Source: Methylomonas sp. LL1 (lineage in GTDB: Bacteria > Pseudomonadota > Gammaproteobacteria > Methylococcales > Methylomonadaceae). Taken from it: DNA of 64,000 bases. A program made the translations under genes and the position numbers. The stretch is taken from assembly GCF_015711015.1 (NCBI RefSeq), contig NZ_CP064653.1, positions 620,001 through 684,000 of the forward strand. Direction: 5' to 3'. A model generated the notes under the pieces. It was not told where the DNA came from, made no database searches, and worked only from the letters and a program-made list of their open reading frames with translations. Position 1 is the first letter of the stretch, and every line of letters begins with the position of its first letter. Below are positions 1 through 64,000 of the stretch, in pieces.

Positions 1-15
1 ACGTCAATCAATGAA

Positions 16-44
16 CATCCCGTAACCACCAGGGTTACAGGATG
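16..44 (-). terminator. Hairpin downstream of the exonuclease gene
   Basis: Arms 16-27 and 33-44 pair over 12 bp around a 5-nt loop. The one non-Watson-Crick position is C/A on the plus strand but G-U in a minus-strand transcript, so the structure is complete only in RNA read from the exonuclease side. It lies 22 bp beyond that gene's stop. No clear U-tract follows, so it may be a 3'-end stabiliser or a weak terminator rather than a canonical rho-independent site. Confidence 0.4.
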
Positions 45-66
45 TCGTTAAACGAACCATCAAGAC

Positions 67-1068
67 TCAAAACCAAAAGTCCACGCCAACCAAGTCTTTC
101 AAGGCTTGAGCATCAAACGGAACTTCGGCATGTTTACCGTCATCGTCCCGACAGGTCACGCGGACGCGACTGGCAGACGGTTTGCGGTAGGCTTCGAGGT
201 CTGAGGCTTGGATATCCGGCTGCAAAACCTGCAGTGCCGCCTTGTAATCGATGGCACCCTGGCTTTGAAACCGGCTGATCCGCAACCCGGAATGCTCCGC
301 GGCCACGTAATCGCCCATCAACGCCACTAAAGTGTCTTCAATGCGCGACTGCTCATCCTCCAACTGGTTGAGTTGGCTTTTGAGATCCAAGATAGTCAAC
401 GCCCGTTGCCGATACGTTGCCGCCAATTGTTGCCATTGCCGTTCTGCATGACCTTTGGGCAAGTACAAATCACGCTCGGGATCCTTGATCGGCTCCTTTT
501 TGTATTTGACCGATGCCCAGAAGTCCATCGCGGACTCGATCAGGGCGGTGAGAAAGTTCTCATCGCGCTGAATCTCGAATTCCACATCTTGGCCTTGATG
601 GTAGAAAAACAAAATGCCGCGTTGTGCTTCGGCGACCAAGAGTTGCTGTTGTACCTGGCACCAATACAACTGATAAGCAGCCGAAGCTTCCCGGTTCAAC
701 ACCACATCCAAGAACGTGGTCTCGTGCGGACATTTGATTTCCACGGGCTCATTCGCGTCGGACAAACCGTCGAACGAGGCTCGCATCAAGGGATACTGTT
801 CCGACTCGCCGCACAGCGGTAATAACATCAGCTCGTGTTTGTCCTCGAAGCATTGCAAAGCCTCGGGTTCTTGCTGGATGCCGGCGCGGATCAACGGGTT
901 GTTGTCCAGGCTGGCTTCCAGCACTAGGCCGATCTTTTCCGCCCAGAGGCGCCAAGGCGTTTTGTACGGCGAACGATTCATGACGATGACCGCTTCACTG
1001 GCACTGACGCCTTGTGAACGCCATTGCCGCCAGGCGTCGGACCGTTGCGAAACATCGATGACCTTCAT
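67..1068 (-). CDS. exo: YqaJ/lambda-exonuclease-family recombination exonuclease
   Basis: A 333-aa YqaJ-type viral recombinase nuclease, expected to resect one strand of double-stranded DNA so that the Bet annealase can load. Visible family signatures are SASEAVIVMNRSPYKTPW near residues 22-39, SFDG at 98-101 and VEIKCP at 109-114, giving the usual metal-binding D100, E110 and K112. The reading frame stays open upstream to 1308, but the start at 1068 is chosen because its ATG overlaps the TGA of the preceding small gene (ATGA), the usual sign of translational coupling, and because family members begin close to this residue. With bet and ssb it forms a Red-like module typical of SXT/R391 elements, where it promotes recombination between elements. 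Confidence 0.88.
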   Translation of the reverse strand: MKVIDVSQRSDAWRQWRSQGVSASEAVIVMNRSPYKTPWRLWAEKIGLVLEASLDNNPLIRAGIQQEPEALQCFEDKHELMLLPLCGESEQYPLMRASFDGLSDANEPVEIKCPHETTFLDVVLNREASAAYQLYWCQVQQQLLVAEAQRGILFFYHQGQDVEFEIQRDENFLTALIESAMDFWASVKYKKEPIKDPERDLYLPKGHAERQWQQLAATYRQRALTILDLKSQLNQLEDEQSRIEDTLVALMGDYVAAEHSGLRISRFQSQGAIDYKAALQVLQPDIQASDLEAYRKPSASRVRVTCRDDDGKHAEVPFDAQALKDLVGVDFWF

Positions 1069-1400
1069 CGTGAAAATCCGGTCAACTGCACCTGACAACC
1101 GAAGCGCACCGGCTCGATACCGAGCTTGCGTAACTGGATCTGGCACCGTCGAGCCCATTGACCATCGCCGAACAGCAACAGCAGTTCGTCTTGCGCCGGC
1201 AAACACACCCCGCCAAAACTCTCGGCCAGTGTCGTCAGTTCCGGTCGGCTCAAGCGCTGCGGATTCGGTTCGCTGGGCTGGGGTCGCCACAGGCGTTCCA
1301 GAAAACATCGGCCATGACGGCGTAACACCGTGGGTGAATCGTAACGTTGCCAGTCGGTATGACAGGGCACGCGGTTCAATGATTGATCGATAGCATTCAT
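1065..1400 (-). CDS. Small unknown protein coupled to exo
   Basis: A 111-aa ORF with a strong ribosome binding site (AAGGAGAG, 5-6 nt before the ATG at 1400). Its TGA overlaps the ATG of the exonuclease gene. I do not recognise a family. The protein is basic in its first half, with Trp/Arg-rich stretches, and has no signal peptide or membrane segment. The RBS and the coupling argue that it is a real gene of the recombination operon. It could be an accessory factor for the exonuclease or simply a translational lead-in. Confidence 0.6.
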   Translation of the reverse strand: MNAIDQSLNRVPCHTDWQRYDSPTVLRRHGRCFLERLWRPQPSEPNPQRLSRPELTTLAESFGGVCLPAQDELLLLFGDGQWARRCQIQLRKLGIEPVRFGCQVQLTGFSR

Positions 1401-1420
1401 GATCTCTCCTTATGAAGAAA

Positions 1421-1467
1421 TTCAGAGCATCATGAATCCCCCCACGGGCGAGTCATGACGCCCTGAA
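1421..1467 (-). promoter_or_regulatory. 15-bp hairpin in the leader of the exo operon
   Basis: Arms 1421-1435 and 1453-1467 pair along 15 bp with a 17-nt loop. Two positions are A/C mismatches on the plus strand but G-U pairs on the minus strand, so the hairpin forms fully only in the minus-strand transcript. It lies just upstream of the RBS of the 111-aa gene and is followed by TTTCTTC. It may be an attenuator or an RNA-processing site between bet and exo. The rest of the 1401-1576 gap shows nothing else. Confidence 0.45.
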
Positions 1468-1576
1468 TGGGTGGTAGTTGAATGTGACGGATGCTGAAAA
1501 CCAGCAGACGCCCGATTGAAAATGGCCTAGCCTGTAGCCTGATTAAGCAACGGAAAAGCCCTGTCCAGCGATATGA

Positions 1577-2632
1577 CTACCGGTTGGCACCCAAAGCCTG
1601 ACGCGCCTGCGTCATGGCCATCTCTTTGGGTGATAATGGCGGCATGGCGGTACTGTCGGCTTGGCCCAAGGCTTGTGTTGCCCTGGGATTAACCTCCGAT
1701 ACCTTATCCAACTCGGCCAAGGCAAAGGTCAGATCGATGCCTTTGAACTTCTGGTTGGCATAGTCATAGGCCGCTTTCCAGGCGCCGGCCGCCGCAGTGC
1801 GACGTACCAGTTCCGCGACCGCTTTTTGCACTTTGGGATGGATTTGCGAGAGATCGATGACACGGTTTGCATCAACGCCGGCATCGCCCGCCCAAACGCG
1901 ATCTTCATGGTCAGCTTCGGCTGCATTCACAACCGTGGCACTGCCATCGATCACTGTACCGTCGGCTATATCGTCGAGCGTTTTGCCGCCCATCTCCTCG
2001 GCCGCGTAACCGCATTCCTCGGGAAAAGCAGCCCTGAGCGACGCCGCTTTACCGCATTTGGCCAATTGCCCCTTGGGGCGTTTGATCCACATCGCGGTCG
2101 GTACCTGCGTGTGTTTACCGCCGGCGGTGCTATAAGCCTCCAGCCAGTAGACTTCCTCGGTAAAAGCGCAACGTTTGCCGCCGACGATCCGGTACACAGT
2201 AACCGCCACCCATTCGGGAAAGGTCACGGTGACACTGGATTCCTGCCATTGCTCGTTGTCATCCTTGTAGCGACCGGTAAAAGTCTTGGTAACATCCGGA
2301 CCCCAGACGGGTCTGTCCATGCCGGCCCAAACACCGGTTCTGGACGCGGTAGTCTGGATTTCCATGATGGACGGCCAGACGGTTTCGACATTGCGGCATA
2401 AGGCTGCACTCCACATCGGCACGATATGCACCGGCTTTTTGAAGATGTCGAGCTTGCGGGCCTTGCAATAATCCAGCGCCATCAGAATGGCTTCCGAGGT
2501 TTTCGCCGTGGGAAAGGTGACTTCGGTCAGCACTTTCCAGGACTGCTCCGACAGTCCATAGCTTTGTTGCGCGGCTACCGGCATCGGCAGGTCGCGGGTT
2601 TTGGGTAAGGTATTACGGTTGTTTGGGTTCAT
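1577..2632 (-). CDS. bet: Phage-type recombination protein Bet (RecT family annealase)
   Basis: A 351-aa single-strand annealing protein of the Bet/RecT family, which coats resected DNA and anneals homologous strands. The conserved core runs from about residue 25 (LSEQSWKVLTEVTFP) through MALDYCKARKLDIFKKPVHIVPM and IQTTASRTGVWAGMD to RPKGQLAKCGKAASLRAAFP near residue 200. That arrangement is typical of Bet. The protein is longer than lambda Bet (261 aa) because of a C-terminal extension of low conservation. The start at 2632 has GAAGGAGAG 6 nt upstream. It lies downstream of ssb and upstream of the exonuclease on the same strand, as in the ssb-bet-exo module of SXT-like elements. Confidence 0.93.
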   Translation of the reverse strand: MNPNNRNTLPKTRDLPMPVAAQQSYGLSEQSWKVLTEVTFPTAKTSEAILMALDYCKARKLDIFKKPVHIVPMWSAALCRNVETVWPSIMEIQTTASRTGVWAGMDRPVWGPDVTKTFTGRYKDDNEQWQESSVTVTFPEWVAVTVYRIVGGKRCAFTEEVYWLEAYSTAGGKHTQVPTAMWIKRPKGQLAKCGKAASLRAAFPEECGYAAEEMGGKTLDDIADGTVIDGSATVVNAAEADHEDRVWAGDAGVDANRVIDLSQIHPKVQKAVAELVRRTAAAGAWKAAYDYANQKFKGIDLTFALAELDKVSEVNPRATQALGQADSTAMPPLSPKEMAMTQARQALGANR

Positions 2633-2648
2633 GGTGGCTCTCCTTCAA

Positions 2649-2691
2649 TAAAAAAGGGAACGCCTTCGCCCGCTAGGGAATGGTGTTCCCC
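2649..2691 (-). terminator. Possible intrinsic terminator/attenuator between ssb and bet
   Basis: In the minus direction, the stem arms 2682-2690 and 2656-2664 pair with one mismatch and are followed by TTTTTTATT. This is the shape of a rho-independent terminator after ssb. Because it sits just before the bet RBS, partial read-through would set the ssb to bet ratio. The mismatch lowers confidence. Confidence 0.4.
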
Positions 2692-2774
2692 AGGGGGTTG
2701 AAATACCGAAACCTGAAACGGGTCGGCGGTGTAACGGTTAAACCAACGAACGCCAATGATCGGCGTGCTGGGGT

Positions 2775-3206
2775 TTAATGCATGGGCATATCGCTGTAGT
2801 CGTCATCCCAGTCGGCGTCCTCGGCGGCCGGGTTCGATGTTGATGAACCATTGGCAGAGGTTGACGGGGCAGGGCGGTCGAGCAGTTGTAACTCATGCAC
2901 AACCACTTCCGTGCGGTAGCGTTTTTCGCCGTTCTTATCCCATTGCTGGGTGCGAAGAGCGCCTTCCACGTAGATCTTGCTGCCTTTCTTCAACAGATCG
3001 CCGGCGGTATCGGCCAGTTTTTTAAAAAACACGACCCGATGCCATTCGGTACGTTCCTGTTTGGCGTTTTTTGTATCTTTCCAAACCTCACTGGTTGCCA
3101 AACGCACCGCCACGACTTTGCCGCCGTTATTCGGTAAATAGCGAATATCCGGATCGGCGCCGAGACGGCCTAGCAAGATGACTTTGTTCACGCCGCGATT
3201 GGCCAT
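2775..3206 (-). CDS. ssb: Single-stranded DNA-binding protein
   Basis: A 143-aa SSB. The OB-fold starts with [20 protein letters not shown] and contains the usual [17 protein letters not shown] and [15 protein letters not shown] segments within about residues 1-110. The tail is acidic ([13 protein letters not shown]) but lacks the canonical DDDIPF tip, so its contacts with host repair proteins may differ. The frame is open to 3377, but 3206 is the start: it matches the family N-terminus and has AGGAGG 8 nt upstream. It heads the ssb-bet-exo block and should protect single strands during conjugal entry and Red-type recombination. Confidence 0.93.
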
Positions 3207-3578
3207 GATGACATTCCTCCTGTCGGCCGCGCCCGACTCAACGATAACAATACCCAGCGGCGCGGCGATGGGCATGCCAAAGGGCCGAATCCCTGCGGGA
3301 ATCGACACGCCCGGCAGGGTTAAACAATAAAAACTCACATCAGGCTTGACGCACCTGACACGCCGATGGACAAGCACCGTCGCCGCTTAAAAACGGAACG
3401 CCGACCAAAGTCGGATCATGACGTGATCAAACACCTCATGAGCTGTGATGTAATTGGAGCAGATTTTTTGGAAGAGTCGTTCGCGAAAGCTCGACAATTA
3501 TCGAGCTTTCGCGAACAGGCATTGGAAACAGACACCGTATGATTGGGCTATCGTTAATCTTCCCAAATAGGTGCTGAC
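3207..3578. other. Divergent intergenic region between ssb and the AcaB-like gene
   Basis: About 370 bp without a gene. It holds the promoters of two divergent genes, a small inverted repeat CCCTGC/GCAGGG near 3291-3320, and the large palindrome at 3479-3516 listed separately. Confidence 0.6.
3479..3516. promoter_or_regulatory. Perfect 16-bp inverted repeat, candidate master-regulator operator (site 1)
   Basis: The arm GTTCGCGAAAGCTCGA (3479-3494) is repeated exactly in inverse at 3501-3516, separated by CAATTA. The centre lies about 80 bp before the ATG of the AcaB-like gene. A closely related site with the same arm and spacer lengths lies upstream of traL (49067-49104, 30 of 38 positions identical). 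No T-tract follows, so an operator is more likely than a terminator. Confidence 0.65.
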
Positions 3579-4223
3579 ATGGCAGAAAGTCTGGTTCAAC
3601 CCAAAAGCAAACGACACACGATCAGTCGGCCGATATTTGAGCGTACGTTTAGCATCAACAGCGAACAAGCCATTCGGGTGATTCGTGATAGCTATCACCG
3701 ACTGATGGTGTCCTTGTATGCGATTGACGTGATCCTGCGCATCATCGGCAGAGAGGAAACGGTCGATGAAATCGAAAGCATTGTTAGCCAGATGATTGCC
3801 GAATGCGCGGAGCAACTGCAGCAGGAAAAGAGTCGGCTAGAAAAACTCAAAGCCAACAACGGCATCAGCGAAACGCCGACGTACACTCATCCCAGGGAAT
3901 TTGTGGCCAAAATTGCCTCGCCGCAGATTGCGCAATTCGTCGAGTTGATTCGTTTACTGGATCAATTGATGATCGTGATGGACACCTTGTGGCTGTGCCA
4001 GGTCATCTCCAACAAACATTGCATTGCCGCGCGCCTGGAGTGGCAGCAGCGATTGCAGCGACTAGCCAATAAAATAGTGACGATGGAGCGGCATGCGCAC
4101 CAGGCGGCGTATGAACAAGGGCATGGAGAGGAATTAAAAATTGCTAGATTGGAATCAGGCTTGAATGTGGAGCCGGAATCCAAGTTGGATACCGATTTGC
4201 CGAAGGAGGAACGTCACATTTGA
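3579..4223 (+). CDS. AcaB/DUF1845-like regulator of an integrating conjugative element
   Basis: A 214-aa soluble protein. The helical central part (LMVSLYAIDVILRIIGREETVDEIESIVSQMI, with further leucine-rich helices to about residue 180) resembles the DUF1845 family, which includes AcaB, a transcriptional activator of transfer genes in IncC plasmids. I recognise this from general sequence character, not from a decisive motif. It is divergent from ssb, and its promoter region carries the palindrome that also precedes traL, which fits a regulator acting with or under the transfer activator. Other DUF1845-type ICE proteins of unknown role are possible. Confidence 0.5.
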   Translation: MAESLVQPKSKRHTISRPIFERTFSINSEQAIRVIRDSYHRLMVSLYAIDVILRIIGREETVDEIESIVSQMIAECAEQLQQEKSRLEKLKANNGISETPTYTHPREFVAKIASPQIAQFVELIRLLDQLMIVMDTLWLCQVISNKHCIAARLEWQQRLQRLANKIVTMERHAHQAAYEQGHGEELKIARLESGLNVEPESKLDTDLPKEERHI

Positions 4224-4292
4224 CTCAAGCACTTGGTGAAAAATAGACAGTTCGTCACCGAGTCGATCCTGCGTAAACCGTTTAGCTTATGA

Positions 4293-4321
4293 TTGTCATG
4301 ACAACGTCTGGCAGCTATACT
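4293..4321 (+). promoter_or_regulatory. Sigma-70 promoter overlapped by a 12-bp palindrome
   Basis: TTGTCA (4293-4298) and TATACT (4316-4321) are separated by exactly 17 bp, each one base from consensus. The palindrome TTGTCATGACAA (4293-4304) covers the -35 box. It precedes a DUF1778 antitoxin gene, a ribbon-helix-helix family that commonly represses its own promoter, so this is the likely autoregulatory operator. Confidence 0.65.
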
Positions 4322-4347
4322 GCTCATCTATGCCTAAGGGAGGTATT

Positions 4348-4638
4348 ATGGCCACTCAATCGACACGCACCACCAAACTTGACCTGCGATTATCGCCCGA
4401 AGCAAAGCAAACCTTGAGCGCGGCGGCACAAGCAGCCCATTGCTCCGTCAGTCAGTTTGTATTGGCGAGTGCCTTATCACGCGCCGCCGAAACGCTTAGC
4501 GAGCGACAACGCTTTGAACTCAATGCCGAGCAATGGGAGCATTTCATGGCTGCACTCGATGCACCGCCGCAAGTTGTGCCCCAGATTCAGCGTTTGTTCC
4601 GCGAGCCGAGTCCCTTTGAGCTGCCGACGACCGAATGA
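4348..4638 (+). CDS. DUF1778 antitoxin (TacA-like)
   Basis: A 96-aa antitoxin. The N-terminal ribbon-helix-helix segment reads KLDLRLSPEAKQTLSAAAQA followed by SVSQFVLASALSRAAE, the usual DUF1778 DNA-binding part. The C-terminal half (RFELNAEQWEHFMAALDAPP through PSPFEL) is the toxin-neutralising tail. The ATG at 4330 is rejected in favour of 4348 because AAGGGAGG lies 5 nt before the latter. Its TGA overlaps the ATG of the GNAT toxin gene, giving a coupled type II toxin-antitoxin operon that probably stabilises the element. Confidence 0.88.
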   Translation: MATQSTRTTKLDLRLSPEAKQTLSAAAQAAHCSVSQFVLASALSRAAETLSERQRFELNAEQWEHFMAALDAPPQVVPQIQRLFREPSPFELPTTE

Positions 4639-5135
4639 CGGGGTTTCGTATTGAGAAGCTACGGCGCGATCATCCCGTTGATAGCTTTACCTGTGGGCGC
4701 GATGAACTTGATCGCTTTCTTATTCGCTATGCGCTAGGCAATCAGCAAGCCAACGCTTCGCAAACCTATATCGGTCTGCATGACCAGGAGGTCATCGGCT
4801 TCTACAGCCTGGTTGTGGGCGAAGTCGCCTTTGGCGATGCGCCGGAGCGCTTGACCAAAGGCTTAGCCCGTCACCCTGTTCCCGTCATGTTGTTAGCACG
4901 GTTGGCTGTAAGTACCCCATGGCAAGGCCGCAAGATTGGTTCCGGCCTATTAAAAGACGCCATGCTACGCACATTGCAGGCTGCCGACATTGGCGGAATT
5001 CGTGCTTTTGCTGTTCACGCCAAGGACGAGCCTGCTAAACAGTTCTACGAGCGGTTTGGTTTTATTCCCTCACCGACTGACCCCTTGCACCTTTACCGTC
5101 TCATCAAGGATTTACGCCGTTCTCTCGAAGCATAA
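4635..5135 (+). CDS. GNAT acetyltransferase toxin (TacT/AtaT-like)
   Basis: A 166-aa GNAT protein paired with the upstream antitoxin. It opens with the family hallmark FTCGRDELDRFL near residues 18-29. The acetyl-CoA loop is LAVSTPWQGRKIGSGLLKDA near residues 91-110, and the C-terminal YERFGFIPSP is the usual end of the fold. Toxins of this family acetylate the amino group of charged tRNAs and so block translation. Paired with a DUF1778 antitoxin, it should act as an addiction module. Confidence 0.88.
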   Translation: MTGFRIEKLRRDHPVDSFTCGRDELDRFLIRYALGNQQANASQTYIGLHDQEVIGFYSLVVGEVAFGDAPERLTKGLARHPVPVMLLARLAVSTPWQGRKIGSGLLKDAMLRTLQAADIGGIRAFAVHAKDEPAKQFYERFGFIPSPTDPLHLYRLIKDLRRSLEA

Positions 5136-5356
5136 CGTCGAAACTATGCGCATTAACCCCATCAAGTGGCGATGGCAAGATTTCCGCAAGGATTGAGTGA
5201 TTGGACGCGCTGACGACATTGCCCTGTTCCAGTTGCAATGCGAGGTTTTAACAACGCTTTCGGTTCCTGCATGGATCAGTGGCCGATGCTAGCAAAAGCT
5301 GCATTTAAGGGGCATTTACGCACGAGTTGAGCCTGATCCATCCGGTTCATCGTACC

Positions 5357-6574
5357 TCATTCACCGATCAATTTTTTGATGCTGTCTTTACTGATCGTTG
5401 ACAGCGTGAGCTTCTTGACTTCCTTGGCTTTCAAGTCCAAGGGCTGAGTTTTGCCGAGTTCCAGCAGTTTGGCGATGACCAACTTGTCGGATTTCAATAA
5501 AAAGTCCTTGAGTGTGATTTTTTTCACCCGTACGTTATCGACGCCACCTTTAGCCTTTTCGGTATGAACCAGTCCCATGACGATAAAATAGGAAAATGCC
5601 TTGTTCACGGTCGTTTTCGTGATGCTCGCATCAACCTTATGACATAGATCGAATAAGGCCGTTCTGAATTGCGCAGCATCGGGGCAGATGTCTTTCAAGG
5701 CCACGGCGTGTTTGTAAATTTTCTTCAGCGTATCGGCATTGTCTGGCAGCGCATTGTGTTTTTTCAGCAGAGCTTTGTAGGCTTCTGCGGTTGCAACGGC
5801 TTTGACTGTTTCGGTTGGTTGGGCAGGCTTCGCTAGACTGGCGAAATTGGTGGTGCCGTTTTTGCTGATTTGAATGGCGTCGTTAGCGGTTAGGAAGTTC
5901 GTGAACGTTTTAAAGCCGTAATGCTTTTCGTCGAAGTCGGCCGCAGTCTGCTTGAGAGAACCCTTGATTTGTCCGATATCGACCGGCGTAGGCGATGCCT
6001 TCAAGTGGGTAATGACCAACTCATTGGCCTGTGCCAGCGTAAGGGTTGGTTGGGAATTCGGTAATGGCTGCGGAGTTAGCGACTCCTGTGGCGAAGCCTC
6101 ATTGCCGATCAACGTGTTAATGACATCGTCCGTATAAATGAACCGAGTGCAAGACGTCTTGACGCATTCGCTCAAGGTAGAATGCTGGCCAACGCCGATC
6201 ACATCCTTGTCCATTTCCCGAAGTCGGCGAAAGACTGGCGTAAAGTCTGAGTCGCCGGTGACCAGCACAAAGCAGGTAATATTCGGTAATTGCCAGGCGC
6301 ATTCGATGATATCCAGCGTCATCTGAATGTCCGCCGTATTCTTGCCGGTCACGGGATGGTAGCAGTGGATGAGCTCAAACCCGGATCGATTGATAGCCGC
6401 TTGGTGCATGGCCAAATTCGGCTTGCTCCAAACCCCATAAGCGCGACGGATAATGATCTGGCCATACTGATTCAGTTCTTCCATCAGTAATCTAACGCCG
6501 TCGTGCTTGATCCAGTTTGTAACATTCTCAGCATCTACGAATACCGCAATGCGATTGGCTTTTTGCTGTGTCAT
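5357..6574 (-). CDS. NYN-domain protein with OST-HTH/LOTUS domain
   Basis: A 405-aa protein. The N-terminal PIN-like NYN domain (about residues 8-150) shows IAVFVDAENV, KNTADIQMTLDIIE and FVLVTGDSDFTPVFRRLREM, with the acidic residues expected for a metal-dependent RNase of the LabA/MARF1 type. After a proline-rich linker, an OST-HTH/LOTUS domain follows at about residues 180-250 (VITHLKASPTPVDIGQIKGS...), a putative RNA-binding module. The C-terminal 150 residues are Lys-rich and unassigned. It sits beside the TPR gene on the same strand. It probably cleaves or processes RNA; a role in defence is suggested only by location. Confidence 0.75.
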   Translation of the reverse strand: MTQQKANRIAVFVDAENVTNWIKHDGVRLLMEELNQYGQIIIRRAYGVWSKPNLAMHQAAINRSGFELIHCYHPVTGKNTADIQMTLDIIECAWQLPNITCFVLVTGDSDFTPVFRRLREMDKDVIGVGQHSTLSECVKTSCTRFIYTDDVINTLIGNEASPQESLTPQPLPNSQPTLTLAQANELVITHLKASPTPVDIGQIKGSLKQTAADFDEKHYGFKTFTNFLTANDAIQISKNGTTNFASLAKPAQPTETVKAVATAEAYKALLKKHNALPDNADTLKKIYKHAVALKDICPDAAQFRTALFDLCHKVDASITKTTVNKAFSYFIVMGLVHTEKAKGGVDNVRVKKITLKDFLLKSDKLVIAKLLELGKTQPLDLKAKEVKKLTLSTISKDSIKKLIGE

Positions 6575-6698
6575 GACGGATGCGGTGTATTCAAATCCGG
6601 TTTCACTTTATCTCCAGGCTACCTTGCTGCGTTAGGGAATGAAGCGACAAAATTATCCATCAACATGGAATGGCTTCATTTAAAATAGTCTATCGCCG

Positions 6699-7784
6699 TC
6701 AATGTTGGTTGGCATTATAAATCCGCAACGATTCTTCGTATTCTGCCTGGAGATCAAACCCAATATCCTGTCCAGGCGCGACTTGTTCCAATGCAACGTA
6801 CATGAAGCAAACCACCTGCAGGCCGGTGTAGTTGCCGGGGATAGATCGAAGCTGATAGGTTTTATTGGGATTATTCACATCCAAACCACTTTGTCCCAAA
6901 GCGGCGGTTTCCATGGCGACACCCGCCACTTCTTGATGCGACATGCCTTGAAGCGCCTTTAGCGCATGCAGGCAGTAGTCGATGGCTTGCGGATTGAGCG
7001 ATCCGGTTTGGCGAAATTTATCGTAAGCGATGCCACGCAAGATTTCTTCAGCACGCTCTGCCGCTTTCGAACCCGGCGCTACATCGATGACTTGCGTCAG
7101 TAAGGCTGACGCTCGCTTTTTGATGGCTTCGTCTTTATGCGTAGCCAGTAAGTTTTCTGCTAATGCCAATAACGCGATGGAATCCTTGGGGCCCGCTCTG
7201 ACCGCATTTTCCAGTAAGGCGGCCGCATCCGGTTCGTTGAACTTTGACGCAATATAACCGGCAGTGCGTAGAGCATATTGATCGTTTGGCGCTAACTGAA
7301 CCGCCTTTTGCGCGGCTTGATCGGCTTCGATGATTTGGTTGTTCCGCATGTAAGCCACAGCCAACGCCACCCAGCCATGGGCGTAATCCGGTTTGAGGCG
7401 AATCAACGTCGATAACAACTCAATGGCCTTGCCCAGATTGCCTTCGTCGCTGTAGACCATGCCCAAGTTGTACAGCACAATCGCGTTATTCGGATGCTCG
7501 GACAACAAGGCTTCGAAAATGGCTTTGCCTGTCGCATAAACGCCGCGCTGCAATGCATCCAGACCTTCGTCTGACTTGGCCTTTGCTTCCAAGTCTTCAG
7601 CGATGATCAAGGTATCCTGTTCGATGCTGACGTTGGCAAACATCCCGTCAGCGGCGTACTCTTCGGAAACATGTCGAATCAAGGTATCCGCGAAACCGGG
7701 TGCATTCGGGTCACGGCAGGTTTCCGGTAAGGCCGACAGATCGTAATCGGCGATTTTGATAAAAACGGTACTCGGTGTTTGCAT
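6699..7784 (-). CDS. Tetratricopeptide-repeat protein
   Basis: A 361-aa protein with at least four TPR units between about residues 75 and 230 (NAIVLYNLGMVYSDEGNLGKA, then AHGWVALAVAYMRNNQIIEA and QYALRTAGYIASKFNEPDAA). N- and C-terminal parts are unassigned; there is no signal peptide or membrane helix. TPRs mediate protein contacts, so it is likely a scaffold. Its ATG follows the TGA of the upstream 247-aa gene by one base, so the two are translationally coupled and probably work together. Confidence 0.7.
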   Translation of the reverse strand: MQTPSTVFIKIADYDLSALPETCRDPNAPGFADTLIRHVSEEYAADGMFANVSIEQDTLIIAEDLEAKAKSDEGLDALQRGVYATGKAIFEALLSEHPNNAIVLYNLGMVYSDEGNLGKAIELLSTLIRLKPDYAHGWVALAVAYMRNNQIIEADQAAQKAVQLAPNDQYALRTAGYIASKFNEPDAAALLENAVRAGPKDSIALLALAENLLATHKDEAIKKRASALLTQVIDVAPGSKAAERAEEILRGIAYDKFRQTGSLNPQAIDYCLHALKALQGMSHQEVAGVAMETAALGQSGLDVNNPNKTYQLRSIPGNYTGLQVVCFMYVALEQVAPGQDIGFDLQAEYEESLRIYNANQH

Positions 7785-7785
7785 A

Positions 7786-8529
7786 TCAGGGTGTCATCCA
7801 TTCAAAACGGTCATTCAAATCCAAGCGGTTCAACCACGCATTGACCAGTTCGGTATCCGATACATCGGCCTTACTGCCGGTGACATCACCCACCAATCCA
7901 GTGCAAATCGCTTCAAAACCAGCCTGCTTGAACGGCGCAAAAAAATCGGTTCGCTCAAATAAATAATCGGCAGCCAAAGCGTTTGCGCCGTTGATGGCTT
8001 GATGACTGCGTAATATCCATTCAGGAAACTTTGCTGCATCGATGCCTAATGATCGTTCGCCGTCTTCTTTTTCCAAAAGGAAATGTGTCAACTGACTGTC
8101 GCGTAGCTCCGGATAGTCTCTGAATATCTGCGCCGACAGTTTGATCAAAGGTGCTGCACTGCGAATCTGGCTGCCTAATTGCGCCAGTAAATTCTCCGCA
8201 AGAGACTTTGCCATCTCAGGTGCATAACCCAGTTCGCGAAATTCACTGACCGCTTTGTCGCGGCTGGTTTGCGAAGCGGTTAAATGCCGTTGTTCGCGTT
8301 GTGTGTAAAAACGAATCGCCAGCCCACATTGCACGCCAACCAGATAGGGAATGTCCGGTCTGTTGGGATTGACTGAAATCCGCAATTGTTTGGACCATTG
8401 CGCTTCGCTCAAATGCAGAACGGCGCCTACTTGGAGGGTATCGTCCCAAGTCACGCGAACCGGTAGGTTGCTGATTTTCTCGGCTTTTCGGATTAAGCCG
8501 GCTGCTTGCTTGTAGGTAGTGTCTGGCAT
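7786..8529 (-). CDS. Unknown protein coupled to the TPR gene
   Basis: A 247-aa protein that I do not recognise. It begins MPDTTYKQAAGLIRKAEKIS and contains HLSEAQWSKQLRISVNP and a possible zinc-less helical bundle (ELGYAPEMAKSLAENLLAQLGSQ). No catalytic motif stands out. One base separates its stop from the TPR start, implying a two-protein unit. The pair lies between the NYN-LOTUS gene and a WYL regulator on the same strand, so all four may belong to one functional module. Confidence 0.55.
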   Translation of the reverse strand: MPDTTYKQAAGLIRKAEKISNLPVRVTWDDTLQVGAVLHLSEAQWSKQLRISVNPNRPDIPYLVGVQCGLAIRFYTQREQRHLTASQTSRDKAVSEFRELGYAPEMAKSLAENLLAQLGSQIRSAAPLIKLSAQIFRDYPELRDSQLTHFLLEKEDGERSLGIDAAKFPEWILRSHQAINGANALAADYLFERTDFFAPFKQAGFEAICTGLVGDVTGSKADVSDTELVNAWLNRLDLNDRFEWMTP

Positions 8530-8679
8530 GCATCAAAAGATGAAATCGTATTAGCCGGACAGTTTAACTTTTTTGCAATTGGATAGCCCGGTTTTTAAGT
8601 CCTGAGCGCTGAACCAATGGCTTGAATTCGGAGATCAAATTGGTAAATCACTGTTTCAGTTATCCGTCTAATTGCAAGG

Positions 8680-9732
8680 TCAAACATAATGCTGATGGGC
8701 TTTTGTGAGCATCGATTGAATATCCTGTCGTAGCTCTGATGGTGAAATGACTTCAATTCGATCGGCTTCACCCATAATCCACCAGCGCAACTGCCAGGTA
8801 TCCAGAACATCGGCTGTCAACAACTTGAATCCCAAGCTGTCGGCTTCGGAAACGATTTGGTTTTCACTGAGAGGCGATTCTTGAAGTATCAATGCCAAAT
8901 GGTCGCGAATTTTTGCCTCAAGGCGGATGGGCGATGCGGTACCAAAATGTCCCTGCCGTTGGGCAAATTGGTGCAAATCAAAGCCGTTTTTTCCTCGACA
9001 ATCGTCTGCTAGAACTTCTACCGTCAACATCCGATGCAAAGCATAAAGATATACATCTTCATATTCGTTGGCCATGGCGGCCAAGTAAGTAATTGGGCCA
9101 CGTTGAATCAAACCTAAAGGATGCAAGCGGTATGCTTTGGGCTCGGCGTCAACCTTTTGAGTAGCGTGGTAGCTCACCCTTAGCTGTTTTTCATTTAGCA
9201 ACGCATCATGCACTGCCTCAAGAATTTCACCTCTGACTTCTGGTGGGATAAGCGGTTGTGCCGGTTGAATCACGCAAATTTTTTCAGGCCAATGGGTGAT
9301 TTGGCTTTTCTTATGCAGCTCTAGTGTCTGGTGGGCTTTTGTGAAAATATCTTGCAATGGACGAGTCAATAGCACAGGCAACGATTGGCTCAGATAGCGT
9401 TCAACCATTACCAGCGACAACGCTTCCGGCAAGGTAATGCCACCCTGCAATTGTGCATCTTTGCCTACCCAACGATAGCCATGGGCTAAGCCAGCTTTCG
9501 CCTCGCCGTTTCCCTGACTGTTGTCGTTACATTCCAACTGCGGATAAGTTTCTAGTAACGATTTCATATCGCGGCGAATGCTGTGCGTTTCTACTGCGTA
9601 ACCTTGTTGTTGCAAATCATTGACGATTTCTCCAACGGTTACCCATCGCTCAGACCGCCCGCTCAGCCGACGAATGCTTTCCAACACCAATAGCCGTCGC
9701 TGCAGAACAGCTTGAGATTTTTGATCAGGCAA
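8680..9732 (-). CDS. HTH-WYL transcriptional regulator
   Basis: A 350-aa regulator. An N-terminal winged helix spans about residues 8-65 (RRLLVLESIRRLSGRSERWVTVGEIVNDL, HSIRRDMKSL). A WYL-type ligand domain lies at about residues 175-255 (YRLHPLGLIQRGPITYLAAM, EYEDVYLYALHRM), followed by the WCX C-terminal extension ending near WQLRWWIMGEADRIEVISP. The start is TTG at 9732 with GGAG 6 nt upstream; no better ATG exists in the helix-turn-helix region. WYL regulators often control defence islands such as BREX and CBASS (BrxR/CapW) and respond to nucleic acids. Here it is divergent from the HNH gene and the sspBCD operon. Confidence 0.85.
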   Translation of the reverse strand: MPDQKSQAVLQRRLLVLESIRRLSGRSERWVTVGEIVNDLQQQGYAVETHSIRRDMKSLLETYPQLECNDNSQGNGEAKAGLAHGYRWVGKDAQLQGGITLPEALSLVMVERYLSQSLPVLLTRPLQDIFTKAHQTLELHKKSQITHWPEKICVIQPAQPLIPPEVRGEILEAVHDALLNEKQLRVSYHATQKVDAEPKAYRLHPLGLIQRGPITYLAAMANEYEDVYLYALHRMLTVEVLADDCRGKNGFDLHQFAQRQGHFGTASPIRLEAKIRDHLALILQESPLSENQIVSEADSLGFKLLTADVLDTWQLRWWIMGEADRIEVISPSELRQDIQSMLTKAHQHYV

Positions 9733-9740
9733 ATTTCGCT

Positions 9741-9790
9741 CCTTACAAGCCTAAAATTTCTAATGTCTTACCCTGACACACTTTGTAAGG
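9741..9790. promoter_or_regulatory. Spaced inverted repeat in the WYL/HNH divergent region
   Basis: CCTTACAA (9741-9748) is repeated in inverse as TTGTAAGG (9783-9790) in the short region between the WYL start and the HNH gene. A second weak symmetry (ACCCT/AGGGT) overlaps the right arm. This is where an autoregulating WYL dimer would bind, but the assignment is tentative. Confidence 0.35.
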
Positions 9791-9859
9791 GTCATCCGTA
9801 AGCTATACCCTAGATCAGCACAGCGCGCCTAATCTTCAACCAGCATGAGGGAATTAGCC

Positions 9860-10693
9860 ATGAACAGTTTAGCCTTTGAAATCGGTTTTGATCATTACCG
9901 TTTTGGTTTGCCTTTGGAAATTAGTCGTTTCCAAGACTGTCATCGTCCCCAAATTCGCCATGGCTACGAAGCAGCCAAACTTCAGAAGGTGTCTCAGAAA
10001 AAGCCTGATCTATTCGATAGAAAATTGCTTGCGATCCGTGACAGAGCATTCATCAAAAGCCTGGAAGTTTCAATCACCAAGAACGACCTGCAAGAAAAAT
10101 TAGCTGAAGCAGGCGAAAACTGCCCAATTACAGGCCAACCCTTCACGTTTGCTGAAAATCAAACCACCGACTGGTCAGTGGATAGAATCGATAATACGCG
10201 CGGTTACTGTCCGGACAATATTGTCATCGTATCGACAATTGCCAATCAAGCAAAAGGGGATTTGGATTTATCCGGTTTGATCAAATGCGCACTTGGCAAA
10301 GGCCACGCGGATGAAACGTTGAGCCCCGGTGAATGGATTCGCATGGCTCGCTTTTACTATCACAAAATGGATATGCAAAAACCGCTTTGTTTTTGCCGCT
10401 TACTTGCCGAGCAAGCGCCTTTGTGCGACCAGATACTGTTGCTGCAACTGTTCAAAAACCGGGAAAAGCGAGCATCCGCCTTCTTGAAATGTTTGGAAAA
10501 GCACTCGGGCAAAGACAGTGTCTGCAAGGCAAAGAAGTTGACGCATAAACGTGTCTATCATCGTGCCGACATCGGGTTAGACGTTCTGTACGACAGTCCT
10601 AAGCTGTACGGCTGGGTTCAGGATTTCAAGAAAACCATCATTGCTCACAGCAAGGAGTTTGATGCGTTACTAATGGATTGCCTGTTTGCATAA
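9860..10693 (+). CDS. HNH-like endonuclease
   Basis: A 277-aa protein. Residues about 85-135 carry an HNH-type fold signature: NCPITGQPF, then WSVDRIDNTRGYCPDNIVIV and TIANQAKGD. The order CPITG, DRID, GY-CPDNI, AN-AK is the usual beta-beta-alpha-metal arrangement, with Asp at the first catalytic position. The remaining two thirds have no recognised domain. ATG 9860 is preferred to 9845 because AGGGA lies 8 nt upstream of it. It ends 194 bp before sspB on the same strand, so it may be an extra effector of the phosphorothioation locus or an independent nuclease. Confidence 0.65.
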   Translation: MNSLAFEIGFDHYRFGLPLEISRFQDCHRPQIRHGYEAAKLQKVSQKKPDLFDRKLLAIRDRAFIKSLEVSITKNDLQEKLAEAGENCPITGQPFTFAENQTTDWSVDRIDNTRGYCPDNIVIVSTIANQAKGDLDLSGLIKCALGKGHADETLSPGEWIRMARFYYHKMDMQKPLCFCRLLAEQAPLCDQILLLQLFKNREKRASAFLKCLEKHSGKDSVCKAKKLTHKRVYHRADIGLDVLYDSPKLYGWVQDFKKTIIAHSKEFDALLMDCLFA

Positions 10694-10887
10694 GCAGCGG
10701 TGACGCGACTGATTTCGTTGTTGACTAAGGGATATTAATATTGCGATGCGGAGTGTTTATTGGGATTAAGTACGCAAAAACACGGCAGCCTCGACCTTGG
10801 TGGATGTTAGAATTAAGAGAAGACGAGTGCGCGTTGAACGCAGCAATCGCTAAATTTTGGCATTTATACCTCCTAATAATTTTATAC

Positions 10888-11808
10888 ATGGACAGTCTGC
10901 TCAAGCCGCTTAATCCTAAAAAAGCATCATTCGGTCGACATGAAACATTCGCACTCCGTTATTCATGGTTAACCAAAGGATTTCAGGCTTTCGAAAAAAA
11001 CCAATCCATATTTTCTTCTGACGAATCCACGATAGAACTCGGCGTCGGTAAAAACATGGTCAACGCCATCAAATACTGGTTGAGAGCCAGCGCTATGTTG
11101 CTGGATACAGACGAAGGCTTAGAAACATCAGCGCTTGGCGAAGCCATTCTTTCTGACAATGGCTGGGATCCTTATCTTGAAGACGAAGCCACGCTTTGGC
11201 TTATTCATTGGCAATTGGCCACGAATGCGGAACTGGCTACAGCCTGGTATTGGTTTTTCAATTGTTACCATAAGGCCGAGTTTACGACTGATGATGCCAT
11301 GGAAACGTTAGCTGAGTTTGTGCGTAACAACCTGAATGGCAAGCACTCGGAAAGAACCGTAAAACAAGAAGTTGCAATGATATTGCGGATGTATTGCCCC
11401 TCTAAAGGCAATGCTAAATTGATTGAAGAAAGCTTGGATTCGCCATTAGCCTCTCTAAAACTGGTTACTGCTGTAGAAGACCTACACATTTACCGTTCCT
11501 ATGGCAATTTGCAATCGAGTTTACCGATAGAACTGGTTGGCTATGCCGCCAACGAAATATTTAATCAACGGCAGACCGAATATCTTCCAATTGCCGATCT
11601 AATGTACGGCCCAAAAAATGGGATTGCACTGGGAAGCATATTCAGACTGACAGAAAGCGCCTTGTTGGCAAAATTAGAAAATTTAGTGAAAGCATACCCC
11701 GACATTTTTCAAATCAATGAAACCGCTGGCGTCAATCAGCTTTACCGGCAAGATAACACGACCGAGTCCCTGACTTTTCTTAGGTCTTATTATCAACCTA
11801 CCCGGTGA
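10888..11808 (+). CDS. sspB: SspB-like DUF4007 protein (phosphorothioation nickase component)
   Basis: A 306-aa DUF4007 protein. The family opening FGRHETFALRYSWLTKGF is at about residues 14-31, followed by LGVGKNMVNAIKYWLRA near 53-69 and DPYLEDEATLWLIHWQL near 95-111. In the Vibrio Ssp system the DUF4007 protein SspB nicks DNA so that sulfur can be inserted in one strand. The frame is open to 10741 through TTG, but the Met at 10888 gives the family N-terminus; the extra 49 codons look non-coding. sspC follows after 10 bp and sspD after that, the standard B-C-D order. Confidence 0.85.
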   Translation: MDSLLKPLNPKKASFGRHETFALRYSWLTKGFQAFEKNQSIFSSDESTIELGVGKNMVNAIKYWLRASAMLLDTDEGLETSALGEAILSDNGWDPYLEDEATLWLIHWQLATNAELATAWYWFFNCYHKAEFTTDDAMETLAEFVRNNLNGKHSERTVKQEVAMILRMYCPSKGNAKLIEESLDSPLASLKLVTAVEDLHIYRSYGNLQSSLPIELVGYAANEIFNQRQTEYLPIADLMYGPKNGIALGSIFRLTESALLAKLENLVKAYPDIFQINETAGVNQLYRQDNTTESLTFLRSYYQPTR

Positions 11809-11818
11809 TGGCGGCGAT

Positions 11819-14800
11819 ATGAAAGATATTGGACAAGTAGACACCCATTACACCCGTTCTATCAACTTAGAACGAGATGCCGAGTCAAGCGATGTTCTTA
11901 GGGCTTATATTCCAACATCCCGAGCCGTTCAAACTTTAGACAAAATCGCACAAACATTTAACCAAAAGGCGATGCCTAGAGCATGGTCTTTAGTTGGGCC
12001 GTATGGATCGGGCAAGTCGTCGTTTGCTGCGTTTCTGGCGCATCTTTTAGAAAACCAGGAACGCACAAACAGCGTACTTGCCGAAGAAATTTTGCAGCGA
12101 CACAATCCGGAAGTCGCGGAAAAATTTACCGCCTGCACACACGACTCTAATGCCTATTGCATAGTGCTATTAACCGGTAGCCCCGAGTCATTGAGCAAGC
12201 GGTTCGTTCAAGCGCTATACCAAGCTGCGGTCGGCTATTTCGAAGAAATTGAACCAAAAGGCAGGTCTTCAATCGTCCACGACCTAGAGCAAGCAAGACA
12301 CCAAACGCAAACAACCAGCGGAATTATCGAACTGTTAAAAAAACTGCGCGAGGCCGTGAGCCATGTTTCTGGCAAAGGCATTTTGATCGTCATCGATGAG
12401 CTGGGAAAATTTCTGGAATACGAGGCCCGCCATCAGGGTAGCAATGACATCTTTTTGCTGCAAGCACTAGGCGAATTATGTGTTGAAGGCGGGGATGCCA
12501 ACATCCTGCTCGTGGTATTGATGCATCAAGCCTTCGAACAATACTCAAGAGGTCTTGCCGAAGCACAAAAACAGGAATGGTTAAAAGTACAGGGGCGGTT
12601 CGAAAATGTGCCGTTTCTGGAGTCAACGGAACAAACATTAAGAGTCATATCGGCGGCCTTTCACAGCCAATTAACACCGGCAGCCCGGCAAGACATTCAG
12701 GAACAGGTCACCGAAATCGTAGGCGTATTAGCCGAACAAAACGCCCTCCTGTCAGGATTGTCGGCAGATGCGGCCATAGACGTTCTGACAAAATGTTATC
12801 CCCTACATCCGATTGCGACACTGTTATTACCGACGCTGTGTCAAAAACTCGCTCAAAACGAAAGAACCCTGTTCAGCTATCTCGGCAGTCAGGAATACTT
12901 TGGTTTTAAAGACAGCTTAAGTCGAATACAACATGTGGGTGACTGGGTATTGCCCTGGGAAATCTTTGAATATTTCATAGAAAATCAACCTTCGGCTACC
13001 ACGGATCATGCAACCCACAGACGCTGGGCAGAAGTCATCACTGCTACGGAACGGTTGGGCGATGCCGAAGCTCGGGAAATTCAATTATTAAAAACCATCG
13101 GCCTATTTAATATCATTGGCCGTCAAACAGGATTTAAAGCCAGTCAGGAAATATTAACCCTGTGTTTCCCAAAATCGGTCGATGTGGAGCAACTGCTTAG
13201 GAATCTGCAGGCTAAATCCATTATCAACTATCGCAAATACAGCTCGGAATATCGGGTATGGGAAGGTAGTGATTTTGACCTTGATGCCGCCATTATCGAA
13301 ACGACACAAAAGCTTGGTCGCGTCAATTTGGCTGAGGCACTGACACATCGAAACCAGCTGATGCCGGTCGTCGCCCGCAGGTACTCCATAACCAGCAGCG
13401 TATTGCGCTATTTTCAGCCCTTTTATGCAGACGTTACAACGCGGAATGATTTTTTCGAAAGTGTCGACCAACCCAGGATCGTTTTCTTTTTGGCGGAAGG
13501 GCAAGACGAACGCGAGATGTTCGGTGAAAAAGTCAGGACTTACCCTGACCCACTCACGATCTACGTCTTATGCGATAACGCCGCGCAAATCAAACAAGTG
13601 GTTTCCGAAGCGATTGCGTTGGAAAAAATTCAAAGCGAACGGGCGGAATTAAAGTCAGACCCCGTTTCGCAACGAGAACTGAAAGATCGACTCCAAACGG
13701 TGAACCGCTTAGAACTCGATCTACTCAATGCCTATTTGGAACAGCCTGAGTCTTTTGACTGGTATTGGAAAGGCGCTCAAACGCTCCTGAACAGCAAAAA
13801 GAACCTGCAAACCTTACTCTCAAGGGTTTTGGAGACGGTTTTTAATAAAGCACCGTTGATTAAAAACGAACTGATCAACCGCGACAAAACCTCGGGACAA
13901 GCCAATGCCGCAAAAAATAAACTGGTAGCGGCTTTATTGTCTAACCCCCATTTGGAAGACTTGGGATTCGATCCTAAAAAATACCCCCCTGAAAAAACCA
14001 TTTATCGTGCGGTATTCAAAGAACCGGGTATTCATGAACTACACAATGGTGTGTGGCAATTCATTAATCCAAGTCCGACTAACAAATATCGATTTTATGA
14101 CGTATGGCAAGCGATCGATGAACAATTAAAAAGCAGTCAGCGTCCGCAGCCGCTTGTCGACATCTATAAGCTGATAGAACAACCGCCTTATGGTGTGCAA
14201 AAAGGCGTGTCATCGCTGATTTTTGTCGGGTATTTTCTCGCTAACCAGCGTTCATTGGCACTCTACGAAAGTGGCGTTTTTTGCCCGCATGTAACGCAAG
14301 AGCATTTCGAAATCTTATTAAAGCGTCCCGAGTTATTTGCTGTTGAAGCGTTTGACTTTAGTGGAATTCGTGCCGATTTGTTTAATCAATATCTAGAAAG
14401 ATTGGTGGGTAAGTCGCCGGAAAATAGCACCCTACTCGACATCGTTAAACCATTGGCAAAATTCATCCATCAATTGCCGGCTTACACCTTAGCCACGCGG
14501 GAATTGGACCCAAAAGCGTTGGCGGTGCGCGACGCGTTCCAAAGCACGCAAAGTCCGATGCAATTATTGTTTAAGGAATTACCGGAAGCTTGTGGTTTCC
14601 CCCCCTATACCGACGAGCAACACTTTAACGGCAGTAACCCGAACGATTTTCTGAATGTGCTGGTCGAGTGCCTAAATATCCTGAATAAAGCTTATCAGAA
14701 GTTATTGTCCCAGTTTAAACGCCAGCTCTGCCAAGCCTTTGAACTGAGCGAACAGGAAGAGATCAGCACACTAAGACATGCGCTTAACCAACGTTATGCG

Positions 14801-15226
14801 GGTCTGGAAAAATACACCGTTGATGGGCAAGGGCTCAAAGCCTTCATCATAAGGCTGCAAAACGAAAAGGATACCGACCAAGGCTGGTTGGAATCGGTTG
14901 CAGCATTTTTGGGCAGTGCTCCCCCAGATAAATGGAAGCCAAACAATATTACTCAAGCCGATTATCGCCTGCGTGAATTGAGTGAACGTTTAAAAGAATT
15001 AGCAGTAGTACACGCCGAACAACAAAAAGCCGATGTTGGCAGCCAAGCGACATTAATCCGTATCGTGAGCGAACAGGGAGAATATAGTGAAATTGCCTAT
15101 ATGACCGAAAAACTCAAGCAACAAGCCGATGCAAAAATCGCGGAACTAAAACTAGCAAAAGCGGACAAGGCATTAAAACAAGCCATTCTGGCTAGATTGA
15201 TACGCGAACTAACCGAATACAATTAA
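11819..15226 (+). CDS. sspC: SspC-like giant P-loop ATPase
   Basis: A 1135-aa ATPase. Walker A GPYGSGKS lies at about residues 61-68 and a Walker B ILIVIDELGKFLEY near 188-202. A region CYPLHPIATLLLPTLCQ near 328 and PPYGVQKGVSSLIF near 790 are shared with PglY/BrxC-type ATPases and with the second giant ATPase of this locus. In the Ssp system SspC is the ATPase that works with SspB and SspD in DNA modification. It is followed by sspD with a 16-bp gap. A BREX BrxC assignment was considered, but no PglX, PglZ or BrxL is present and the neighbours are those of phosphorothioation. Confidence 0.82.
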   Translation: MKDIGQVDTHYTRSINLERDAESSDVLRAYIPTSRAVQTLDKIAQTFNQKAMPRAWSLVGPYGSGKSSFAAFLAHLLENQERTNSVLAEEILQRHNPEVAEKFTACTHDSNAYCIVLLTGSPESLSKRFVQALYQAAVGYFEEIEPKGRSSIVHDLEQARHQTQTTSGIIELLKKLREAVSHVSGKGILIVIDELGKFLEYEARHQGSNDIFLLQALGELCVEGGDANILLVVLMHQAFEQYSRGLAEAQKQEWLKVQGRFENVPFLESTEQTLRVISAAFHSQLTPAARQDIQEQVTEIVGVLAEQNALLSGLSADAAIDVLTKCYPLHPIATLLLPTLCQKLAQNERTLFSYLGSQEYFGFKDSLSRIQHVGDWVLPWEIFEYFIENQPSATTDHATHRRWAEVITATERLGDAEAREIQLLKTIGLFNIIGRQTGFKASQEILTLCFPKSVDVEQLLRNLQAKSIINYRKYSSEYRVWEGSDFDLDAAIIETTQKLGRVNLAEALTHRNQLMPVVARRYSITSSVLRYFQPFYADVTTRNDFFESVDQPRIVFFLAEGQDEREMFGEKVRTYPDPLTIYVLCDNAAQIKQVVSEAIALEKIQSERAELKSDPVSQRELKDRLQTVNRLELDLLNAYLEQPESFDWYWKGAQTLLNSKKNLQTLLSRVLETVFNKAPLIKNELINRDKTSGQANAAKNKLVAALLSNPHLEDLGFDPKKYPPEKTIYRAVFKEPGIHELHNGVWQFINPSPTNKYRFYDVWQAIDEQLKSSQRPQPLVDIYKLIEQPPYGVQKGVSSLIFVGYFLANQRSLALYESGVFCPHVTQEHFEILLKRPELFAVEAFDFSGIRADLFNQYLERLVGKSPENSTLLDIVKPLAKFIHQLPAYTLATRELDPKALAVRDAFQSTQSPMQLLFKELPEACGFPPYTDEQHFNGSNPNDFLNVLVECLNILNKAYQKLLSQFKRQLCQAFELSEQEEISTLRHALNQRYAGLEKYTVDGQGLKAFIIRLQNEKDTDQGWLESVAAFLGSAPPDKWKPNNITQADYRLRELSERLKELAVVHAEQQKADVGSQATLIRIVSEQGEYSEIAYMTEKLKQQADAKIAELKLAKADKALKQAILARLIRELTEYN

Positions 15227-15242
15227 TTTAAGAGTAATTACT

Positions 15243-16031
15243 ATGAGTGACGATAAACCTGTTAGACATTTATTAGGGTTATCAGGCGGCAAGGATAGTG
15301 CGGCTTTAGCGATTTATATGCGAGATAAAGTGCCGGAGATGGAATATTTCTTTGCCGATACTGGTGCTGAATTGCCTGAGACATTGGAGTTTGTAGATTT
15401 AATGGAAGATTATTTGGGAAAAAAGATTACTCGATTAAACGCTGGACGTGGCTTTGATTATTATCTGAAATTAAATGGAAATTTCTTGCCAACCGCTCGT
15501 TCCAGATGGTGCACTATTAACTTAAAACTTAAGCCTTTCGAAGAGTTTGTAGGAAACGATCCAGTTATTAGTTATGTTGCAATCAGAGCAGATGAACCTT
15601 ATAGAACAGGGTATATCTCTACAAAGCCTAATATTAAGGCCATTTATCCTTTCAAAGAAGATGGAAAAGTAAAAGACGATATAATTAAAATTTTAGAAGA
15701 GTCTGGTATAGGAATTCCAAAATATTATGACTGGCGTAGTCGTTCTGGATGCTATTTTTGCTTTTATCAAAGAAAGATTGAGTGGATTGGTCTTTATGAG
15801 AACCACCCTGACTTGTTTGAAAAAGCCAAGGAGTTTGAAGACTATCATAGGAATTTGGGTAGGAATCACTCTTGGTCTCAAGATGAATATTTAGAAGAAA
15901 TGCTAGCCAGGAAGGATGAGATAAAGGAAAAATTTCAATTGATTAATCAAAATAAAAAACCAAAGAACCTCGTCGATGTTGTTTTAGACGAAGATGGTGA
16001 TGATGATGGCTGCTTGGTTTGTTTTAAATGA
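15243..16031 (+). CDS. sspD: SspD/DndC-like PAPS-reductase-family sulfurtransferase
   Basis: A 262-aa adenine-nucleotide alpha-hydrolase of the PAPS reductase family. The PP-loop SGGKDS is at residues 14-19. Cysteines at C90, C170, C173, C257 and C260 (SRWC, GCYFC, CLVC) are suitable for an iron-sulfur cluster as in DndC. It should activate the DNA backbone by adenylation and receive sulfur from the cysteine desulfurase. Its stop overlaps the next start (ATGA at 16028-16031), linking modification and restriction genes in one transcript. From here the sequence is visibly more AT-rich than in sspC. Confidence 0.88.
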   Translation: MSDDKPVRHLLGLSGGKDSAALAIYMRDKVPEMEYFFADTGAELPETLEFVDLMEDYLGKKITRLNAGRGFDYYLKLNGNFLPTARSRWCTINLKLKPFEEFVGNDPVISYVAIRADEPYRTGYISTKPNIKAIYPFKEDGKVKDDIIKILEESGIGIPKYYDWRSRSGCYFCFYQRKIEWIGLYENHPDLFEKAKEFEDYHRNLGRNHSWSQDEYLEEMLARKDEIKEKFQLINQNKKPKNLVDVVLDEDGDDDGCLVCFK

Positions 16032-18376
16032 ATTCAGGTGAAATTTTTGATCTTTTCCGTTCGATTAGTGTAAGGCAAGTTGGAGAAAGATATTCCCCCT
16101 ATAAACCACTTTTACTATTATATGCATTATCTCAATGCTACTTAGGAAAAGATAGATTATATAGCTACTCAGAAATTGATCACGCATTAAATAAAGTTGT
16201 AGATAGATTGTTTGTCAATTTTGACTATCGGAATTTCCATTATGCTTTTGGGAGATTAAAGAATGACAATATTTGGGAGATTAGTAGTAATGATTCGTTG
16301 AAATTGTCAGGCTCAGGGGATTTACTAAAGTCTGAATTACTTGATAAAAATATCAGCGGTGGGTTTACAGAAGAAATATATCAAGTTCTGAAGGAGGACA
16401 AAGATTTAATTTTGTTTATCGTTAATTATATTATGACTAAATATTTTTCTGATCAAATACACTCCCAGTTGTTATCAGATTTTTCATTTTCTATGAAGGA
16501 TGCCGAGATTCATCCTAATAATATCTCCGAAATAAAGCCAACGTATAAGAATAAAAAAATCATGGATGCAATAAATAGTGGAGAAAATCACATGGCTGAA
16601 CGGCAGAATGGTTATATTGCCTATTTAAACTCTTTACATAATGTTTCGGCTAACGGAGCAAATGCGTTAGCCGAGTCCCAAGCGTTAAATATTTACTTTA
16701 CGGAGATTTACCAACCTTTTCCTTTGGTTGAGGACCTTTATAAATCCTTAACCGAAAGAAAAGAGCGAGTTGTTATTTTGACTGGTCACGCAGGCGATGG
16801 TAAGTCGACTGTGGCCTTGGATGTGCTCAAACGTTTAAGACAACTACCAGCTGATAAACCGCTAGATTACGCTTTAAATGAACGCGAAGAGACGATTCAT
16901 GCTAATGGCAGGGTAACTATTGTCAAGGATATGAGTGAGTTGACTGAACAACAGCGCTTAGACTGGCTAGAGCAAGGATTCGCCGAGTCTGGCAGTTGGT
17001 TGATCGTAAGCAATACGGGGCCATTAATTCATAGTTTGGCTGACTATGTAAAAAAAATCGGCGGCAGAGTTGATATAGAGAGCGATATTCTAGAGTGTTT
17101 GGATCGGCCTTATGAAAATGGCAACTTAGCGCAACATATAGTGTCCGGATTTAGTAAGGAACTGGTCGTTCTTAATATGACTAGATTAGATAACGTATCC
17201 CTAGGGTCGAGGGTGCTGTCAAAAATGGTCAATCACTCTGCTTGGGATCAGTGCCTTGGTTGTGAAGCGGAAGTTAGCTGTCCACTACGTCTCAATCGAA
17301 ATGCATTACTCGCAATATGCGAAACAGTTGAAGAACGAGTCCGCTGGGTATATCGACGTCTCACTTCCTATGAACAACGCTTAACTTTGCGTCAAATGGT
17401 CGCCCACCTTGCTTTAAGTCTTACCGGCGGTCTGAGCTGTAACGAGGCGCATAATCTTGTCAAGAACGCAAACGAAACACATAAAGGCGAGAATGAGAGC
17501 TTAGACCTTATTTTATTCAGTGAGGCTTTCTTTGGTTATCGTTGCGGTCAGCCATGGGGAGTTGCCGAGAGTTTGCGGGCAGTTTCTTTGATAAAACGTT
17601 CTGTTTATGGAGGACCTATTGCAGTAGATTTCGAACGACAGTTATTAGCTACTGGCAGTATTGAGGGGATGCATTTGCCAGATTCATTGACTGGTACTAA
17701 ACAACGCTGGCGGAAGCGCGCAGTTGATGCGGCTGGAGTGCGTTGGAGATTCGCTCTGCGTCGTATGTTGTATTTTTTTGGCCAACAGTCCTTGCCAACA
17801 ACACTGCTCAGCGATGAGTTTCTTTCTTCCTTCTTACAGTCGCCCAAGTTGAGAGACTTTAATCGCTGGCAGAATGAGGGTGGATTGACGCTAGGAAGCA
17901 GTGAAAAACGTGCATTACTGAAAAGATGTCTTCAAGTCCTACTTGAAATTTATTCCGGTTTTAGCGCAGGTCAATTTGAAAGCGATGACTCTCTCTATCT
18001 GACGCTACGACGTCCTGACCATCTTGTTATCCAGCCTACCCAATTAATTGTCGCAAAGTTAAATAATCAGGAATTTTCATTAGGTTACGACACTACGCGG
18101 CTTGTCCCTAAGTTAGTTTATAGAAATGGTTTAGCCGAACTTCCCTTAACTTTGCCGTTAATCGATTATATTCATTGCCGCTCTATCGGACAGTTAGGAA
18201 ATGAGCTGGCCCCTATACATTTAGCGCAACTTGAATGGTTTAGAGCCGAGCTATTAAATAATTCGAATACTTTTCCCGCCGGCGAAGTTGGGCTATTGCG
18301 ATCAGGTATTGATGGCAAAGTGATAATGCATAGATTTGTGATAGATGAACAGAAACAGGAATTGGAGAAATACTAA
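16028..18376 (+). CDS. DndF/DptF-like restriction ATPase with N-terminal sulfur-binding-like domain
   Basis: A 782-aa protein in two parts. Residues 1-150 resemble the phosphorothioate-DNA sulfur-binding domain of ScoMcrA-type nucleases: YSPYKPLLLLYAL at 22-34 and HYAFGRLKNDNIWEI at 71-85 match its KPLLLLxALgrl and YPFWRLxNDGlWEv blocks, though the Pro of YP is Ala here. After a linker, residues about 190-782 resemble DndF/DptF, with Walker A GHAGDGKS at 253-260. DndF works with DndG and DndH in the restriction complex. An internal ATG at 16592 (M189) with GGAG 8 nt upstream could yield a 594-aa DndF alone, so both forms may be made. Overlaps: ATGA with sspD, TAATG with the next gene. Confidence 0.72.
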   Translation: MNSGEIFDLFRSISVRQVGERYSPYKPLLLLYALSQCYLGKDRLYSYSEIDHALNKVVDRLFVNFDYRNFHYAFGRLKNDNIWEISSNDSLKLSGSGDLLKSELLDKNISGGFTEEIYQVLKEDKDLILFIVNYIMTKYFSDQIHSQLLSDFSFSMKDAEIHPNNISEIKPTYKNKKIMDAINSGENHMAERQNGYIAYLNSLHNVSANGANALAESQALNIYFTEIYQPFPLVEDLYKSLTERKERVVILTGHAGDGKSTVALDVLKRLRQLPADKPLDYALNEREETIHANGRVTIVKDMSELTEQQRLDWLEQGFAESGSWLIVSNTGPLIHSLADYVKKIGGRVDIESDILECLDRPYENGNLAQHIVSGFSKELVVLNMTRLDNVSLGSRVLSKMVNHSAWDQCLGCEAEVSCPLRLNRNALLAICETVEERVRWVYRRLTSYEQRLTLRQMVAHLALSLTGGLSCNEAHNLVKNANETHKGENESLDLILFSEAFFGYRCGQPWGVAESLRAVSLIKRSVYGGPIAVDFERQLLATGSIEGMHLPDSLTGTKQRWRKRAVDAAGVRWRFALRRMLYFFGQQSLPTTLLSDEFLSSFLQSPKLRDFNRWQNEGGLTLGSSEKRALLKRCLQVLLEIYSGFSAGQFESDDSLYLTLRRPDHLVIQPTQLIVAKLNNQEFSLGYDTTRLVPKLVYRNGLAELPLTLPLIDYIHCRSIGQLGNELAPIHLAQLEWFRAELLNNSNTFPAGEVGLLRSGIDGKVIMHRFVIDEQKQELEKY
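16581..16594 (+). promoter_or_regulatory. Possible internal ribosome binding site and start within the DndF-like gene
   Basis: GGAG followed after 8 nt by ATG (16592) lies exactly at the boundary between the sulfur-binding-like domain and the DndF-like part. Use of it would give a product without the reader domain. Only sequence spacing supports it. Confidence 0.3.
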
Positions 18377-19959
18377 TGACAACAGAAAAATATGGAAATG
18401 ATGATTTGGCTGTTGTGCTCCAACGGTTTCCATCGGGAAGAGAGAATGATAATGTTGGAACCGATAATCCAGCTATTCATATTTATGGAAGACGGTTTTA
18501 TAAAGATCAGACACCCATTGAGTATTTGGCGGAGTTTTTATTGGTATTTGCATCGCCAAAGCAAGAAAATGGTGAAGGATGTTATCAGTTTGCCAATGTT
18601 CCATGTTATTGGCCGGAAGATAGACTTGCACTAAAACTATTTTCTTTTTTCCCATCTTCTAAATTAGAAACTAGACACCCTGTGCATCGTCAATCTTATC
18701 TTGATGCTATCGATGCGGTTAAAGAAAGAGTTAATGGCAACAAAGAAGATAAGGAAGAGGCTGTTCGTTTAATTCAAAGTTTGTTTAATGGTTTCGTTGG
18801 TGTAGCTAAAAATCGAACTTGGGTTACCTATAGTTTTCTGCCTGCTTCAACAGCGTTTCTATCGCGCGAAGTTAATTGGGAGCATGTCAAAGCCCTGAGG
18901 GGCGCCCAAGGTCAAGTAACTGATTGGGAGTCATCAAAAGTTTACTTTGCTGATAATTTAAGAAATTTTATGGGAAGAGGTGGTGAGTTACTATATTTGC
19001 AAATAGTAAATTTTTTAGCACAAACAAACTCTCCTGATATTAATAGAATGTTGGAGGTCGAAGAATATCAGCATTTGAGACATAAACTGAATAATATTGA
19101 CTCAAATTTATCTAGTGGTTTGCGAGGGTTGTTAGAAGAATTTGGAGGGCAATTAGGGGGCTTAGTTAATTTAATAGAGAACACATTAGAGAGCTATAAA
19201 ATAAATTCTGAGCTAAAGTCATCAAGTCTCGGTTGGGTTCCGGCAATTAGTAAGACGGAAGGTGCATTATTCGCATTGGAAATGGATAATATTTGTTCGT
19301 CAAGACTTGGTTTGCTAGATAAGCTCGAGCTATTGAAAACGCTATGCTGTATGCAGGTTTTAAGGAGTCTTTGTTTTCAGGCGCGTAGACTCGATAACTC
19401 AGAGAAAACTACAGCGGGATTTATTGGGAATTATGTGTGGATAGTAACAGATTCAGAATCTAAGCCTGGGACGCCAATTCGTCAAATGGCACAAGACTCA
19501 TTTAATCGCATAGATGCCATGTTATATAGAGTATTGAGAATCCCTAATTTATTTAAAGGTAACTTTCAGCCAACGGAAAAAGATTTAAAAAATGGAGATG
19601 ATAATGTTTTTAGACATTTTAGAAAGTTTACCAAAGAAATTGGGTTAGTCATTCCACAAAAAGGCAGCGGACAGCGTTTTACTCTTCATCAGGGGTTATT
19701 AAGATTTTTAGTTGCGACTCTTATTTGTCCAGGAGAAAGAATACGGCTGAATCATTTTTATCAAAGGGTGTTTGCTCATTATGGTATCGCATTAGGGCGA
19801 GAACAACTTGCCGTCGCTCTTAACTGGTGTGGTAACGAAGTGGATGCGGAAAGCTATTCAATCACTGCAAATACCACTTGGATAGAGGAAGCTCTTCAAC
19901 AAGGCGGTTTTCTTGTTGAATTATCAGATGCCGTGTCAATGGTTAAAAATCCTGGATAA
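18376..19959 (+). CDS. DndG/DptG-like restriction protein
   Basis: A 527-aa protein without catalytic motifs that I can name. It is placed as DndG/DptG (the middle component of DndFGH-type phosphorothioation restriction) mainly by its position between an F-like ATPase and an H-like motor protein, and by its fitting size. Recognisable segments are the N-terminal IHIYGRRFYKDQTPIEYLAEFLL (near 32-54), which is conserved-looking, and a helical middle with GLRGLLEEFGGQLGGLVNLI. No signal peptide. It starts inside the stop of the preceding gene (TAATG) and ends 18 bp before the next, so subunits are likely made in stoichiometric amounts. Confidence 0.6.
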   Translation: MTTEKYGNDDLAVVLQRFPSGRENDNVGTDNPAIHIYGRRFYKDQTPIEYLAEFLLVFASPKQENGEGCYQFANVPCYWPEDRLALKLFSFFPSSKLETRHPVHRQSYLDAIDAVKERVNGNKEDKEEAVRLIQSLFNGFVGVAKNRTWVTYSFLPASTAFLSREVNWEHVKALRGAQGQVTDWESSKVYFADNLRNFMGRGGELLYLQIVNFLAQTNSPDINRMLEVEEYQHLRHKLNNIDSNLSSGLRGLLEEFGGQLGGLVNLIENTLESYKINSELKSSSLGWVPAISKTEGALFALEMDNICSSRLGLLDKLELLKTLCCMQVLRSLCFQARRLDNSEKTTAGFIGNYVWIVTDSESKPGTPIRQMAQDSFNRIDAMLYRVLRIPNLFKGNFQPTEKDLKNGDDNVFRHFRKFTKEIGLVIPQKGSGQRFTLHQGLLRFLVATLICPGERIRLNHFYQRVFAHYGIALGREQLAVALNWCGNEVDAESYSITANTTWIEEALQQGGFLVELSDAVSMVKNPG

Positions 19960-19977
19960 ACCTAAAAGGAAGTCTTT

Positions 19978-22900
19978 ATGAATCTTTTTACCCAAACTCT
20001 GAAAGCCCATTTAATCGAGGAATGGGAGCGGGCAATGAGCTCGCCAGATAGCGAGAAGAAAGCAATATTTATTGTTGAGAGTCTTGACCCCGATAACACA
20101 ATTGAACTTTTTTCTGCTCTCGAGGATTTTCGTTTAAAAAGTCAGCTGAATAAACAACTAGAGTGCCATTTTAAGGTGGCAAAAAATCTCTGGCTTGAAT
20201 GGTGTAAACGTCAAGGTGAAGATAGTTTGCGTAAGAAAATGGCAGCGAAAGGCTCCATTGATGCAAACGGTAATTTGAAATGGGTGGACCAAGATGATCG
20301 ATTGACTAAATGGCGGAACGAACCCATTTCAGCGGATGTCGACGGTTTGGTAGTTGTATTGCTAGGCTTCAACCATGCTTCGGATCAAGGTGGTTTAGCC
20401 GATTTCCATATGGTTGACGAGAATCGTGTTTGGAATCAATTAGGGCAAAGTTTTATTCCGTGGATTCGGCAAGTCAATGAAGAGCTAGCCTTAGATGGGG
20501 CCGAGCCAGAAATAGAAAATTTCGACAGCATATTACATCAACTATTTAAAGTCCGTCCTCGCTTATTAGTTAAATTAGCAGAATTTTTTGAACAAAAGAT
20601 TTATAGACGGCGGCAGGATTTTGGTTCTATTAAAGATGTTATTGAGCAATTTTATAAATCCTTAGCATTTTGGGATATCCCGCCTTTATTAAATGTAGGT
20701 AATTCTAAAAAGTCTGCCAATTTGATTAAGGAAGCCGATGCCTTTATTTCACACCAAAAGTTTAAGAGTGCGTCAGATCAAAAGAAAGCTTGGAGCAAAC
20801 TAGAAAACGCTTTTGCTGATGAACATGAACCATTGGAAGTTCCAGAAGTTTTGTCTGTGAATCCGCTATATGAAAATGTAGATGATTTCAAAAGAACTTT
20901 GCATGACTTTATTTTCAAAGCACATGCCGAAGCTAAATCAAAGTTGTTGCAAACCGATTTACTTCCGGTATTAAAAGCATTGAAGCTACGTGTAACGGAA
21001 AAAAAAGAACGAGAAAAAGTTCAACGTTTGAATGGCTTCAGTACAGAGATCATGTTAGATGCCGTATGGCAAACCTTGCTTGAATTTGAATCACAATGTA
21101 GTGGCCGCCCTTTAGCTGATGTCATAAAAGAAATTCAAATCATAATAGATCGATTCAATCACGATTTAGATGCGGATGGCTTAGCTGAAGAACTTTTGTA
21201 TGGTTGCTTAGGCGGTTTATCGGAATGGTTCGATGGCATCGATCTGCGTTTCCCTATCGATGAAGATCAGGCACTTCAATTGCGCGATCAATGGAAATGT
21301 CTTGTGCCAATCAGCTTAGACATGGGAAATGTGACCTATGGGACTGGCAGATCACGTCCTCATATTTCTTTCAAAATCATGTTTATTACGACTGAAGATT
21401 TTGAAAATTTTAAACCTCGCGTTTTCCAATGGGCGTTTGGGCCTACGCATCCAGAGCGGGTTCAATACGATTGCGCTAAATCAGCTTTAGAGCGATGGGA
21501 GTCGGTCGCTACAACAACTGACGTTATGTTGCCAGCGTTTAGTATGCCAGAAGTCATCATGACGGCACTTTATTTTGCTGCGGATGCGGAAGAAGCTAAT
21601 CGTTTGGTGAGTCAAGCTTTGTCTGAAATTAAGATGACAAATCTGATCGATAAAATCGATATGTCAATAGTTGATAAATCGCTGTTGGATGGATTGAGGG
21701 AGTTAAGTTCGGCTTATTTTAACTGGTTACAGTATTTTGCTCAGAACGGCTATTTCTCAGCGATGCGAGGGCACTTTATCGCCGTACAAAGAGCTTATGA
21801 GGGTTTTGCCAAGCAAGTTTTGGACAAAAGCATTGCTGGCAGCGAAGAACTATTGCGTTGTTTTTACAAGGCATTTTTGCTCATTGACGAAGGCGTCAAT
21901 CCTAATGATGGATTTTTGAGATCGGCTATTGTTTGGGGAATTAGTCCACCTGTTTTGGAGCTTACTCAGGCTAGGTTTCGTTTTTTATGTGATAGTTTTC
22001 CAGAAGTTATCGGGCAACATTTGATCAACCGAAATGGGAAAAGCGCCTTTGATCGCTTGCTCAACTTGATTGAAATTCATCGCCCATTAGCCGGTTTAGT
22101 TATTGATGAGCAGAGAACTCTATCTGCGAAAATAAAATCATTTGGCTTGTTGCATTATTTGGGAACGCCTCCTTCAACGGAAAAGAGCTTAGCCGTACAA
22201 ACATTATTGCGCGATGAAGAAAACGATGATGATGAGAACATCGCTGATGTAGTAAAGCCCACGGAAGAGAGTTCGGTCGTTGTTCGGGTTTTGTCCGATT
22301 ACCAGTCGCTTTATCCTTTTGCCGAGGATGGTTTGCGTGTTCTGGCTGTTCATGTCGAAGAGCTTGCAACGATTTTGTCCGGGGTAGACCGGTTCTTACG
22401 CACTTATCTGAAGCGTAGCTCTGAAGAGTGGCCGCCGTTTCATTGTGAAGTGATGGTGTATTCCACTTCGTCGTCACCTCTATCCATAGAAAGTCGATTG
22501 GCATCTTGGCGACATCAATTAATGGAGGATTATCGCGAACAAGGGCGTTTTGTCATCATTTCGGTTGCTCATCATTTTGCACCAACCCCCGAAAAAATGG
22601 TGAAACTACTCAAGGATGAAATCCGGCAATACGATATTGCTTTTCTGTTTCGGTTTTTATCTAGCAAACTGACAGGAGATGCGGAAACCGCACCACCGTT
22701 TGAATTTGATTTCAATGCCAATAATTTGGGCCAATTTCCAATCTGTGAGTACCCAAGACCCATTCAACAGGGAGAGCAGTTTAAGCGTAAAAGCCTTTTG
22801 AGTAATCGCCGGCTTCGCATTCAGACTCATCACGCGGACTTGTCTGCTCGCTTGCGTCATCCACAAAACCCGGAAGGTGAACATTTGATCTTTGGTCAAA

Positions 22901-25308
22901 TTGATTATCAGCCTTGGTTGGAAGTCGTGGAAGCTATGCACCAAAAAGCACAATGGGTGGCTTGTATCGATCCCTTTGTAGATAAACATTTACTCGCGAA
23001 TAGCGATAGAAACGGCGAACGGAAAATTGTCGGATTTACCTCTGGTTTGGGCGCCTATGGCGAATTGAATTTGTCGATTTCAACCGAGCAGGACACACTT
23101 AGGCAATTGACTGCTATGGTCGAAAATCATTTGATTGGCCTATTGCCGTTTCAGTCAGGTGGAAATTTTGAAGGAGTGGCAGCTCGCATCGTAAATAAGG
23201 CAGAAGAGGTCATCGGCTTGTCTTCTTTGCGAGCAGTAGTAGGGCAAGGAGAGAAAATAAGAGAAGTTATAGGCTTCGCCGCTATTCGCAGTGTATTGTC
23301 GGAACCGGCGAATGCTGTCATGACACAGTTATTACCCGTCGATTCATTGCAACACTGGTTTTCGGGTAGTGAAGTGACTCATCGTCCTGATCTTCTGCAA
23401 TTGTCGTTGATATTGCGTGAAAACGACATCCCTTTGATTCAAGCAGTATTAATTGAGTGTAAGTTTGCTCAACAAAATGAAAGCCACCTGCTAAAGGCCT
23501 GTGATCAAGTCCAAGATGGCCTCAGTCATTTAACGCAGTTGTTAACGCCTAATCGTTGCGATATTCGGAGAGTGACATTCGACCGTCGTTATTGGTGGGC
23601 TCAACTCCAAAGATCCATTACTTCGCGGTCAATTGTTTCGATGCCGAAACAACAGCAAGAAAAGTTGGATCAGGCATTAGAGCAATTAGCGGAAGGATAT
23701 TATGAAATTCGTTGGCAGGGCGCAATCTTTACCTTTTGGACGGATGATCCGAGGAAGAATGCATCAATAGAAAATATAACCTTGTCTCCAGGAGTTGTTT
23801 CAGCGCCTTATCAAGTTCCCGTCAGCGCAATGATTCGCCATGTTTCTTTTGGTCATCAGGGATTGATGGATATTTTCGATGCTAATGGGGAAATCAAAGA
23901 GAAACTTGAATTAGTGAATTATCCTATCTCTGTTAGGCCTGCAGTGAAGCAATCTAGTGGATTTGCTTATTTAACTGCCGATATTTCAGGAACAGAAGAA
24001 AAAACATCCGAAACGATACAGTTGCCTTTTGATGAAATTGCTGTGCAGCAAGAAATAGTTGAAGAAAGTATAAAAATTGATGTTGAGAAAGAAGTTTCTA
24101 CTAATGAAAACGATTTGAAAGATGTCGAATCAGTAAGAGTTACTAAACCAGACGAAAAAACATTGTCAGTGGAGTTTTCATATAGTCAGCCACCAGAAAA
24201 ACTCTTAATTGGTAATAAGAGCAATGGTGAACCAGTCTATTGGCATTATGGACATCCTCAGTTGGCTAATAGACACATGCTGTTATTTGGAACATCTGGT
24301 TCGGGCAAAACCTATGGTATCCAATGTTTGCTGGCTGAAATGGCAAAAGAACGCATGCGTTCATTAATTATTGACTACACGGATGGCTTTTTACCAAATC
24401 AAGTTGAGTCTCGTTTTCGTGAAGTAACCAATCCCCAAAATCATTTTGTAATAACTGACAAACTACCATTAAATCCCTTTAGAAGGCAGCAACAATTAAT
24501 TGATCCTTCCATACCAGCGATAGAAGAAAATTCTTATCAAGTCGCCGCAAGGGTAACAAGTATTTTTACTTCTGTTTATGGCTCGATGGGTGATCAACAA
24601 ACTTCAGCTTTAGTTCGGGTGTTAGAGCAAGGAATAGAAGAGAATCCGCAATTCAGTTTAAATGAAGTAATCGATAGACTAAGGCAAGATGGTCAACATG
24701 GTGAGTCTTTGGCAAACAAATTAGAACCGTTTATAAAATCAAGCCCCTTCCGTGAACAAAGTAATTCAGCGTGGAGCGAGATGCTAGTTTCAAAAGATAA
24801 TTGGGTTCACGTGCTTCAGCTTAAAGGGTTATCACGAGAGATTCAAAAATTAGTTACTGAGTTTGCCCTATGGGATCTTTGGGATTATGTGTGTAATACA
24901 GGCAATAAGAATAGACCGATTCCTGTTGTCCTAGACGAAATACAAAACTTGGATCATCGAAGTGATTCGCCAATCGATAAAATGCTAAGAGAGGGACGTA
25001 AATTCGGTTTATCGTTAATGTTAGCGACACAAACAACCAGCCAGTTTGATCAAGAGCAACGTGATCGATTATTTCAGGCTGGCCATAAACTTTTCTTCAA
25101 GCCAGCAAATACGGAAATTCACCGGTTCGCTGACTTACTCAGTGTGGCGACCGGAATTTCTAAGTCTGAGTGGGGAGAAAGATTAGCGAAGTTGCAAAAA
25201 GGACAGTGTTGGTCGCTTGGTCCTGTGTTGAGTTCAAGCGGCGTATTAAGAGAAAAGCCTGAATTGGTTTCGGTAACATCATTGGAAAACAGAGATTTCG
25301 GAGTTTAA
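19978..25308 (+). CDS. DndH/DptH-like restriction protein with HerA/FtsK-type motor
   Basis: A 1776-aa protein, the size typical of DndH/DptH. The first 1400 residues have no named domain; a part near 1000-1260 (WVACIDPFVDK, LILRENDIPLIQAVLIECKFAQQN) resembles a DNA-end or PD-(D/E)xK-like region with an E-C-K motif, but this is only suggestive. The C-terminal 350 residues form a HerA/FtsK-like translocase: Walker A GTSGSGKT near 1438-1445, SLIIDYTDGF, Walker B PVVLDEIQNL near 1647-1656, then GRKFGLSLMLATQTTSQF. It should be the DNA-handling engine that damages unmodified foreign DNA together with the F- and G-like proteins. RBS AAAAGGAAG precedes it. Confidence 0.75.
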   Translation: MNLFTQTLKAHLIEEWERAMSSPDSEKKAIFIVESLDPDNTIELFSALEDFRLKSQLNKQLECHFKVAKNLWLEWCKRQGEDSLRKKMAAKGSIDANGNLKWVDQDDRLTKWRNEPISADVDGLVVVLLGFNHASDQGGLADFHMVDENRVWNQLGQSFIPWIRQVNEELALDGAEPEIENFDSILHQLFKVRPRLLVKLAEFFEQKIYRRRQDFGSIKDVIEQFYKSLAFWDIPPLLNVGNSKKSANLIKEADAFISHQKFKSASDQKKAWSKLENAFADEHEPLEVPEVLSVNPLYENVDDFKRTLHDFIFKAHAEAKSKLLQTDLLPVLKALKLRVTEKKEREKVQRLNGFSTEIMLDAVWQTLLEFESQCSGRPLADVIKEIQIIIDRFNHDLDADGLAEELLYGCLGGLSEWFDGIDLRFPIDEDQALQLRDQWKCLVPISLDMGNVTYGTGRSRPHISFKIMFITTEDFENFKPRVFQWAFGPTHPERVQYDCAKSALERWESVATTTDVMLPAFSMPEVIMTALYFAADAEEANRLVSQALSEIKMTNLIDKIDMSIVDKSLLDGLRELSSAYFNWLQYFAQNGYFSAMRGHFIAVQRAYEGFAKQVLDKSIAGSEELLRCFYKAFLLIDEGVNPNDGFLRSAIVWGISPPVLELTQARFRFLCDSFPEVIGQHLINRNGKSAFDRLLNLIEIHRPLAGLVIDEQRTLSAKIKSFGLLHYLGTPPSTEKSLAVQTLLRDEENDDDENIADVVKPTEESSVVVRVLSDYQSLYPFAEDGLRVLAVHVEELATILSGVDRFLRTYLKRSSEEWPPFHCEVMVYSTSSSPLSIESRLASWRHQLMEDYREQGRFVIISVAHHFAPTPEKMVKLLKDEIRQYDIAFLFRFLSSKLTGDAETAPPFEFDFNANNLGQFPICEYPRPIQQGEQFKRKSLLSNRRLRIQTHHADLSARLRHPQNPEGEHLIFGQIDYQPWLEVVEAMHQKAQWVACIDPFVDKHLLANSDRNGERKIVGFTSGLGAYGELNLSISTEQDTLRQLTAMVENHLIGLLPFQSGGNFEGVAARIVNKAEEVIGLSSLRAVVGQGEKIREVIGFAAIRSVLSEPANAVMTQLLPVDSLQHWFSGSEVTHRPDLLQLSLILRENDIPLIQAVLIECKFAQQNESHLLKACDQVQDGLSHLTQLLTPNRCDIRRVTFDRRYWWAQLQRSITSRSIVSMPKQQQEKLDQALEQLAEGYYEIRWQGAIFTFWTDDPRKNASIENITLSPGVVSAPYQVPVSAMIRHVSFGHQGLMDIFDANGEIKEKLELVNYPISVRPAVKQSSGFAYLTADISGTEEKTSETIQLPFDEIAVQQEIVEESIKIDVEKEVSTNENDLKDVESVRVTKPDEKTLSVEFSYSQPPEKLLIGNKSNGEPVYWHYGHPQLANRHMLLFGTSGSGKTYGIQCLLAEMAKERMRSLIIDYTDGFLPNQVESRFREVTNPQNHFVITDKLPLNPFRRQQQLIDPSIPAIEENSYQVAARVTSIFTSVYGSMGDQQTSALVRVLEQGIEENPQFSLNEVIDRLRQDGQHGESLANKLEPFIKSSPFREQSNSAWSEMLVSKDNWVHVLQLKGLSREIQKLVTEFALWDLWDYVCNTGNKNRPIPVVLDEIQNLDHRSDSPIDKMLREGRKFGLSLMLATQTTSQFDQEQRDRLFQAGHKLFFKPANTEIHRFADLLSVATGISKSEWGERLAKLQKGQCWSLGPVLSSSGVLREKPELVSVTSLENRDFGV

Positions 25309-25311
25309 TGA

Positions 25312-26187
25312 ATGGAGCTCAATAAAACAGATGTCTTTGGTTTACCGCTTAATTTTCCGCAAACTTTTTTGCCAGAGCGACGCTTGTTAGCACAATTATT
25401 AACTTTTGCGCAAAAAGGAGGCTCTGGGGACAAGGTTTCCATTGGGGCTGAGACAGGCATTCCAACAGGGAAAAGCACAGGAAAGGTTGAACCGATGATT
25501 TACTACGCACGTGGCATGGGATTGATCACGGTCAACAAGACATCAAGCCATTGGCAGCTTGGCTTGACGTCGCTAGGGAGCATCGTATTGCAGGAAGACC
25601 CTTTCCTTAGCGAACCCCAGACTCTATGGTTGCTGCATTTAATGCTATCTCGCAGATTTACTTTGTCTTCTCCCGCATCGGGTGTTGCGGATGCTTGGTT
25701 TGCTTTATTTGCGGAAGGTGGGTTTCGGCTTGGCTCCCGTTTTACTCAGGCCAGTTTTCTCAATTTTTTAATTGATCGGCATGGCGAAAAAAGTTATTTG
25801 AAGTCTCTTGCCGGAGTCGTCATTCGAAGCTATCTTGAAGACAGTTGTTTGGGGCATATTGATGTTTTGCAGTCAACCGAGGATGAATTTTTTATCAGGC
25901 AATCTGCGCCGTTAGAAACGTCTTTTTTCCCTTTCTATGCGACTTTTCTTTATTTGGTTTGGGATGAATTGTTTATTTCTGAAAACCAAATCTCCTTAGA
26001 TCATTTTTCTCAGGAAACTCGTTGTTTTTCAGTGATGGCCTGGGATGATGCAATGGTTGCGCGTTGGTTAGATTGGATGGCCGACAAAGGTATTATCCAA
26101 GTAGATCGATATACCGGCACGCCTATGTTACTCCGCTTACAAGAAACGAATCAGGTGGTTAGTAATAGTTATAGCGAACTGATTTGA
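25312..26187 (+). CDS. Second, divergent DUF4007-like protein (B')
   Basis: A 291-aa protein that aligns in outline with the SspB-like protein of the same operon. Shared elements are an opening FLPERRLLAQLL, a GKSTGKVEPMIYYARGMGLI segment where SspB has GVGKNMVNAIKYWLRA, and LTSLGSIVLQEDPFLSEPQTLWLLHLML where SspB has DPYLEDEATLWLIHWQL. The rest is divergent, so it is a distant paralogue. It begins 3 bp after the H-like gene and is followed by another giant ATPase, repeating the B-C gene pair. A role in target recognition or nicking for the restriction arm is inferred; it is not part of any architecture I know well. Confidence 0.65.
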   Translation: MELNKTDVFGLPLNFPQTFLPERRLLAQLLTFAQKGGSGDKVSIGAETGIPTGKSTGKVEPMIYYARGMGLITVNKTSSHWQLGLTSLGSIVLQEDPFLSEPQTLWLLHLMLSRRFTLSSPASGVADAWFALFAEGGFRLGSRFTQASFLNFLIDRHGEKSYLKSLAGVVIRSYLEDSCLGHIDVLQSTEDEFFIRQSAPLETSFFPFYATFLYLVWDELFISENQISLDHFSQETRCFSVMAWDDAMVARWLDWMADKGIIQVDRYTGTPMLLRLQETNQVVSNSYSELI

Positions 26188-26203
26188 ACAAGGATAAGGA
26201 ATA

Positions 26204-29200
26204 ATGGTTAAGAAAATTGGAGAAGTGATTAGTTTTCATAAGGAAAACTTTTTTGAAGGTGCTGTTCAATTACGTTGGATTGAAGACCGTCCTTCGCAAG
26301 CGCAAAGTGCTGCTGAAGCCTTTGTTTTTCATGGACCGAGATACCACGGTGCTGGTGACGCGGAAAGTGAAGGTATTGTAGGTGGTTATCCTCTTACGGA
26401 CAGCGCTAGTTTTGTTAGTGACCTACTTGAATCATTACATGTCGGTTTACGTGGAGAAGACGTTAATCCATATTGGTTGGTAGTTGCAGGATATGGTTCT
26501 GGTAAATCGCATTTAGCATTAACCTGTGCAACGCTTTTAGCCAACCCGCAAAGTAGTTTATCTAATAAAATTGTTGAGCATATTTCGCAAGCTGATGAAA
26601 GTATAGGCCAGATTGTACAGAATGATTTAGCTCAGTTAGAGAAGCCTGTATTAGTTTTAACACTCGATGGCATGGCAGGGTTTCACCTTGGGAATGCGCT
26701 AAGCCAAGCCGTATTGACTCAACTTAGTCGCTACGGTGTCGATTCTGGTGCTATTCGAGCTTTATCACCAAGATTCCAATCTGCAGAACAATTTGTCGAG
26801 CGAAATTTTGCTTTTCGAAGTGAAAGTTTCGCAAAACTCTTACCTGGTAAAAGCCAGGAAGAGATATGTGCCCGTTTACGCGAGAATGATGAGGCTGTTT
26901 ATAGCGAAGTCGATGCGATCTATACAGAAGCAAATGGGGCTCCTATACCGGTAGTTGGACAAGAGTCAGCTCAAGAATTAATTAACACGCTGAGTGAAAT
27001 CTATTGTGGTCCTGATGGCGCTTTCTCAGGCGTAGTTATTCTATTTGATGAATTCGGCCGTTATTTGGAATATGTAGCCGAGAAACCTTTGTTGGCGGGT
27101 GATGCGGCCTTGCAGCAAATTTTCCAAGGTGTTCAGGATAACAGCAGCAAAATTCGTTTTATCGGATTTATACAATACGAATTAAAAGCCTATTTAAAGC
27201 GATTCGGTAGTGCCGATCTAAGGCAATTGCAGCGTTATATCACTCGTTTCGACTCAGCACAGAAATGGTATTTATCTACAAATCTGGAAACGATTTTTGC
27301 TCATATGATTGGCAAAGATCAAACCGCATTATCTCAGGTTTGGATGGATACAGGAGCTGATCGCTTATGTCATGAGACATGGCAAAAAATGAGTAATGCT
27401 TTGCCGGAATATAGCCAATTTCCAGTTTGGAGTGATTCAGAGCGTTTTAATCAAGTCATCGCTCAAGGCTGTTGGCCATTGCATCCGTTAGCGACGTGGT
27501 TTTTGACTAGACAACGGGATGTAGTGCAATCTCGTTCGGCTATGACGTTTATTAACGAGATGATCGAACGTGTTGCATCGGAGGATGCGTCAAGTGAGGG
27601 ACGATTACGACAGATCAGTGCTGCAGAATTGATTTTGAGTAGCGTGCTACCTGAAATGATCGCGGCAGAGCATCAAACGGGTAGTACTGTCGCAGAAACT
27701 TTACAGTTGCTGTTAGAAAAATTCTCTTCGCACCTAAGTGTTCATCAGCGCCAAGTGTTAGCAGGCGTAGCTGTGCTCGAAAAGATGCGTATTGGTAAAC
27801 AAAGCCAAGAGAATATGGATCTTTTGTTGTGTGAAGCGACTGCTCTTACGTTAGGGAGAGTGTCGGAGGCTTTAAAAACTTTAAGTCAAGATCTAGGTGC
27901 TATCGAATGGAATCGTGATCTAGGGCAATATGAGTTGATCGCTGACGCCTCTACTCGTGGTCAGTTTCAACAATGGTTACGAAAACAACAAGGCTACCTT
28001 TCAGCTGATGCCATTCGCGATTTGTTTGTAAGACGTGGGGCCGCCGACGCTGAATTAGGCGATATAGCCACTGATTTCGCATTACAGCATGATATTTCAA
28101 CGCAAGATTGGCATTTTGAGGCTCAATTTGCTCATAGCCATATTCTAGAAAAAGTTCTTTCTCGCGTATTTCAAGAATGGGAGCAAGCGATTTTACCTTC
28201 CGATGCAAAAGGTAAGGTCGTATATGTTTACATCCATGTCAATGAAGATATTTCTGAGATCGAAAGTCAAATTGAAAGCATTTTTTCTGCGGAGCTTAAA
28301 CGGATCGACTATCAAGTTGCTCCAATCTGGGTAATAGGTTTGTCAGATAATGATGGAAGTTTGGGGGAGCATATTGGACGTCTTCATCTCTTTGATGAAC
28401 GGATGACAGCTGAAGAACGCGAGCGTTTTCGACGTTTCGTGCCAGAAGAAACTGGGCGCAGTCGTCTAGCTCTTAAAGATTGTGCTCAAGAAGCCATAAA
28501 AAAACGTTTATTCTGGATTGCAGGTTTTCAAGATATTCCTGCTGGGCGCTTGAAGCAGATCGGAAACGAGATTTTTAGCACAGTTTATCCTCAGGTACCG
28601 CCTTTCCCATTTGACGGATTTGCAACTTCAGCTGGTGGAGGGGCTGCTGACTGCGCACAATTGATTCGGAATCTGGTTGCGCATCAAGTAGACGGAATTT
28701 GGTTACAGGCTCAGCCAAAGCGCTTGCAAAATCGTGTGAGTTCTCTGTTGGTTCACAGTTGGAAAGCATTTCATACAAATGGCAAATTGACATCTCCTAT
28801 TGAACCGGGACTTAAAGCGATTTTTGCATTATTGGAGAAAAACCACCAAGAATATCCAAAACGTACACTTTGGGACTCGTTTAAACAGCTTATAGCTCCG
28901 CCGTATGGTATGAATGCGGCCTCGGCTGGTTTGCTTCTAGGATTGGTAATAGGAGGAATCACTCCGCCACGCCGAATAGAACGTAACGGGGAAATGATTG
29001 CTTCAAGTGATTGGATTAATGAGGCGTTCCCGGCTCAAAAGGGTAAGCATTTTCTCGAGAAAACGTTGCTTGAAAAAAGTACTTTGAGATTTTTGTCTGA
29101 GGATTCCGAAAGTAGATGGCGTAGTTTACTGAATCGTTGGGAATTAGCTCAAAGTTACCAGGATATTGTCGATATAGCGCAAGAAGCAGCTCAAACCAAG

Positions 29201-30694
29201 AAAATAGACCCTTTACCCGAGTCTTTAGAGGGAACTTATTTATATCTGAATGACCGTGCTCTTGAAATACGCCTGTTGCTTAATGAGACAAAAGATAAAC
29301 TCGAAAAGTGGGAGTTGCGGGTAGAAAAAGCAGAAAAAAATGATTCTGTTGGAGAGCTGTTAAATATTGGCTCAAGGGTATTTAAAGAGCGCAAAGTCAT
29401 GGTAGATCAAGGATGTTGGCCAGAAGGACTAATACGCAGTTGTGATGTATTGTTGGCTCAGATCCAACCAATGTTATCCGGTCTGCTGAATGACTGGATT
29501 CCAAGGCAAAGCTGCCATTCGACAATGCAAGTTAGTGATTTCAGACATCAGATGGAAAGAGCTGTTGAGAGCCTTGATCTACTTGGTTTTAAACAGCCGG
29601 CGAAAATTCTTCTACAGCAGGTTCAGCATAGTATCGCTCAGGTCGAAGCTAGACAAAGATTTGCTTTGACCCTTGATGAAAGTGGGGATTATCCCCGTCA
29701 ACCAGAGCCCACGGAATCGGCCACTGTACGTGATTTAAGGGATGCCATTAGCAAAGGTGATGAGCTTGTTAAAGGGTTACAAATCACCCATTCGGTTCTG
29801 AGTAACGATGAAATAAAGGCTCGCGTCAAAGCAATCGAAAATCGTCAAAATCGCCTACGCAAAATGCTGAAGCAGCAGACAAACGCTCTGGGAGATTTAT
29901 TTTCATCACCGCTTGAAAGTGAAGAGGATTTACGCAGAACTTTAGTTAAAGCAAATCGGTTGAGAGATATTTTTGTCGGCACTTCAGATGAAAATGAAAT
30001 CTCCGATATGGTTACAGTGTTAGAACGGATTCTGAACAACCTGGCTGCGTGGGGAGAGAGTAACGCTCTAAACCCGGAAAGATTAGGAGAACTGTTAAAT
30101 CAACAGGGACAACGGCAGCTCGAAGAGTTAAGTAGTTTGTTAGATGACAATGAAATCGAACCAGCATGGGATTTACAGGCAGTATATAACTCTTTAGTAA
30201 CTGAACGAATTAATAGGGCTAGAAAACGCTCGTCAGACTGGTTGTCGTCAAGAATGCAGTTGGTAGAGGAACTAAATTTGTTAGATCTTGTTCAATGTGC
30301 CAATTTAGAAAAAGAACTTATAGAGGCTCCCGGATATTTATCTAATGAAGACCAAAGTAAAGTTGATAATTATTTGGTAGCAGTGAGGAAACGTTGCGCT
30401 GATCTAGCAGAAACACTTAGATTGTCAAAGTTTGAGGCTTGGCGAAAACAATTTCAATCATTGGAAAAAATCGATAATCTTACGAAGTACGACACAGAGC
30501 AGCTACTAAAGGCTTTAAATAATCCCCCTGTTGAATTAACTAAAGAAGAAAAGGAGTCGCTTCAATCAATTGAAGCACAATTAACTACTCATATAGATCA
30601 AATTAGTATGGATGAAATACTAGGCAGAATCGAAAAGTGGCCTTTGACAATGCAAAGACAATTGATTCAAATACTTTCTGATCGACTGACTTAG
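26204..30694 (+). CDS. Second giant P-loop ATPase (C'), paralogue of the SspC-like protein
   Basis: A 1496-aa ATPase. Walker A AGYGSGKSH is at about residues 95-103 and Walker B VVILFDEFGRYLEY near 276-289. The latter parallels IDELGKFLEY of the upstream SspC-like protein; WPLHPLATWFL and APPYGMNAASAGLLLG likewise parallel PLHPIATLLLP and PPYGVQKGVSSLIF. The C-terminal 500 residues are rich in Glu, Lys and Leu and look coiled-coil. It belongs to the PglY/BrxC/SspC superfamily. With the 291-aa DUF4007-like gene it forms a second B-C pair downstream of F-G-H. RBS AAGGATAAGGA lies upstream; the operon ends here. Confidence 0.75.
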   Translation: MVKKIGEVISFHKENFFEGAVQLRWIEDRPSQAQSAAEAFVFHGPRYHGAGDAESEGIVGGYPLTDSASFVSDLLESLHVGLRGEDVNPYWLVVAGYGSGKSHLALTCATLLANPQSSLSNKIVEHISQADESIGQIVQNDLAQLEKPVLVLTLDGMAGFHLGNALSQAVLTQLSRYGVDSGAIRALSPRFQSAEQFVERNFAFRSESFAKLLPGKSQEEICARLRENDEAVYSEVDAIYTEANGAPIPVVGQESAQELINTLSEIYCGPDGAFSGVVILFDEFGRYLEYVAEKPLLAGDAALQQIFQGVQDNSSKIRFIGFIQYELKAYLKRFGSADLRQLQRYITRFDSAQKWYLSTNLETIFAHMIGKDQTALSQVWMDTGADRLCHETWQKMSNALPEYSQFPVWSDSERFNQVIAQGCWPLHPLATWFLTRQRDVVQSRSAMTFINEMIERVASEDASSEGRLRQISAAELILSSVLPEMIAAEHQTGSTVAETLQLLLEKFSSHLSVHQRQVLAGVAVLEKMRIGKQSQENMDLLLCEATALTLGRVSEALKTLSQDLGAIEWNRDLGQYELIADASTRGQFQQWLRKQQGYLSADAIRDLFVRRGAADAELGDIATDFALQHDISTQDWHFEAQFAHSHILEKVLSRVFQEWEQAILPSDAKGKVVYVYIHVNEDISEIESQIESIFSAELKRIDYQVAPIWVIGLSDNDGSLGEHIGRLHLFDERMTAEERERFRRFVPEETGRSRLALKDCAQEAIKKRLFWIAGFQDIPAGRLKQIGNEIFSTVYPQVPPFPFDGFATSAGGGAADCAQLIRNLVAHQVDGIWLQAQPKRLQNRVSSLLVHSWKAFHTNGKLTSPIEPGLKAIFALLEKNHQEYPKRTLWDSFKQLIAPPYGMNAASAGLLLGLVIGGITPPRRIERNGEMIASSDWINEAFPAQKGKHFLEKTLLEKSTLRFLSEDSESRWRSLLNRWELAQSYQDIVDIAQEAAQTKKIDPLPESLEGTYLYLNDRALEIRLLLNETKDKLEKWELRVEKAEKNDSVGELLNIGSRVFKERKVMVDQGCWPEGLIRSCDVLLAQIQPMLSGLLNDWIPRQSCHSTMQVSDFRHQMERAVESLDLLGFKQPAKILLQQVQHSIAQVEARQRFALTLDESGDYPRQPEPTESATVRDLRDAISKGDELVKGLQITHSVLSNDEIKARVKAIENRQNRLRKMLKQQTNALGDLFSSPLESEEDLRRTLVKANRLRDIFVGTSDENEISDMVTVLERILNNLAAWGESNALNPERLGELLNQQGQRQLEELSSLLDDNEIEPAWDLQAVYNSLVTERINRARKRSSDWLSSRMQLVEELNLLDLVQCANLEKELIEAPGYLSNEDQSKVDNYLVAVRKRCADLAETLRLSKFEAWRKQFQSLEKIDNLTKYDTEQLLKALNNPPVELTKEEKESLQSIEAQLTTHIDQISMDEILGRIEKWPLTMQRQLIQILSDRLT

Positions 30695-30837
30695 TAAGTG
30701 TCCATTATTTACTTGCCGAAATTTTGCCTAGATTACCCAGTGAAATCGGGAAATAGTTTCTGGATACTCACTTAGCATTTTTCAACTTGCTGTATTGCTT
30801 TTTTTTTCGACTTAACGAAGGATGAAGATGCTTAGTC

Positions 30838-31266
30838 ATGAACAAAAAACTTGATTTAAACAGATCGCATCTGCTCAAAGCATTAAAGTCAATTAGACCT
30901 GTTGTGATTGATCTGACAGGGACATTAGACATGGGAATGGAATGTACAATCGCTACAAAAGATGGAGTCGTTTATCCCGTTCCAGGAATGTTTTTGTTTT
31001 GTGGCGGAGATTGGCCTATAAAGAAGCTATCACCACCTGATGCAGGTTACGTGAAGGCAAGGAGTATCTTTTCTCTTGGTACAAGTGAAAACGAAGAAGA
31101 TATGTTGCTTTTCACGGACGTAGAAGAAATGGAAGAGGCCTTCATTAATATGTTTGCGTTAGATGTTCGTTGGGAAGAAATGAGTGATAGTGATTTAATG
31201 GACTGGCAAGAGGCAATCTCTGCAAAAGGTATGGATCTAGTATCAATGTCTGCCGAAGATGAATAA
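30838..31266 (+). CDS. Small acidic unknown protein
   Basis: A 142-aa acidic protein with no recognised family. It opens with MNKKLDLNRSHLLKALKSIRP and has a strongly acidic C-terminal third (ENEEDMLLFTDVEEMEEAF). A GGATGAA sequence lies upstream. It follows the giant ATPase C' after 143 bp and is convergent with the methyltransferase gene, with 20 bp between them. It could be an accessory or inhibitor protein of the defence locus; nothing specific supports this. Confidence 0.5.
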   Translation: MNKKLDLNRSHLLKALKSIRPVVIDLTGTLDMGMECTIATKDGVVYPVPGMFLFCGGDWPIKKLSPPDAGYVKARSIFSLGTSENEEDMLLFTDVEEMEEAFINMFALDVRWEEMSDSDLMDWQEAISAKGMDLVSMSAEDE

Positions 31267-31286
31267 ATCGACTGAAAACAGAGAGG

Positions 31287-33860
31287 CTACACATTTTTTG
31301 CAACCTGCCGTTTTCGCGGAACCTGCCGTTTTCGCGGAACCTGCCGCCCTGAGTCAGTTATGACTAAATCCACATATTCTCTTTTTTGTTCGGGGCCGAA
31401 GCTGACATGGATGGGGCGATTGTCGCCATAAAAGTACAGCCGGTCATAAGGCGTATTTTCGCTAATCCAATCGGCGACTTCTCGCATGTTTTCATCGTCG
31501 ACAATGAAATCAACCGCAGCGCCAAGCCTCGGGCAAATGTGATTTTTTTGGGTGTTCACTTCATGCGCGGCATGTTGATCGAGTTTAGGCGCCACGCGTT
31601 TTTTAATGTGCTTACTCAATTCATGCGAACAAAAACCGTAAGTTAGTCTGATCATGCCAAAATAATCGATCACGGGGTCGATTATATTGACCGCCAGATC
31701 GTATAGCGCATTATAGCTATGGGCTTGTTTGGGGAGATTGGATATACCCGTTGCTTGTTGAGTTTCTCCGCATTCGATCAGTTGCCGATAAGTCAGATTG
31801 CTTCCACACTGCTCATCGAGTTCTGGTATTGAACGACTACGAATCAGGTCAAAACCATCAATTTCCCAGCGAGCGCGGGCTAAAGTTTGCCGAAACTCTT
31901 CTGGTTTTGGTCCATAACCGCTCAAGTCAAATAGGTTTAATGCTTGTAATTGCTCATCAAAATTGAGCTGCTCGGCGAAGTGCGGAAATTCCTCGTTGAT
32001 ATAGCGGGATTTTAAATACAGATTAGTGGGTTCAAAAGCGTCGCCGTACTCGTATAGATCGAACGTTTGCTCTCGCAGATTGATTTTGACCCGCTCCAGC
32101 AAGCGCGGGATGGCTTGATTCTCAAAGTCGTCATAGCGCATCAGGCTTAATTTGCCGGATTGGATATGAATTTTGATTAAATCCGTTTGTTCGATATCGC
32201 CATACAAAAGCGTGGCGCAGCCAATGTATATCCGCAGCAAAGCCGGCAATTCCTGAACCATGCGGGTGTGCAGATGGAGAGCCTCGCCTTCATCCAGAAA
32301 TCCTAGACCTTGTTCTGTCGCGTGTTGGCAGGCTTCGGCAATGAGCTCGGCATGGCTGATTTTGAATAAAATCGATCTGGCTGTCTCGATGGCATTTTGA
32401 TAATCGCCAAAAAAGGCCTTGATGTCTTTTTGCAGCCCTGCTTCCAACTGTTTGTACGGCTTGCGCTTGGAAAAGGCCTGTAGTGCGAAATAGGTGATTA
32501 AGTCTTCGATTTTGCTTTGTCGGGCTTGTTCGAATACCGCTGCTTCGTTGTTGTCCAGCGTAAAGCGTATGGCTTTGCTGATGCTGCCAAAGGCTTCGGT
32601 GAGTTCGATCAGCGAATCGATTTCCGATTTGTCGGGTAACCGCCCTAGTTCCAGAATTTTCTGCCAAAGTGGATCGATAAGGTGTTTGTAAGCCAGATAT
32701 TTCTTCTCGTTTCGAGACAGTTTTGGCTCAGCGGGTGAAATGGGCCGATGCGATAAGCGTAAAACGTTGCGTTGGCTGCGTTGCCTGCCGAGCAGAAAGC
32801 GTTGTTCGGCATCTGGATTTTTAAACACAAAAAAGATGCCGGGAGCGACAGGAATCGCGTCCGTCTCTAATGTCTCGGTTAAAAATTCCTTGAGCTCGCT
32901 TTGGGTATAGTATTTTTGGAAGGTATTGCGTTGAGTCACGACGCCATCGTTAAACGCTTGGCCTTTTAGTGCGTTTTGATTGAATAACATGGCGGAAACC
33001 ACTAGCACTTGGTTAGCCAGGTTATAAGCGCCAAGCAATGCTTCCAGTCTCTCATGATAGTTTTCGATGACATTGATCACAAAGCCCAAATTAACAATGT
33101 CGGCGGCTTGCTTTGGTTGATCCGGCGCGTAATGCGGGTCCCAGCCGGACACGGTAAGATCGTTTGCCGAAAGATTGCGAATGTCGTCGCCTTTGCCGCA
33201 ACCGTAATCGAATACAGTTAACGAGCCATCTAAAAAACCGTGACGCGCCAGGCATTGCATCGGCGCGGATAAATTGCTGCGGGAAAGCGCCGTGAGATGC
33301 CGGGAAATGCTTGTGCTTTCTAGAAATTCAAAGGTTAGGCTATCGCTGGATTCATCGTTGCCAATCGGCACAAATTGGTAATCGATGATTTGAAAGCCCT
33401 TGTCGCGGATTAACGCGTTCCAGGCTTGTTTGAAGCCAATCCTGATGGTATCGTCGAATAAACCCAGTTGTTCGGCAGTCTCGGTTAATTGAGTAAATTG
33501 CTGATAGTTCGGCGCATCGCCGCTGAGTAATAACTCCTTGCGATGCAAGATAGGCGGATTTAACGAGGTTTGATAACTGCGTTTTTCGACTCTTTGCGTT
33601 GTCAGATCAATCCGAAAACTCGTCTCTAGGGCAGGGAATGGCTCTTCGAAGAAATTCGGATACCATAGCAACGACAGCATTTCGGATTTGCCGTCATACT
33701 TGATGACGTTGTAATCAAGGCTTGGTTTTAAATGGGCTAAAACCTCGGCGGCTTTGACAGTCTGTTGTACTTCGGAATCTTGACAGACCGTCAGGCTGTA
33801 ATGCCAATAAACATTATTGAGAACTTTTTTGCCGAGCATGAGGTTAAGCCATAGTGCCAT
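31287..33860 (-). CDS. DNA phosphorothioation-associated putative methyltransferase
   Basis: An 857-aa protein of the family annotated as DNA phosphorothioation-associated putative methyltransferases. The SAM-binding core shows LTVFDYGCGKGDDIRNL near residues 212-228 and continues with VSGWDPHY and LGFVINVIENYHERLEALL. Large N- and C-terminal parts are specific to the family. Its role in Dnd/Ssp loci is not established. It starts directly after the stop of the cysteine desulfurase (TAAATG), so the two are coupled. The last 19 residues hold a repeated RQVPRK unit encoded by an 18-bp tandem repeat, which looks like a recent replication-slippage extension. Confidence 0.85.
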   Translation of the reverse strand: MALWLNLMLGKKVLNNVYWHYSLTVCQDSEVQQTVKAAEVLAHLKPSLDYNVIKYDGKSEMLSLLWYPNFFEEPFPALETSFRIDLTTQRVEKRSYQTSLNPPILHRKELLLSGDAPNYQQFTQLTETAEQLGLFDDTIRIGFKQAWNALIRDKGFQIIDYQFVPIGNDESSDSLTFEFLESTSISRHLTALSRSNLSAPMQCLARHGFLDGSLTVFDYGCGKGDDIRNLSANDLTVSGWDPHYAPDQPKQAADIVNLGFVINVIENYHERLEALLGAYNLANQVLVVSAMLFNQNALKGQAFNDGVVTQRNTFQKYYTQSELKEFLTETLETDAIPVAPGIFFVFKNPDAEQRFLLGRQRSQRNVLRLSHRPISPAEPKLSRNEKKYLAYKHLIDPLWQKILELGRLPDKSEIDSLIELTEAFGSISKAIRFTLDNNEAAVFEQARQSKIEDLITYFALQAFSKRKPYKQLEAGLQKDIKAFFGDYQNAIETARSILFKISHAELIAEACQHATEQGLGFLDEGEALHLHTRMVQELPALLRIYIGCATLLYGDIEQTDLIKIHIQSGKLSLMRYDDFENQAIPRLLERVKINLREQTFDLYEYGDAFEPTNLYLKSRYINEEFPHFAEQLNFDEQLQALNLFDLSGYGPKPEEFRQTLARARWEIDGFDLIRSRSIPELDEQCGSNLTYRQLIECGETQQATGISNLPKQAHSYNALYDLAVNIIDPVIDYFGMIRLTYGFCSHELSKHIKKRVAPKLDQHAAHEVNTQKNHICPRLGAAVDFIVDDENMREVADWISENTPYDRLYFYGDNRPIHVSFGPEQKREYVDLVITDSGRQVPRKRQVPRKRQVAKNV
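31302..31346. repeat. 18-bp tandem repeat at the 3' end of the methyltransferase gene
   Basis: Two full copies of AACCTGCCGTTTTCGCGG (31302-31319, 31320-31337) and half of a third (31338-31346). In the protein they give repeated RQVPRK/KRQV units just before the stop. Confidence 0.85.
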
Positions 33861-35129
33861 TTATTCTAATGCCAATTCCCTTAAACGCGTGACTTCCTCA
33901 CCAATGCGTTGTCCGGCCCAGGTAATTTCATCGACGGTGGTGTAGCGACCAAAACTGATGCGCACCGCTCCATAAAGTCTATCCCCTTCAATGCCCATGG
34001 ATCGTAAAACGTGCGATGCTTCGACGGCGCCGCTGTTGCAAGCCGACCCGGACGCGATAGCCACTTCGTCTCTCAGTGCAATAATTAAAGATTCAGAGCT
34101 GACCTGTTCAAAACTGACATTGATGATATTAGGCAACTTTTGTTCTTGGTCACCGTTGAAATAGACATCGCCTAGCTTGCTTAGTTGTTCGGTCAATGCC
34201 CGTGCTAAGGCAGTTGCGTGCTTATCATCCGCATCCCGAGTGTTGTTGATCAGTTCAAATGCTGTTGCCATGCCGGCAATTTGGTGGGTCGGCAAGGTAC
34301 CTGGCCTTAAGCCGTGTTCTTGGCCACCGCCATGGAACAAGGGGATGAGATTAAGCTTTTTTCGATTTCGGACATACAGGCCGCCAATACCTTTAGGGCC
34401 GTAAAATTTATGCCCAGAAAGCGAAAGTAAATCGATCGGCGATTCGGATAAATCGATGGACAGTTTGCCGGCGCTTTGAGCCGCGTCGACATGAAAAAAA
34501 ACATCTTTTTGTTCAAGGGCTTTTGCAAGCTGATGAATGTCGTTAATGACTCCTGTTTCATTATTGACATGCATGAGCGAAACCAGAATGGTCTTGCTGG
34601 TGATGGCTGACAAAACTTGGTCAACGCTGATTTTGCCTTTCATATCGGGTCGCAGATAAGTGACACCAAAACCTATCGATTCAAGATACTTGCAGGTATC
34701 TAATACGGCCTTGTGTTCGCTTGCCGAAGTAATGATATGTTGACCTTTATTTCGATAACCGAGCGCGATACCTTTGATGGCTAGGTTGTTGGATTCTGTT
34801 GCACCGGATGTGAATATCAAATCGCTGGGCTTACCCTTTAGACAAGTCGCTATTTTTGTTCTGGCGTTTTCTACCCGCTCATGGGCGCGTTCACCAAAAT
34901 TATGTTGCAAAGATGCGGGATTTGCGAAGTTGTCGCCTAAGGTAAGGCTGCCGCAGAGCGCTTTAACCGCCTCTGGCGCCATTGGGGTGGTCGCTGCGTA
35001 GTCTAGATAAATTCGGTTCGCCAAAATGATTGATGGGTTGTTGTTAGGAATAAGCCAATCATATATCCCTTCGCTTGGAATATGAAGTGATGCATACTTC
35101 ATATTGGTAGCTTGCTTCTTAAAGAGCAT
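33861..35129 (-). CDS. sspA: Cysteine desulfurase of the phosphorothioation system (SspA/DndA-like)
   Basis: A 422-aa class V aminotransferase-like PLP enzyme that takes sulfur from cysteine and passes it to the DndC/SspD-type protein. The core begins IYLDYAATTPMAPEAV near residue 40. The PLP lysine lies in LSGHKFYGPKGIGGLYV and the catalytic cysteine in ASGSACNSGAVEASHVLRSMG. Related IscS/DndA enzymes start at the YLDYAATTP block, so about 38 residues form an N-terminal extension; ATG 35102 (AAGAAG upstream) is an alternative start. It lies away from sspBCD and runs convergently to that operon, coupled to the methyltransferase. Confidence 0.88.
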   Translation of the reverse strand: MLFKKQATNMKYASLHIPSEGIYDWLIPNNNPSIILANRIYLDYAATTPMAPEAVKALCGSLTLGDNFANPASLQHNFGERAHERVENARTKIATCLKGKPSDLIFTSGATESNNLAIKGIALGYRNKGQHIITSASEHKAVLDTCKYLESIGFGVTYLRPDMKGKISVDQVLSAITSKTILVSLMHVNNETGVINDIHQLAKALEQKDVFFHVDAAQSAGKLSIDLSESPIDLLSLSGHKFYGPKGIGGLYVRNRKKLNLIPLFHGGGQEHGLRPGTLPTHQIAGMATAFELINNTRDADDKHATALARALTEQLSKLGDVYFNGDQEQKLPNIINVSFEQVSSESLIIALRDEVAIASGSACNSGAVEASHVLRSMGIEGDRLYGAVRISFGRYTTVDEITWAGQRIGEEVTRLRELALE

Positions 35130-35196
35130 GTACTCAGTTGTTACAAAAATGAACTAACCTTACACGAGTTTTTTTCTAGCTTAAATCAACACTAAT

Positions 35197-35469
35197 ATGA
35201 ACAAATCCGAACTCATCGACGCCATCGCCAACCACGCTAACCTGACCAAAGCCGACGCCGGCCGGGCCTTGGAAGGGATTACCCAATCTATCCAAGCCGC
35301 ATTAAAAGCAGGCGATTCCGTGGCGTTAGTTGGCTTCGGTACGTTTGAAGTGAAAGAGCGTGCAGAGCGCACTGGTCGGAATCCGCAAACCGGCCAAGCG
35401 ATTACGATTGCCGCTGCCAAATTGCCATCCTTCAAAGCCGGAAAAGGCTTGAAAGAAGCGGTTCAGTAA
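35197..35469 (+). CDS. HU-family DNA-binding protein
   Basis: A 90-aa HU-type nucleoid protein, complete from [27 protein letters not shown] to the C-terminal AGKGLKEAV. The DNA-bending arm is intact: [22 protein letters not shown]. It is divergent from the cysteine desulfurase and convergent with traN. HU proteins in conjugative elements may replace host HU or bend DNA for transfer and recombination. A second, IHF-like member of the same superfamily lies at the other end of the tra operon. Confidence 0.92.
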
Positions 35470-35481
35470 GGTTTAGGCCGC

Positions 35482-38259
35482 TCATTGCGGCCCCATGCCC
35501 CAGCCTTCCAGTTCCGACTGCCGTTTGACCGTAGGGACGTCCAGGTCGGTCATCCGGCCTTGGGTGCGGCTCAAGGTGTCTTGTCGGCCGCTGGAGGCTG
35601 CGCCGTATTTCTGCGGATTGAGTCGGCTACCGGTACCGGTGAGTTGATCCAGATTCAACATGGACGCTGCATTGGCGGCGGTTGGCAAATGCCCGGTCTT
35701 TGCCAGAATCGCCAACCACTCGTCGAGATTGACTTGGGTCCAGTCCACGCGATCCAGGTCCGCGACTTTGATGCCGGTACAACTCGGAGTTTCCGGTGTC
35801 CCAAAATCCATGCCCAGTTGCGGTTTGATTTGTTCGTTGAGGATGCGCGCTAGCGGCGAGTTGTAGCAGCAGTAACTCTCCTTGCGCACCCAACACACGC
35901 CAGCTACCTTGCTTTCGCAATAGGTGCCGAGGTCCGTGCAGACTTTCAACTGTTTCTTGGCGGCGAGTTCATACTCCGGTTCCTCGCAGGAGTAGACGAT
36001 CTGGATGATCATGATGATGATCATGACCACGGTATAAGCCGTCATCAAGGTACTGAGCAGTTCGCCGGCGACCGCGGCACCACCACCCAACTCAACGCCG
36101 CCCGATTGTGCAGCCGGGGTCAAGTTGCCCGCCGAGTCGAAGGCCGCCTGGCCACCGGCGCTGAACAAGGCATTGCCGGCGGCTTCGCCAAAGGTCTGGC
36201 CGATCCATTCCGCCACGGACTTCATCAATTCGCCTTTCAGCGAGTCCAGTAAACCCTGCGAGGCAATATCGTTGGTACTGAGCATGTCGGTGCCGACCAA
36301 GTCATTCACCGTCGAGGCAAAATCCGCCTGAAAACTGTTCCAGGCATCGCCGGCCAGCGTGAACGGGGTACGCATGGTTTCCCAGGCGCCACGCACGATG
36401 GACGTACTATCCATGGCCATGACGGCGCTATCCATCTGACTGGTCGCCAACAGTAAATCGATATAGCGTCCCAATCCCATGGCGCCCTCGGGTGTTTCGC
36501 AGCAATCGACCAGACTCAACGCGCCGCCGACCATCTTGCAACTGGCCGGCTTGCCTTGGAATACCTCACAGGTGGTCGGATCCTTTTGCTGCAGATCGGC
36601 ATTAGCGTAATCGCAATGTAAATCCATCGCCATTTGCTGAGCGCTGTTGAGTAACGCAACCGCCTTACTGAAATCCTGGCTCTGGGTGCGATTCACTGTA
36701 ATGCAATCTTCGCCCATGCAGCGAATCGGCCCGGCACATTGCTGTTGGGTATGGCTTTGGATCGCGGGAACGCCCACCGTTTGCCCGCAGTCGTAGGTAT
36801 CGACGCTGTCCCAGCAAGTGCCGGAGGCCAATACACTGGTACATTGGCTTTTGATGAACGAGCAGCCTTGGCTTTCCAACGACGCGCAGGTTTTGTTGGG
36901 TATCCCGTTCGCCGGCGGCTCCAAACAGTGGGTGCCGGCGGTATCGGTCCAGCATTGGCCGTACTGATTCAGATCGCAGTTCCCAGCAGCCTGGATACTC
37001 ATACAGGTATTGCGAATCCCTGACGAACTGGCCACCGGGGCTTGGGCCAAATCTGAGCCGCAGACCATGACTTGCGAGGTGGGATCGACGTAACAGCCCG
37101 AGGCATTGGTGGGATCGTTCGAGCAACTCAATTGGCTGCCAGCCTGGCAAATGCCATCGGTAATTGCGTTGGCCAAGTTTTGGCAATTCGGCCCGCTCCA
37201 GCTCCATTCGTCCTGGGTGATCAGTTTCGACAGGTCATAACGCAAGCGAATCCGCGAATAACCTTCGCCGCGTCCGGAAACGCGAGTTTCTTCTTTGAAC
37301 ACCTTGATGCCGCTACTGTTGAAGGCATACAACACATCCGTGTTGGGGTATTCGTTCCAACTGGTGTAAAGCTCACAATCCCCGTACCAGCCACTCGACC
37401 CGGTATAGATCAGCTGGTTATCGTAATAGACCCGAGTGTGGTCATCATATTTGACGTACTCCAGGGTGGCGCTGGTGATGGCTTCCGGATGCAAGACCTC
37501 GTATTTGACCTGCCAGGTAAACAAGCCACAATCCGATTCCCAATAATCATCACCGACCCGGCCGACATACAAATCCATGCAGCCTGGTCCGCAACTGGAA
37601 AAACCGCCGTCGCCACTGACGAAGCGGATCAAGGGCTCGACATTGACTTGGCGAGTTGCAGTGCAGCTTTGCGGTACCGTCGGTTGCCTGAGACAGAGCT
37701 GATAATCCGGCACCCGAACCGATTGCTGGGTTTCGGTTTGGGTCGTGGTGGTCGTGCAGTCGGAGAACGATTGTGCCCAAGGCGTGAAGTCGCTGAACAC
37801 CTGATCGCCGTTTTGCCAGAGTGGGTCAGCCTGTAAGTCCGGGTGCGACTGGTGGGCATTGTCGATCAGGGTGCGGTAGGCTTCGCCGGTAAAGCTGGTT
37901 TCGCCGTTCAAGGCGGTCTGTGCGTCCAACCCGGCTGCGATCGTTCCAGGGTTGTTACCATAAAGATCGGCAAAGTCTTGGGTCGTAGTCGTGGCGCTAT
38001 GGGTATCCGGAAACAGCGTGCCGATCGAAATGGTACTTTCCTGAGCCGTTCCCGGATTCAAGGTCAGCGTGCCGGTGCCGGTATCGAGCGGAAACGCAAA
38101 ACCGTCGATGACTTGTTTGCCCAGTTGTTGGCCATCACGCCCGGTAGCCTGAATGGCATCGGCCCAGGACACACCAAACGGCGTCCAGGCCAGCGTAACG
38201 CATAGTATTGCAGTCAGGCTTTGTGTGGCGAATGCTTGGGGATTAAAGAATTGTTTCAT
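35482..38259 (-). CDS. traN: TraN mating-pair stabilisation protein
   Basis: A 925-aa outer-membrane TraN-type protein, which contacts the recipient and stabilises mating pairs. A signal peptide is at the start (MKQFFNPQAFATQSLTAILC... to VSWADA). The protein is very rich in cysteines, as TraN proteins are, and has a short hydrophobic stretch (LSTLMTAYTVVMIIIMIIQIVY near residue 770). The open frame extends to 38817 over traU, but the ATG at 38259 with the signal peptide and a position 4 bp after traU is the true start. It is the last gene of the transfer operon. Confidence 0.9.
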   Translation of the reverse strand: MKQFFNPQAFATQSLTAILCVTLAWTPFGVSWADAIQATGRDGQQLGKQVIDGFAFPLDTGTGTLTLNPGTAQESTISIGTLFPDTHSATTTTQDFADLYGNNPGTIAAGLDAQTALNGETSFTGEAYRTLIDNAHQSHPDLQADPLWQNGDQVFSDFTPWAQSFSDCTTTTTQTETQQSVRVPDYQLCLRQPTVPQSCTATRQVNVEPLIRFVSGDGGFSSCGPGCMDLYVGRVGDDYWESDCGLFTWQVKYEVLHPEAITSATLEYVKYDDHTRVYYDNQLIYTGSSGWYGDCELYTSWNEYPNTDVLYAFNSSGIKVFKEETRVSGRGEGYSRIRLRYDLSKLITQDEWSWSGPNCQNLANAITDGICQAGSQLSCSNDPTNASGCYVDPTSQVMVCGSDLAQAPVASSSGIRNTCMSIQAAGNCDLNQYGQCWTDTAGTHCLEPPANGIPNKTCASLESQGCSFIKSQCTSVLASGTCWDSVDTYDCGQTVGVPAIQSHTQQQCAGPIRCMGEDCITVNRTQSQDFSKAVALLNSAQQMAMDLHCDYANADLQQKDPTTCEVFQGKPASCKMVGGALSLVDCCETPEGAMGLGRYIDLLLATSQMDSAVMAMDSTSIVRGAWETMRTPFTLAGDAWNSFQADFASTVNDLVGTDMLSTNDIASQGLLDSLKGELMKSVAEWIGQTFGEAAGNALFSAGGQAAFDSAGNLTPAAQSGGVELGGGAAVAGELLSTLMTAYTVVMIIIMIIQIVYSCEEPEYELAAKKQLKVCTDLGTYCESKVAGVCWVRKESYCCYNSPLARILNEQIKPQLGMDFGTPETPSCTGIKVADLDRVDWTQVNLDEWLAILAKTGHLPTAANAASMLNLDQLTGTGSRLNPQKYGAASSGRQDTLSRTQGRMTDLDVPTVKRQSELEGWGMGPQ

Positions 38260-38263
38260 CGCC

Positions 38264-39295
38264 TCATAAACCCACGCAGCAGTCTTGAAAACGCCATAAG
38301 ATGTATAGATGATCTTCACCTGGCCCTGGATAAGTGCGACCCGCACCCCACTTGAAGGTGGTCTCACCAATGGCGTGATTGGACTCGGTTTCGGCGACCG
38401 GATAAAACATCGACAGTCGGTATTGCGACTTGGGGATAAACGGATAGATATAGCCGCCGCATAAAGCATCGTTGCCCGAGGTTTTCCAGGCCAGCCCCCG
38501 GCGATGCAACGAGGCCGTGGCACGTGTGGCCAATAAACTGGTAATTCGCGGATCGGTGCCGTAACTGGTCGGCGAAATGCCGGACAAGGGATACATGTGC
38601 CCCCAGGCGCCGGCACACCAGAACAAGGTATCCAAGGGATTACCGGTCGCCGCCGCTGCGGCATCGGCAACACAGGCGGAAATGGCCACCGGATTGGCAA
38701 ACAACGCCGTTTCCGGACTGGTGAAGAATGCCAGCAAGTCACTGTTCCAGGTCGGATCGAGTTCTGAGACATACAACAGATCGAAATCCCGGTAGCCGTC
38801 GCTGTTGCAACGGCCATCCCAGAACAAATCCAGCAGAATGGTCAACGGAAACGCGAAATAGTGGTAATTGAAAAATGACATCTCGCTGGCGTCAAAGTCG
38901 GCCTTGCCGGTGGTGGCGATCAGACGTACATTCGAAGCACTGAATTTATGGCCGCCTAAAGCCGGCGAGCACCAGGGATTGCGGACGATCTCGATCAGCC
39001 GGGCCGGATTCCATAGGCCCATGGTCATGCCCAGTTCCGGAATACCCATCGGATCGGTACAGAAGCAAAACTTTTCATCGGTGGCGATACTGGGTACGTT
39101 GCCACCGCCCAGGGATGCTCCAGCCGCCCGAATCGGAAACAGACAGCTCCAGCAAATATCAGTGATCAGTTTGCCGGACCACAATTCGGCGTCCGAGCAC
39201 AACGGATCGACGCTATTCGTGGTGGTTGCGGCATAAAGCGGGTTTGCCAGCGTTATCAAACCGCCCAAGACACAATGGAAAACGTATCGCTTCAT
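38264..39295 (-). CDS. traU: TraU conjugal transfer pilus assembly protein
   Basis: A 343-aa periplasmic TraU with a signal peptide (MKRYVFHCVLGGLITLANPLYA). Conserved cysteine-containing segments include DICWSCLFPIRAAG near 46-59, EKFCFCTDPMGIPELGMTMG near 74-93 and IEIVRNPWCSPALGG. TraU acts with TraW and TrbC in F-type pilus assembly and DNA transfer. Its start overlaps the end of the trbC/traW gene by 4 bp and traN begins 4 bp after it. Confidence 0.93.
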   Translation of the reverse strand: MKRYVFHCVLGGLITLANPLYAATTTNSVDPLCSDAELWSGKLITDICWSCLFPIRAAGASLGGGNVPSIATDEKFCFCTDPMGIPELGMTMGLWNPARLIEIVRNPWCSPALGGHKFSASNVRLIATTGKADFDASEMSFFNYHYFAFPLTILLDLFWDGRCNSDGYRDFDLLYVSELDPTWNSDLLAFFTSPETALFANPVAISACVADAAAAATGNPLDTLFWCAGAWGHMYPLSGISPTSYGTDPRITSLLATRATASLHRRGLAWKTSGNDALCGGYIYPFIPKSQYRLSMFYPVAETESNHAIGETTFKWGAGRTYPGPGEDHLYILWRFQDCCVGL

Positions 39296-40488
39296 GACCG
39301 ATCTCCTGTTGAGACCGGCAGTTTTCGTTCATGAACGACTAACTGGTTGCCGGATTGTTCGACGACTGCAGGCACATGCTGTAATTGAAAGCGGCTGCGC
39401 ACATCTGGCGTCAGTAAATACACCGGTGCCTGTAACGCGGTTTCCAACCGCTGCAAGCTGTCCCACCCGGACTGGCGCGGCAGCGACGTGGCCAAATACA
39501 TCACGCGAGCCTTTTTGTCCTGGCAGGACTGATGCTGAATCAGCTCGACTTGTGCTGGCACCGTGGCATCGAACACCATCAGGCATAAGCCAAACGGCAT
39601 CTTGTCCAACGGATTGACGGTTTGTCCGGCTCGGATGATCAGCTGTCCATTGGGGGCCGTCAGATCGCGCGGGGCGGTGATAGTCAGGTCTACGCTCCTG
39701 TCTCGATCGGCCTGGGTCGTGGGTAAGTTTTCAAATTTTTGTTGTTCCCAGAATCGAGCGATGGCCTGTTGCTGCTTTTGTTTCCAGTCGATGGCGGCCA
39801 TCCGGCGTTTGATCTCTTCGAGAAAGTCGATTTCGGCAATCTCGGCAACATCGCCCATAGTTCCCAAATCACCCTGTTTGCCAACCTTAATTTGCTCGTT
39901 CAGCCAGGACAAACTGCTCACACCTCGAACGTGTAACCGGGATTTGCCTTCCTGTTCGACGACGATGTCCGGTACTGACGTTACCGACCAGCGTTGAAAA
40001 CGGGTGGGATCAATGACGATGTTGGGCAATGGCTCGATACCTTTCAGCAAGCGTTTGAGGTCGGCCATCAATGCCGGTAGCTTTTGGCCGGGTTTGGGGC
40101 CGCGGAACACCAGCAACACATCATCCCTGCCTGACGCTTCTTCGAAGATGCCTTTCAGCGCCGTATCGCCGAGTGAAAATGAGACGAACAGCAATGTGAG
40201 TGGTTTGTTCGAAGAGGTTGTCGGTAGGCCGCTTGCCAATTTTGTGGATCTTGTCGATAGCGCATCTGCGCGAATCGCTTGCGAGGCTTCCAATATTTGT
40301 TGCGCCTGATGTTTCATGTCCAGCTGTTCTGCCTGACCGTTCAACCAGTCAGGGCGAGGTTGGCCTTCCAAGGCCTGCAAAATAGCCTGAGAGCGTTCAA
40401 GCCAGACGTCTTCTGCCTGAACCGTAACAACACCGAGCCAACAGAACAAACAGACCGCCGATTGACGCCAAGGGTTAAAACAACGCAT
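39292..40488 (-). CDS. traW: TrbC-TraW fusion pilus assembly protein
   Basis: A 398-aa periplasmic protein joining two F-type functions. After a signal peptide (MRCFNPWRQ... to VQA), residues about 75-185 form a TrbC-type thioredoxin-like domain (LTLLFVSFSLGDTALKGIFEEA, LPNIVIDPTRFQRWSVTSVPDIVV). The C-terminal half from about residue 200 is TraW-like (AEIAEIDFLEEIKRR, DLTAPNGQLIIRAGQTVNPL). In F these are separate proteins; fused forms occur in SXT/R391-like elements. ATG 40488 is chosen over the TTG at 40500 because it begins the signal peptide directly. It overlaps both neighbours. Confidence 0.88.
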   Translation of the reverse strand: MRCFNPWRQSAVCLFCWLGVVTVQAEDVWLERSQAILQALEGQPRPDWLNGQAEQLDMKHQAQQILEASQAIRADALSTRSTKLASGLPTTSSNKPLTLLFVSFSLGDTALKGIFEEASGRDDVLLVFRGPKPGQKLPALMADLKRLLKGIEPLPNIVIDPTRFQRWSVTSVPDIVVEQEGKSRLHVRGVSSLSWLNEQIKVGKQGDLGTMGDVAEIAEIDFLEEIKRRMAAIDWKQKQQQAIARFWEQQKFENLPTTQADRDRSVDLTITAPRDLTAPNGQLIIRAGQTVNPLDKMPFGLCLMVFDATVPAQVELIQHQSCQDKKARVMYLATSLPRQSGWDSLQRLETALQAPVYLLTPDVRSRFQLQHVPAVVEQSGNQLVVHERKLPVSTGDRS

Positions 40489-41038
40489 AGGCCCGTCCAA
40501 TCACTTGATGATCGTAGACATAGCCCCAGTAACGCGAATCGAAGCTTTTGTCGGTTTGCCCTGTCACCCAATAGGCGGCAGGTGGAATGGTTTCATGGCG
40601 TTTGAAAGAGGAGGGGGCTTTGTTCAGTTTTTCCGTGAGTGGCAATCCATCGATAACCCGTTCGCCGTTAATCGCGGTATGCTGCGGATCGACATGAACG
40701 GTATCTCCGGTCACGCCGGCGGCGATTTTGACGATAATCTGGCCATCCTTAAAAAAGGGTGCCATGCGCTCGGCGCGGAACGCGATCAAATCGCCGCGCC
40801 AGATGTCTTTGTTGTGAGTGTCGATCAGGTACACCCATTTATCCGGCAGGCAGCGATCGACCTGATCGTCGCCGCCAATTAAAAATCGTTGACCGATATA
40901 GCGTTCTACGGCTAATACCAGCAATAAAATTGGTATCGCCTTGAGTAAGAAGAGACCTAAGCGCGGACGAGAGGTGGTCGATGATGGCGAATGGGGCCGA
41001 GGATTCTTCATAGGCTTAGTGTGCGTCTTGTCGAACAT
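40475..41038 (-). CDS. trhF: S26-type signal peptidase-like protein (TrhF/TraF)
   Basis: A 187-aa protein with one N-terminal membrane helix (LGLFLLKAIPILLLVLAVERYI). A signal-peptidase S26 fold follows: RCLPDKWVYLID, RGDLIAFRA, a lysine in DGQIIVKIAAGVTGDTV and PAAYWVTGQTDKSFDSRYWG near the end. Where S26 enzymes have the nucleophilic Ser, this protein has Cys (RCLP). Such proteins precede traW in SXT/IncC-type transfer operons and may process pilin or be structural. ATG 41038 is chosen because GGAGG lies 6 nt before it. Confidence 0.85.
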   Translation of the reverse strand: MFDKTHTKPMKNPRPHSPSSTTSRPRLGLFLLKAIPILLLVLAVERYIGQRFLIGGDDQVDRCLPDKWVYLIDTHNKDIWRGDLIAFRAERMAPFFKDGQIIVKIAAGVTGDTVHVDPQHTAINGERVIDGLPLTEKLNKAPSSFKRHETIPPAAYWVTGQTDKSFDSRYWGYVYDHQVIGRAYALF

Positions 41039-41333
41039 AGACATCCTCCGGGGCAGCCACCACCGCCGTTGAATCGATCACAAGATAGCCCGCATCACTG
41101 AGTTTCTTGGCCTGACCCTGCCAGTCATCGACGATCTTGGCCATTTGATCCTGGTTTGCATTGGGTGGAATGCTTTGAATCAATTTGGCGCGATCGAGCA
41201 CGAACACCGGCGTGACCAGATTCAGGCGCGCCAAGGGCTGTTGTAATTGTTGTTGCGCAGCCAGCCAGCCGCCGATGCCGCCCAGACAGACTGCGATGAA
41301 AACGGTGCTGAGCCATTGCGATTTAGGATCCAT
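41016..41333 (-). CDS. trbI: TrbI-like inner-membrane transfer protein
   Basis: A 105-aa protein with one membrane helix (WLSTVFIAVCLGGIGGWLAA) and a periplasmic part with FVLDRAKLI and KKLSDAGYLVID. The size, topology and place after traC suit the F-type TrbI family. Its ATG at 41333 (GGGAGA upstream) overlaps the end of traC by 11 bp, and its stop overlaps the start of the signal-peptidase-like gene, so all are co-translated. Confidence 0.75.
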   Translation of the reverse strand: MDPKSQWLSTVFIAVCLGGIGGWLAAQQQLQQPLARLNLVTPVFVLDRAKLIQSIPPNANQDQMAKIVDDWQGQAKKLSDAGYLVIDSTAVVAAPEDVYVRQDAH

Positions 41334-43737
41334 AGGTAGTCTCCCTGGTTTTGCTGCTGCGGTTGTCGATGAGTTGTTGAATGGCATCACCCAAACTCAA
41401 GCCTTGCCGGCGTAACTGCTTCAAGGCGTTGACGTCTTCGGGTTTGGTGGAAAACAGAATGCGTTTGTAAGGATCGACGATCAGTCGGCCGATGCCGGAA
41501 CCCATCTCGGTGATGAAGAAAATCTCTGAATAGGCGCCAGGTAAGGTATGCACGGTTTTCAGCAGTTCATAGCCACCGTCGGACAACGGCAAGCGACGAT
41601 CCTGCTTCATGCCTTCGATGACTTCGGCCTTCTGGCCGAGCAAATACATATTGGCCGAATTCTCGACGATGGCCCGGCCCGCAGCATTGCGGTATAAATC
41701 GTTCACCGACTGGGTAATCGTCACTGCGGCACCGCCGTATTTCCGAAACCGCCGGTAGCCATGTTCCATAAACTTGGCGACATCGCCTTCGGTGAGCAAA
41801 TCCCAGGCTTCGTCGATGATCACGATCTTGGGCCGGTTGCGTTCGCCCAGATACATTTCCTGCTGGATTTGATAGATCAGCTGCAGCAACACCACCTGTT
41901 GCAGATGTTTGCGACCTTTGAGTTCTTCCAGTTCCAGGACGGTAAAGTCATTGGTGAATTTGGCGTTGTTGCGACCATTGAAGTAGCGACCGTATTCGCC
42001 ACGGGTAGTAAAGGGAAATAACTGTTCGCCGACATCCTTCAAGCGTTGATCGGTTTCAGCACACAGACATTTTGCAATGTCGTCCACGGACATCGCCTGA
42101 GCTTTATCCGTCCAGAGTTGTTTTAAGATCCGCTTGAGACCGGCGGTTTGAAAATCGGTGAGTTTCTCGGTTGGCGCGGCCATCTGGCTGACCAAGCCTG
42201 CCAGCATGTCGGCTTCCTCCTCGAAGATCTGTACGATCTCGAACGGGTTCATGCAAATCCCCGAACCGTGGGTGAATTTCACGAAGTCGCCTTCCAGCAC
42301 TTCACAGAGGTTTTCGTAAGAGCGACCGACATCAATCGCCCAGATTTGTGCGCCTTCGGTCAGATAGCTGACGATGATTTCGTTGGTCAGAAAGGATTTG
42401 CCCTTACCGGATTCGGCGGCGATACACAGATTGTAGTTGCCGGTGGTATCGAACAACGACACCGCCATGTGCTCGCCGTTGCGCGAGACGAAATTCAAGG
42501 TTGGCGTCCCGGTGCCAGCCCAATCTCCGAACAGCGGTAACAACGGAATCGCATGCCGTGTGGCCAGGGTGCGGTAGCGTTTCAAGTCGGCAATCGCCGA
42601 GCGCTCCGGACCGAACGGTAAACAGTTCAGGAAAAACGGCAAGCAGAAATACTTGTCTTCCAAAAGCTGAAAACCCAGCTCCCGGAAATAGACGCGGGCA
42701 TTGGAGACCGCTGCGGCTTCTTCGGCTTCGTCGCAAAACAGCAGCACGCCGAAATAGGCCCGAATCGGCCGGTCGCCGTCGCGGTAGGCATCGAACAACA
42801 CGTCGAAATGGTGTTTACGCTGCACCAACACCGGCAAAAACCGGGCGATTGGCGTATTGACCTGGTTGGTGATGAATTGCCGCACGCCTTCCTGACGGGT
42901 ACGGGTGGATTCGGCATCAGGATAATGCAGGGTCAGACTGAGCAAAGCATTCTGGCGAATCCCGCGGGTACCGGACAAAATGTCGCCCAAGTAACTTTTG
43001 GCGCTGCCAAAGTAAAAATGATCGGGTGTGCGTTTGGCGGATAAGGTCTTAACGCGCTTTTGTCCTAGCCAAATGCCTTTTTCGTCGGTCCGAATCGCAT
43101 TGTCGAAATCCAGCAACTGATCCCGTATCAATTGGGTAGGATCGCACTCAGGTACCACACGGTCTTTCCAGCCGGCATTGGGCTGCCAGTTGAGAATCGT
43201 GTTCAGAATACGGACATACTGATCGGCACCCAATAGTTCCGGATACATGCCGATGGTCGACAGCGACTGCTGGGTGGCCATTTGCAATTCGCTGGCTCGA
43301 CGGATGTCTTGTTCACTGGGTCTGGGATAGGCCATCGGCAGTTTGACCGTGACTAGAATGTGACTGCGCCGCAAGCGTGCTCCCGAAATCGCTTCAGGCG
43401 GTTTGGTGGTGCCTTGCCGCAAGAACTCGATACTAGCCTGGGTCATGGTTTTATAGGTCGGTTTTTGCTGTTTCAATCGCCGGGTTTGCATGATGGCTAG
43501 CGACTCTTCGATGTCCGGCGAGGTCCACAGTGATACTTGTAATAGCGTGTCGGTCGGCCAGTCCTGGTTCAGCAACACGTTGACCCGCGCGGAGACGCTG
43601 GCATCGGCGCCGGTCATCGGCCGGCACAGAAAGCCGAAGCCAATACTGCTATCGGCCATCAGAAACAGATGATGGTCGTATTCGTAGGCCAGTACCGTAA
43701 ACAACTGGTCAGCCCGTGGGCGTTGCGCTGAGGTCAT
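41323..43737 (-). CDS. traC: TraC conjugation ATPase (VirB4 family)
   Basis: An 804-aa VirB4-type ATPase that powers pilus assembly at the inner membrane. Walker A is AAESGKGKSFLTNE near residues 451-464, Walker B is PKIVIIDEAWDLL near 636-648, with the downstream KYGGAAVTITQSVNDL and YLLGQKAE blocks usual for TraC. Its ATG overlaps the TGA of the 85-aa gene before it (ATGA). It is the largest backbone gene of the operon and anchors the assignment as an F-like type IV secretion system. Confidence 0.95.
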   Translation of the reverse strand: MTSAQRPRADQLFTVLAYEYDHHLFLMADSSIGFGFLCRPMTGADASVSARVNVLLNQDWPTDTLLQVSLWTSPDIEESLAIMQTRRLKQQKPTYKTMTQASIEFLRQGTTKPPEAISGARLRRSHILVTVKLPMAYPRPSEQDIRRASELQMATQQSLSTIGMYPELLGADQYVRILNTILNWQPNAGWKDRVVPECDPTQLIRDQLLDFDNAIRTDEKGIWLGQKRVKTLSAKRTPDHFYFGSAKSYLGDILSGTRGIRQNALLSLTLHYPDAESTRTRQEGVRQFITNQVNTPIARFLPVLVQRKHHFDVLFDAYRDGDRPIRAYFGVLLFCDEAEEAAAVSNARVYFRELGFQLLEDKYFCLPFFLNCLPFGPERSAIADLKRYRTLATRHAIPLLPLFGDWAGTGTPTLNFVSRNGEHMAVSLFDTTGNYNLCIAAESGKGKSFLTNEIIVSYLTEGAQIWAIDVGRSYENLCEVLEGDFVKFTHGSGICMNPFEIVQIFEEEADMLAGLVSQMAAPTEKLTDFQTAGLKRILKQLWTDKAQAMSVDDIAKCLCAETDQRLKDVGEQLFPFTTRGEYGRYFNGRNNAKFTNDFTVLELEELKGRKHLQQVVLLQLIYQIQQEMYLGERNRPKIVIIDEAWDLLTEGDVAKFMEHGYRRFRKYGGAAVTITQSVNDLYRNAAGRAIVENSANMYLLGQKAEVIEGMKQDRRLPLSDGGYELLKTVHTLPGAYSEIFFITEMGSGIGRLIVDPYKRILFSTKPEDVNALKQLRRQGLSLGDAIQQLIDNRSSKTRETTYGS

Positions 43738-43991
43738 AGTGCTTTATCCTCTTCATAAAGTTGCTGCAAGGCTTCGGCTGGACATTCAGGATGTAAGCGA
43801 ATCGTGAAGGGATGCCGGCATACACGAACCGCACGTTTTTTGCGTGATAACTGCCGGGCTCTGGCCGGATGGCAGGGGTTGATTGGCTTGCCATTGGCGG
43901 CTTGGACCTTGACGCTGCGCGTGGCCTTCGTCGGTTGGCAAGGGCGGCGGTTGCCCGCCGCAGTCTCGGTATCAATACTTGAACCGGTCAT
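43734..43991 (-). CDS. Stand-alone PLMP/RRXRR-like domain protein coupled to traC
   Basis: An 85-aa basic protein. Residues about 28-62 read KVQAANGKPINPCHPARARQ and then LSRKKRAVRVCRHPFTIRL, which closely resembles the N-terminal PLMP/RRXRR domain of IscB-type proteins (NGKPLMPTHPARARELL, GRAVVVRRYPFTIRL). No HNH, RuvC or bridge-helix sequence is attached; the protein ends 18 residues later. Its TGA overlaps the ATG of traC, which favours this frame over a competing 88-aa ORF. An RNA- or DNA-binding role is possible. A homing-type insertion relic is the alternative, but the coupling to traC suggests function. Confidence 0.62.
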   Translation of the reverse strand: MTGSSIDTETAAGNRRPCQPTKATRSVKVQAANGKPINPCHPARARQLSRKKRAVRVCRHPFTIRLHPECPAEALQQLYEEDKAL

Positions 43992-44003
43992 AATGGTCGT
44001 AGC

Positions 44004-44303
44004 CTAAATCGTGGCGGTGACGATGTTGGTGATGATGGTTGGTGCCGCAAACAAACCGACACCACTGGCAATCCCCAGCACAAAGCCCATGATGCTGCCG
44101 CGCACGACACCGGCGACCAGGCCGACGATGACGAACACGATGGCGATGATGCGGCCGAGTAAGCCTTCCACCCAGCCGGTCAGCAAGGTCCAGACGGTGT
44201 TGAACTCAGTACCGCCGGTACCGGCCATGGCGTCATTGGCCATCAACATAAAAAATAACGATGCCAGAGTGACCAAGACCCCGGTTCGATAGGATGTTTT
44301 CAT
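44004..44303 (-). CDS. traA: TraA-like pilin
   Basis: A 99-aa small membrane protein with a signal-like N-terminus (TGVLVTLASLFFMLMANDAMA) and two hydrophobic stretches (LLGRIIAIVFVIVGLVAGVVRG and GFVLGIASGVGLFAAPTIITNIV), the layout of F-type pilins. It lies between traV and traC, the usual place for traA in SXT/IncC-type operons. ATG 44303 has GAGG about 10 nt upstream; the TTG one codon earlier is ignored. Confidence 0.78.
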   Translation of the reverse strand: MKTSYRTGVLVTLASLFFMLMANDAMAGTGGTEFNTVWTLLTGWVEGLLGRIIAIVFVIVGLVAGVVRGSIMGFVLGIASGVGLFAAPTIITNIVTATI

Positions 44304-44432
44304 CAAAGATGTCCTCGTTATGGTTAAAAGACGGTTGCCCGTCGAATCTCGGACGGTTAGTCCGGCAGGGTTTAAGCGGTTGCCCGCTCAGTCTCGCAGG
44401 GGTGTGGGACCTGCGGTGAAAATGGTTACGGT

Positions 44433-44942
44433 TCAGGGCAATTGTTTGTCTAATCGATTGACTGGACTCTCGTCTTCAGGGGTATCGACACTGGATCGTT
44501 TCTCCGGTGGACGTTGCTCAACTTGCAAAGGAATCAACGACGAACTGGCTGTCGAAGCCGCCTTGCCGACCATCCAGCGCCGGGGTTCCAGTTCGGTGTA
44601 GACGTAGTTGGACACCATCAAATCGCCGTCGGCATCTTCCCAAGGGGCGATCCAGATGCGCATGACCTGGGAAGGCGTACGAATCGGCGTGGGATCTTCG
44701 ATCTTGGGCACGGGTTGTTGTAACGGCGGTGCGATTGCCGGTGATGAGGTTGACTCCGTACTCTGGTTGTTTTCCGGAGGCCCTTCCGTTATTGCCGTAT
44801 TGGTGACCTGGTAAGCCTGCGTGGTCGACAAGCAACTGGGTTCGTCCGGCATGCCTTGACAGCCGTACTGGGTTGCGCAGCCGGTGACAAACATCCACGT
44901 CAAGCTAGAAAGGACTAATGGGAACGGGCAATAACGGTTCAT
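44433..44942 (-). CDS. traV: TraV outer-membrane lipoprotein
   Basis: A 169-aa lipoprotein. The lipobox VTGC is at residues 19-22, followed by the TraV-type YGCQGMPDEPSCLST with two more cysteines. The C-terminal half carries VMRIWIAPWEDADGDLMVSNYVYTEL, the conserved segment that contacts TraK and TraB in the core complex. Its start overlaps the stop of dsbC (ATGA). A 129-bp gap to traA holds no gene. Confidence 0.92.
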   Translation of the reverse strand: MNRYCPFPLVLSSLTWMFVTGCATQYGCQGMPDEPSCLSTTQAYQVTNTAITEGPPENNQSTESTSSPAIAPPLQQPVPKIEDPTPIRTPSQVMRIWIAPWEDADGDLMVSNYVYTELEPRRWMVGKAASTASSSLIPLQVEQRPPEKRSSVDTPEDESPVNRLDKQLP

Positions 44943-45745
44943 GGCTTTTTCTCCACTTTCGTTGGTTCAGGTGTGGTGGTGCTGGATACGGCCTTTGTTT
45001 TGTCGGCCAACCAATCCGCTAACACCTCGGGTGCGCCACTGTGGGTACGGCCGTCCGGGGCGATCAGAAACGGCACACCTTTCAAATCGAACAACTTGGC
45101 GGTGACCACGGCTTTTTGCAGCGGCTCTTTGTTGCATTGAGCGGGTGGTTCGGTCGGTAGGCCGGCGTAATCCTGTTTCAACAAGCGGTCGCGCACCGCG
45201 TCTTTGGCTTTGGTATCGCTTGTGCCCAACTGACACGCCAGTTGCACGACGAGGTTTTGCGATTCGGGGCCGAGGATGGGGACCATCACCAGTTTGAAGG
45301 TGTACTGGTCCTGCAAGGCTTGCAGGTCTTTCATGACCTTGCCGCAGTACGGGCAGCGCGGATCGATGAACACCAGCACTTGGCCTTTGCCGTGGCCGAC
45401 GGTCACGGCGCCCAGGTCGTCAGCCTTGAGTTTCATCCGCGACAGATCGATACGGTTGGCGATACGATCGATATCCGCCAGTTCCTTGATCGCCTGTTGG
45501 GTCCAGATATCCATTAATTGGCCGCCGTAAAAGGCAAAGCGGCCGTTACTGGAAATAAACACGGTTTGCTCGCCGGACTTGACCATCTTCAGGCCCGAGA
45601 TCGGCAAGTCCTGCATGCCGTCGATCTTGATCGACAACAGGCCGGCGGCAATGTCCGACACCGGCGGTTTGAGTGGGTTGGCGGCGAAGGCCGTTGAAGT
45701 GACTAACAGTGATGCCAGCAGTAAACGGGTTTGGCGTAGAGACAT
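44939..45745 (-). CDS. dsbC: DsbC-like thiol:disulfide interchange protein
   Basis: A 268-aa periplasmic protein with a signal peptide (MSLRQTRLLLASLLVTSTAFA). An N-terminal DsbC-type dimerisation part precedes a thioredoxin fold with the active site CPYCGK near residues 135-140 and the cis-Pro segment GVPFLIAPDG near 223-232. It should isomerise disulfides in the cysteine-rich transfer proteins TraU and TraN. Genes of this type sit at this point in SXT/R391 and IncC transfer operons. It overlaps traV by 4 bp. Confidence 0.92.
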   Translation of the reverse strand: MSLRQTRLLLASLLVTSTAFAANPLKPPVSDIAAGLLSIKIDGMQDLPISGLKMVKSGEQTVFISSNGRFAFYGGQLMDIWTQQAIKELADIDRIANRIDLSRMKLKADDLGAVTVGHGKGQVLVFIDPRCPYCGKVMKDLQALQDQYTFKLVMVPILGPESQNLVVQLACQLGTSDTKAKDAVRDRLLKQDYAGLPTEPPAQCNKEPLQKAVVTAKLFDLKGVPFLIAPDGRTHSGAPEVLADWLADKTKAVSSTTTPEPTKVEKKP

Positions 45746-45771
45746 AAATCGTTTCCGTGTTTTAGTGAAAA

Positions 45772-47151
45772 TCAGCTTGGGGTTTTCAGCTTCAACGACG
45801 TGCCTTTTTGCACGATGAAGTTGACCTGGCGGGTGGCATCGACTTCGATGACTGGGTAAATCTCCTCGGCCATGTCCATGTAAAAGTGCGACAGGCGTTC
45901 CATCGCGTAGCCTGCGCCTTTCAAGGCACCGCCTTCCATCGACTGCGAGGAAAAGGCACTTTGGAACGGTGTGGTTCCCGATAGCGCCCCCAGACCGCCA
46001 GTCATCAGCACCGGGATCTGGTTGCGGCCGAAGGCGTCGGAAAAGCCGCGCAGGAAACCGGCCATCATGGATTGGGCGAGTAGGGCGCCTTGTTTGGAAA
46101 CGACGCGACCGCGCACCCCGTTTTTGCCGTCTTCGCCGGTGGCATAGGCATTCATCGGCACTTCGATTACGCCACCGTCCTGGCGTACACAGGAAAAGGT
46201 CTCGCCGCGAAAGTAGGCGCGCTCGGCACTCAAGTCACCGAAGCCTGCGGCCAGCAGGAAGCACTCACGCACATCGGCGTGGAAACGGTTGGGCAGAATG
46301 GCTTCCTTCTTGATCCGGAACAGTACCGGCATGGGTTCTTTTTTGGCTTTGCGGCCGGTCGGGGCATCGAGACCATTCAGCAATACGCCGGTCAAAATGC
46401 TGCCGGCCGGGATGAAGACGTCGCTGTTGGTGTGATCGCGGTTCGAGAGGCTCCGGTCAGAGCTTGGAGCTGCGTCTTTGTCTTTACCGTTGGACTGCTC
46501 CGCGCCTTCCCGGATGACACGAATCTGCATCGCCGCCGGCGCTTGGCTATTGGCTCGTCCGCCCGAGACGCCGGAATTGCCTAGTGTCGGTCCGGGAACA
46601 GCCGCTTGCTCGAAGACGCGGTTGAGATCGTCCTGGCCGTTGTCGAATGGCGGATTGCTTTGGCGGCGGTTGTAAGGTCTTACCGGCATCATTGGCTCCA
46701 TGGAAGGTTGACTGGCATCACCAATGTTGCCAGCCACTGTCGGTGTGGAGGCTTTGTTCTTCAGCGACTCGACTTCACCGGTGACGGCTTGCAGTTTGGC
46801 TTCATAGGCCTCGCGTTCCGCGCTGGTCCATTGTTTGAAACGGATTTCGTCGGATTGCTGCTCGCGCCTTTGTTGTTCTTCGATGGCAGCCAATCGGCGG
46901 GCTTGTTCGTCGTTCTTCTGCAACAGATCGCGCAACTGCGCGGAAATGCCGTCGATGCCCAACGAGCGTGGATCGCTATCGGTCAAGATGTGTTGGATGG
47001 TGGCCTGTTTGCTCAGCGGTTTGCTGACTTCCGGGGTTACGGTGGCCAGCGCGATGATAACGGCTAACACCACGGTACCGATGCTGCCGACGGCCAGATT
47101 GCGTTTGGCTGCCGGACTCAAGCGTGTCCACCAGGTATCGACGCTGGCCAT
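45772..47151 (-). CDS. traB: TraB conjugal transfer pilus assembly protein (VirB10-like)
   Basis: A 459-aa bridge protein of the core complex. A single inner-membrane helix (LAVGSIGTVVLAVIIALATV) is followed by a coiled coil rich in Gln/Glu/Arg (RDLLQKNDEQARRLAAIEEQ), then a Pro-rich linker, and a C-terminal VirB10-type domain from about residue 245 (FIPAGSILTGVLLNGLDAPTG, RECFLLAAGFGDL, RGRVVSKQG). One base is shared with the stop of traK (TGATG). Confidence 0.94.
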   Translation of the reverse strand: MASVDTWWTRLSPAAKRNLAVGSIGTVVLAVIIALATVTPEVSKPLSKQATIQHILTDSDPRSLGIDGISAQLRDLLQKNDEQARRLAAIEEQQRREQQSDEIRFKQWTSAEREAYEAKLQAVTGEVESLKNKASTPTVAGNIGDASQPSMEPMMPVRPYNRRQSNPPFDNGQDDLNRVFEQAAVPGPTLGNSGVSGGRANSQAPAAMQIRVIREGAEQSNGKDKDAAPSSDRSLSNRDHTNSDVFIPAGSILTGVLLNGLDAPTGRKAKKEPMPVLFRIKKEAILPNRFHADVRECFLLAAGFGDLSAERAYFRGETFSCVRQDGGVIEVPMNAYATGEDGKNGVRGRVVSKQGALLAQSMMAGFLRGFSDAFGRNQIPVLMTGGLGALSGTTPFQSAFSSQSMEGGALKGAGYAMERLSHFYMDMAEEIYPVIEVDATRQVNFIVQKGTSLKLKTPS

Positions 47152-48128
47152 CAGGGTTGGCCTCCGCCCAGTAATGAAGGACGCAAACTGTTTGACGCTT
47201 CAGGCGCTTGTCGGACCACGACATACAACTCGGTGGCTTCCTGGGGTTTCAACACCACGTTGGGCCAGACCGACACAGCGAGCACGTCCTGTTGGGTGGT
47301 CGCGCAACTGCGTTCGTCGAACTCGAGCATGTCGCTGCCGGTATTTTTGGCAAGCCCCACCAAAATCAATCGATCCTGGCCTTCCAGAACTTGACCGGTT
47401 TTAATCTGCACGCGGTTTTGCAGGCAGCGAATTTGTTCTTGGGGCTTGGGTTCGCGTAGCGAATAACCGGCTGGGGTCTTTTGCAAACCCAAATCCCGAA
47501 ACAGCGCTTTCAGTTGGATGATGTAGACTTGTTCCTGTTGCCTCGAGGTTCGACTCGTGGCATCGGCGCGTTGCCATTGATTCAGCAGTTGGTAGCTGTC
47601 CTTATCCAGATCGAGATGGATTTCCCGGGCCGGAATCCGTTTGGGGATCAGGGTCAGCGACAAGGCGATGTCCTGGTTGTCGCCTGGCGTGATGTATAAG
47701 GTCACCGGCGTTTCGTCCGCCGTGGCGACATAAACGATTTTGCCTTTGGTACTGGTAGTCGCTTGACTGGTGGTCGTGACTACCGGATGTTCGAACGGTG
47801 TCACCAGACGATTCAAGTGGCCGACGGCAATCGGCATCAGTTCGTTGATGCCGGGTTTGACGGCAATGTGCTGCGGTCCGATGGACGTGACTGACGCTGA
47901 GTTTGAGGCTGTCGCTTGCTGTTTGGCCGCTTTCAAGATGCTGGCATCGACCGGCGGTAACTCAATACCAAAATCGGGCTGCGATGGGAAAACCGGCTGT
48001 GATGGCGATGCGGGTGACTCTTCGGCCACGGTGGTGACCGGTGGTAACACCGTCACCGGTAAATCATCGCCGGCCCAACTGCCCTGGGTAAAGGTCGCAA
48101 GTAGCCAAGGAAAAAAGAGTCGTTTCAT
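47151..48128 (-). CDS. traK: TraK secretin-like transfer protein
   Basis: A 325-aa periplasmic/outer-membrane core protein (VirB9 functional analogue). A signal peptide is at the start (MKRLFFPWLLATFTQGSWA). A Pro/Thr-rich region precedes the conserved TraK part from about residue 90 (ISVG-type PIAVGHLNRLVTPF, ADETPVTLYITPGDNQDIALSLTLIPKRIPAREI). It overlaps traE by 3 bp (ATGA) and traB by one base. Confidence 0.92.
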   Translation of the reverse strand: MKRLFFPWLLATFTQGSWAGDDLPVTVLPPVTTVAEESPASPSQPVFPSQPDFGIELPPVDASILKAAKQQATASNSASVTSIGPQHIAVKPGINELMPIAVGHLNRLVTPFEHPVVTTTSQATTSTKGKIVYVATADETPVTLYITPGDNQDIALSLTLIPKRIPAREIHLDLDKDSYQLLNQWQRADATSRTSRQQEQVYIIQLKALFRDLGLQKTPAGYSLREPKPQEQIRCLQNRVQIKTGQVLEGQDRLILVGLAKNTGSDMLEFDERSCATTQQDVLAVSVWPNVVLKPQEATELYVVVRQAPEASNSLRPSLLGGGQP

Positions 48129-48736
48129 GGTTGAGCCTCATGCGGTTGGCCTTGAGTGGCTTTCAATCGTGCCAGGGTTCTGGGGGAATCGGGATAAACG
48201 TCGATGTATTCCAGTCGGGGCCGATAGTTTTTGATGGCGATGATGAATTCGTAGGTACGCGGCTTCACGTCCGGTTTGGAACTGGGACCTTGGCTTTTGA
48301 GTTCACCGCTGACAAAAACCTTATTGGTCTCTGCTTCGTAATCGACATGACGCGGGGTAAAACTGATCGCGACCCGGTCCATTTTGATGGCCTTGATTTG
48401 ATCGCTCATGGCATCCAGGACACTGCGATAAATATCCGGCGCCAATAACGGCTCGACGGCGGTTTTAAGAAAGTCGGCATTGGCCGGGGTGGTGTTGCCG
48501 AGGAGCTCGGCCAGGAATAAGCCCCAGGACTCTTTGAACTCGCTGGATGCCTGGCTGCGGGTGACTTCGACTTCCTGGGTGAGGGTAGGGGGCACCAGGA
48601 TGATGCTGCGCTCGGTGCGCCAAGCGGCCAGCGAAGTAATCACGCACACGACGAGTAAGCCAATGATGATGACGCGACTAAACCGATTCTCGGCCTCGTG
48701 CCCGTCCCAGGTCTGCAGAAACTCCGACCATCTCAT
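48125..48736 (-). CDS. traE: TraE transfer protein
   Basis: A 203-aa TraE (VirB8-like) protein with an N-terminal membrane helix (RVIIIGLLVVCVITSLAAW) and a periplasmic domain with ITRSQ-type segments (EVTRSQASSEFKESWGLFLAELLGN, APDIYRSVLDAM, VSGELKSQG, YEFIIAIKNYRPRLEYIDVY). The open frame extends to 48802, but the ATG at 48736 overlaps the stop of traL (ATGA) and gives the usual TraE N-terminus. Confidence 0.93.
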   Translation of the reverse strand: MRWSEFLQTWDGHEAENRFSRVIIIGLLVVCVITSLAAWRTERSIILVPPTLTQEVEVTRSQASSEFKESWGLFLAELLGNTTPANADFLKTAVEPLLAPDIYRSVLDAMSDQIKAIKMDRVAISFTPRHVDYEAETNKVFVSGELKSQGPSSKPDVKPRTYEFIIAIKNYRPRLEYIDVYPDSPRTLARLKATQGQPHEAQP

Positions 48737-49014
48737 GGCAGGAACCGACGGATGTAGGGATTGGGGATGGTCTGCGCGCGACTGGGCAAAAGACCCAGCC
48801 AATACAACGCATGCAAGGTGTAGCCGTCAGGCCGGTTATCGCGGAAACGCCGGTAGAACTTGACCGCGATTAAACCAAGCGCCAAACCGGGAATGAACTG
48901 ATCGATCAACATGCCGGTTAGCATGCTGACCATGAAGGGCACGATCTCGTCGGCACTCCACAACAGAATGTGGATCGGATCGTCGATCGATTGGGGGATG
49001 GCAACGGGTTCCAT
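48733..49014 (-). CDS. traL: TraL transfer protein
   Basis: A 93-aa inner-membrane protein. It starts with the typical IPQSIDDPIHILLWSADEIVPF and contains two hydrophobic stretches (VSMLTGMLIDQFIPGLALGLIAV), then the family ending LYWLGLLPSRAQTIPNPYIRRFLP. GGAGG lies 6 nt before its ATG. It is the first gene of the transfer operon; the palindrome at 49067-49104 lies about 53 bp upstream. Confidence 0.95.
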   Translation of the reverse strand: MEPVAIPQSIDDPIHILLWSADEIVPFMVSMLTGMLIDQFIPGLALGLIAVKFYRRFRDNRPDGYTLHALYWLGLLPSRAQTIPNPYIRRFLP

Positions 49015-49066
49015 AATGACCTCCGGTTGGGATGGTCATTATTGTGAAGAGGATTTTCGGCAGGTC

Positions 49067-49104
49067 GTTTGCGAAAACTCGCTATTTATCGCGCTTTCGC
49101 GAGT
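49067..49104. promoter_or_regulatory. Imperfect palindrome upstream of traL (site 2)
   Basis: GTTTGCGAAAACTCGC and TCGCGCTTTCGCGAGT, separated by TATTTA, have the same length and arrangement as the perfect palindrome at 3479-3516; 30 of the 38 positions agree. The site ends about 53 bp before traL, a suitable distance for an activator binding upstream of the transfer promoter. SXT and IncC elements switch the corresponding operons with FlhDC-like activators; whether this motif serves such a protein is inference. Confidence 0.6.
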
Positions 49105-49206
49105 TGGGCTGTAAAAGATTGAAATTAATCTTCGCTTTGAGCTATCCGCAGCGACCCTAAGATAGTTCCTGCCAATGCGATGCTGAAATCATTGGATAGC
49201 TGGAGG

Positions 49207-49515
49207 CTAGTCCTTAATCAAGGGGAATCGGTCTCTGGAAAGGGACACGCGTTCACGTAAATCCAGTCCTGGTTTGAAGTGAGTGGCGTGCCGTATGGGC
49301 AAACTCACTTGTTCGCCTGTCTTGGGGTTGCGTCCCATCCGGGCGGCTCGTTGAATCACCGAGAACCTACCGAAACCACGAATTTCAATACGCTGGCCAT
49401 GTGCCAAATGATGGGTCATCACATCGATGGTGATGTTGATCGCCATTTCGACGTCGCGTTGCTGTAAATGGGGCAATTTAAGGCTGATGCGTTCGATGAG
49501 CTGGGATTTAGTCAT
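49207..49515 (-). CDS. IHF/HU-family DNA-bending protein
   Basis: A 102-aa protein close to the beta subunit of integration host factor. It begins MTKSQLIERISLKLPHLQQRDVEMAINITI, has RIEIRGFGRFSVIQRAARMGRNPKTGE as the DNA-intercalating arm, and ends with a short extension after the family PGLDLRERV. It could bend DNA at att or oriT sites or at the traL promoter just downstream. It lies between an unknown gene and traL on the same strand. Confidence 0.88.
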   Translation of the reverse strand: MTKSQLIERISLKLPHLQQRDVEMAINITIDVMTHHLAHGQRIEIRGFGRFSVIQRAARMGRNPKTGEQVSLPIRHATHFKPGLDLRERVSLSRDRFPLIKD

Positions 49516-49572
49516 TATCGGGTATGCATGAAAGGAATCATTTGTGGCAGTGGGGCGGGTAGGCGCTAGCCA

Positions 49573-50106
49573 TCACAGCGTCGGTAGTGTCTTTCCGCCT
49601 TGTTCGATGATCATGGCTTGTTTGAGTAAGTCGCTTGCGGTGGGATATTTATCATAAAGGCTGCCAATGCCACGATAGTAAGCCATCGTATCAAACGGCT
49701 CTGAGGCTTGTTTGCGGATCAACTCAGCCAATCTTGACCTGAAATCCGGTGAGACGGTCACCATGCGCAAACCTTTGACAATTTTGGTATTCGGATCCAC
49801 CAAGACCAGATTAAAGAGCAAGTAAGCATCACCCTCATCGATGGTCTCATCGCCGGCAAGATGAATGGTAAACGCCAAGTCCGACCAATCCAGAAAGCCC
49901 TCGATTTTAAACAAAAAGAACAGATGGTTTTGTTCGGCAAATAACGCGAACGAGGCGGCGCCATTGAGAAAGGCTTGGATTTCGCCCGGCGAAACTGAAA
50001 AATTAAAAGTCAATAATGGCGCGCCATTAGCCAGAATGATGCTCATGCCTTCTTCCGGCATGTCATGATCGAAGCGCTCGCCCACGCATAATTTTATAAA
50101 GTCCAT
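49573..50106 (-). CDS. Unknown ICE-backbone protein
   Basis: A 177-aa soluble protein that I do not recognise. It contains MDFIKLCVGERFDHDMPEEG, FNFSVSPGEIQAFLNGAASFALF and DWSDLAFTIHLAGDETIDEG. No signal peptide, membrane helix or catalytic motif is evident. Codon character and position upstream of the IHF-like gene on the same strand support a real gene of the element. Confidence 0.55.
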   Translation of the reverse strand: MDFIKLCVGERFDHDMPEEGMSIILANGAPLLTFNFSVSPGEIQAFLNGAASFALFAEQNHLFFLFKIEGFLDWSDLAFTIHLAGDETIDEGDAYLLFNLVLVDPNTKIVKGLRMVTVSPDFRSRLAELIRKQASEPFDTMAYYRGIGSLYDKYPTASDLLKQAMIIEQGGKTLPTL

Positions 50107-50316
50107 AGATGCTGTTTGGATTAATCGTCCTGGTAGATGTTCTGTCCGCCAACCCAGTATAACGGACTGGATACCGTTCGAACTCGTCTTCTATCCTGGG
50201 TGACACCGTGAAGCGAAAAAACGAGGCGGCTTTGTATGTTACCCGATGCATGGCACTATTTTGGCGACATAAAAGCCGGTAATATCGCGGTAAAACCGTT
50301 AACGGGGACGTCGGCA

Positions 50317-50865
50317 ATGGACTACACAGCAATTCTTGAAGCGCTCAATAAAGCATCACTGTTTGATTTACATCGATTACAGTCTGCCATTTATCAGGAA
50401 CTCATCAATCCGGTTCGGGTAGAGCAGATAAAAGCCCAATTGAAAGTCGGCCAATCGATTAGCTATTTCGACCCGCAAGCCAACGGCTTGATCGATGCGG
50501 TGATCTTGAAGATTCAAAAGACCCGTTGCTTGGTGAGAAACGTCAAAGACCAGAAAAACTGGAATATCCCATTTTATTACCTCAATCTGGATGACGTTGA
50601 TACGGCGATTCAACCCAAACCGCATACCACCGGGATTCCCAAAAGTGCATTGCAAGTCGGTACGCAGGTGGGATTCAAGGGCCGGGACAACCATGAATTG
50701 TTCGGCGAAGTCATTAGGCTGAACCCCAAAACGGCCACTGTCAAGATCAGTGAGCAGCATACTTGGCTGGTGCCTTATTCACGTTTGTTTCCTGTCATCG
50801 ATGGCACGTCCTATGACGCGAACCCCACGCAAGCGTCGCTGTTTATCGAACATGACAAGAGTTAG
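50317..50865 (+). CDS. Unknown protein upstream of recD2
   Basis: A 182-aa protein, divergent from the preceding gene and ending 6 bp before recD2. It begins MDYTAILEALNKASLFDLHRL and has two repeated beta-type segments of similar layout: VGQSISYFDPQANGLIDAVILK ... TRCLVRNV and VGTQVGFKGRDNHELFGEVI ... TATVKI, each followed by W-x-(I/V)PY/FYYL. This looks like two tandem small barrel units. Function unknown; with recD2 it probably forms an operon of DNA metabolism. Confidence 0.6.
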   Translation: MDYTAILEALNKASLFDLHRLQSAIYQELINPVRVEQIKAQLKVGQSISYFDPQANGLIDAVILKIQKTRCLVRNVKDQKNWNIPFYYLNLDDVDTAIQPKPHTTGIPKSALQVGTQVGFKGRDNHELFGEVIRLNPKTATVKISEQHTWLVPYSRLFPVIDGTSYDANPTQASLFIEHDKS

Positions 50866-50871
50866 TAACCC

Positions 50872-53067
50872 ATGATGTCACAGGCTGCGCCAGCGCATGC
50901 GGACAATCCCGTCGAAAAACTGCACGGTTCCATCGAACGCGTGACGTTTCATAGCGAGGCCTCGGGATTTTGCGTGTTGCGGGTCAAAGTCAAAGGCTAT
51001 CGGGAACTGATTACCGTGATCGGTTCGGCTGCTAGTGTCACAGCGGGTGAATACATCGAATGCCTGGGTTGTTGGGTGAACGATCGCCAACATGGCCAGC
51101 AATTCAAGACCATTTCCTTGAAAATCGTGCCGCCGACCACGTTGGACGGTATCGAAAAATACCTGGGTTCCGGCATGGTCAAAGGTATCGGTCCCCATTT
51201 CGCCAAAAAACTGGTCAAAGCCTTCGGTGAGCAGGTGTTCGATGTGATCGAGCAGACACCAGAACGCCTGCTGGAATTGCCGGGTATCGGTAAGAAACGC
51301 CAGGAGCGGGTGACCAGCGCCTGGGCGGAACAGAAAGTGATTCGGGAAATCATGGTCTTTCTGCAATCGCATGGTGTCGGCACCTCGCGTTCGATGCGCA
51401 TTTACAAAACCTACGGCGACCAATCCATCGAGAAAGTGCGCGAAAATCCCTATCGTCTGGCACTGGATATCCACGGTGTCGGTTTTAAAACCGCCGATAC
51501 TTTGGCACAGAAGCTGGGTATCGGCCCGCAATCTCTATTGCGTGCCCAAGCGGGTGTCCGACATGTATTGCAAGAATGGTCCGGCGAAGGCCACTGTGCC
51601 GCGATTCGCAGCAAGCTGTGCGAAATGGCGGCGAAATTATTGGAAATTCCATTATCGATTATCGACCAAGCCATCGCCGCTGAATTGACCGAAGGCAATT
51701 TGATTCCCGAAATCGACGGTAGTGACGAATTCATTTTTCTGACGCCCTTGCACCGTGCTGAAATCGGTTGTGCCGCCCACCTGAATCGATTGAATCAAGG
51801 CGATGCACCGTGGGGTGTGATTGATGCGGATAAAGCCATACCCTGGGTGGAAGAGCAAACCGGCATGACCTTATCGCAGTCGCAAGCGGCTGCCGTACGA
51901 TTGGTACTCCAGCATAAAGTCTCGGTGATCACTGGCGGCCCCGGTGTCGGTAAAACCACCCTGGTCAACAGTCTGCTCAAGATTCTCAAAGCCAAACGAG
52001 TTCGAATCGGTTTGTGCGCGCCGACGGGGCGAGCGGCAAAACGCTTAGCGGAATCGACCGGCATGGAAGCGAAAACGGTGCATCGCTTACTGGAGTTCGA
52101 TCCAACGCAGTTCGCGTTCAAGCATAACGACGAAAACCCGCTAGACCTCGATTGCCTGGTGATCGATGAGTCGTCGATGATGGACGTGGTGTTGATGAAT
52201 CAGCTGTTAAAAGCCATACCGACGGAAGCTGCGGTCTTGATCGTCGGAGATGTCGATCAATTACCCTCGGTCGGTCCAGGATCGGTGTTGGCCGACATTA
52301 TCGATTCCGGTCAAATTGCCACCGTGCGTCTGACCGAGATCTTCCGTCAGGCCAGTACCTCCAAAATCATTACCAATGCGCACCGGATTAACCAAGGGCA
52401 AATGCCTTTGGTGGATAAGACTGAAGGCATCAGCGATTTTTATTGCCTCTACGCCGAAACACCTGAGGAGATTTTCGCTAAATTGATGCAGGTCGTGCTT
52501 GAGCGGATTCCGCAGCGATTCCACTTTCATCCGGTCAATGACGTGCAAATTTTGACGCCCATGAATCGGGGTGGCCTGGGCGCACGGTCGTTGAACATCG
52601 AATTGCAAGCACGGCTCAATGGGCACAGCGAACCGAAGATTACCCGTTTTGGTAATACCTATGCGCCTGGCGACAAGGTCATTCAGCGGATCAACAACTA
52701 CGACAAGGAAGTCTTCAACGGCGACATTGGCGTCATCAAATCCATTGATCTTGAGGAAAGCCAGGTCAAGATCTTGTTCGACGATCGTGAAATCGACTAC
52801 GAATTCAGCGATCTGGACGAAATTACGCTGGCTTATGCCACCAGCGTGCACAAATCGCAAGGCTCGGAATATCCGGTGGTGGTGATTCCGATGGCCATGC
52901 AGCACTTTATGCTGCTGGAACGCAATCTGCTATATACCGGCGTCACGCGTGGCAAAAAACTGGTCATCGTGATTGCTCAGCCCAAAGCGTTGGCAATGGC
53001 TGTGAAAAATCAGCAATCGCAGCGAAGGATCACTCACTTAGCGGCTAGGCTTAACGAAAATACGTGA
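50872..53067 (+). CDS. recD2: RecD2-type SF1B helicase
   Basis: A 731-aa 5'-3' DNA helicase of the RecD2 family. An N-terminal OB-like part (about 12-90) and tandem helix-hairpin-helix motifs ([51 protein letters not shown]) precede the motor. Motor motifs are Walker [16 protein letters not shown] near 355-369, [48 protein letters not shown], a late SH3-like region [19 protein letters not shown], and [18 protein letters not shown]. Stand-alone RecD2 enzymes work in replication-fork and recombination repair; here it may help process transferred DNA. Confidence 0.94.
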
Positions 53068-53571
53068 CTATTGTTGCTCTGCACTCGTTGAGATCGGGTC
53101 GGGCTGCATTCAGTGACGACTGGCCTCTTTCAGGAGTCGGATTTCAACGACAGCTTGCGGGCGATGAATTCGAAGATATGACGGTCGCGTCACGACCCAA
53201 AACGGCCTGTCGCGCTTCTCCAAACCGGCCAGTCAGTCAAACCCAGATTCTGCAAACTGGAGGGCTACAAAGCAGCCGTTGGTGACCTCACACAATCGGC
53301 CACTTTCCTGCCACTGAATACCCCAAAAATTATGGAAATTGAATGCCTGTTATCTGCACAAAACCTGACACCGACTTTGTACCCTTAATAAAGAATTGTG
53401 TTTTATGCAATACACAAATTAATTCAATAAATTATAAGTTTTTAAGCTGGGGATGATTTTGGTAAGGAACGAGAAGTTTGAGAATAGTTATCCTAATTAA
53501 GGTTGTAAGCCCTAACCCCTTTAAACGCCATAATCGGACTTTCGATTTAGTTTTGTCTAACTTGTCATTTT
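53068..53571. other. Intergenic region without a gene
   Basis: About 500 bp between recD2 and the convergent LysR gene. The first 230 bp are GC-richer and the remainder is AT-rich. I see no ORF with support, no clear intrinsic terminator and no repeat. Confidence 0.5.
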
Positions 53572-54447
53572 TTAAAAACCTATCCGCAGACTTTTCAATA
53601 CTTCTGCCACTTCGGGTTTTGCGGCCGATGTGGGTGGGAATATAGCGCAGATTGTGCGACGAATTTCCGGATCTGACAGATAACGAACTCGAATCTTATC
53701 TGCATTTTTGGTGATGGTGAATTCCGGCATTAGCGCAACACCGATTCCGGCGCGTACCATACTCAGTATCCACTCTTCGCTATTACTTCTATAGGCAGCA
53801 TATAGATCGACCTGTTGACCCTGACAAATACTCCTAAGTGTTTCCCGTAACTCACAGTTCAGGCGATCCAGGTAAGGCTCGGTTTGTATGGTCGCTAAAT
53901 CAATTTGTTGCAGTTGATTGAAACGGTGTTTGTCGTTGAAGACGACGACATAGCGTTCTTCGTACAGCTTTAAAGACTGGTAATGCCCTGCCGGTAAGGA
54001 TGTTGGTGCGCTGATAACTAAATCCAGGCCATCTTCATCAAGTTGATTCAATAGATTGCATTCACTGTCGACGACTAATTCCAGTTCTACATGTGGTCGT
54101 TCTTGCTGAAAGTCAGCGAAGAATGGACTTAAATGGTGTGCGGCAATTGTCGTCATCACTCCGATGCGAAGTGGCACAGTATTTAAGCGGCTGAAACGCA
54201 CAGCCTCAGCTTTGACAGCTTGCGTCTTGCGCACTATGTCGCGAATAGAAGGTTCGATCAAACGTCCTAAAGCCGTCAATCGACATCCGCCGCGGTCTCG
54301 GCTAAATAGCTCACCGCCAAGTTCATCTTCCAATTTCTTAATTGCTTGCGTCAGGGAGGGTTGGGCCACATAGGTTGCTTGTGCAGCGCGAGTAAACGAA
54401 CCTTTATCGCAGACGGCCAGAAAATAGCGTATTTGTTGCATTTCCAC
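53572..54447 (-). CDS. LysR-family transcriptional regulator
   Basis: A 291-aa LysR-type regulator. The N-terminal winged helix is clear: MQQIRYFLAVCDKGSFTRAAQAT, QPSLTQAIKKLEDELGGELFSRD. The periplasmic-binding-type effector domain starts with LRIGVMTTIAAHHLSPFFADF near residue 93. It is divergent from an EthD-domain gene, with an inverted repeat containing a T-N11-A box in the 118-bp region between them. It therefore likely controls the EthD/membrane protein/esterase cluster. Confidence 0.92.
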   Translation of the reverse strand: MEMQQIRYFLAVCDKGSFTRAAQATYVAQPSLTQAIKKLEDELGGELFSRDRGGCRLTALGRLIEPSIRDIVRKTQAVKAEAVRFSRLNTVPLRIGVMTTIAAHHLSPFFADFQQERPHVELELVVDSECNLLNQLDEDGLDLVISAPTSLPAGHYQSLKLYEERYVVVFNDKHRFNQLQQIDLATIQTEPYLDRLNCELRETLRSICQGQQVDLYAAYRSNSEEWILSMVRAGIGVALMPEFTITKNADKIRVRYLSDPEIRRTICAIFPPTSAAKPEVAEVLKSLRIGF

Positions 54448-54464
54448 TGCTTGCCTCCTTTTTG

Positions 54465-54481
54465 AATAGGTAAAACCTATT
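54465..54481. promoter_or_regulatory. LysR-type box
   Basis: AATAGGT and ACCTATT form a perfect inverted repeat around AAA, and ATAGGTAAAACCTAT fits the T-N11-A rule of LysR regulators. It lies 18 bp from the LysR start and about 85 bp from the divergent EthD gene, the usual place for an autoregulatory and activating site. Confidence 0.6.
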
Positions 54482-54565
54482 ATTCCATAGAAAAATGGTA
54501 TTTTACAATTAACCTAACTCATTATTTAATATAAACACCCAATCACATAAATATTCAATATTCCT

Positions 54566-54892
54566 ATGAAAACTGCAAAATTAATCGTAATGTACCCTAC
54601 GCCAACAGATTTAAAAACTTTTGAACGCCGTTATGCTGATGAGCATGTGCCGATGGCTGTCGAAAAGCTGGTCGGCAAAACACGATTGGTCGCCTCATTG
54701 ATTCTTTCCAATGCAGACAAATCTGCAGCGCAGTTTCATCGGATTGCCGAGGTTTATTTTCCATCACTCGCTGAATTAAAGGCTTGTCTGAATTCACCAG
54801 GCGGTCAAGAAACAGCTCAGCATGCCGTTGAGATTTCTAGCGGTGGTGAGCCGTTGTTTCTGATCTCCGAGGTGGAAACCTTTGATTTCTAA
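54566..54892 (+). CDS. EthD-domain protein
   Basis: A 108-aa dimeric alpha/beta-barrel protein of the EthD family: KLIVMYPTPTDLKTFERRYADEHVPMA at the start and VYFPSLAELKACLNSPGGQE in the middle. EthD-like proteins occur with oxidative degradation genes, usually with an unclear role. First gene of a rightward cluster divergent from the LysR regulator. Confidence 0.82.
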   Translation: MKTAKLIVMYPTPTDLKTFERRYADEHVPMAVEKLVGKTRLVASLILSNADKSAAQFHRIAEVYFPSLAELKACLNSPGGQETAQHAVEISSGGEPLFLISEVETFDF

Positions 54893-54934
54893 ACCGACCA
54901 TCGGATTTAACATAATCACAGAGGGAGCAAATCA

Positions 54935-55540
54935 ATGTCTAACTCTATCAACAAACTAAAAAAGGTGGCTTATAAAAGCATTAGGTGGCTGAGTCTGCTG
55001 CCTGTTGTCTTTTTGGTCGGATTAATGCCGACTATTGTCCAAGCGCATCGCGGTGCGCCTGACGAGGCCGATGCTTGCGTTACGAGGGTTGGTTTTGAAC
55101 GAGTCCATTTCACGGCCTATACCCCGACTCTGTCAGGGGATCGGGAATATTGCAGCATCATTCCCGAAATCGGCCCAACTAATTTGGTGTTCGACTACGA
55201 AGGTAAAAGTCTGCGCAATGTCAGCGTGGAATTCGAAATCACCAAAGAACCTGAAGGGCAAAGGGTTTTTTATCAGCAGCCGAAAAAAGTTAAAAACGGC
55301 ACTTTCGATAGTTTGGTCGATTTTAGTCAGTATGGTGCTGGTAATTATTTGGCTCACATCGCTATTGTCGACAAGGATAAGCGTCTTGATACTCATATTC
55401 CGTTCTCTGTTGGCCTGGAATCGGTTCCGGGAAAAAGCTATATGCTGCAGATTGTGATGATCGGAAGCTTGTTGTTGCTGGCTTATATATTACTGAAGTT
55501 AGCGAATAAGGAAGCGATCAATCACTCACCTGAGACATGA
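54935..55540 (+). CDS. Unknown exported protein with C-terminal membrane anchor
   Basis: A 201-aa protein. A signal-type N-terminus (WLSLLPVVFLVGLMPTIVQAHRG) is followed by a periplasmic beta-rich domain (RVHFTAYTP, LVFDYEGKSLRNVSVEFEITK, DFSQYGAGNYLAHIAIVDKDK) and a C-terminal helix (MLQIVMIGSLLLLAYILLKL). The layout recalls YtkA/FixH-like domains that sense or carry small ligands, but no family is assured. It lies between the EthD and esterase genes and is likely co-transcribed. Confidence 0.6.
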   Translation: MSNSINKLKKVAYKSIRWLSLLPVVFLVGLMPTIVQAHRGAPDEADACVTRVGFERVHFTAYTPTLSGDREYCSIIPEIGPTNLVFDYEGKSLRNVSVEFEITKEPEGQRVFYQQPKKVKNGTFDSLVDFSQYGAGNYLAHIAIVDKDKRLDTHIPFSVGLESVPGKSYMLQIVMIGSLLLLAYILLKLANKEAINHSPET

Positions 55541-55584
55541 TCGAATGGTACAGGCGAGTCAAACGAACTTAGGGGAATATAACT

Positions 55585-56481
55585 ATGAATATGACTCAAT
55601 TAAAGGTTTATTTTTTAAGAATTAATTCTTGGCAGAAAGTGCTATTCGGGTTACCGATATTAGTAATGGTTGTCATGCTTTTGATGGATCATAGTGGCGA
55701 CTCGGTACAATTGGGGCAAGCCGTGTATCGGCCTGAGATGCTGCAACGTCTTTGCAAAGCTGATCAACTCAGTGGAGACGCTGGAGAGACTTATGGCGAA
55801 GAAACCGAAAACGGCATCAAATACAATGTCCGCACACCAGCCAATTATGATGCATCCGTTGCCCACCCACTATTACTGGTATTTTCTCCGGCAGGATCGA
55901 ATCGGGCTAAAACCGAAAAAACAACTGGATTCACTTTTCCTGCTACCCAAGCCGGTTTCATCGTGGCCTATGCGGATCATCCGGAATTGTCGCCCAGCAC
56001 TACCGTAGAATTAGGCACCATTCCCAGCTTAATGGCTAAAAAGTGGTGTATTGATGAAAAACAAGTCTATGTTACCGGACATTCCGATGGAGGGACTTCG
56101 GCGATGGCATTAGCATTTATGACTGGCACACGACACATCCCACGTGCCATTGCGCCGAGCGCAGCAGGGGTTGCGTATGATGATTTACGCGACCGAAGAT
56201 GCCCTGAACCCTTGCCGGTTATGGTTATGCACAGCAGCAAGGATCGCCTGTTTCCTGGTTATGGTCAGCAAGCGGTGGGTTGGTGGGCGGCTTGTAATAA
56301 ATGTGATCCTATTCCGGATAAAATCGCAAATGGTTGCTTCTCTTATTCAGGGTGTGCCGGGGGCGTAAAAACGTTGTACTGTGAAGGTGATCAAATCCAT
56401 TCACATTGGCCCGAGCGAAGTCAGGATATCATCGAGTTTTTTGTGTCAGCGACTCAAGTTAGCCCACGGGGGGCAAAGTGA
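55585..56481 (+). CDS. Exported PHB-depolymerase-like esterase
   Basis: A 298-aa alpha/beta hydrolase of the poly(3-hydroxybutyrate) depolymerase/LpqC type. An N-terminal hydrophobic segment (VLFGLPILVMVVMLLM) suggests export or anchoring. The oxyanion region LLLVFSPAGSNRA, nucleophile GHSDGG near residues 165-170, Asp in VMHSSKDRLFPG near 217 and His in GDQIHSHWP near 273 make a plausible triad. It likely cleaves a carboxylic ester; the substrate is unknown. Last gene of the EthD-containing cluster. Confidence 0.82.
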   Translation: MNMTQLKVYFLRINSWQKVLFGLPILVMVVMLLMDHSGDSVQLGQAVYRPEMLQRLCKADQLSGDAGETYGEETENGIKYNVRTPANYDASVAHPLLLVFSPAGSNRAKTEKTTGFTFPATQAGFIVAYADHPELSPSTTVELGTIPSLMAKKWCIDEKQVYVTGHSDGGTSAMALAFMTGTRHIPRAIAPSAAGVAYDDLRDRRCPEPLPVMVMHSSKDRLFPGYGQQAVGWWAACNKCDPIPDKIANGCFSYSGCAGGVKTLYCEGDQIHSHWPERSQDIIEFFVSATQVSPRGAK

Positions 56482-56545
56482 AATTTGCTCTATATGAATC
56501 GCAGTGGGTGCAAAGGTATCCATTCAATTTTAAAGGTATTAGTTT

Positions 56546-56965
56546 ATGGAAAAATATGAAGGAAGTTGCGCGTGTGGCACTATTAGATATTTTTTTGAAG
56601 GCGAACCTATTAATTCGGCATTCTGCTACTGCAAGGAATGTCAAGTGCATACTGGTTCGGATAAATGGTTCGTGTTATGGGTGCCAAAAGATAAATTCTC
56701 TTTCACAAAAGGTTCTCCTTCGTCGTTTACGCGGAAAGGTGATTCCGGGGAAAACGTCAATTATCAGTTTTGTGGGGCTTGCGGCACAACCTTGTGTGCT
56801 GAAATAACTGCAGGAGATTTTTATTCAGTCGCAGCCTCAACATTAGCTGGCAACAAAAACTTATCTCCCAAAATGGCAATTTATACTGCTTCAGCTCCAA
56901 ACTGGGCAGTGTTTCCAGAAGGCGTACCCAAATTTGCTGCCTTGCCTCCTGATTTTAGTGCTTAA
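56546..56965 (+). CDS. GFA (CENP-V) family protein
   Basis: A 139-aa zinc-binding protein of the GFA family (glutathione-dependent formaldehyde-activating enzyme/CENP-V fold). Zinc ligands are visible as SCACGTIRYFFEG, FCYCKECQVHTGS and FCGACGTTLCAE. Members bind glutathione adducts or have unknown roles. It ends 2 bp before an attC-like sequence and could be an integron gene cassette. A second GFA gene is at 60192-60605, only distantly similar. Confidence 0.85.
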   Translation: MEKYEGSCACGTIRYFFEGEPINSAFCYCKECQVHTGSDKWFVLWVPKDKFSFTKGSPSSFTRKGDSGENVNYQFCGACGTTLCAEITAGDFYSVAASTLAGNKNLSPKMAIYTASAPNWAVFPEGVPKFAALPPDFSA

Positions 56966-56967
56966 AT

Positions 56968-57008
56968 GCCTAACAAGTCAGTCAAAAGGACGCGCCGCCC
57001 GTTGGCGG
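56968..57008. repeat. attC-like left half after the GFA gene
   Basis: The exact core GCCTAAC (RYYYAAC consensus) at 56968-56974 is followed by AAGTCAGTCAAAAGGACGCG and CCGCCCGTTGGCGG, the usual beginning of an attC palindrome immediately downstream of a cassette gene. A convincing right half with GTTRRRY is missing, so the site appears truncated. Confidence 0.45.
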
Positions 57009-57095
57009 TTTTGGAGTTTCAGTTTGTGAATGGTGCAACGCGGTGATTCAACTAAAACCGTATACACAAACCTGTATTGAACAATGAGAGACCAA

Positions 57096-57578
57096 ATGAG
57101 AATTTTTTTGGCAGCCGTAATTATTATTTCTTTCGCAGGTTCTGCATTAGCTCAGGAAAAAATCGATCGCATGCGCGCTGTTACCATGGAATCGTTTACG
57201 CCGGATACTGTGAAGTGGAATGACGAACGGCTACTCCCTAAAGGCGCCAAAAGTGTAGTTCTAGTTGGTGACCCAAACAAAGCAGGAGTTTTTATCGTTT
57301 GGCTGAAATTTCCGTCCAATTATCCGATTCCACCGCATATACACCCATTTACAGAAGTAATTACAGTCCTGCGCGGCAAATTAGGAAATGGTATAGGTGA
57401 AACATTCGACACAAATAAGGGCGAGATGCTTAAAGCAGGTTCCAGTTTTGTGCTACCCGCAGGTCACACCCATTATGTCTGGACAACTGATGAGGAAACA
57501 GTCATCGAGCTAATCGCCACTGGGCCATGGGGTATTACTTATACCAATCCTGCCGATGATCCACGCAAGAAGAAATAG
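57096..57578 (+). CDS. Exported cupin-domain protein
   Basis: A 160-aa single-cupin protein with a signal peptide (MRIFLAAVIIISFAGSALA). Metal-binding motifs are PPHIHPFTEVITVLRG near residues 81-96 and GHTHYVWTTDEE near 124-135. Export is likely; the reaction is unknown. ATG 57096 is preferred over 57084 because it starts the signal peptide cleanly. It lies between attC-like sequences. Confidence 0.78.
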   Translation: MRIFLAAVIIISFAGSALAQEKIDRMRAVTMESFTPDTVKWNDERLLPKGAKSVVLVGDPNKAGVFIVWLKFPSNYPIPPHIHPFTEVITVLRGKLGNGIGETFDTNKGEMLKAGSSFVLPAGHTHYVWTTDEETVIELIATGPWGITYTNPADDPRKKK

Positions 57579-57983
57579 CGCGTAGGTAGAGTGAACTTGC
57601 GAACCACAACAAAATTTAAATCAAGCGTAACCCGATGCTCCATAACGTTTCACCACTGAGCTTTGCGTTGAGCGGCATGATTAACCAATGCTTTAAAAGG
57701 GGGGCATTTATATGGGAGACTCAGTGAGCTCAAATCATAAAATCTGGGGTACGACCACTTCGAGGGATTATAAGCAAACTAGGATCGCAGGATGGATTGG
57801 TACTGGATTATTCGGCTCTCACAGATTTCCCGTGGTTAACCACAACCGATAGCGCGCATAAACAGCCTAAGATCACTACATATAGTGTCTACCACGGCAA
57901 TTCTTGGAGAGCCGATTATTCATGGCGCTCAAGCGGGACGGTCGCTATCGCGCCCGCCCCTTAGCTTTACGTTGAGCGCTCAA
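57579..57983. other. Gene-free stretch with attC-type cores
   Basis: About 400 bp. An isolated GTTGAGC core (57667-57673) and a fuller attC-like site (57920-57977) are present. Otherwise I see no supported ORF. Confidence 0.5.
57920..57977. repeat. attC-like site upstream of the GAF/HD-GYP pseudogene
   Basis: AAGCGGGACGGTCGC (57931-57945) and GCGCCCGCCCCTTAG (57950-57964) pair as an imperfect stem with unpaired bases, and are followed by ACGTTGAGC with the GTTRRRY core (57971-57977). This is the right half of an integron attC site, 6 bp before the pseudogene start. The outer left core is degenerate. Confidence 0.5.
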
Positions 57984-59159
57984 ATGACGACCAATGGGCA
58001 TCCCAGCACCGAGCGATTGCAGCAACTCAATCGCATGTATCGCACGATAAGCCGTTGTAACCGCTACATGATCCGAGCTGAGGACGAGAAAACTCTCGCA
58101 CAGGATTTCTGCTCGGTGATGGTGGAAGAAGGCGGCTATCGCATGGCCTGGGTGGGGTAAGCAGAAAGCGACGAGGCTCGAAGCATTCGCCCTATCGCTT
58201 ACGCTGGACTCGAAAGTGGCTATCTCGAGAATCTGAATCTCACTTGGGCCGACACGGATCGCGGGAGCTGACCAGCCGCCCGCTGCATTCGCGAGCAGAC
58301 CATTCAGGTGACGCGGGATATCGCCAATGATCCGCAGTTCGTGTTCTGGCGCGAAGAGGCCGCTAAGCGCGGCTACGCCTCGTCAATCGCATTGCCGCTA
58401 ACGATCGGGGCGGGAACAATTGGCTTCCTCGGCATGTATTCGGAGCGCGGCGACGCGTTCGACGAGGAGGAAATCGGGCTACTCACGGAGGCCGCGGACG
58501 ATCTGGCGTATGGCATTACCGCGCTACGCAAGCATCGCGAACACGATGCTCTGCAAGAGAGGCATCTCACCCAGATCGAGGCGCTGAATCGCCTTATGGA
58601 CGCGACTGTGCAGGCCCTTGCAACTACGGTGGAAGTGCGGGACCCCTACACTGCCGGCCATCAGCGTCGTGTAGCGAAGCTGGCGGTGGCCATCGCCACG
58701 GAGATGAGGTTGCCGCCCGAGCGGATTGAAGGCTTGCAATTGGCGGCAGTGCTTCATGATATAGGCAAGATCCATGTGCCCGCGGAAATTCTCGCCAGCC
58801 CCCGCAAGCTCACCGCAGCCGAGTTCGAAATCATCAAGACGCACCCCACAGTCGGTTACGACATTCTCAAAGACATCGACTTTACGAACCCGGTGGCCCG
58901 GATCGTATTGCAGCACCACGAGAGGCTGGACGGTTCAGGGTACCCGGCCGGCTTGAAGCAGGAGCAGATCCTGCTCGAGGCGCGTATTCTTTGCGTGGCC
59001 GACGTGGTGGAGGCTATGGCGTCGCATCGCCCCTATCGGCCGGGCCTTGGTGTCCCCACAGCCTTACATGAGATCTCGGAGCACAAAGGGCAGATGTACG
59101 ATTCCGACGTCGTAAGCGCTTGCGTAGGCCTATTCCAGAGCAAGCAGTTCGAACTGTAG
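57984..59159 (+). pseudogene. GAF plus HD-GYP protein, interrupted by two in-frame stops
   Basis: One frame reads from MTTNGHPSTERLQQLNRMYR to SKQFEL at 59159 but is broken by TAA at 58158 and TGA at 58269. Between and after them the translation continues a typical GAF domain (EARSIRPIAYAGLESGYLEN, SSIALPLTIGAGTIGFLGMYS), followed by an HD-GYP phosphodiesterase: AVLHDIGKIHVP and QHHERLDGSGYPAGL. Aligned to usual GAF text, TAA replaces a Tyr codon after MAWVG and TGA a Gly codon. A functional c-di-GMP phosphodiesterase is unlikely, although the 3' part could be translated alone from near 58308. Confidence 0.8.
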
Positions 59160-59190
59160 GCTGCGACGACAGTCGAGACTCGCCGACGGC

Positions 59191-59253
59191 GCCCAAGCAT
59201 CCGTTCAACCACGACGGGCCGAAAGTGGCCCGCGGCTTAACGGTACGTTGGTA
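59191..59253. repeat. attC-like site after the HD-GYP pseudogene
   Basis: GCCCAAG (one base from RYYYAAC) starts a palindrome with CGACGGGCC and GGCCCGCGG arms around GAAAGT and ends at ACGTTGGTA, near the GTTRRRY consensus. It lies 32 bp past the pseudogene, as expected for a gene cassette. Confidence 0.45.
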
Positions 59254-59268
59254 GGTAAGAAGAAGGCG

Positions 59269-59421
59269 ATGATCCAGCTCATCCACGTCGAAATTGCCGG
59301 CTTCATCTGTGCCACAGTTTTTGGAGTAATTTGGGCTCTTGACCCGACCGGGAATTGGGAGCCTTTGACTGCACTTTGCGGGCTCATTGAGGTCGGTACA
59401 GAATTTGCGAGCTTCGCCTAG
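59269..59421 (+). CDS. 50-aa hydrophobic ORF in a cassette-like unit
   Basis: A 50-residue ORF beginning MIQLIHVEIAGFICATVFGV and ending in VGTEFASFA, with AGAAGG close before the ATG. It has one hydrophobic helix and WALDP/NWEP motifs that recall small membrane proteins found in integron cassettes. It is placed between two attC-like sites 15 bp and 29 bp away. Function unknown. Confidence 0.45.
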   Translation: MIQLIHVEIAGFICATVFGVIWALDPTGNWEPLTALCGLIEVGTEFASFA

Positions 59422-60191
59422 TCTGCGCTACAAGTGATAAGGGCGGGCGGCCTAAAACGGCTGAACAACGGATTGTCCAGGCGATGGCGAACCTCTGCCA
59501 ACCGATGAACCGTGAGTTGAGCGGCTCCTTTTCCGTTAGGTGCTTACCAGCTATTAACGGAACGATATCGCTGACTGTCTTTGGCCGGTGATGAGGCAGT
59601 GATAATGTCAATTTGCTAGCCGAATATCGGACAGCCGATTGGGTTACATGATGCCTTAATTATTAAAATGGGATAGCTACTCCGAGCGGCGGCTTTTGGC
59701 CGTTCGGTTGAGGTCGCCAACGTCGGTTTTGTAGTCCTCTCCAGTCCCAAAATCTGGTTTCGGCCGACTGGCAGCTTTGGAGAAACGTGACAGGCTAGTT
59801 TGGGTCGATTGCGACAGTTCACAGCTCCTAAAAAACTCATTCTGTACTGGCGCAATCATATCGGAATGGGTGGTGGTTTTGAGATTGGAATCAGTGGCGG
59901 GTTTGATCGGAATACGCACGCTAGTCCATCCTGCAACGATTTCCGTTTGCTCGGGCGTAGCAAGTAGTTTTTTATTGGTCTGGGCCCAATTAGCTCCTAA
60001 TATGTCGTCATATTGTAGCTTCCTGCTTTGCAAGGCCAACCGGCTTTTGGTTTCTGTTTGTCGCGGGAAGGCCGCTCGCTTTATGATGTAGACTTAAGAC
60101 GCTAAACCGGTCAGGGTTCTTATGCAAGGATTTGGCTCGTCCGGTTCTGGGTGCGCGTCCGCTATTTCGTTTTTTATTACCAGGGGGCTTT
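59422..60191. other. Gene-free stretch
   Basis: About 770 bp. Beyond the attC-like sequence at its left end, ORFs on either strand are short, mutually overlapping and lack good ribosome binding sites, so I call none. No tRNA, terminator or insertion sequence is seen. Confidence 0.5.
59450..59541. repeat. Degenerate attC-like site
   Basis: It starts with GCCTAAA (one base from RYYYAAC) and ends with CCGTTAGGT (exact GTTRRRY) 92 bp later. Internal pairing is weak. It is supported mainly by spacing after the 50-aa ORF. Confidence 0.35.
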
Positions 60192-60605
60192 ATGACAATC
60201 ACGTTTAAAGGCGGCTGCCTTTGCGGCGCCGTGAAATACCAAGTCAGTGGAAATCCAGAACGTTTTTATCACTGCCATTGTTCCCGTTGCCGCAAGTCTT
60301 CCGGCACTGGGCACGCTACCAATCTGTTCTTGGCAAACGCGGATTTGGCGTTTACCGCCGGAGAATCTTTGGTGAAGCAATTCAAAGTGCCGGACGCCAA
60401 GCGCTTCACCCGCCAGTTTTGCAGCGAATGCGGCAGCCAAGTTGCTCGATTTGTTCCAGAACTAAACGGAGTCGTGGTTCCTGCCGGATCGCTGGACGAT
60501 GAAATTCCAATCAAACCTCAAGCACGAATTTTCTGGCATTCAAGAACTGATTGGTCATGCGATGGAGATACCTTGCCGCGCTATGCTGAATATCCGGAGA
60601 GTTAA
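60192..60605 (+). CDS. GFA (CENP-V) family protein
   Basis: A 137-aa zinc protein of the GFA family. Ligand motifs: GGCLCGAVKYQVSG, HCHCSRCRKSSG and FCSECGSQVAR. The C-terminal part IPIKPQARIFWHSRTDWSC is typical for the family. The frame is open from 60132, but ATG 60192 begins the domain and has GGGGG-type purines upstream. It is transcribed alone. Confidence 0.87.
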   Translation: MTITFKGGCLCGAVKYQVSGNPERFYHCHCSRCRKSSGTGHATNLFLANADLAFTAGESLVKQFKVPDAKRFTRQFCSECGSQVARFVPELNGVVVPAGSLDDEIPIKPQARIFWHSRTDWSCDGDTLPRYAEYPES

Positions 60606-60711
60606 ACGGCGTCTAATGTTTTACGACGGAGCGCCAGGAAACACTTAGGACACCATAACCAACGCAAACGACGCCGCGTGTTTGCTGTTGGTTCTGAGCC
60701 AATCGCTAAAC

Positions 60712-61848
60712 CTAATCGGAATTTTCCAACGCATTCATTGCCCGTTGCGCGATGAAGCCATGCACTGTTTCGGTAGGATGTATGCCGTCCCAGAATAGGT
60801 AAGTTCCGGGTTTTTTACAGGTAAATGGCGGATTGTTTGGCTTGATGCAAGCGTCGGTGACATTGATTATGCCAAACAGATTCGAATCATTGCTTTCTTG
60901 ATCATAAATGATCTCTTCAAGTAAGCCATACAAATCTAGCGTGCGGATTTTAATGTCGTACATGGCATTCAATTGCGCTTGGAGCACTGACAGTGCTTCA
61001 TTGAAGCCCACAGACAAAAAGTTGGCATTGTAGGCAATTGTTAGTTCTTCTGGTGTTGATGGAGGCGTATATAACCCGTTCAACAGTCTGACCGTAGGTG
61101 TCCGCGCAATATTTGGGACATTTACCAACAGAAAGTTTTCAGCCCCTAGACTGTGTAAGCTTTGAATCGTTAGCGCGATTTGAGTTATCGCTTGCCCGAT
61201 CAAAGCTTTTGCGGCTGGCTCATCTTGGGTGTTCAATAACACATCCAGCGCATCCCTCACGTCATTACCGCCTATTTCTATGGCAAATAATGTTTTTTCT
61301 GAAATCGGATGTGACGCATCGATTTGGTGATCGGCCAAGTATGCATTGACCTGGTCGGAAAGATTGAAACGACACCGGATAACATCGTCAGCCGGCGTTT
61401 CATCCGTCACTGGCCGCGCCCGTGCACCGCCCACCGCGTAATTATTAGCCTGAAGGCTGTAACTCAGTAGCGCCGGTCGCACAGTTCCAGATAAACCTTG
61501 CCCGCGCGCAAATTGTTCTATCCAGGTTGCGCCATTGGTAACGTGATGACCACCGCGGGCGTAAACCCCGTCTGGGACCAACAGCTCATAAAAATCATCC
61601 ATTATTTGCAGCTTATCCATTTGGTCGTAAGGTGGTACATTCAGCGGCTCTCCAAGGTTGCATTGGCCATAACCCAAGTCGGCCGCGTTTTTGATCAAAG
61701 TAAACGCATTCCCGGAATCGCTTAGACTGCTGCCGAATACCACGATGTTGTCAAAGTTTGATTTCTTCGCCAAAACCGCTGGCGAGCAGGCAAGGCCTGC
61801 CGCCAGCAAACCAATTTGTATAATTTTCAAACTGTCTAAAACTTGCAT
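60712..61848 (-). CDS. Exported SGNH/GDSL esterase
   Basis: A 378-aa secreted lipase/esterase. Signal peptide near residues 8-27 (IQIGLLAAGLACSPAVLA). SGNH blocks: FGSSLSDSGN (Ser), NYAVGGARA (Gly), IEIGGNDVRD (Asn) and WDGIHPTETVH (Asp/His) near the C-terminus. No autotransporter barrel follows. ATG 61848 is preferred over 61920 because AGGAGG lies 5-6 nt before it and the signal peptide starts there. Confidence 0.88.
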   Translation of the reverse strand: MQVLDSLKIIQIGLLAAGLACSPAVLAKKSNFDNIVVFGSSLSDSGNAFTLIKNAADLGYGQCNLGEPLNVPPYDQMDKLQIMDDFYELLVPDGVYARGGHHVTNGATWIEQFARGQGLSGTVRPALLSYSLQANNYAVGGARARPVTDETPADDVIRCRFNLSDQVNAYLADHQIDASHPISEKTLFAIEIGGNDVRDALDVLLNTQDEPAAKALIGQAITQIALTIQSLHSLGAENFLLVNVPNIARTPTVRLLNGLYTPPSTPEELTIAYNANFLSVGFNEALSVLQAQLNAMYDIKIRTLDLYGLLEEIIYDQESNDSNLFGIINVTDACIKPNNPPFTCKKPGTYLFWDGIHPTETVHGFIAQRAMNALENSD

Positions 61849-61975
61849 AGCGGCCTCCTGTAACGGATGTTTTATTGATGGATCCAACCTTCTAACCGAA
61901 AGGCATGGCTTTATCAACAATCTGTTTTACAACTTAGCGTACTTTTCGTTCATTGGACTTCTACCACTTCCACTA

Positions 61976-62740
61976 TTAACCCTTGTCGCATCCTCTCGGG
62001 ATCATCCAAGAATGCCTTGGTTTATCATGCTTGGCATAATCGGAGACCGGTATTTTTTCGCCGGTCACACGCTCGATGTCATCGACCGTCACCAGGTAAC
62101 GGTCCAGGTTTTTCTTGGTGGCCTCCACCGAATTCGACACGATCCAGGCGATTGCCCGCTCGTCTTGGCCACGCCCGCGAACGATTACCTTCCAGAAGGA
62201 GTCTGGCGTTGCTACGCCATGTGACTTCACGAAGTAATCATCCGTCGGATTGTTGCCCCATATCACGCCGCCAATCACCAGCAACTCATCGATGTCGCGG
62301 TAGCATTCGATAATTTCCTCGGTCAGAAGCCAAGCCCCTCGGTTCATGTTGGCCGCCTGTGGCAGGATATTGGTCATGTAGTTGCTCTGCTTGATGCCCA
62401 ATTCCGAATGATCAAGATGATTGGCCGGTACAAGGTGGCCGCGGTCGTAATTTTGGCCATAGCCCTTGGCGCTGGTCTGCTGGCATTCGCTGGGTACTTG
62501 GCGATCGAGGTAAAAACTACTATCGCGCTGGCCGGCGCCGGTGTCGTGTTGAGCGTTGTATCTGAATTTCACCGCACCGCGTTTCTCGCAATCGAGCCAG
62601 ACCGTAAAACCTTCGTAATCTAGTTGGAGTAAGCTGCCGGTTGGCTTTGGCTCCCGTAAGTCGCTTATCGGCTTGACGTATTCAGATGGTGAGCATGATG
62701 ACAATGCAATGAATACGAGCGTGAAAATGGCATATCGCAT
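61976..62740 (-). CDS. DNA/RNA non-specific endonuclease, lipoprotein-like
   Basis: A 254-aa extracytoplasmic nuclease of the NUC1/Serratia type. The catalytic motif is YDRGHLVPANHL, followed by the metal-binding NYMTNILPQAANMNRGAW. The N-terminus (MRYAIFTLVFIALSSCSPS) looks like a lipoprotein signal with Cys in LSSC. ATG 62740 is chosen over 62764 because it starts the signal peptide. It would degrade external nucleic acid. Confidence 0.87.
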   Translation of the reverse strand: MRYAIFTLVFIALSSCSPSEYVKPISDLREPKPTGSLLQLDYEGFTVWLDCEKRGAVKFRYNAQHDTGAGQRDSSFYLDRQVPSECQQTSAKGYGQNYDRGHLVPANHLDHSELGIKQSNYMTNILPQAANMNRGAWLLTEEIIECYRDIDELLVIGGVIWGNNPTDDYFVKSHGVATPDSFWKVIVRGRGQDERAIAWIVSNSVEATKKNLDRYLVTVDDIERVTGEKIPVSDYAKHDKPRHSWMIPRGCDKG

Positions 62741-62852
62741 GGTTGGCGGCTGATCCTGAAACAAAAAGGCCGCAAATCTACCATGCTACTCCGCATACTA
62801 AAAAACCGATTAGCCTAGCGGCGATTGAGGGGGATAACTCTGGTGACTTATG

Positions 62853-62949
62853 AGGTACTTGCAAAATTATGAGATTTTACGCAAAAACCACTAGATATAG
62901 TGGTTTTTAAAATTAATTGGCCACTAATAGTGGTATTTTGCAAGTTCCT
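62853..62949. mobile_element. 97-bp MITE-like element with target duplication
   Basis: Terminal inverted repeats AGGTACTTGCAAAAT and ATTTTGCAAGTTCCT match at 14 of 15 positions. The element is flanked by the direct repeat CTTATG (62847-62852 and 62950-62955). Inside are two hairpins with the same CCACTA/TAGTGG arms, at 62883-62908 and 62921-62933. It has no coding capacity. It fits a non-autonomous insertion mobilised in trans. Confidence 0.7.
62883..62908. terminator. Symmetric A/T-flanked hairpin
   Basis: AAAAACCACTA and TAGTGGTTTTT pair perfectly around GATA, giving an A-tract before and a U-tract after the stem on both strands. It could act as a bidirectional intrinsic terminator although it is part of the MITE-like element. 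Confidence 0.5.
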
Positions 62950-63108
62950 CTTATGTTTATTGGTTTTGCTGATGTGAATGAGAAAAACTTCATCGTAATA
63001 TCCCAGTTAATCGCTTCACCAGCGATAGGGTCAATACTGGTTTGCACGTTAAATAGGGCGTGCCACATGTTGCAAGTCAACAAACTCGCAGACAAAATTA
63101 TTGTGGGG

Positions 63109-63402
63109 CTAGCGCGGCCATAGCTGTAACAGCCAGTTTCTCAATCGCGCTCCAGGGAATGCCCGATATACATCTTTAGCGACCATATCCCATGCGTGTT
63201 GCTCTAAGTGGTTTAGTTGGTGATAGAAGCCTCGCCGTTTTTGTAGAAAATCGCCGACAGCCGTCAGAACTTCAGATGAACAAGTGCAGGCGCCAATATT
63301 TGCGAGTAAACCATCGACTTCGGCGCGATAATCCAATCTTCTTAGGCCAATAACCACGACCGCCAAATCGGGCCACCATTCATGAAGTTGTTCATCCGTC
63401 AT
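63109..63402 (-). CDS. Small unknown protein
   Basis: A 97-aa ORF (MTDEQLHEWWPDLAVVVIGLRRL...) rich in Trp and Leu with GAGG-type purines before the ATG. No family recognised. It sits between the MITE-like element and the IS1380-type transposase and may be a remnant or a small gene of the host. Confidence 0.4.
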   Translation of the reverse strand: MTDEQLHEWWPDLAVVVIGLRRLDYRAEVDGLLANIGACTCSSEVLTAVGDFLQKRRGFYHQLNHLEQHAWDMVAKDVYRAFPGARLRNWLLQLWPR

Positions 63403-63517
63403 TGTTTGAGGAGAATTAACTGAATTCAGGAAAATCCTGCGCTAAGCTTTTTCTAACCTATTTTCGCGAAAACCAACGCGCTTAATAACGCCGTCGTTCT
63501 AGGATAAATTCGATCAA

Positions 63518-64000
63518 CCTAAAAAGAGCAGTTGAATTTTACCTATGTCGGCGCCGGCAGCCAGTTGGGTGGTCGTAATTGTCGACCGCGAAGATACTTG
63601 ACTAGCGCTAAACTGAGGATGCGGCACCAACGCTCGATAGACGTCAACTGCTCCGCAGTTGAACGGAGTTCTTTGAAGAAGGCGGCCATCCAGCGATAGC
63701 GTTGTTCTACTTTTTCAGCTTGGGCATGCGGGCTGCTGATTGTCAGGCGAGTTTGGCCGGCATGGCGAGTCTGCTTGGCAATGGCATAGAGCATCAGTGG
63801 TCGACTGGTGATGGCCTCAGTATGCTGTTCAGGATGGGCCAGGCGCACAAACAGGCTCCACCAGTTGTAAATCAACGCCGTGATTTTGGCCATGAAACGG
63901 CAGCGTTTGATATCTTGGGTAGTAAAGCCACCCCAAGCCCAGTGGTTCTTGAGTTCGTCGAAGTTGTTTTCGGCATCGGCACGATCCCGATATAGTTGGG
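63518..64000 (-). mobile_element. IS1380-family insertion sequence, partial
   Basis: The 3' part of an insertion sequence cut by the window edge. A candidate terminal inverted repeat begins CCTAAAAAGAGCAGTTG at 63518, 25 bp beyond the transposase stop. The other end and the target duplication cannot be seen. Confidence 0.55.
63543..64000 (-). CDS. IS1380-family transposase, C-terminal part
   Basis: The frame is open from the window edge to 63543. It shows YRDRADAENNFDELKNHWAW followed by GGFTTQDIKRCRFMAKITAL, the conserved Y-R-E block of IS1380-type DDE transposases. The C-terminal region then runs from NWWSLFVRLAHPEQH to the end. The first two catalytic acids lie outside the window. No frameshift is seen in the visible part. 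Confidence 0.85.
   Translation of the reverse strand, partial: QLYRDRADAENNFDELKNHWAWGGFTTQDIKRCRFMAKITALIYNWWSLFVRLAHPEQHTEAITSRPLMLYAIAKQTRHAGQTRLTISSPHAQAEKVEQRYRWMAAFFKELRSTAEQLTSIERWCRILSLALVKYLRGRQLRPPNWLPAPT

What the first reader, a model, noticed from the sequence alone, without database searches (positions are those of the whole stretch)
16028..18376. Sulfur-binding-like domain fused to the DndF-type restriction ATPase
Residues 22-34 and 71-85 carry the two signature blocks of the phosphorothioate-reading domain of McrA-type nucleases, while the remainder is a P-loop ATPase with GHAGDGKS. This would place a phosphorothioate reader directly on the restriction complex, possibly to hold it off modified self DNA. 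The Pro of the sulfur-contacting YP pair is Ala here, so binding may be altered.
Basis: partly seen in the sequence, partly recalled or inferred. Interest (0 to 1): 0.85.

Follow-up and report, generated by a model that had tools for sequence, protein, structure and literature searches.

The report
Sulfur-mark reader fused to restriction ATPase
A bacterial anti-phage system that marks its own DNA with sulfur carries a sulfur-reading domain on one of its DNA-attacking proteins, probably so that it can recognise and spare its own DNA; relatives carry the same reader on a quite different attack machine, which makes the question of how these systems tell self from foreign directly testable.

Summary
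Residues 1-158 of the 782-aa ORF are a sulfur-binding domain (SBD) by profile (E=9.8e-25), PDB sequence match and predicted fold. The ATPase is SspF, not DndF, in sspB-C-D-[SBD-SspF]-G-H: a phosphorothioate (PT) reader on the restriction complex of a PT-writing operon.

The fusion occurs in 8 genomes found here. In 9 genomes of the host family the same SBD clade sits directly after sspD on an unrelated effector, DUF4007 with BrxC/PglZ/BrxL. Parts reassort: two loci share 96-97% identical writers but differ in effector; two loci with 95% identical SspF cores differ mainly in two patches, the SBD recognition half and the middle of SspG.

Pro-to-Ala is real but not decay: Ala73 always pairs with Tyr25 (11 SBDs; 11 others have His/Pro), and the SspG middle follows this class. 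Tyr lines the SprMcrA sulfur pocket; Ala is untested.

Best reading: an exchangeable reader that restrains the effector on PT-marked self DNA. No binding data exist; the SprMcrA SBD does not bind the known Ssp mark CpsCA; SspF without the domain also works. The 'wHTH' fusions to DndF in print may include this domain.

The parts
16028..16501 (+). sulfur-binding domain (SBD), aa 1-158 of the fusion protein
   Evidence: NF045808 E=9.8e-25 on aa 11-159; PDB SBD matches; predicted fold
16100..16105 (+). pocket residues Y25 and K26 (ScoMcrA H116/R117, SprMcrA Y31/Q32)
   Evidence: alignments printed; paper passages PMC6224610 and PMC7470945
16241..16246 (+). pocket residues Y72 and A73 (ScoMcrA Y164/P165, SprMcrA Y78/P79)
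   Evidence: alignments; class table
16313..16321 (+). S96-G97-D98, aligned with the base-contact motif H102-G103-D104 of SprMcrA
   Evidence: alignment; class-specific columns 96 and 98
16502..16609 (+). linker between SBD and SspF core, low model confidence
   Evidence: pLDDT <50 at aa 161-227; fast-diverging between relatives
16580..16594 (+). Shine-Dalgarno-like GGAG followed by in-frame ATG (Met189) at the point where unfused SspF proteins begin; fusion scar or internal start
16610..18373 (+). SspF P-loop core, aa 195-782; Walker A GHAGDGKS at 16784-16807
   Evidence: PADLOC SspF E=4.4e-27; G253, A255-K259, C409, C412, C418 invariant with 11 plasmid SspF
10741..11808 (+). sspB (DUF4007)
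   Evidence: PADLOC SspB E=1.4e-86
11819..15226 (+). sspC
   Evidence: PADLOC SspC, 1329 bits
15243..16031 (+). sspD, PAPS-reductase-like sulfur enzyme, immediately upstream
   Evidence: PADLOC SspD E=1.4e-108
18376..19959 (+). sspG; its middle (about aa 141-420) follows the SBD pocket class in relatives
   Evidence: PADLOC SspG E=1.4e-21
19978..25308 (+). sspH, HerA/FtsK-type translocase
   Evidence: PADLOC DndH E=5.3e-64 and SspH E=3.2e-21; Pfam AAA_10 and DUF87
25312..26187 (+). second, diverged DUF4007 protein ('B2')
   Evidence: Pfam DUF4007 E=2.2e-8; present with C2 downstream of sspH in 6 of 7 assessable SBD-SspF loci, this one included
26204..30694 (+). 1496-aa diverged SspC-like ATPase ('C2')
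   Evidence: PADLOC SspC E=4.2e-20; conserved with B2
31287..33860 (-). DNA phosphorothioation-associated putative methyltransferase
   Evidence: TIGR04096 E=1.4e-184
33861..35129 (-). sspA/iscS-type cysteine desulfurase
   Evidence: PADLOC SspA E=7e-149
8680..9732 (-). WYL/WCX transcriptional regulator, perhaps of the operon
   Evidence: Pfam WYL E=5.1e-13; role inferred

Best explanation
SspA-B-C-D write phosphorothioate marks on host DNA. The SBD on SspF reads those marks through its sulfur pocket and base-contact loop, and this keeps the SspFGH translocase/nuclease complex from attacking marked (self) DNA, while unmarked phage DNA is attacked. The SBD is an exchangeable reader module: one SBD clade is joined to SspF in some loci and to the DUF4007 subunit of a BREX-4-like effector in others, and its recognition half is swapped, together with the middle of SspG, around an almost unchanged P-loop core. 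Shown here: domain identity, predicted fold, operon context, two effector types, pocket classes, mosaic alleles. Inferred: that it binds PT-DNA, that it binds the mark its own writer makes, and that binding inhibits.
For: SBD identity. Position right after sspD and ahead of sspG-H. Fusion in 8 genomes, with sspD upstream in the 7 whose contig allows a look. The same SBD clade sits on DUF4007 directly after sspD in 9 genomes; where the contig goes on, BrxC-like, PglZ and BrxL genes follow (the whole downstream set seen in 4 of 9). In a class survey (45 of 369 genomes matched NF045808) I count 13 proteins whose SBD half matched and that are not fragments: 9 also match the HNH half (one with an in-frame stop), and the 4 that do not are all fusions to a restriction subunit of an Ssp locus. 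Ssp-linked SBDs form one clade against 13 sampled others, support 100/100. Writers 96-97% identical with different effectors: G1027 vs G308. Cores 95% identical but SBD recognition half and SspG middle exchanged: G1027 vs G1010; the SspG middle of the three Tyr/Ala members is 64-72% identical among them but 51-56% to G1027. In print, SspFGH harms cells without the mark and Ssp-type PT relieves this (PMC8092258, parts 1-3 of 5 read), so PT restrains this effector class.
Against: No binding data for any Ssp-linked SBD. SprMcrA, the SBD for which I saw a test on the known Ssp mark CpsCA, does not bind it (PMC7470945, passages). None of 91 loci with an SspF ORF of the usual kind has the domain on SspF, 42 of them with sspD directly upstream, and the experimentally studied SspF is reported to have nothing recognisable but Walker A; so SspFGH can tell PT without an SBD. 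The pocket-floor Pro is Ala in this copy, and P165N abolishes binding in ScoMcrA. The H/P to Y/A change needs only one event on the SBD tree, so the covariation is one inherited event, not many. The exchange of the two patches rests on one pair of loci, one of them in a genome rated 7% contaminated.
Confidence: 0.71

Rival explanations
1. The SBD recruits or activates rather than restrains: it docks the complex on the PT-marked chromosome, and PT binding switches the NTPase on, as PT does for SspE and DndI.
For: SspE and DndI NTPase activities are stimulated by PT (PMC11662687, passages). SBDs in HNH enzymes bring a nuclease to PT-DNA (PMC6224610, passages).
Against: SspFGH without PT is toxic and PT relieves it; the related DndFGH is repressed by PT (passage).
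Confidence: 0.14
2. The domain has lost sulfur binding (Ala floor) and is a general winged-helix DNA-binding or co-effector domain, as Rakesh et al. treat N-terminal fusions of DndF.
For: P165N abolishes ScoMcrA binding. Rakesh et al. list a wHTH among DndF N-terminal fusions and call the fused domains likely co-effectors (section 20 read).
Against: Y25, K26, A73, F74 are invariant in 11 SBDs at a mean 44% pairwise identity. Tyr at position 25 is a sulfur-pocket residue of SprMcrA. Five of 8 SspF fusions and 4 of 9 DUF4007 fusions keep the His/Pro pocket.
Confidence: 0.09
3. The SBD aims the complex at foreign PT-modified DNA with a different sequence context, as type IV SBD-HNH enzymes do.
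For: This is the known job of SBD-HNH proteins.
Against: The fused SBDs sit inside PT-writing operons and form a clade apart from 13 sampled other SBDs; the host's own PT would be at risk unless contexts differ.
Confidence: 0.06

Closest known systems
SspABCD-SspFGH defence system (Vibrio anguillarum FF-93, PMC8092258)
   Same: Writer genes sspB-C-D next to sspF-G-H; P-loop SspF, FtsK/HerA-like SspH; PT protects self
   Different: The studied SspF is reported with no recognisable feature but Walker A; here a 158-residue SBD precedes the core, and two more genes (B2, C2) follow sspH
SBD of ScoMcrA / SprMcrA type IV endonucleases (5ZMO, 7CC9)
   Same: Fold, pocket positions (His or Tyr, then Arg, Lys or Gln; Tyr; Pro or Ala), base-contact loop position
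   Different: Fused to an ATPase of a self-sparing system rather than to an HNH nuclease that cuts PT-DNA; Pro floor is Ala; separate clade from the 13 sampled other SBDs
DndFGH with N-terminal domain fusions (Rakesh, Aravind, Krishnan 2024, PMC10853773)
   Same: That paper lists wHTH, NERD, kinase, HEPN, GNAT and Zn-ribbon fusions ahead of the DndF core, says the SBD is a wHTH, and proposes self/invader discrimination for the wHTH+SAD+HNH proteins of Dnd loci
   Different: In the sections and passages read it does not say that the wHTH on DndF is the sulfur-binding domain; it calls the fused domains co-effectors and suggests DndG for PT discrimination
Type-4 BREX (PMC12839542, passages)
   Same: The other effector carrying this SBD clade has BrxC-like, PglZ and BrxL proteins with sspBCD writers
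   Different: There DUF4007 is described as often fused to the PAPS reductase; here it carries an N-terminal SBD. The word SBD does not occur in that paper's main text; wHTH+SAD+HNH nucleases are mentioned with the SBD papers cited
Type I R-M target recognition domains (recalled comparison)
   Same: Recognition parts exchanged while the rest stays nearly identical
   Different: Reads a backbone sulfur mark; no methyltransferase specificity subunit

Membership tests
Sulfur-binding domain (SBD) | Profile and sequence similarity to characterised SBDs | tested here: met
   NF045808 E=9.8e-25 on the SBD half (87 bits, below the whole-protein cut-off of 180, which includes HNH); PDB phmmer 7.7e-5
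Sulfur-binding domain (SBD) | SBD fold | tested here: met
   AlphaFold2 + Foldseek, TM 0.83 to 5zmo
Sulfur-binding domain (SBD) | Sulfur pocket: H/Y wall, R/K/Q, Y, P floor | tested here: inconclusive
   Y25, K26, Y72 fit; floor is A73
Sulfur-binding domain (SBD) | Binds Rp phosphorothioate DNA | not testable with these tools
   needs a binding assay
SspF | SspF profile, Walker A, conserved Cys cluster | tested here: met
   PADLOC E=4.4e-27; G253, A255-K259, C409, C412, C418 invariant with 11 plasmid SspF
SspF | Encoded with SspG and SspH next to SspBCD | tested here: met
DndF (PADLOC models) | DndF profile in PADLOC-DB | tested here: not met
   no DndF model among the hits at E<=0.1
SBD-HNH type IV endonuclease | C-terminal HNH domain | tested here: not met
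   NF045808 match stops at profile position 157 of 284
SspFGH restriction with PT as self tag | Restricts unmarked DNA, spares marked DNA | not testable with these tools
   inferred from PMC8092258

The most novel reading that the evidence does not exclude
PT defence in this bacterial family uses a plug-in reader: one clade of SBDs serves as the self-recognition module of two unrelated effectors (SspFGH and a BREX-4-like complex). It comes in two coupled classes (Tyr/Ala pocket with S-G-D base loop; His/Pro pocket, mostly with V-G-H) that read different PT sequence contexts, and the SBD recognition half and the DNA-binding middle of SspG are exchanged together as a two-part specificity, like target recognition domains.
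Probability: 0.44. Interest if true: 0.88.

Novelty: new variant of a known kind. Interest (0 to 1): 0.78.

Why it matters
How SspFGH senses the backbone sulfur, and how it spares a genome in which only a fraction of sites is marked, is left open in the papers read. A proven type of sulfur reader covalently attached to the restriction complex, in two effector contexts, turns that into a set of direct tests, and natural reader swaps supply the controls. If the Tyr/Ala pocket works, it also gives a second way to recognise sulfur in DNA and possibly a reader for CpsCA, which the SprMcrA SBD cannot bind.

Tried and rejected
Decay of the pocket: rejected, because Y25/A73 recur together in 11 SBDs and never mix with H/P. 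My first count on 39 other SBDs made the window look unique; the family search overturned that.

Sequence-only chance resemblance: rejected by profile, PDB and fold.

Internal start at Met189 making a short SspF (McrB-like, recalled): kept as a weak idea only. ATG at the same point occurs in 5 of 8 fusions and an SD-like motif in 4 of 8, of which G1010 and G1027 have near-identical cores; background in nine window genes is 3 of 94 internal ATGs, a count that includes Met189 itself. It may be a fusion scar.

SBD class follows the adjacent writer gene: SspD nearest neighbours share the pocket class in 16 of 16, SspC 11 of 15, SspB 9 of 14, and trees need 2, 3 and 3 changes. SspD is the neighbouring gene, so plain linkage explains it. 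A test on G1010 failed: its contig ends before sspD and the only SspD found elsewhere in that genome is a 56% homologue.

Collections without a relative of the fusion: phages (E<=1e-4), viral contigs, E. coli genomes; plasmids gave 14 partial matches, none covering 80%. Viral contigs do hold SBD proteins (15 loci). The genome-contig scan used the pattern GTAGDGKT, which the window protein (GHAGDGKS) lacks, and kept 80 of 186 relatives, so it could hardly find close relatives.

No distance between Y25 and A73 was measured: no model coordinates lay in the Python box.

Rows dropped: SBD stretches under 115 aa and contained copies; every third of the 38 other SBDs was used in the tree (13 of 38). 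The 38 were not looked at one by one for context. Five Ssp-type SBDs on short frames or fragments (L195, L202, L204, L210, L214) are counted in the pocket classes but not as fusions. In one search, 7 of the 21 matching genomes had only fragments or broken frames and were not classified. In one search only a part of the G364 SspG was used.

Odds changed on rechecking: best explanation 0.68 to 0.71 and novel case 0.40 to 0.44, because of the exchanged SspG middle.
Full report
WHAT WAS CHECKED. The ORF at 16028-18376 (+) encodes 782 aa without interruption; its ATG overlaps the stop of the gene before it. NCBIfam NF045808 (phosphorothioated DNA-binding restriction endonuclease) matches aa 11-159 at E=9.8e-25, ending at profile position 157 of 284, i.e. 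the SBD half without the HNH half. phmmer of aa 1-184 against the PDB finds, below E=0.01, six sequences, all SBD structures of ScoMcrA or SprMcrA. A profile of three fused homologues improves the best match to 5.2e-10. AlphaFold2 on aa 1-188 with nine sequences gave mean pLDDT 80.2; ten-residue blocks of aa 1-150 are at 80-95 except 66 for aa 91-100, which holds the base-contact loop; the tail from 162 is below 50. All 15 Foldseek PDB matches at E<=0.001 are chains of SBD-containing proteins, with TM 0.83 on the 5zmo chain. A full-length model (38 sequences, mean pLDDT 69.6) keeps the SBD as a separate domain joined by a low-confidence stretch (aa 161-227), and its first 15 PDB matches are again SBD proteins.

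THE GENE IS SspF. aa 194-476 match PADLOC SspF (4.4e-27); no DndF model is hit at E<=0.1. Order: sspB 10741, sspC 11819, sspD 15243, SBD-sspF 16028, sspG 18376, sspH 19978, then a second DUF4007 protein (25312) and a 1496-aa SspC-like ATPase (26204), all + strand. On the other strand follow a PT-associated methyltransferase (TIGR04096, 1.4e-184) and a cysteine desulfurase.

HOW COMMON. In SspF of the usual kind the domain is absent: the 11 plasmid SspF aligned start at the core, and 0 of 91 loci with an SspF ORF (of 92 plasmid and genome-contig loci examined, L015 and L016 left out) carry an SBD on SspF, although 42 of the 91 have sspD directly upstream. The genome-contig scan could only see GTAGDGKT proteins and kept 80 of 186 relatives, so this set is biased against close relatives. 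Whole-genome searches then found full-length fusions in: class draw 3 of 369 genomes (G000, G258, G364); phylum draw 1 of 398 (own); order of G258 1 of 40; order of G364 2 of 63 (G364, G891); host family 5 of 237 (G000, G1010, G1027, G1068, G926). None of the 36 other genomes of the host genus had one. The draws overlap; distinct genomes with the fusion: 8.

TWO EFFECTORS, ONE READER. The family search matched 21 of 237 genomes: 5 SBD-SspF, 9 shorter fusions, 7 with only fragments or broken frames. The 9 shorter ones (frames of 448-461 aa where complete; G1033 is cut at 360) are SBD-DUF4007. In all nine the gene follows sspD (in G308 a piece of it, see below). Where the contig goes on, a gene of about 160-200 aa, a BrxC-like ATPase, PglZ and BrxL follow; the whole set is seen in 4 of 9 (G308, G904, G943, G997), the rest being cut by contig ends. 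Family assignment on G308: SspB/DUF4007 2.9e-18, SspC-like 9.4e-48, PglZ 3.9e-7, BrxL 4.2e-118; NF045808 3.8e-25 on its SBD. So the same domain sits, at the same operon position, on the first restriction gene of two unrelated machines. In the class survey with NF045808 (45 of 369 genomes matched) I count, by reading the table, 13 proteins whose SBD half matched and that are not fragments: 9 also match the HNH half (the one of G134 has an in-frame TGA), 3 are SBD-SspF, 1 SBD-DUF4007; many further matches cover only the HNH half and say nothing about their N-terminus. The phylum survey (65 of 398 matched) showed only the window's own fusion among matches confined to the SBD half, plus one unexamined case (G510, 376-aa frame).

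MODULE EXCHANGE. A tree of 35 SBDs puts the 22 Ssp-linked ones (17 fusions, 5 on short frames) on one side of a branch against 13 of the 38 other SBDs, support 100/100; effector type needs at least 2 changes on it. G1027 (SBD-SspF) and G308 (SBD-DUF4007, same genus code) have SspB, SspC and SspD 96-97% identical (SspD of G308 over 215 residues; an inserted ORF splits that gene) but different effectors; their DNA similarity falls from 92% to 69% in the last fifth of sspD and ends near codon 118 of the fusion gene. G1027 and G1010 have SspF cores 95% identical. Along 4.5 kb their DNA is 82-100% identical, mostly above 95%, except in two patches: the first 120 codons of the fusion gene (51-59% in 120-base steps), which hold pocket and base-contact loop, with a shoulder of 82-86% to about codon 200, and the middle of sspG, about codons 141-420 (49-80%). 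In protein, SspG of G1010 and G1027 is 91% identical before, 56% within and 97% after that patch; and within it the three Tyr/Ala members (G000, G1010, G1068) are 64-72% identical to each other but 51-56% to G1027, although the window's SspF core is as close to G1027 (77%) as to G1010 (76%). Rakesh et al. describe DndG as a triad of winged helices and a likely target-recognition or modification-discriminating subunit. Two putative DNA-reading surfaces, roughly 800 codons apart with a conserved core between them, thus appear to have been exchanged together, which plain linkage does not explain. Caveats: one mosaic pair; G1010 is rated 7% contaminated and its contig starts at the gene.

THE POCKET. 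Mapping by the printed alignments: window Y25/K26 = ScoMcrA H116/R117 = SprMcrA Y31/Q32; Y72/A73 = Y164/P165 = Y78/P79; S96-G97-D98 = the base-contact H102-G103-D104 of SprMcrA. Pocket and mutants are from PMC6224610 (passages) and PMC7470945 (passages). In 38 other SBDs position 73 is Pro in 38 and position 25 is His in 35, Gln 2, Thr 1 (a damaged frame) (from, the five Ssp-type fragments subtracted). In the 22 Ssp-linked SBDs the pair is either H/P (11) or Y/A (11), never mixed; columns 54, 70, 76, 96 and 98 go with it for the most part (G364 and G891 are H/P with R76, S96, D98). Both classes occur on both effectors: SspF 5 H/P, 3 Y/A; DUF4007 4 H/P, 5 Y/A. Y25, K26, A73, F74, R76, S96, D98 are invariant in the 11 Y/A members although these share only 44% identity on average, minimum 34%. 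On the SBD tree, built without the seven class-specific columns, the class change is a single event. So Ala73 is a maintained, coupled variant and not decay. Tyr at the wall is used by SprMcrA; Ala at the floor has no tested precedent in the passages I read (P165N abolishes binding in ScoMcrA).

OTHER N-TERMINAL HEADS. A close SspF core in G657 (with B2/C2 and sspC-D nearby) carries a head of about 800 aa instead of the SBD, matching PglW and MAD6 kinases with two kinase stretches (a NERD part is my reading by eye); the Bacteroides plasmid L009 and G891:C29 have similar-looking ~1390-aa proteins. This agrees with Rakesh et al., who list such heads, including a wHTH, and say elsewhere that the SBD is a wHTH. 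They call the fused domains co-effectors and suggest DndG for PT discrimination; for wHTH+SAD+HNH proteins of Dnd loci they do propose discrimination of PT-marked host DNA. I could not open their supplementary data, so some of their 'wHTH-DndF' may be this fusion; novelty is limited accordingly.

MECHANISM. Shown in print for the class: SspFGH damages DNA and slows growth in cells without PT, and Ssp-type PT relieves this (PMC8092258, parts 1-3 of 5 read); DndFGH ATPase is repressed by PT (passage of PMC11662687). Inferred here: the SBD supplies a PT contact, so that on marked DNA the complex is held or slowed, while unmarked phage DNA is translocated and nicked. Sparse marking would fit a reader that rides on a translocating complex and needs to meet only occasional marks. 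Against: SspF without the domain also works, so elsewhere another subunit must read PT; and the SprMcrA SBD does not bind CpsCA, so either these SBDs differ (mean identity to the other SBDs is 23%) or these writers make another mark.

LITERATURE LIMITS. Searches: 'SspFGH', SBD/McrA/phosphorothioate combinations, 'SspF' with phosphorothioate, DndFGH since 2022, PbeABCD, DUF4007, SspBCD/SBD. Read: PMC8092258 parts 1-3 of 5; PMC10853773 sections 17, 20, 25 and passages; passages only of PMC6224610, PMC7470945, PMC7461809, PMC11662687 and PMC12839542; the other papers only as listings. None of what I read names an SBD on SspF, DndF or DUF4007. Most subscription papers and all supplements were out of reach.

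VERDICT. A real sulfur-binding domain on the SspF restriction ATPase; a new variant of a known kind; the self-reader interpretation is likely (0.71) and testable. The host family name Methylomonadaceae is inferred: contig G926:C1 has the same length as the Methylobacter marinus A45 record NZ_KB912877.1.

Noticed in passing
window 25312-30694: A second DUF4007 protein and a 1496-aa SspC-like ATPase follow sspH in 6 of 7 assessable SBD-SspF loci and also in the kinase-headed G657 locus, but were not found in the 91 other SspF loci (whose flanks often end near this point): possible unlisted subunits of this lineage.
   Followed up: partly
window 18376-19959: The middle of sspG (about codons 141-420) is a second exchanged patch that follows the SBD pocket class in relatives.
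   Followed up: partly
window 16580-16594: GGAG + ATG inside the fusion gene where unfused SspF begins; same ATG in 5 of 8 fusions, SD-like motif in 4 of 8.
   Followed up: partly
window 35482-47151: F-type conjugation genes on the minus strand (TraN, TraU, TrbC, signal peptidase, TraC, DsbC-like, TrbI) next to the defence operon, suggesting an integrative conjugative element.
   Followed up: no
L157:8820-12950: Kinase-headed SspF protein of 1377 aa beside sspC-D: a different head on a close SspF core.
   Followed up: partly
L138:12293-13873: An ORF in the opposite direction splits sspD of G308 (looks like a transposase by eye), although the downstream SBD-DUF4007 effector frames are open.
   Followed up: no
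L016:7675-10903: An sspF without sspG is followed by a small frame with a HIT-like motif (by eye) and an SBD protein with an HNH-like C-terminus (by eye) in overlapping frames.
   Followed up: partly
L155:8590-9438: An AbiEii-like nucleotidyltransferase sits between sspG and sspH of the G891 locus.
   Followed up: no
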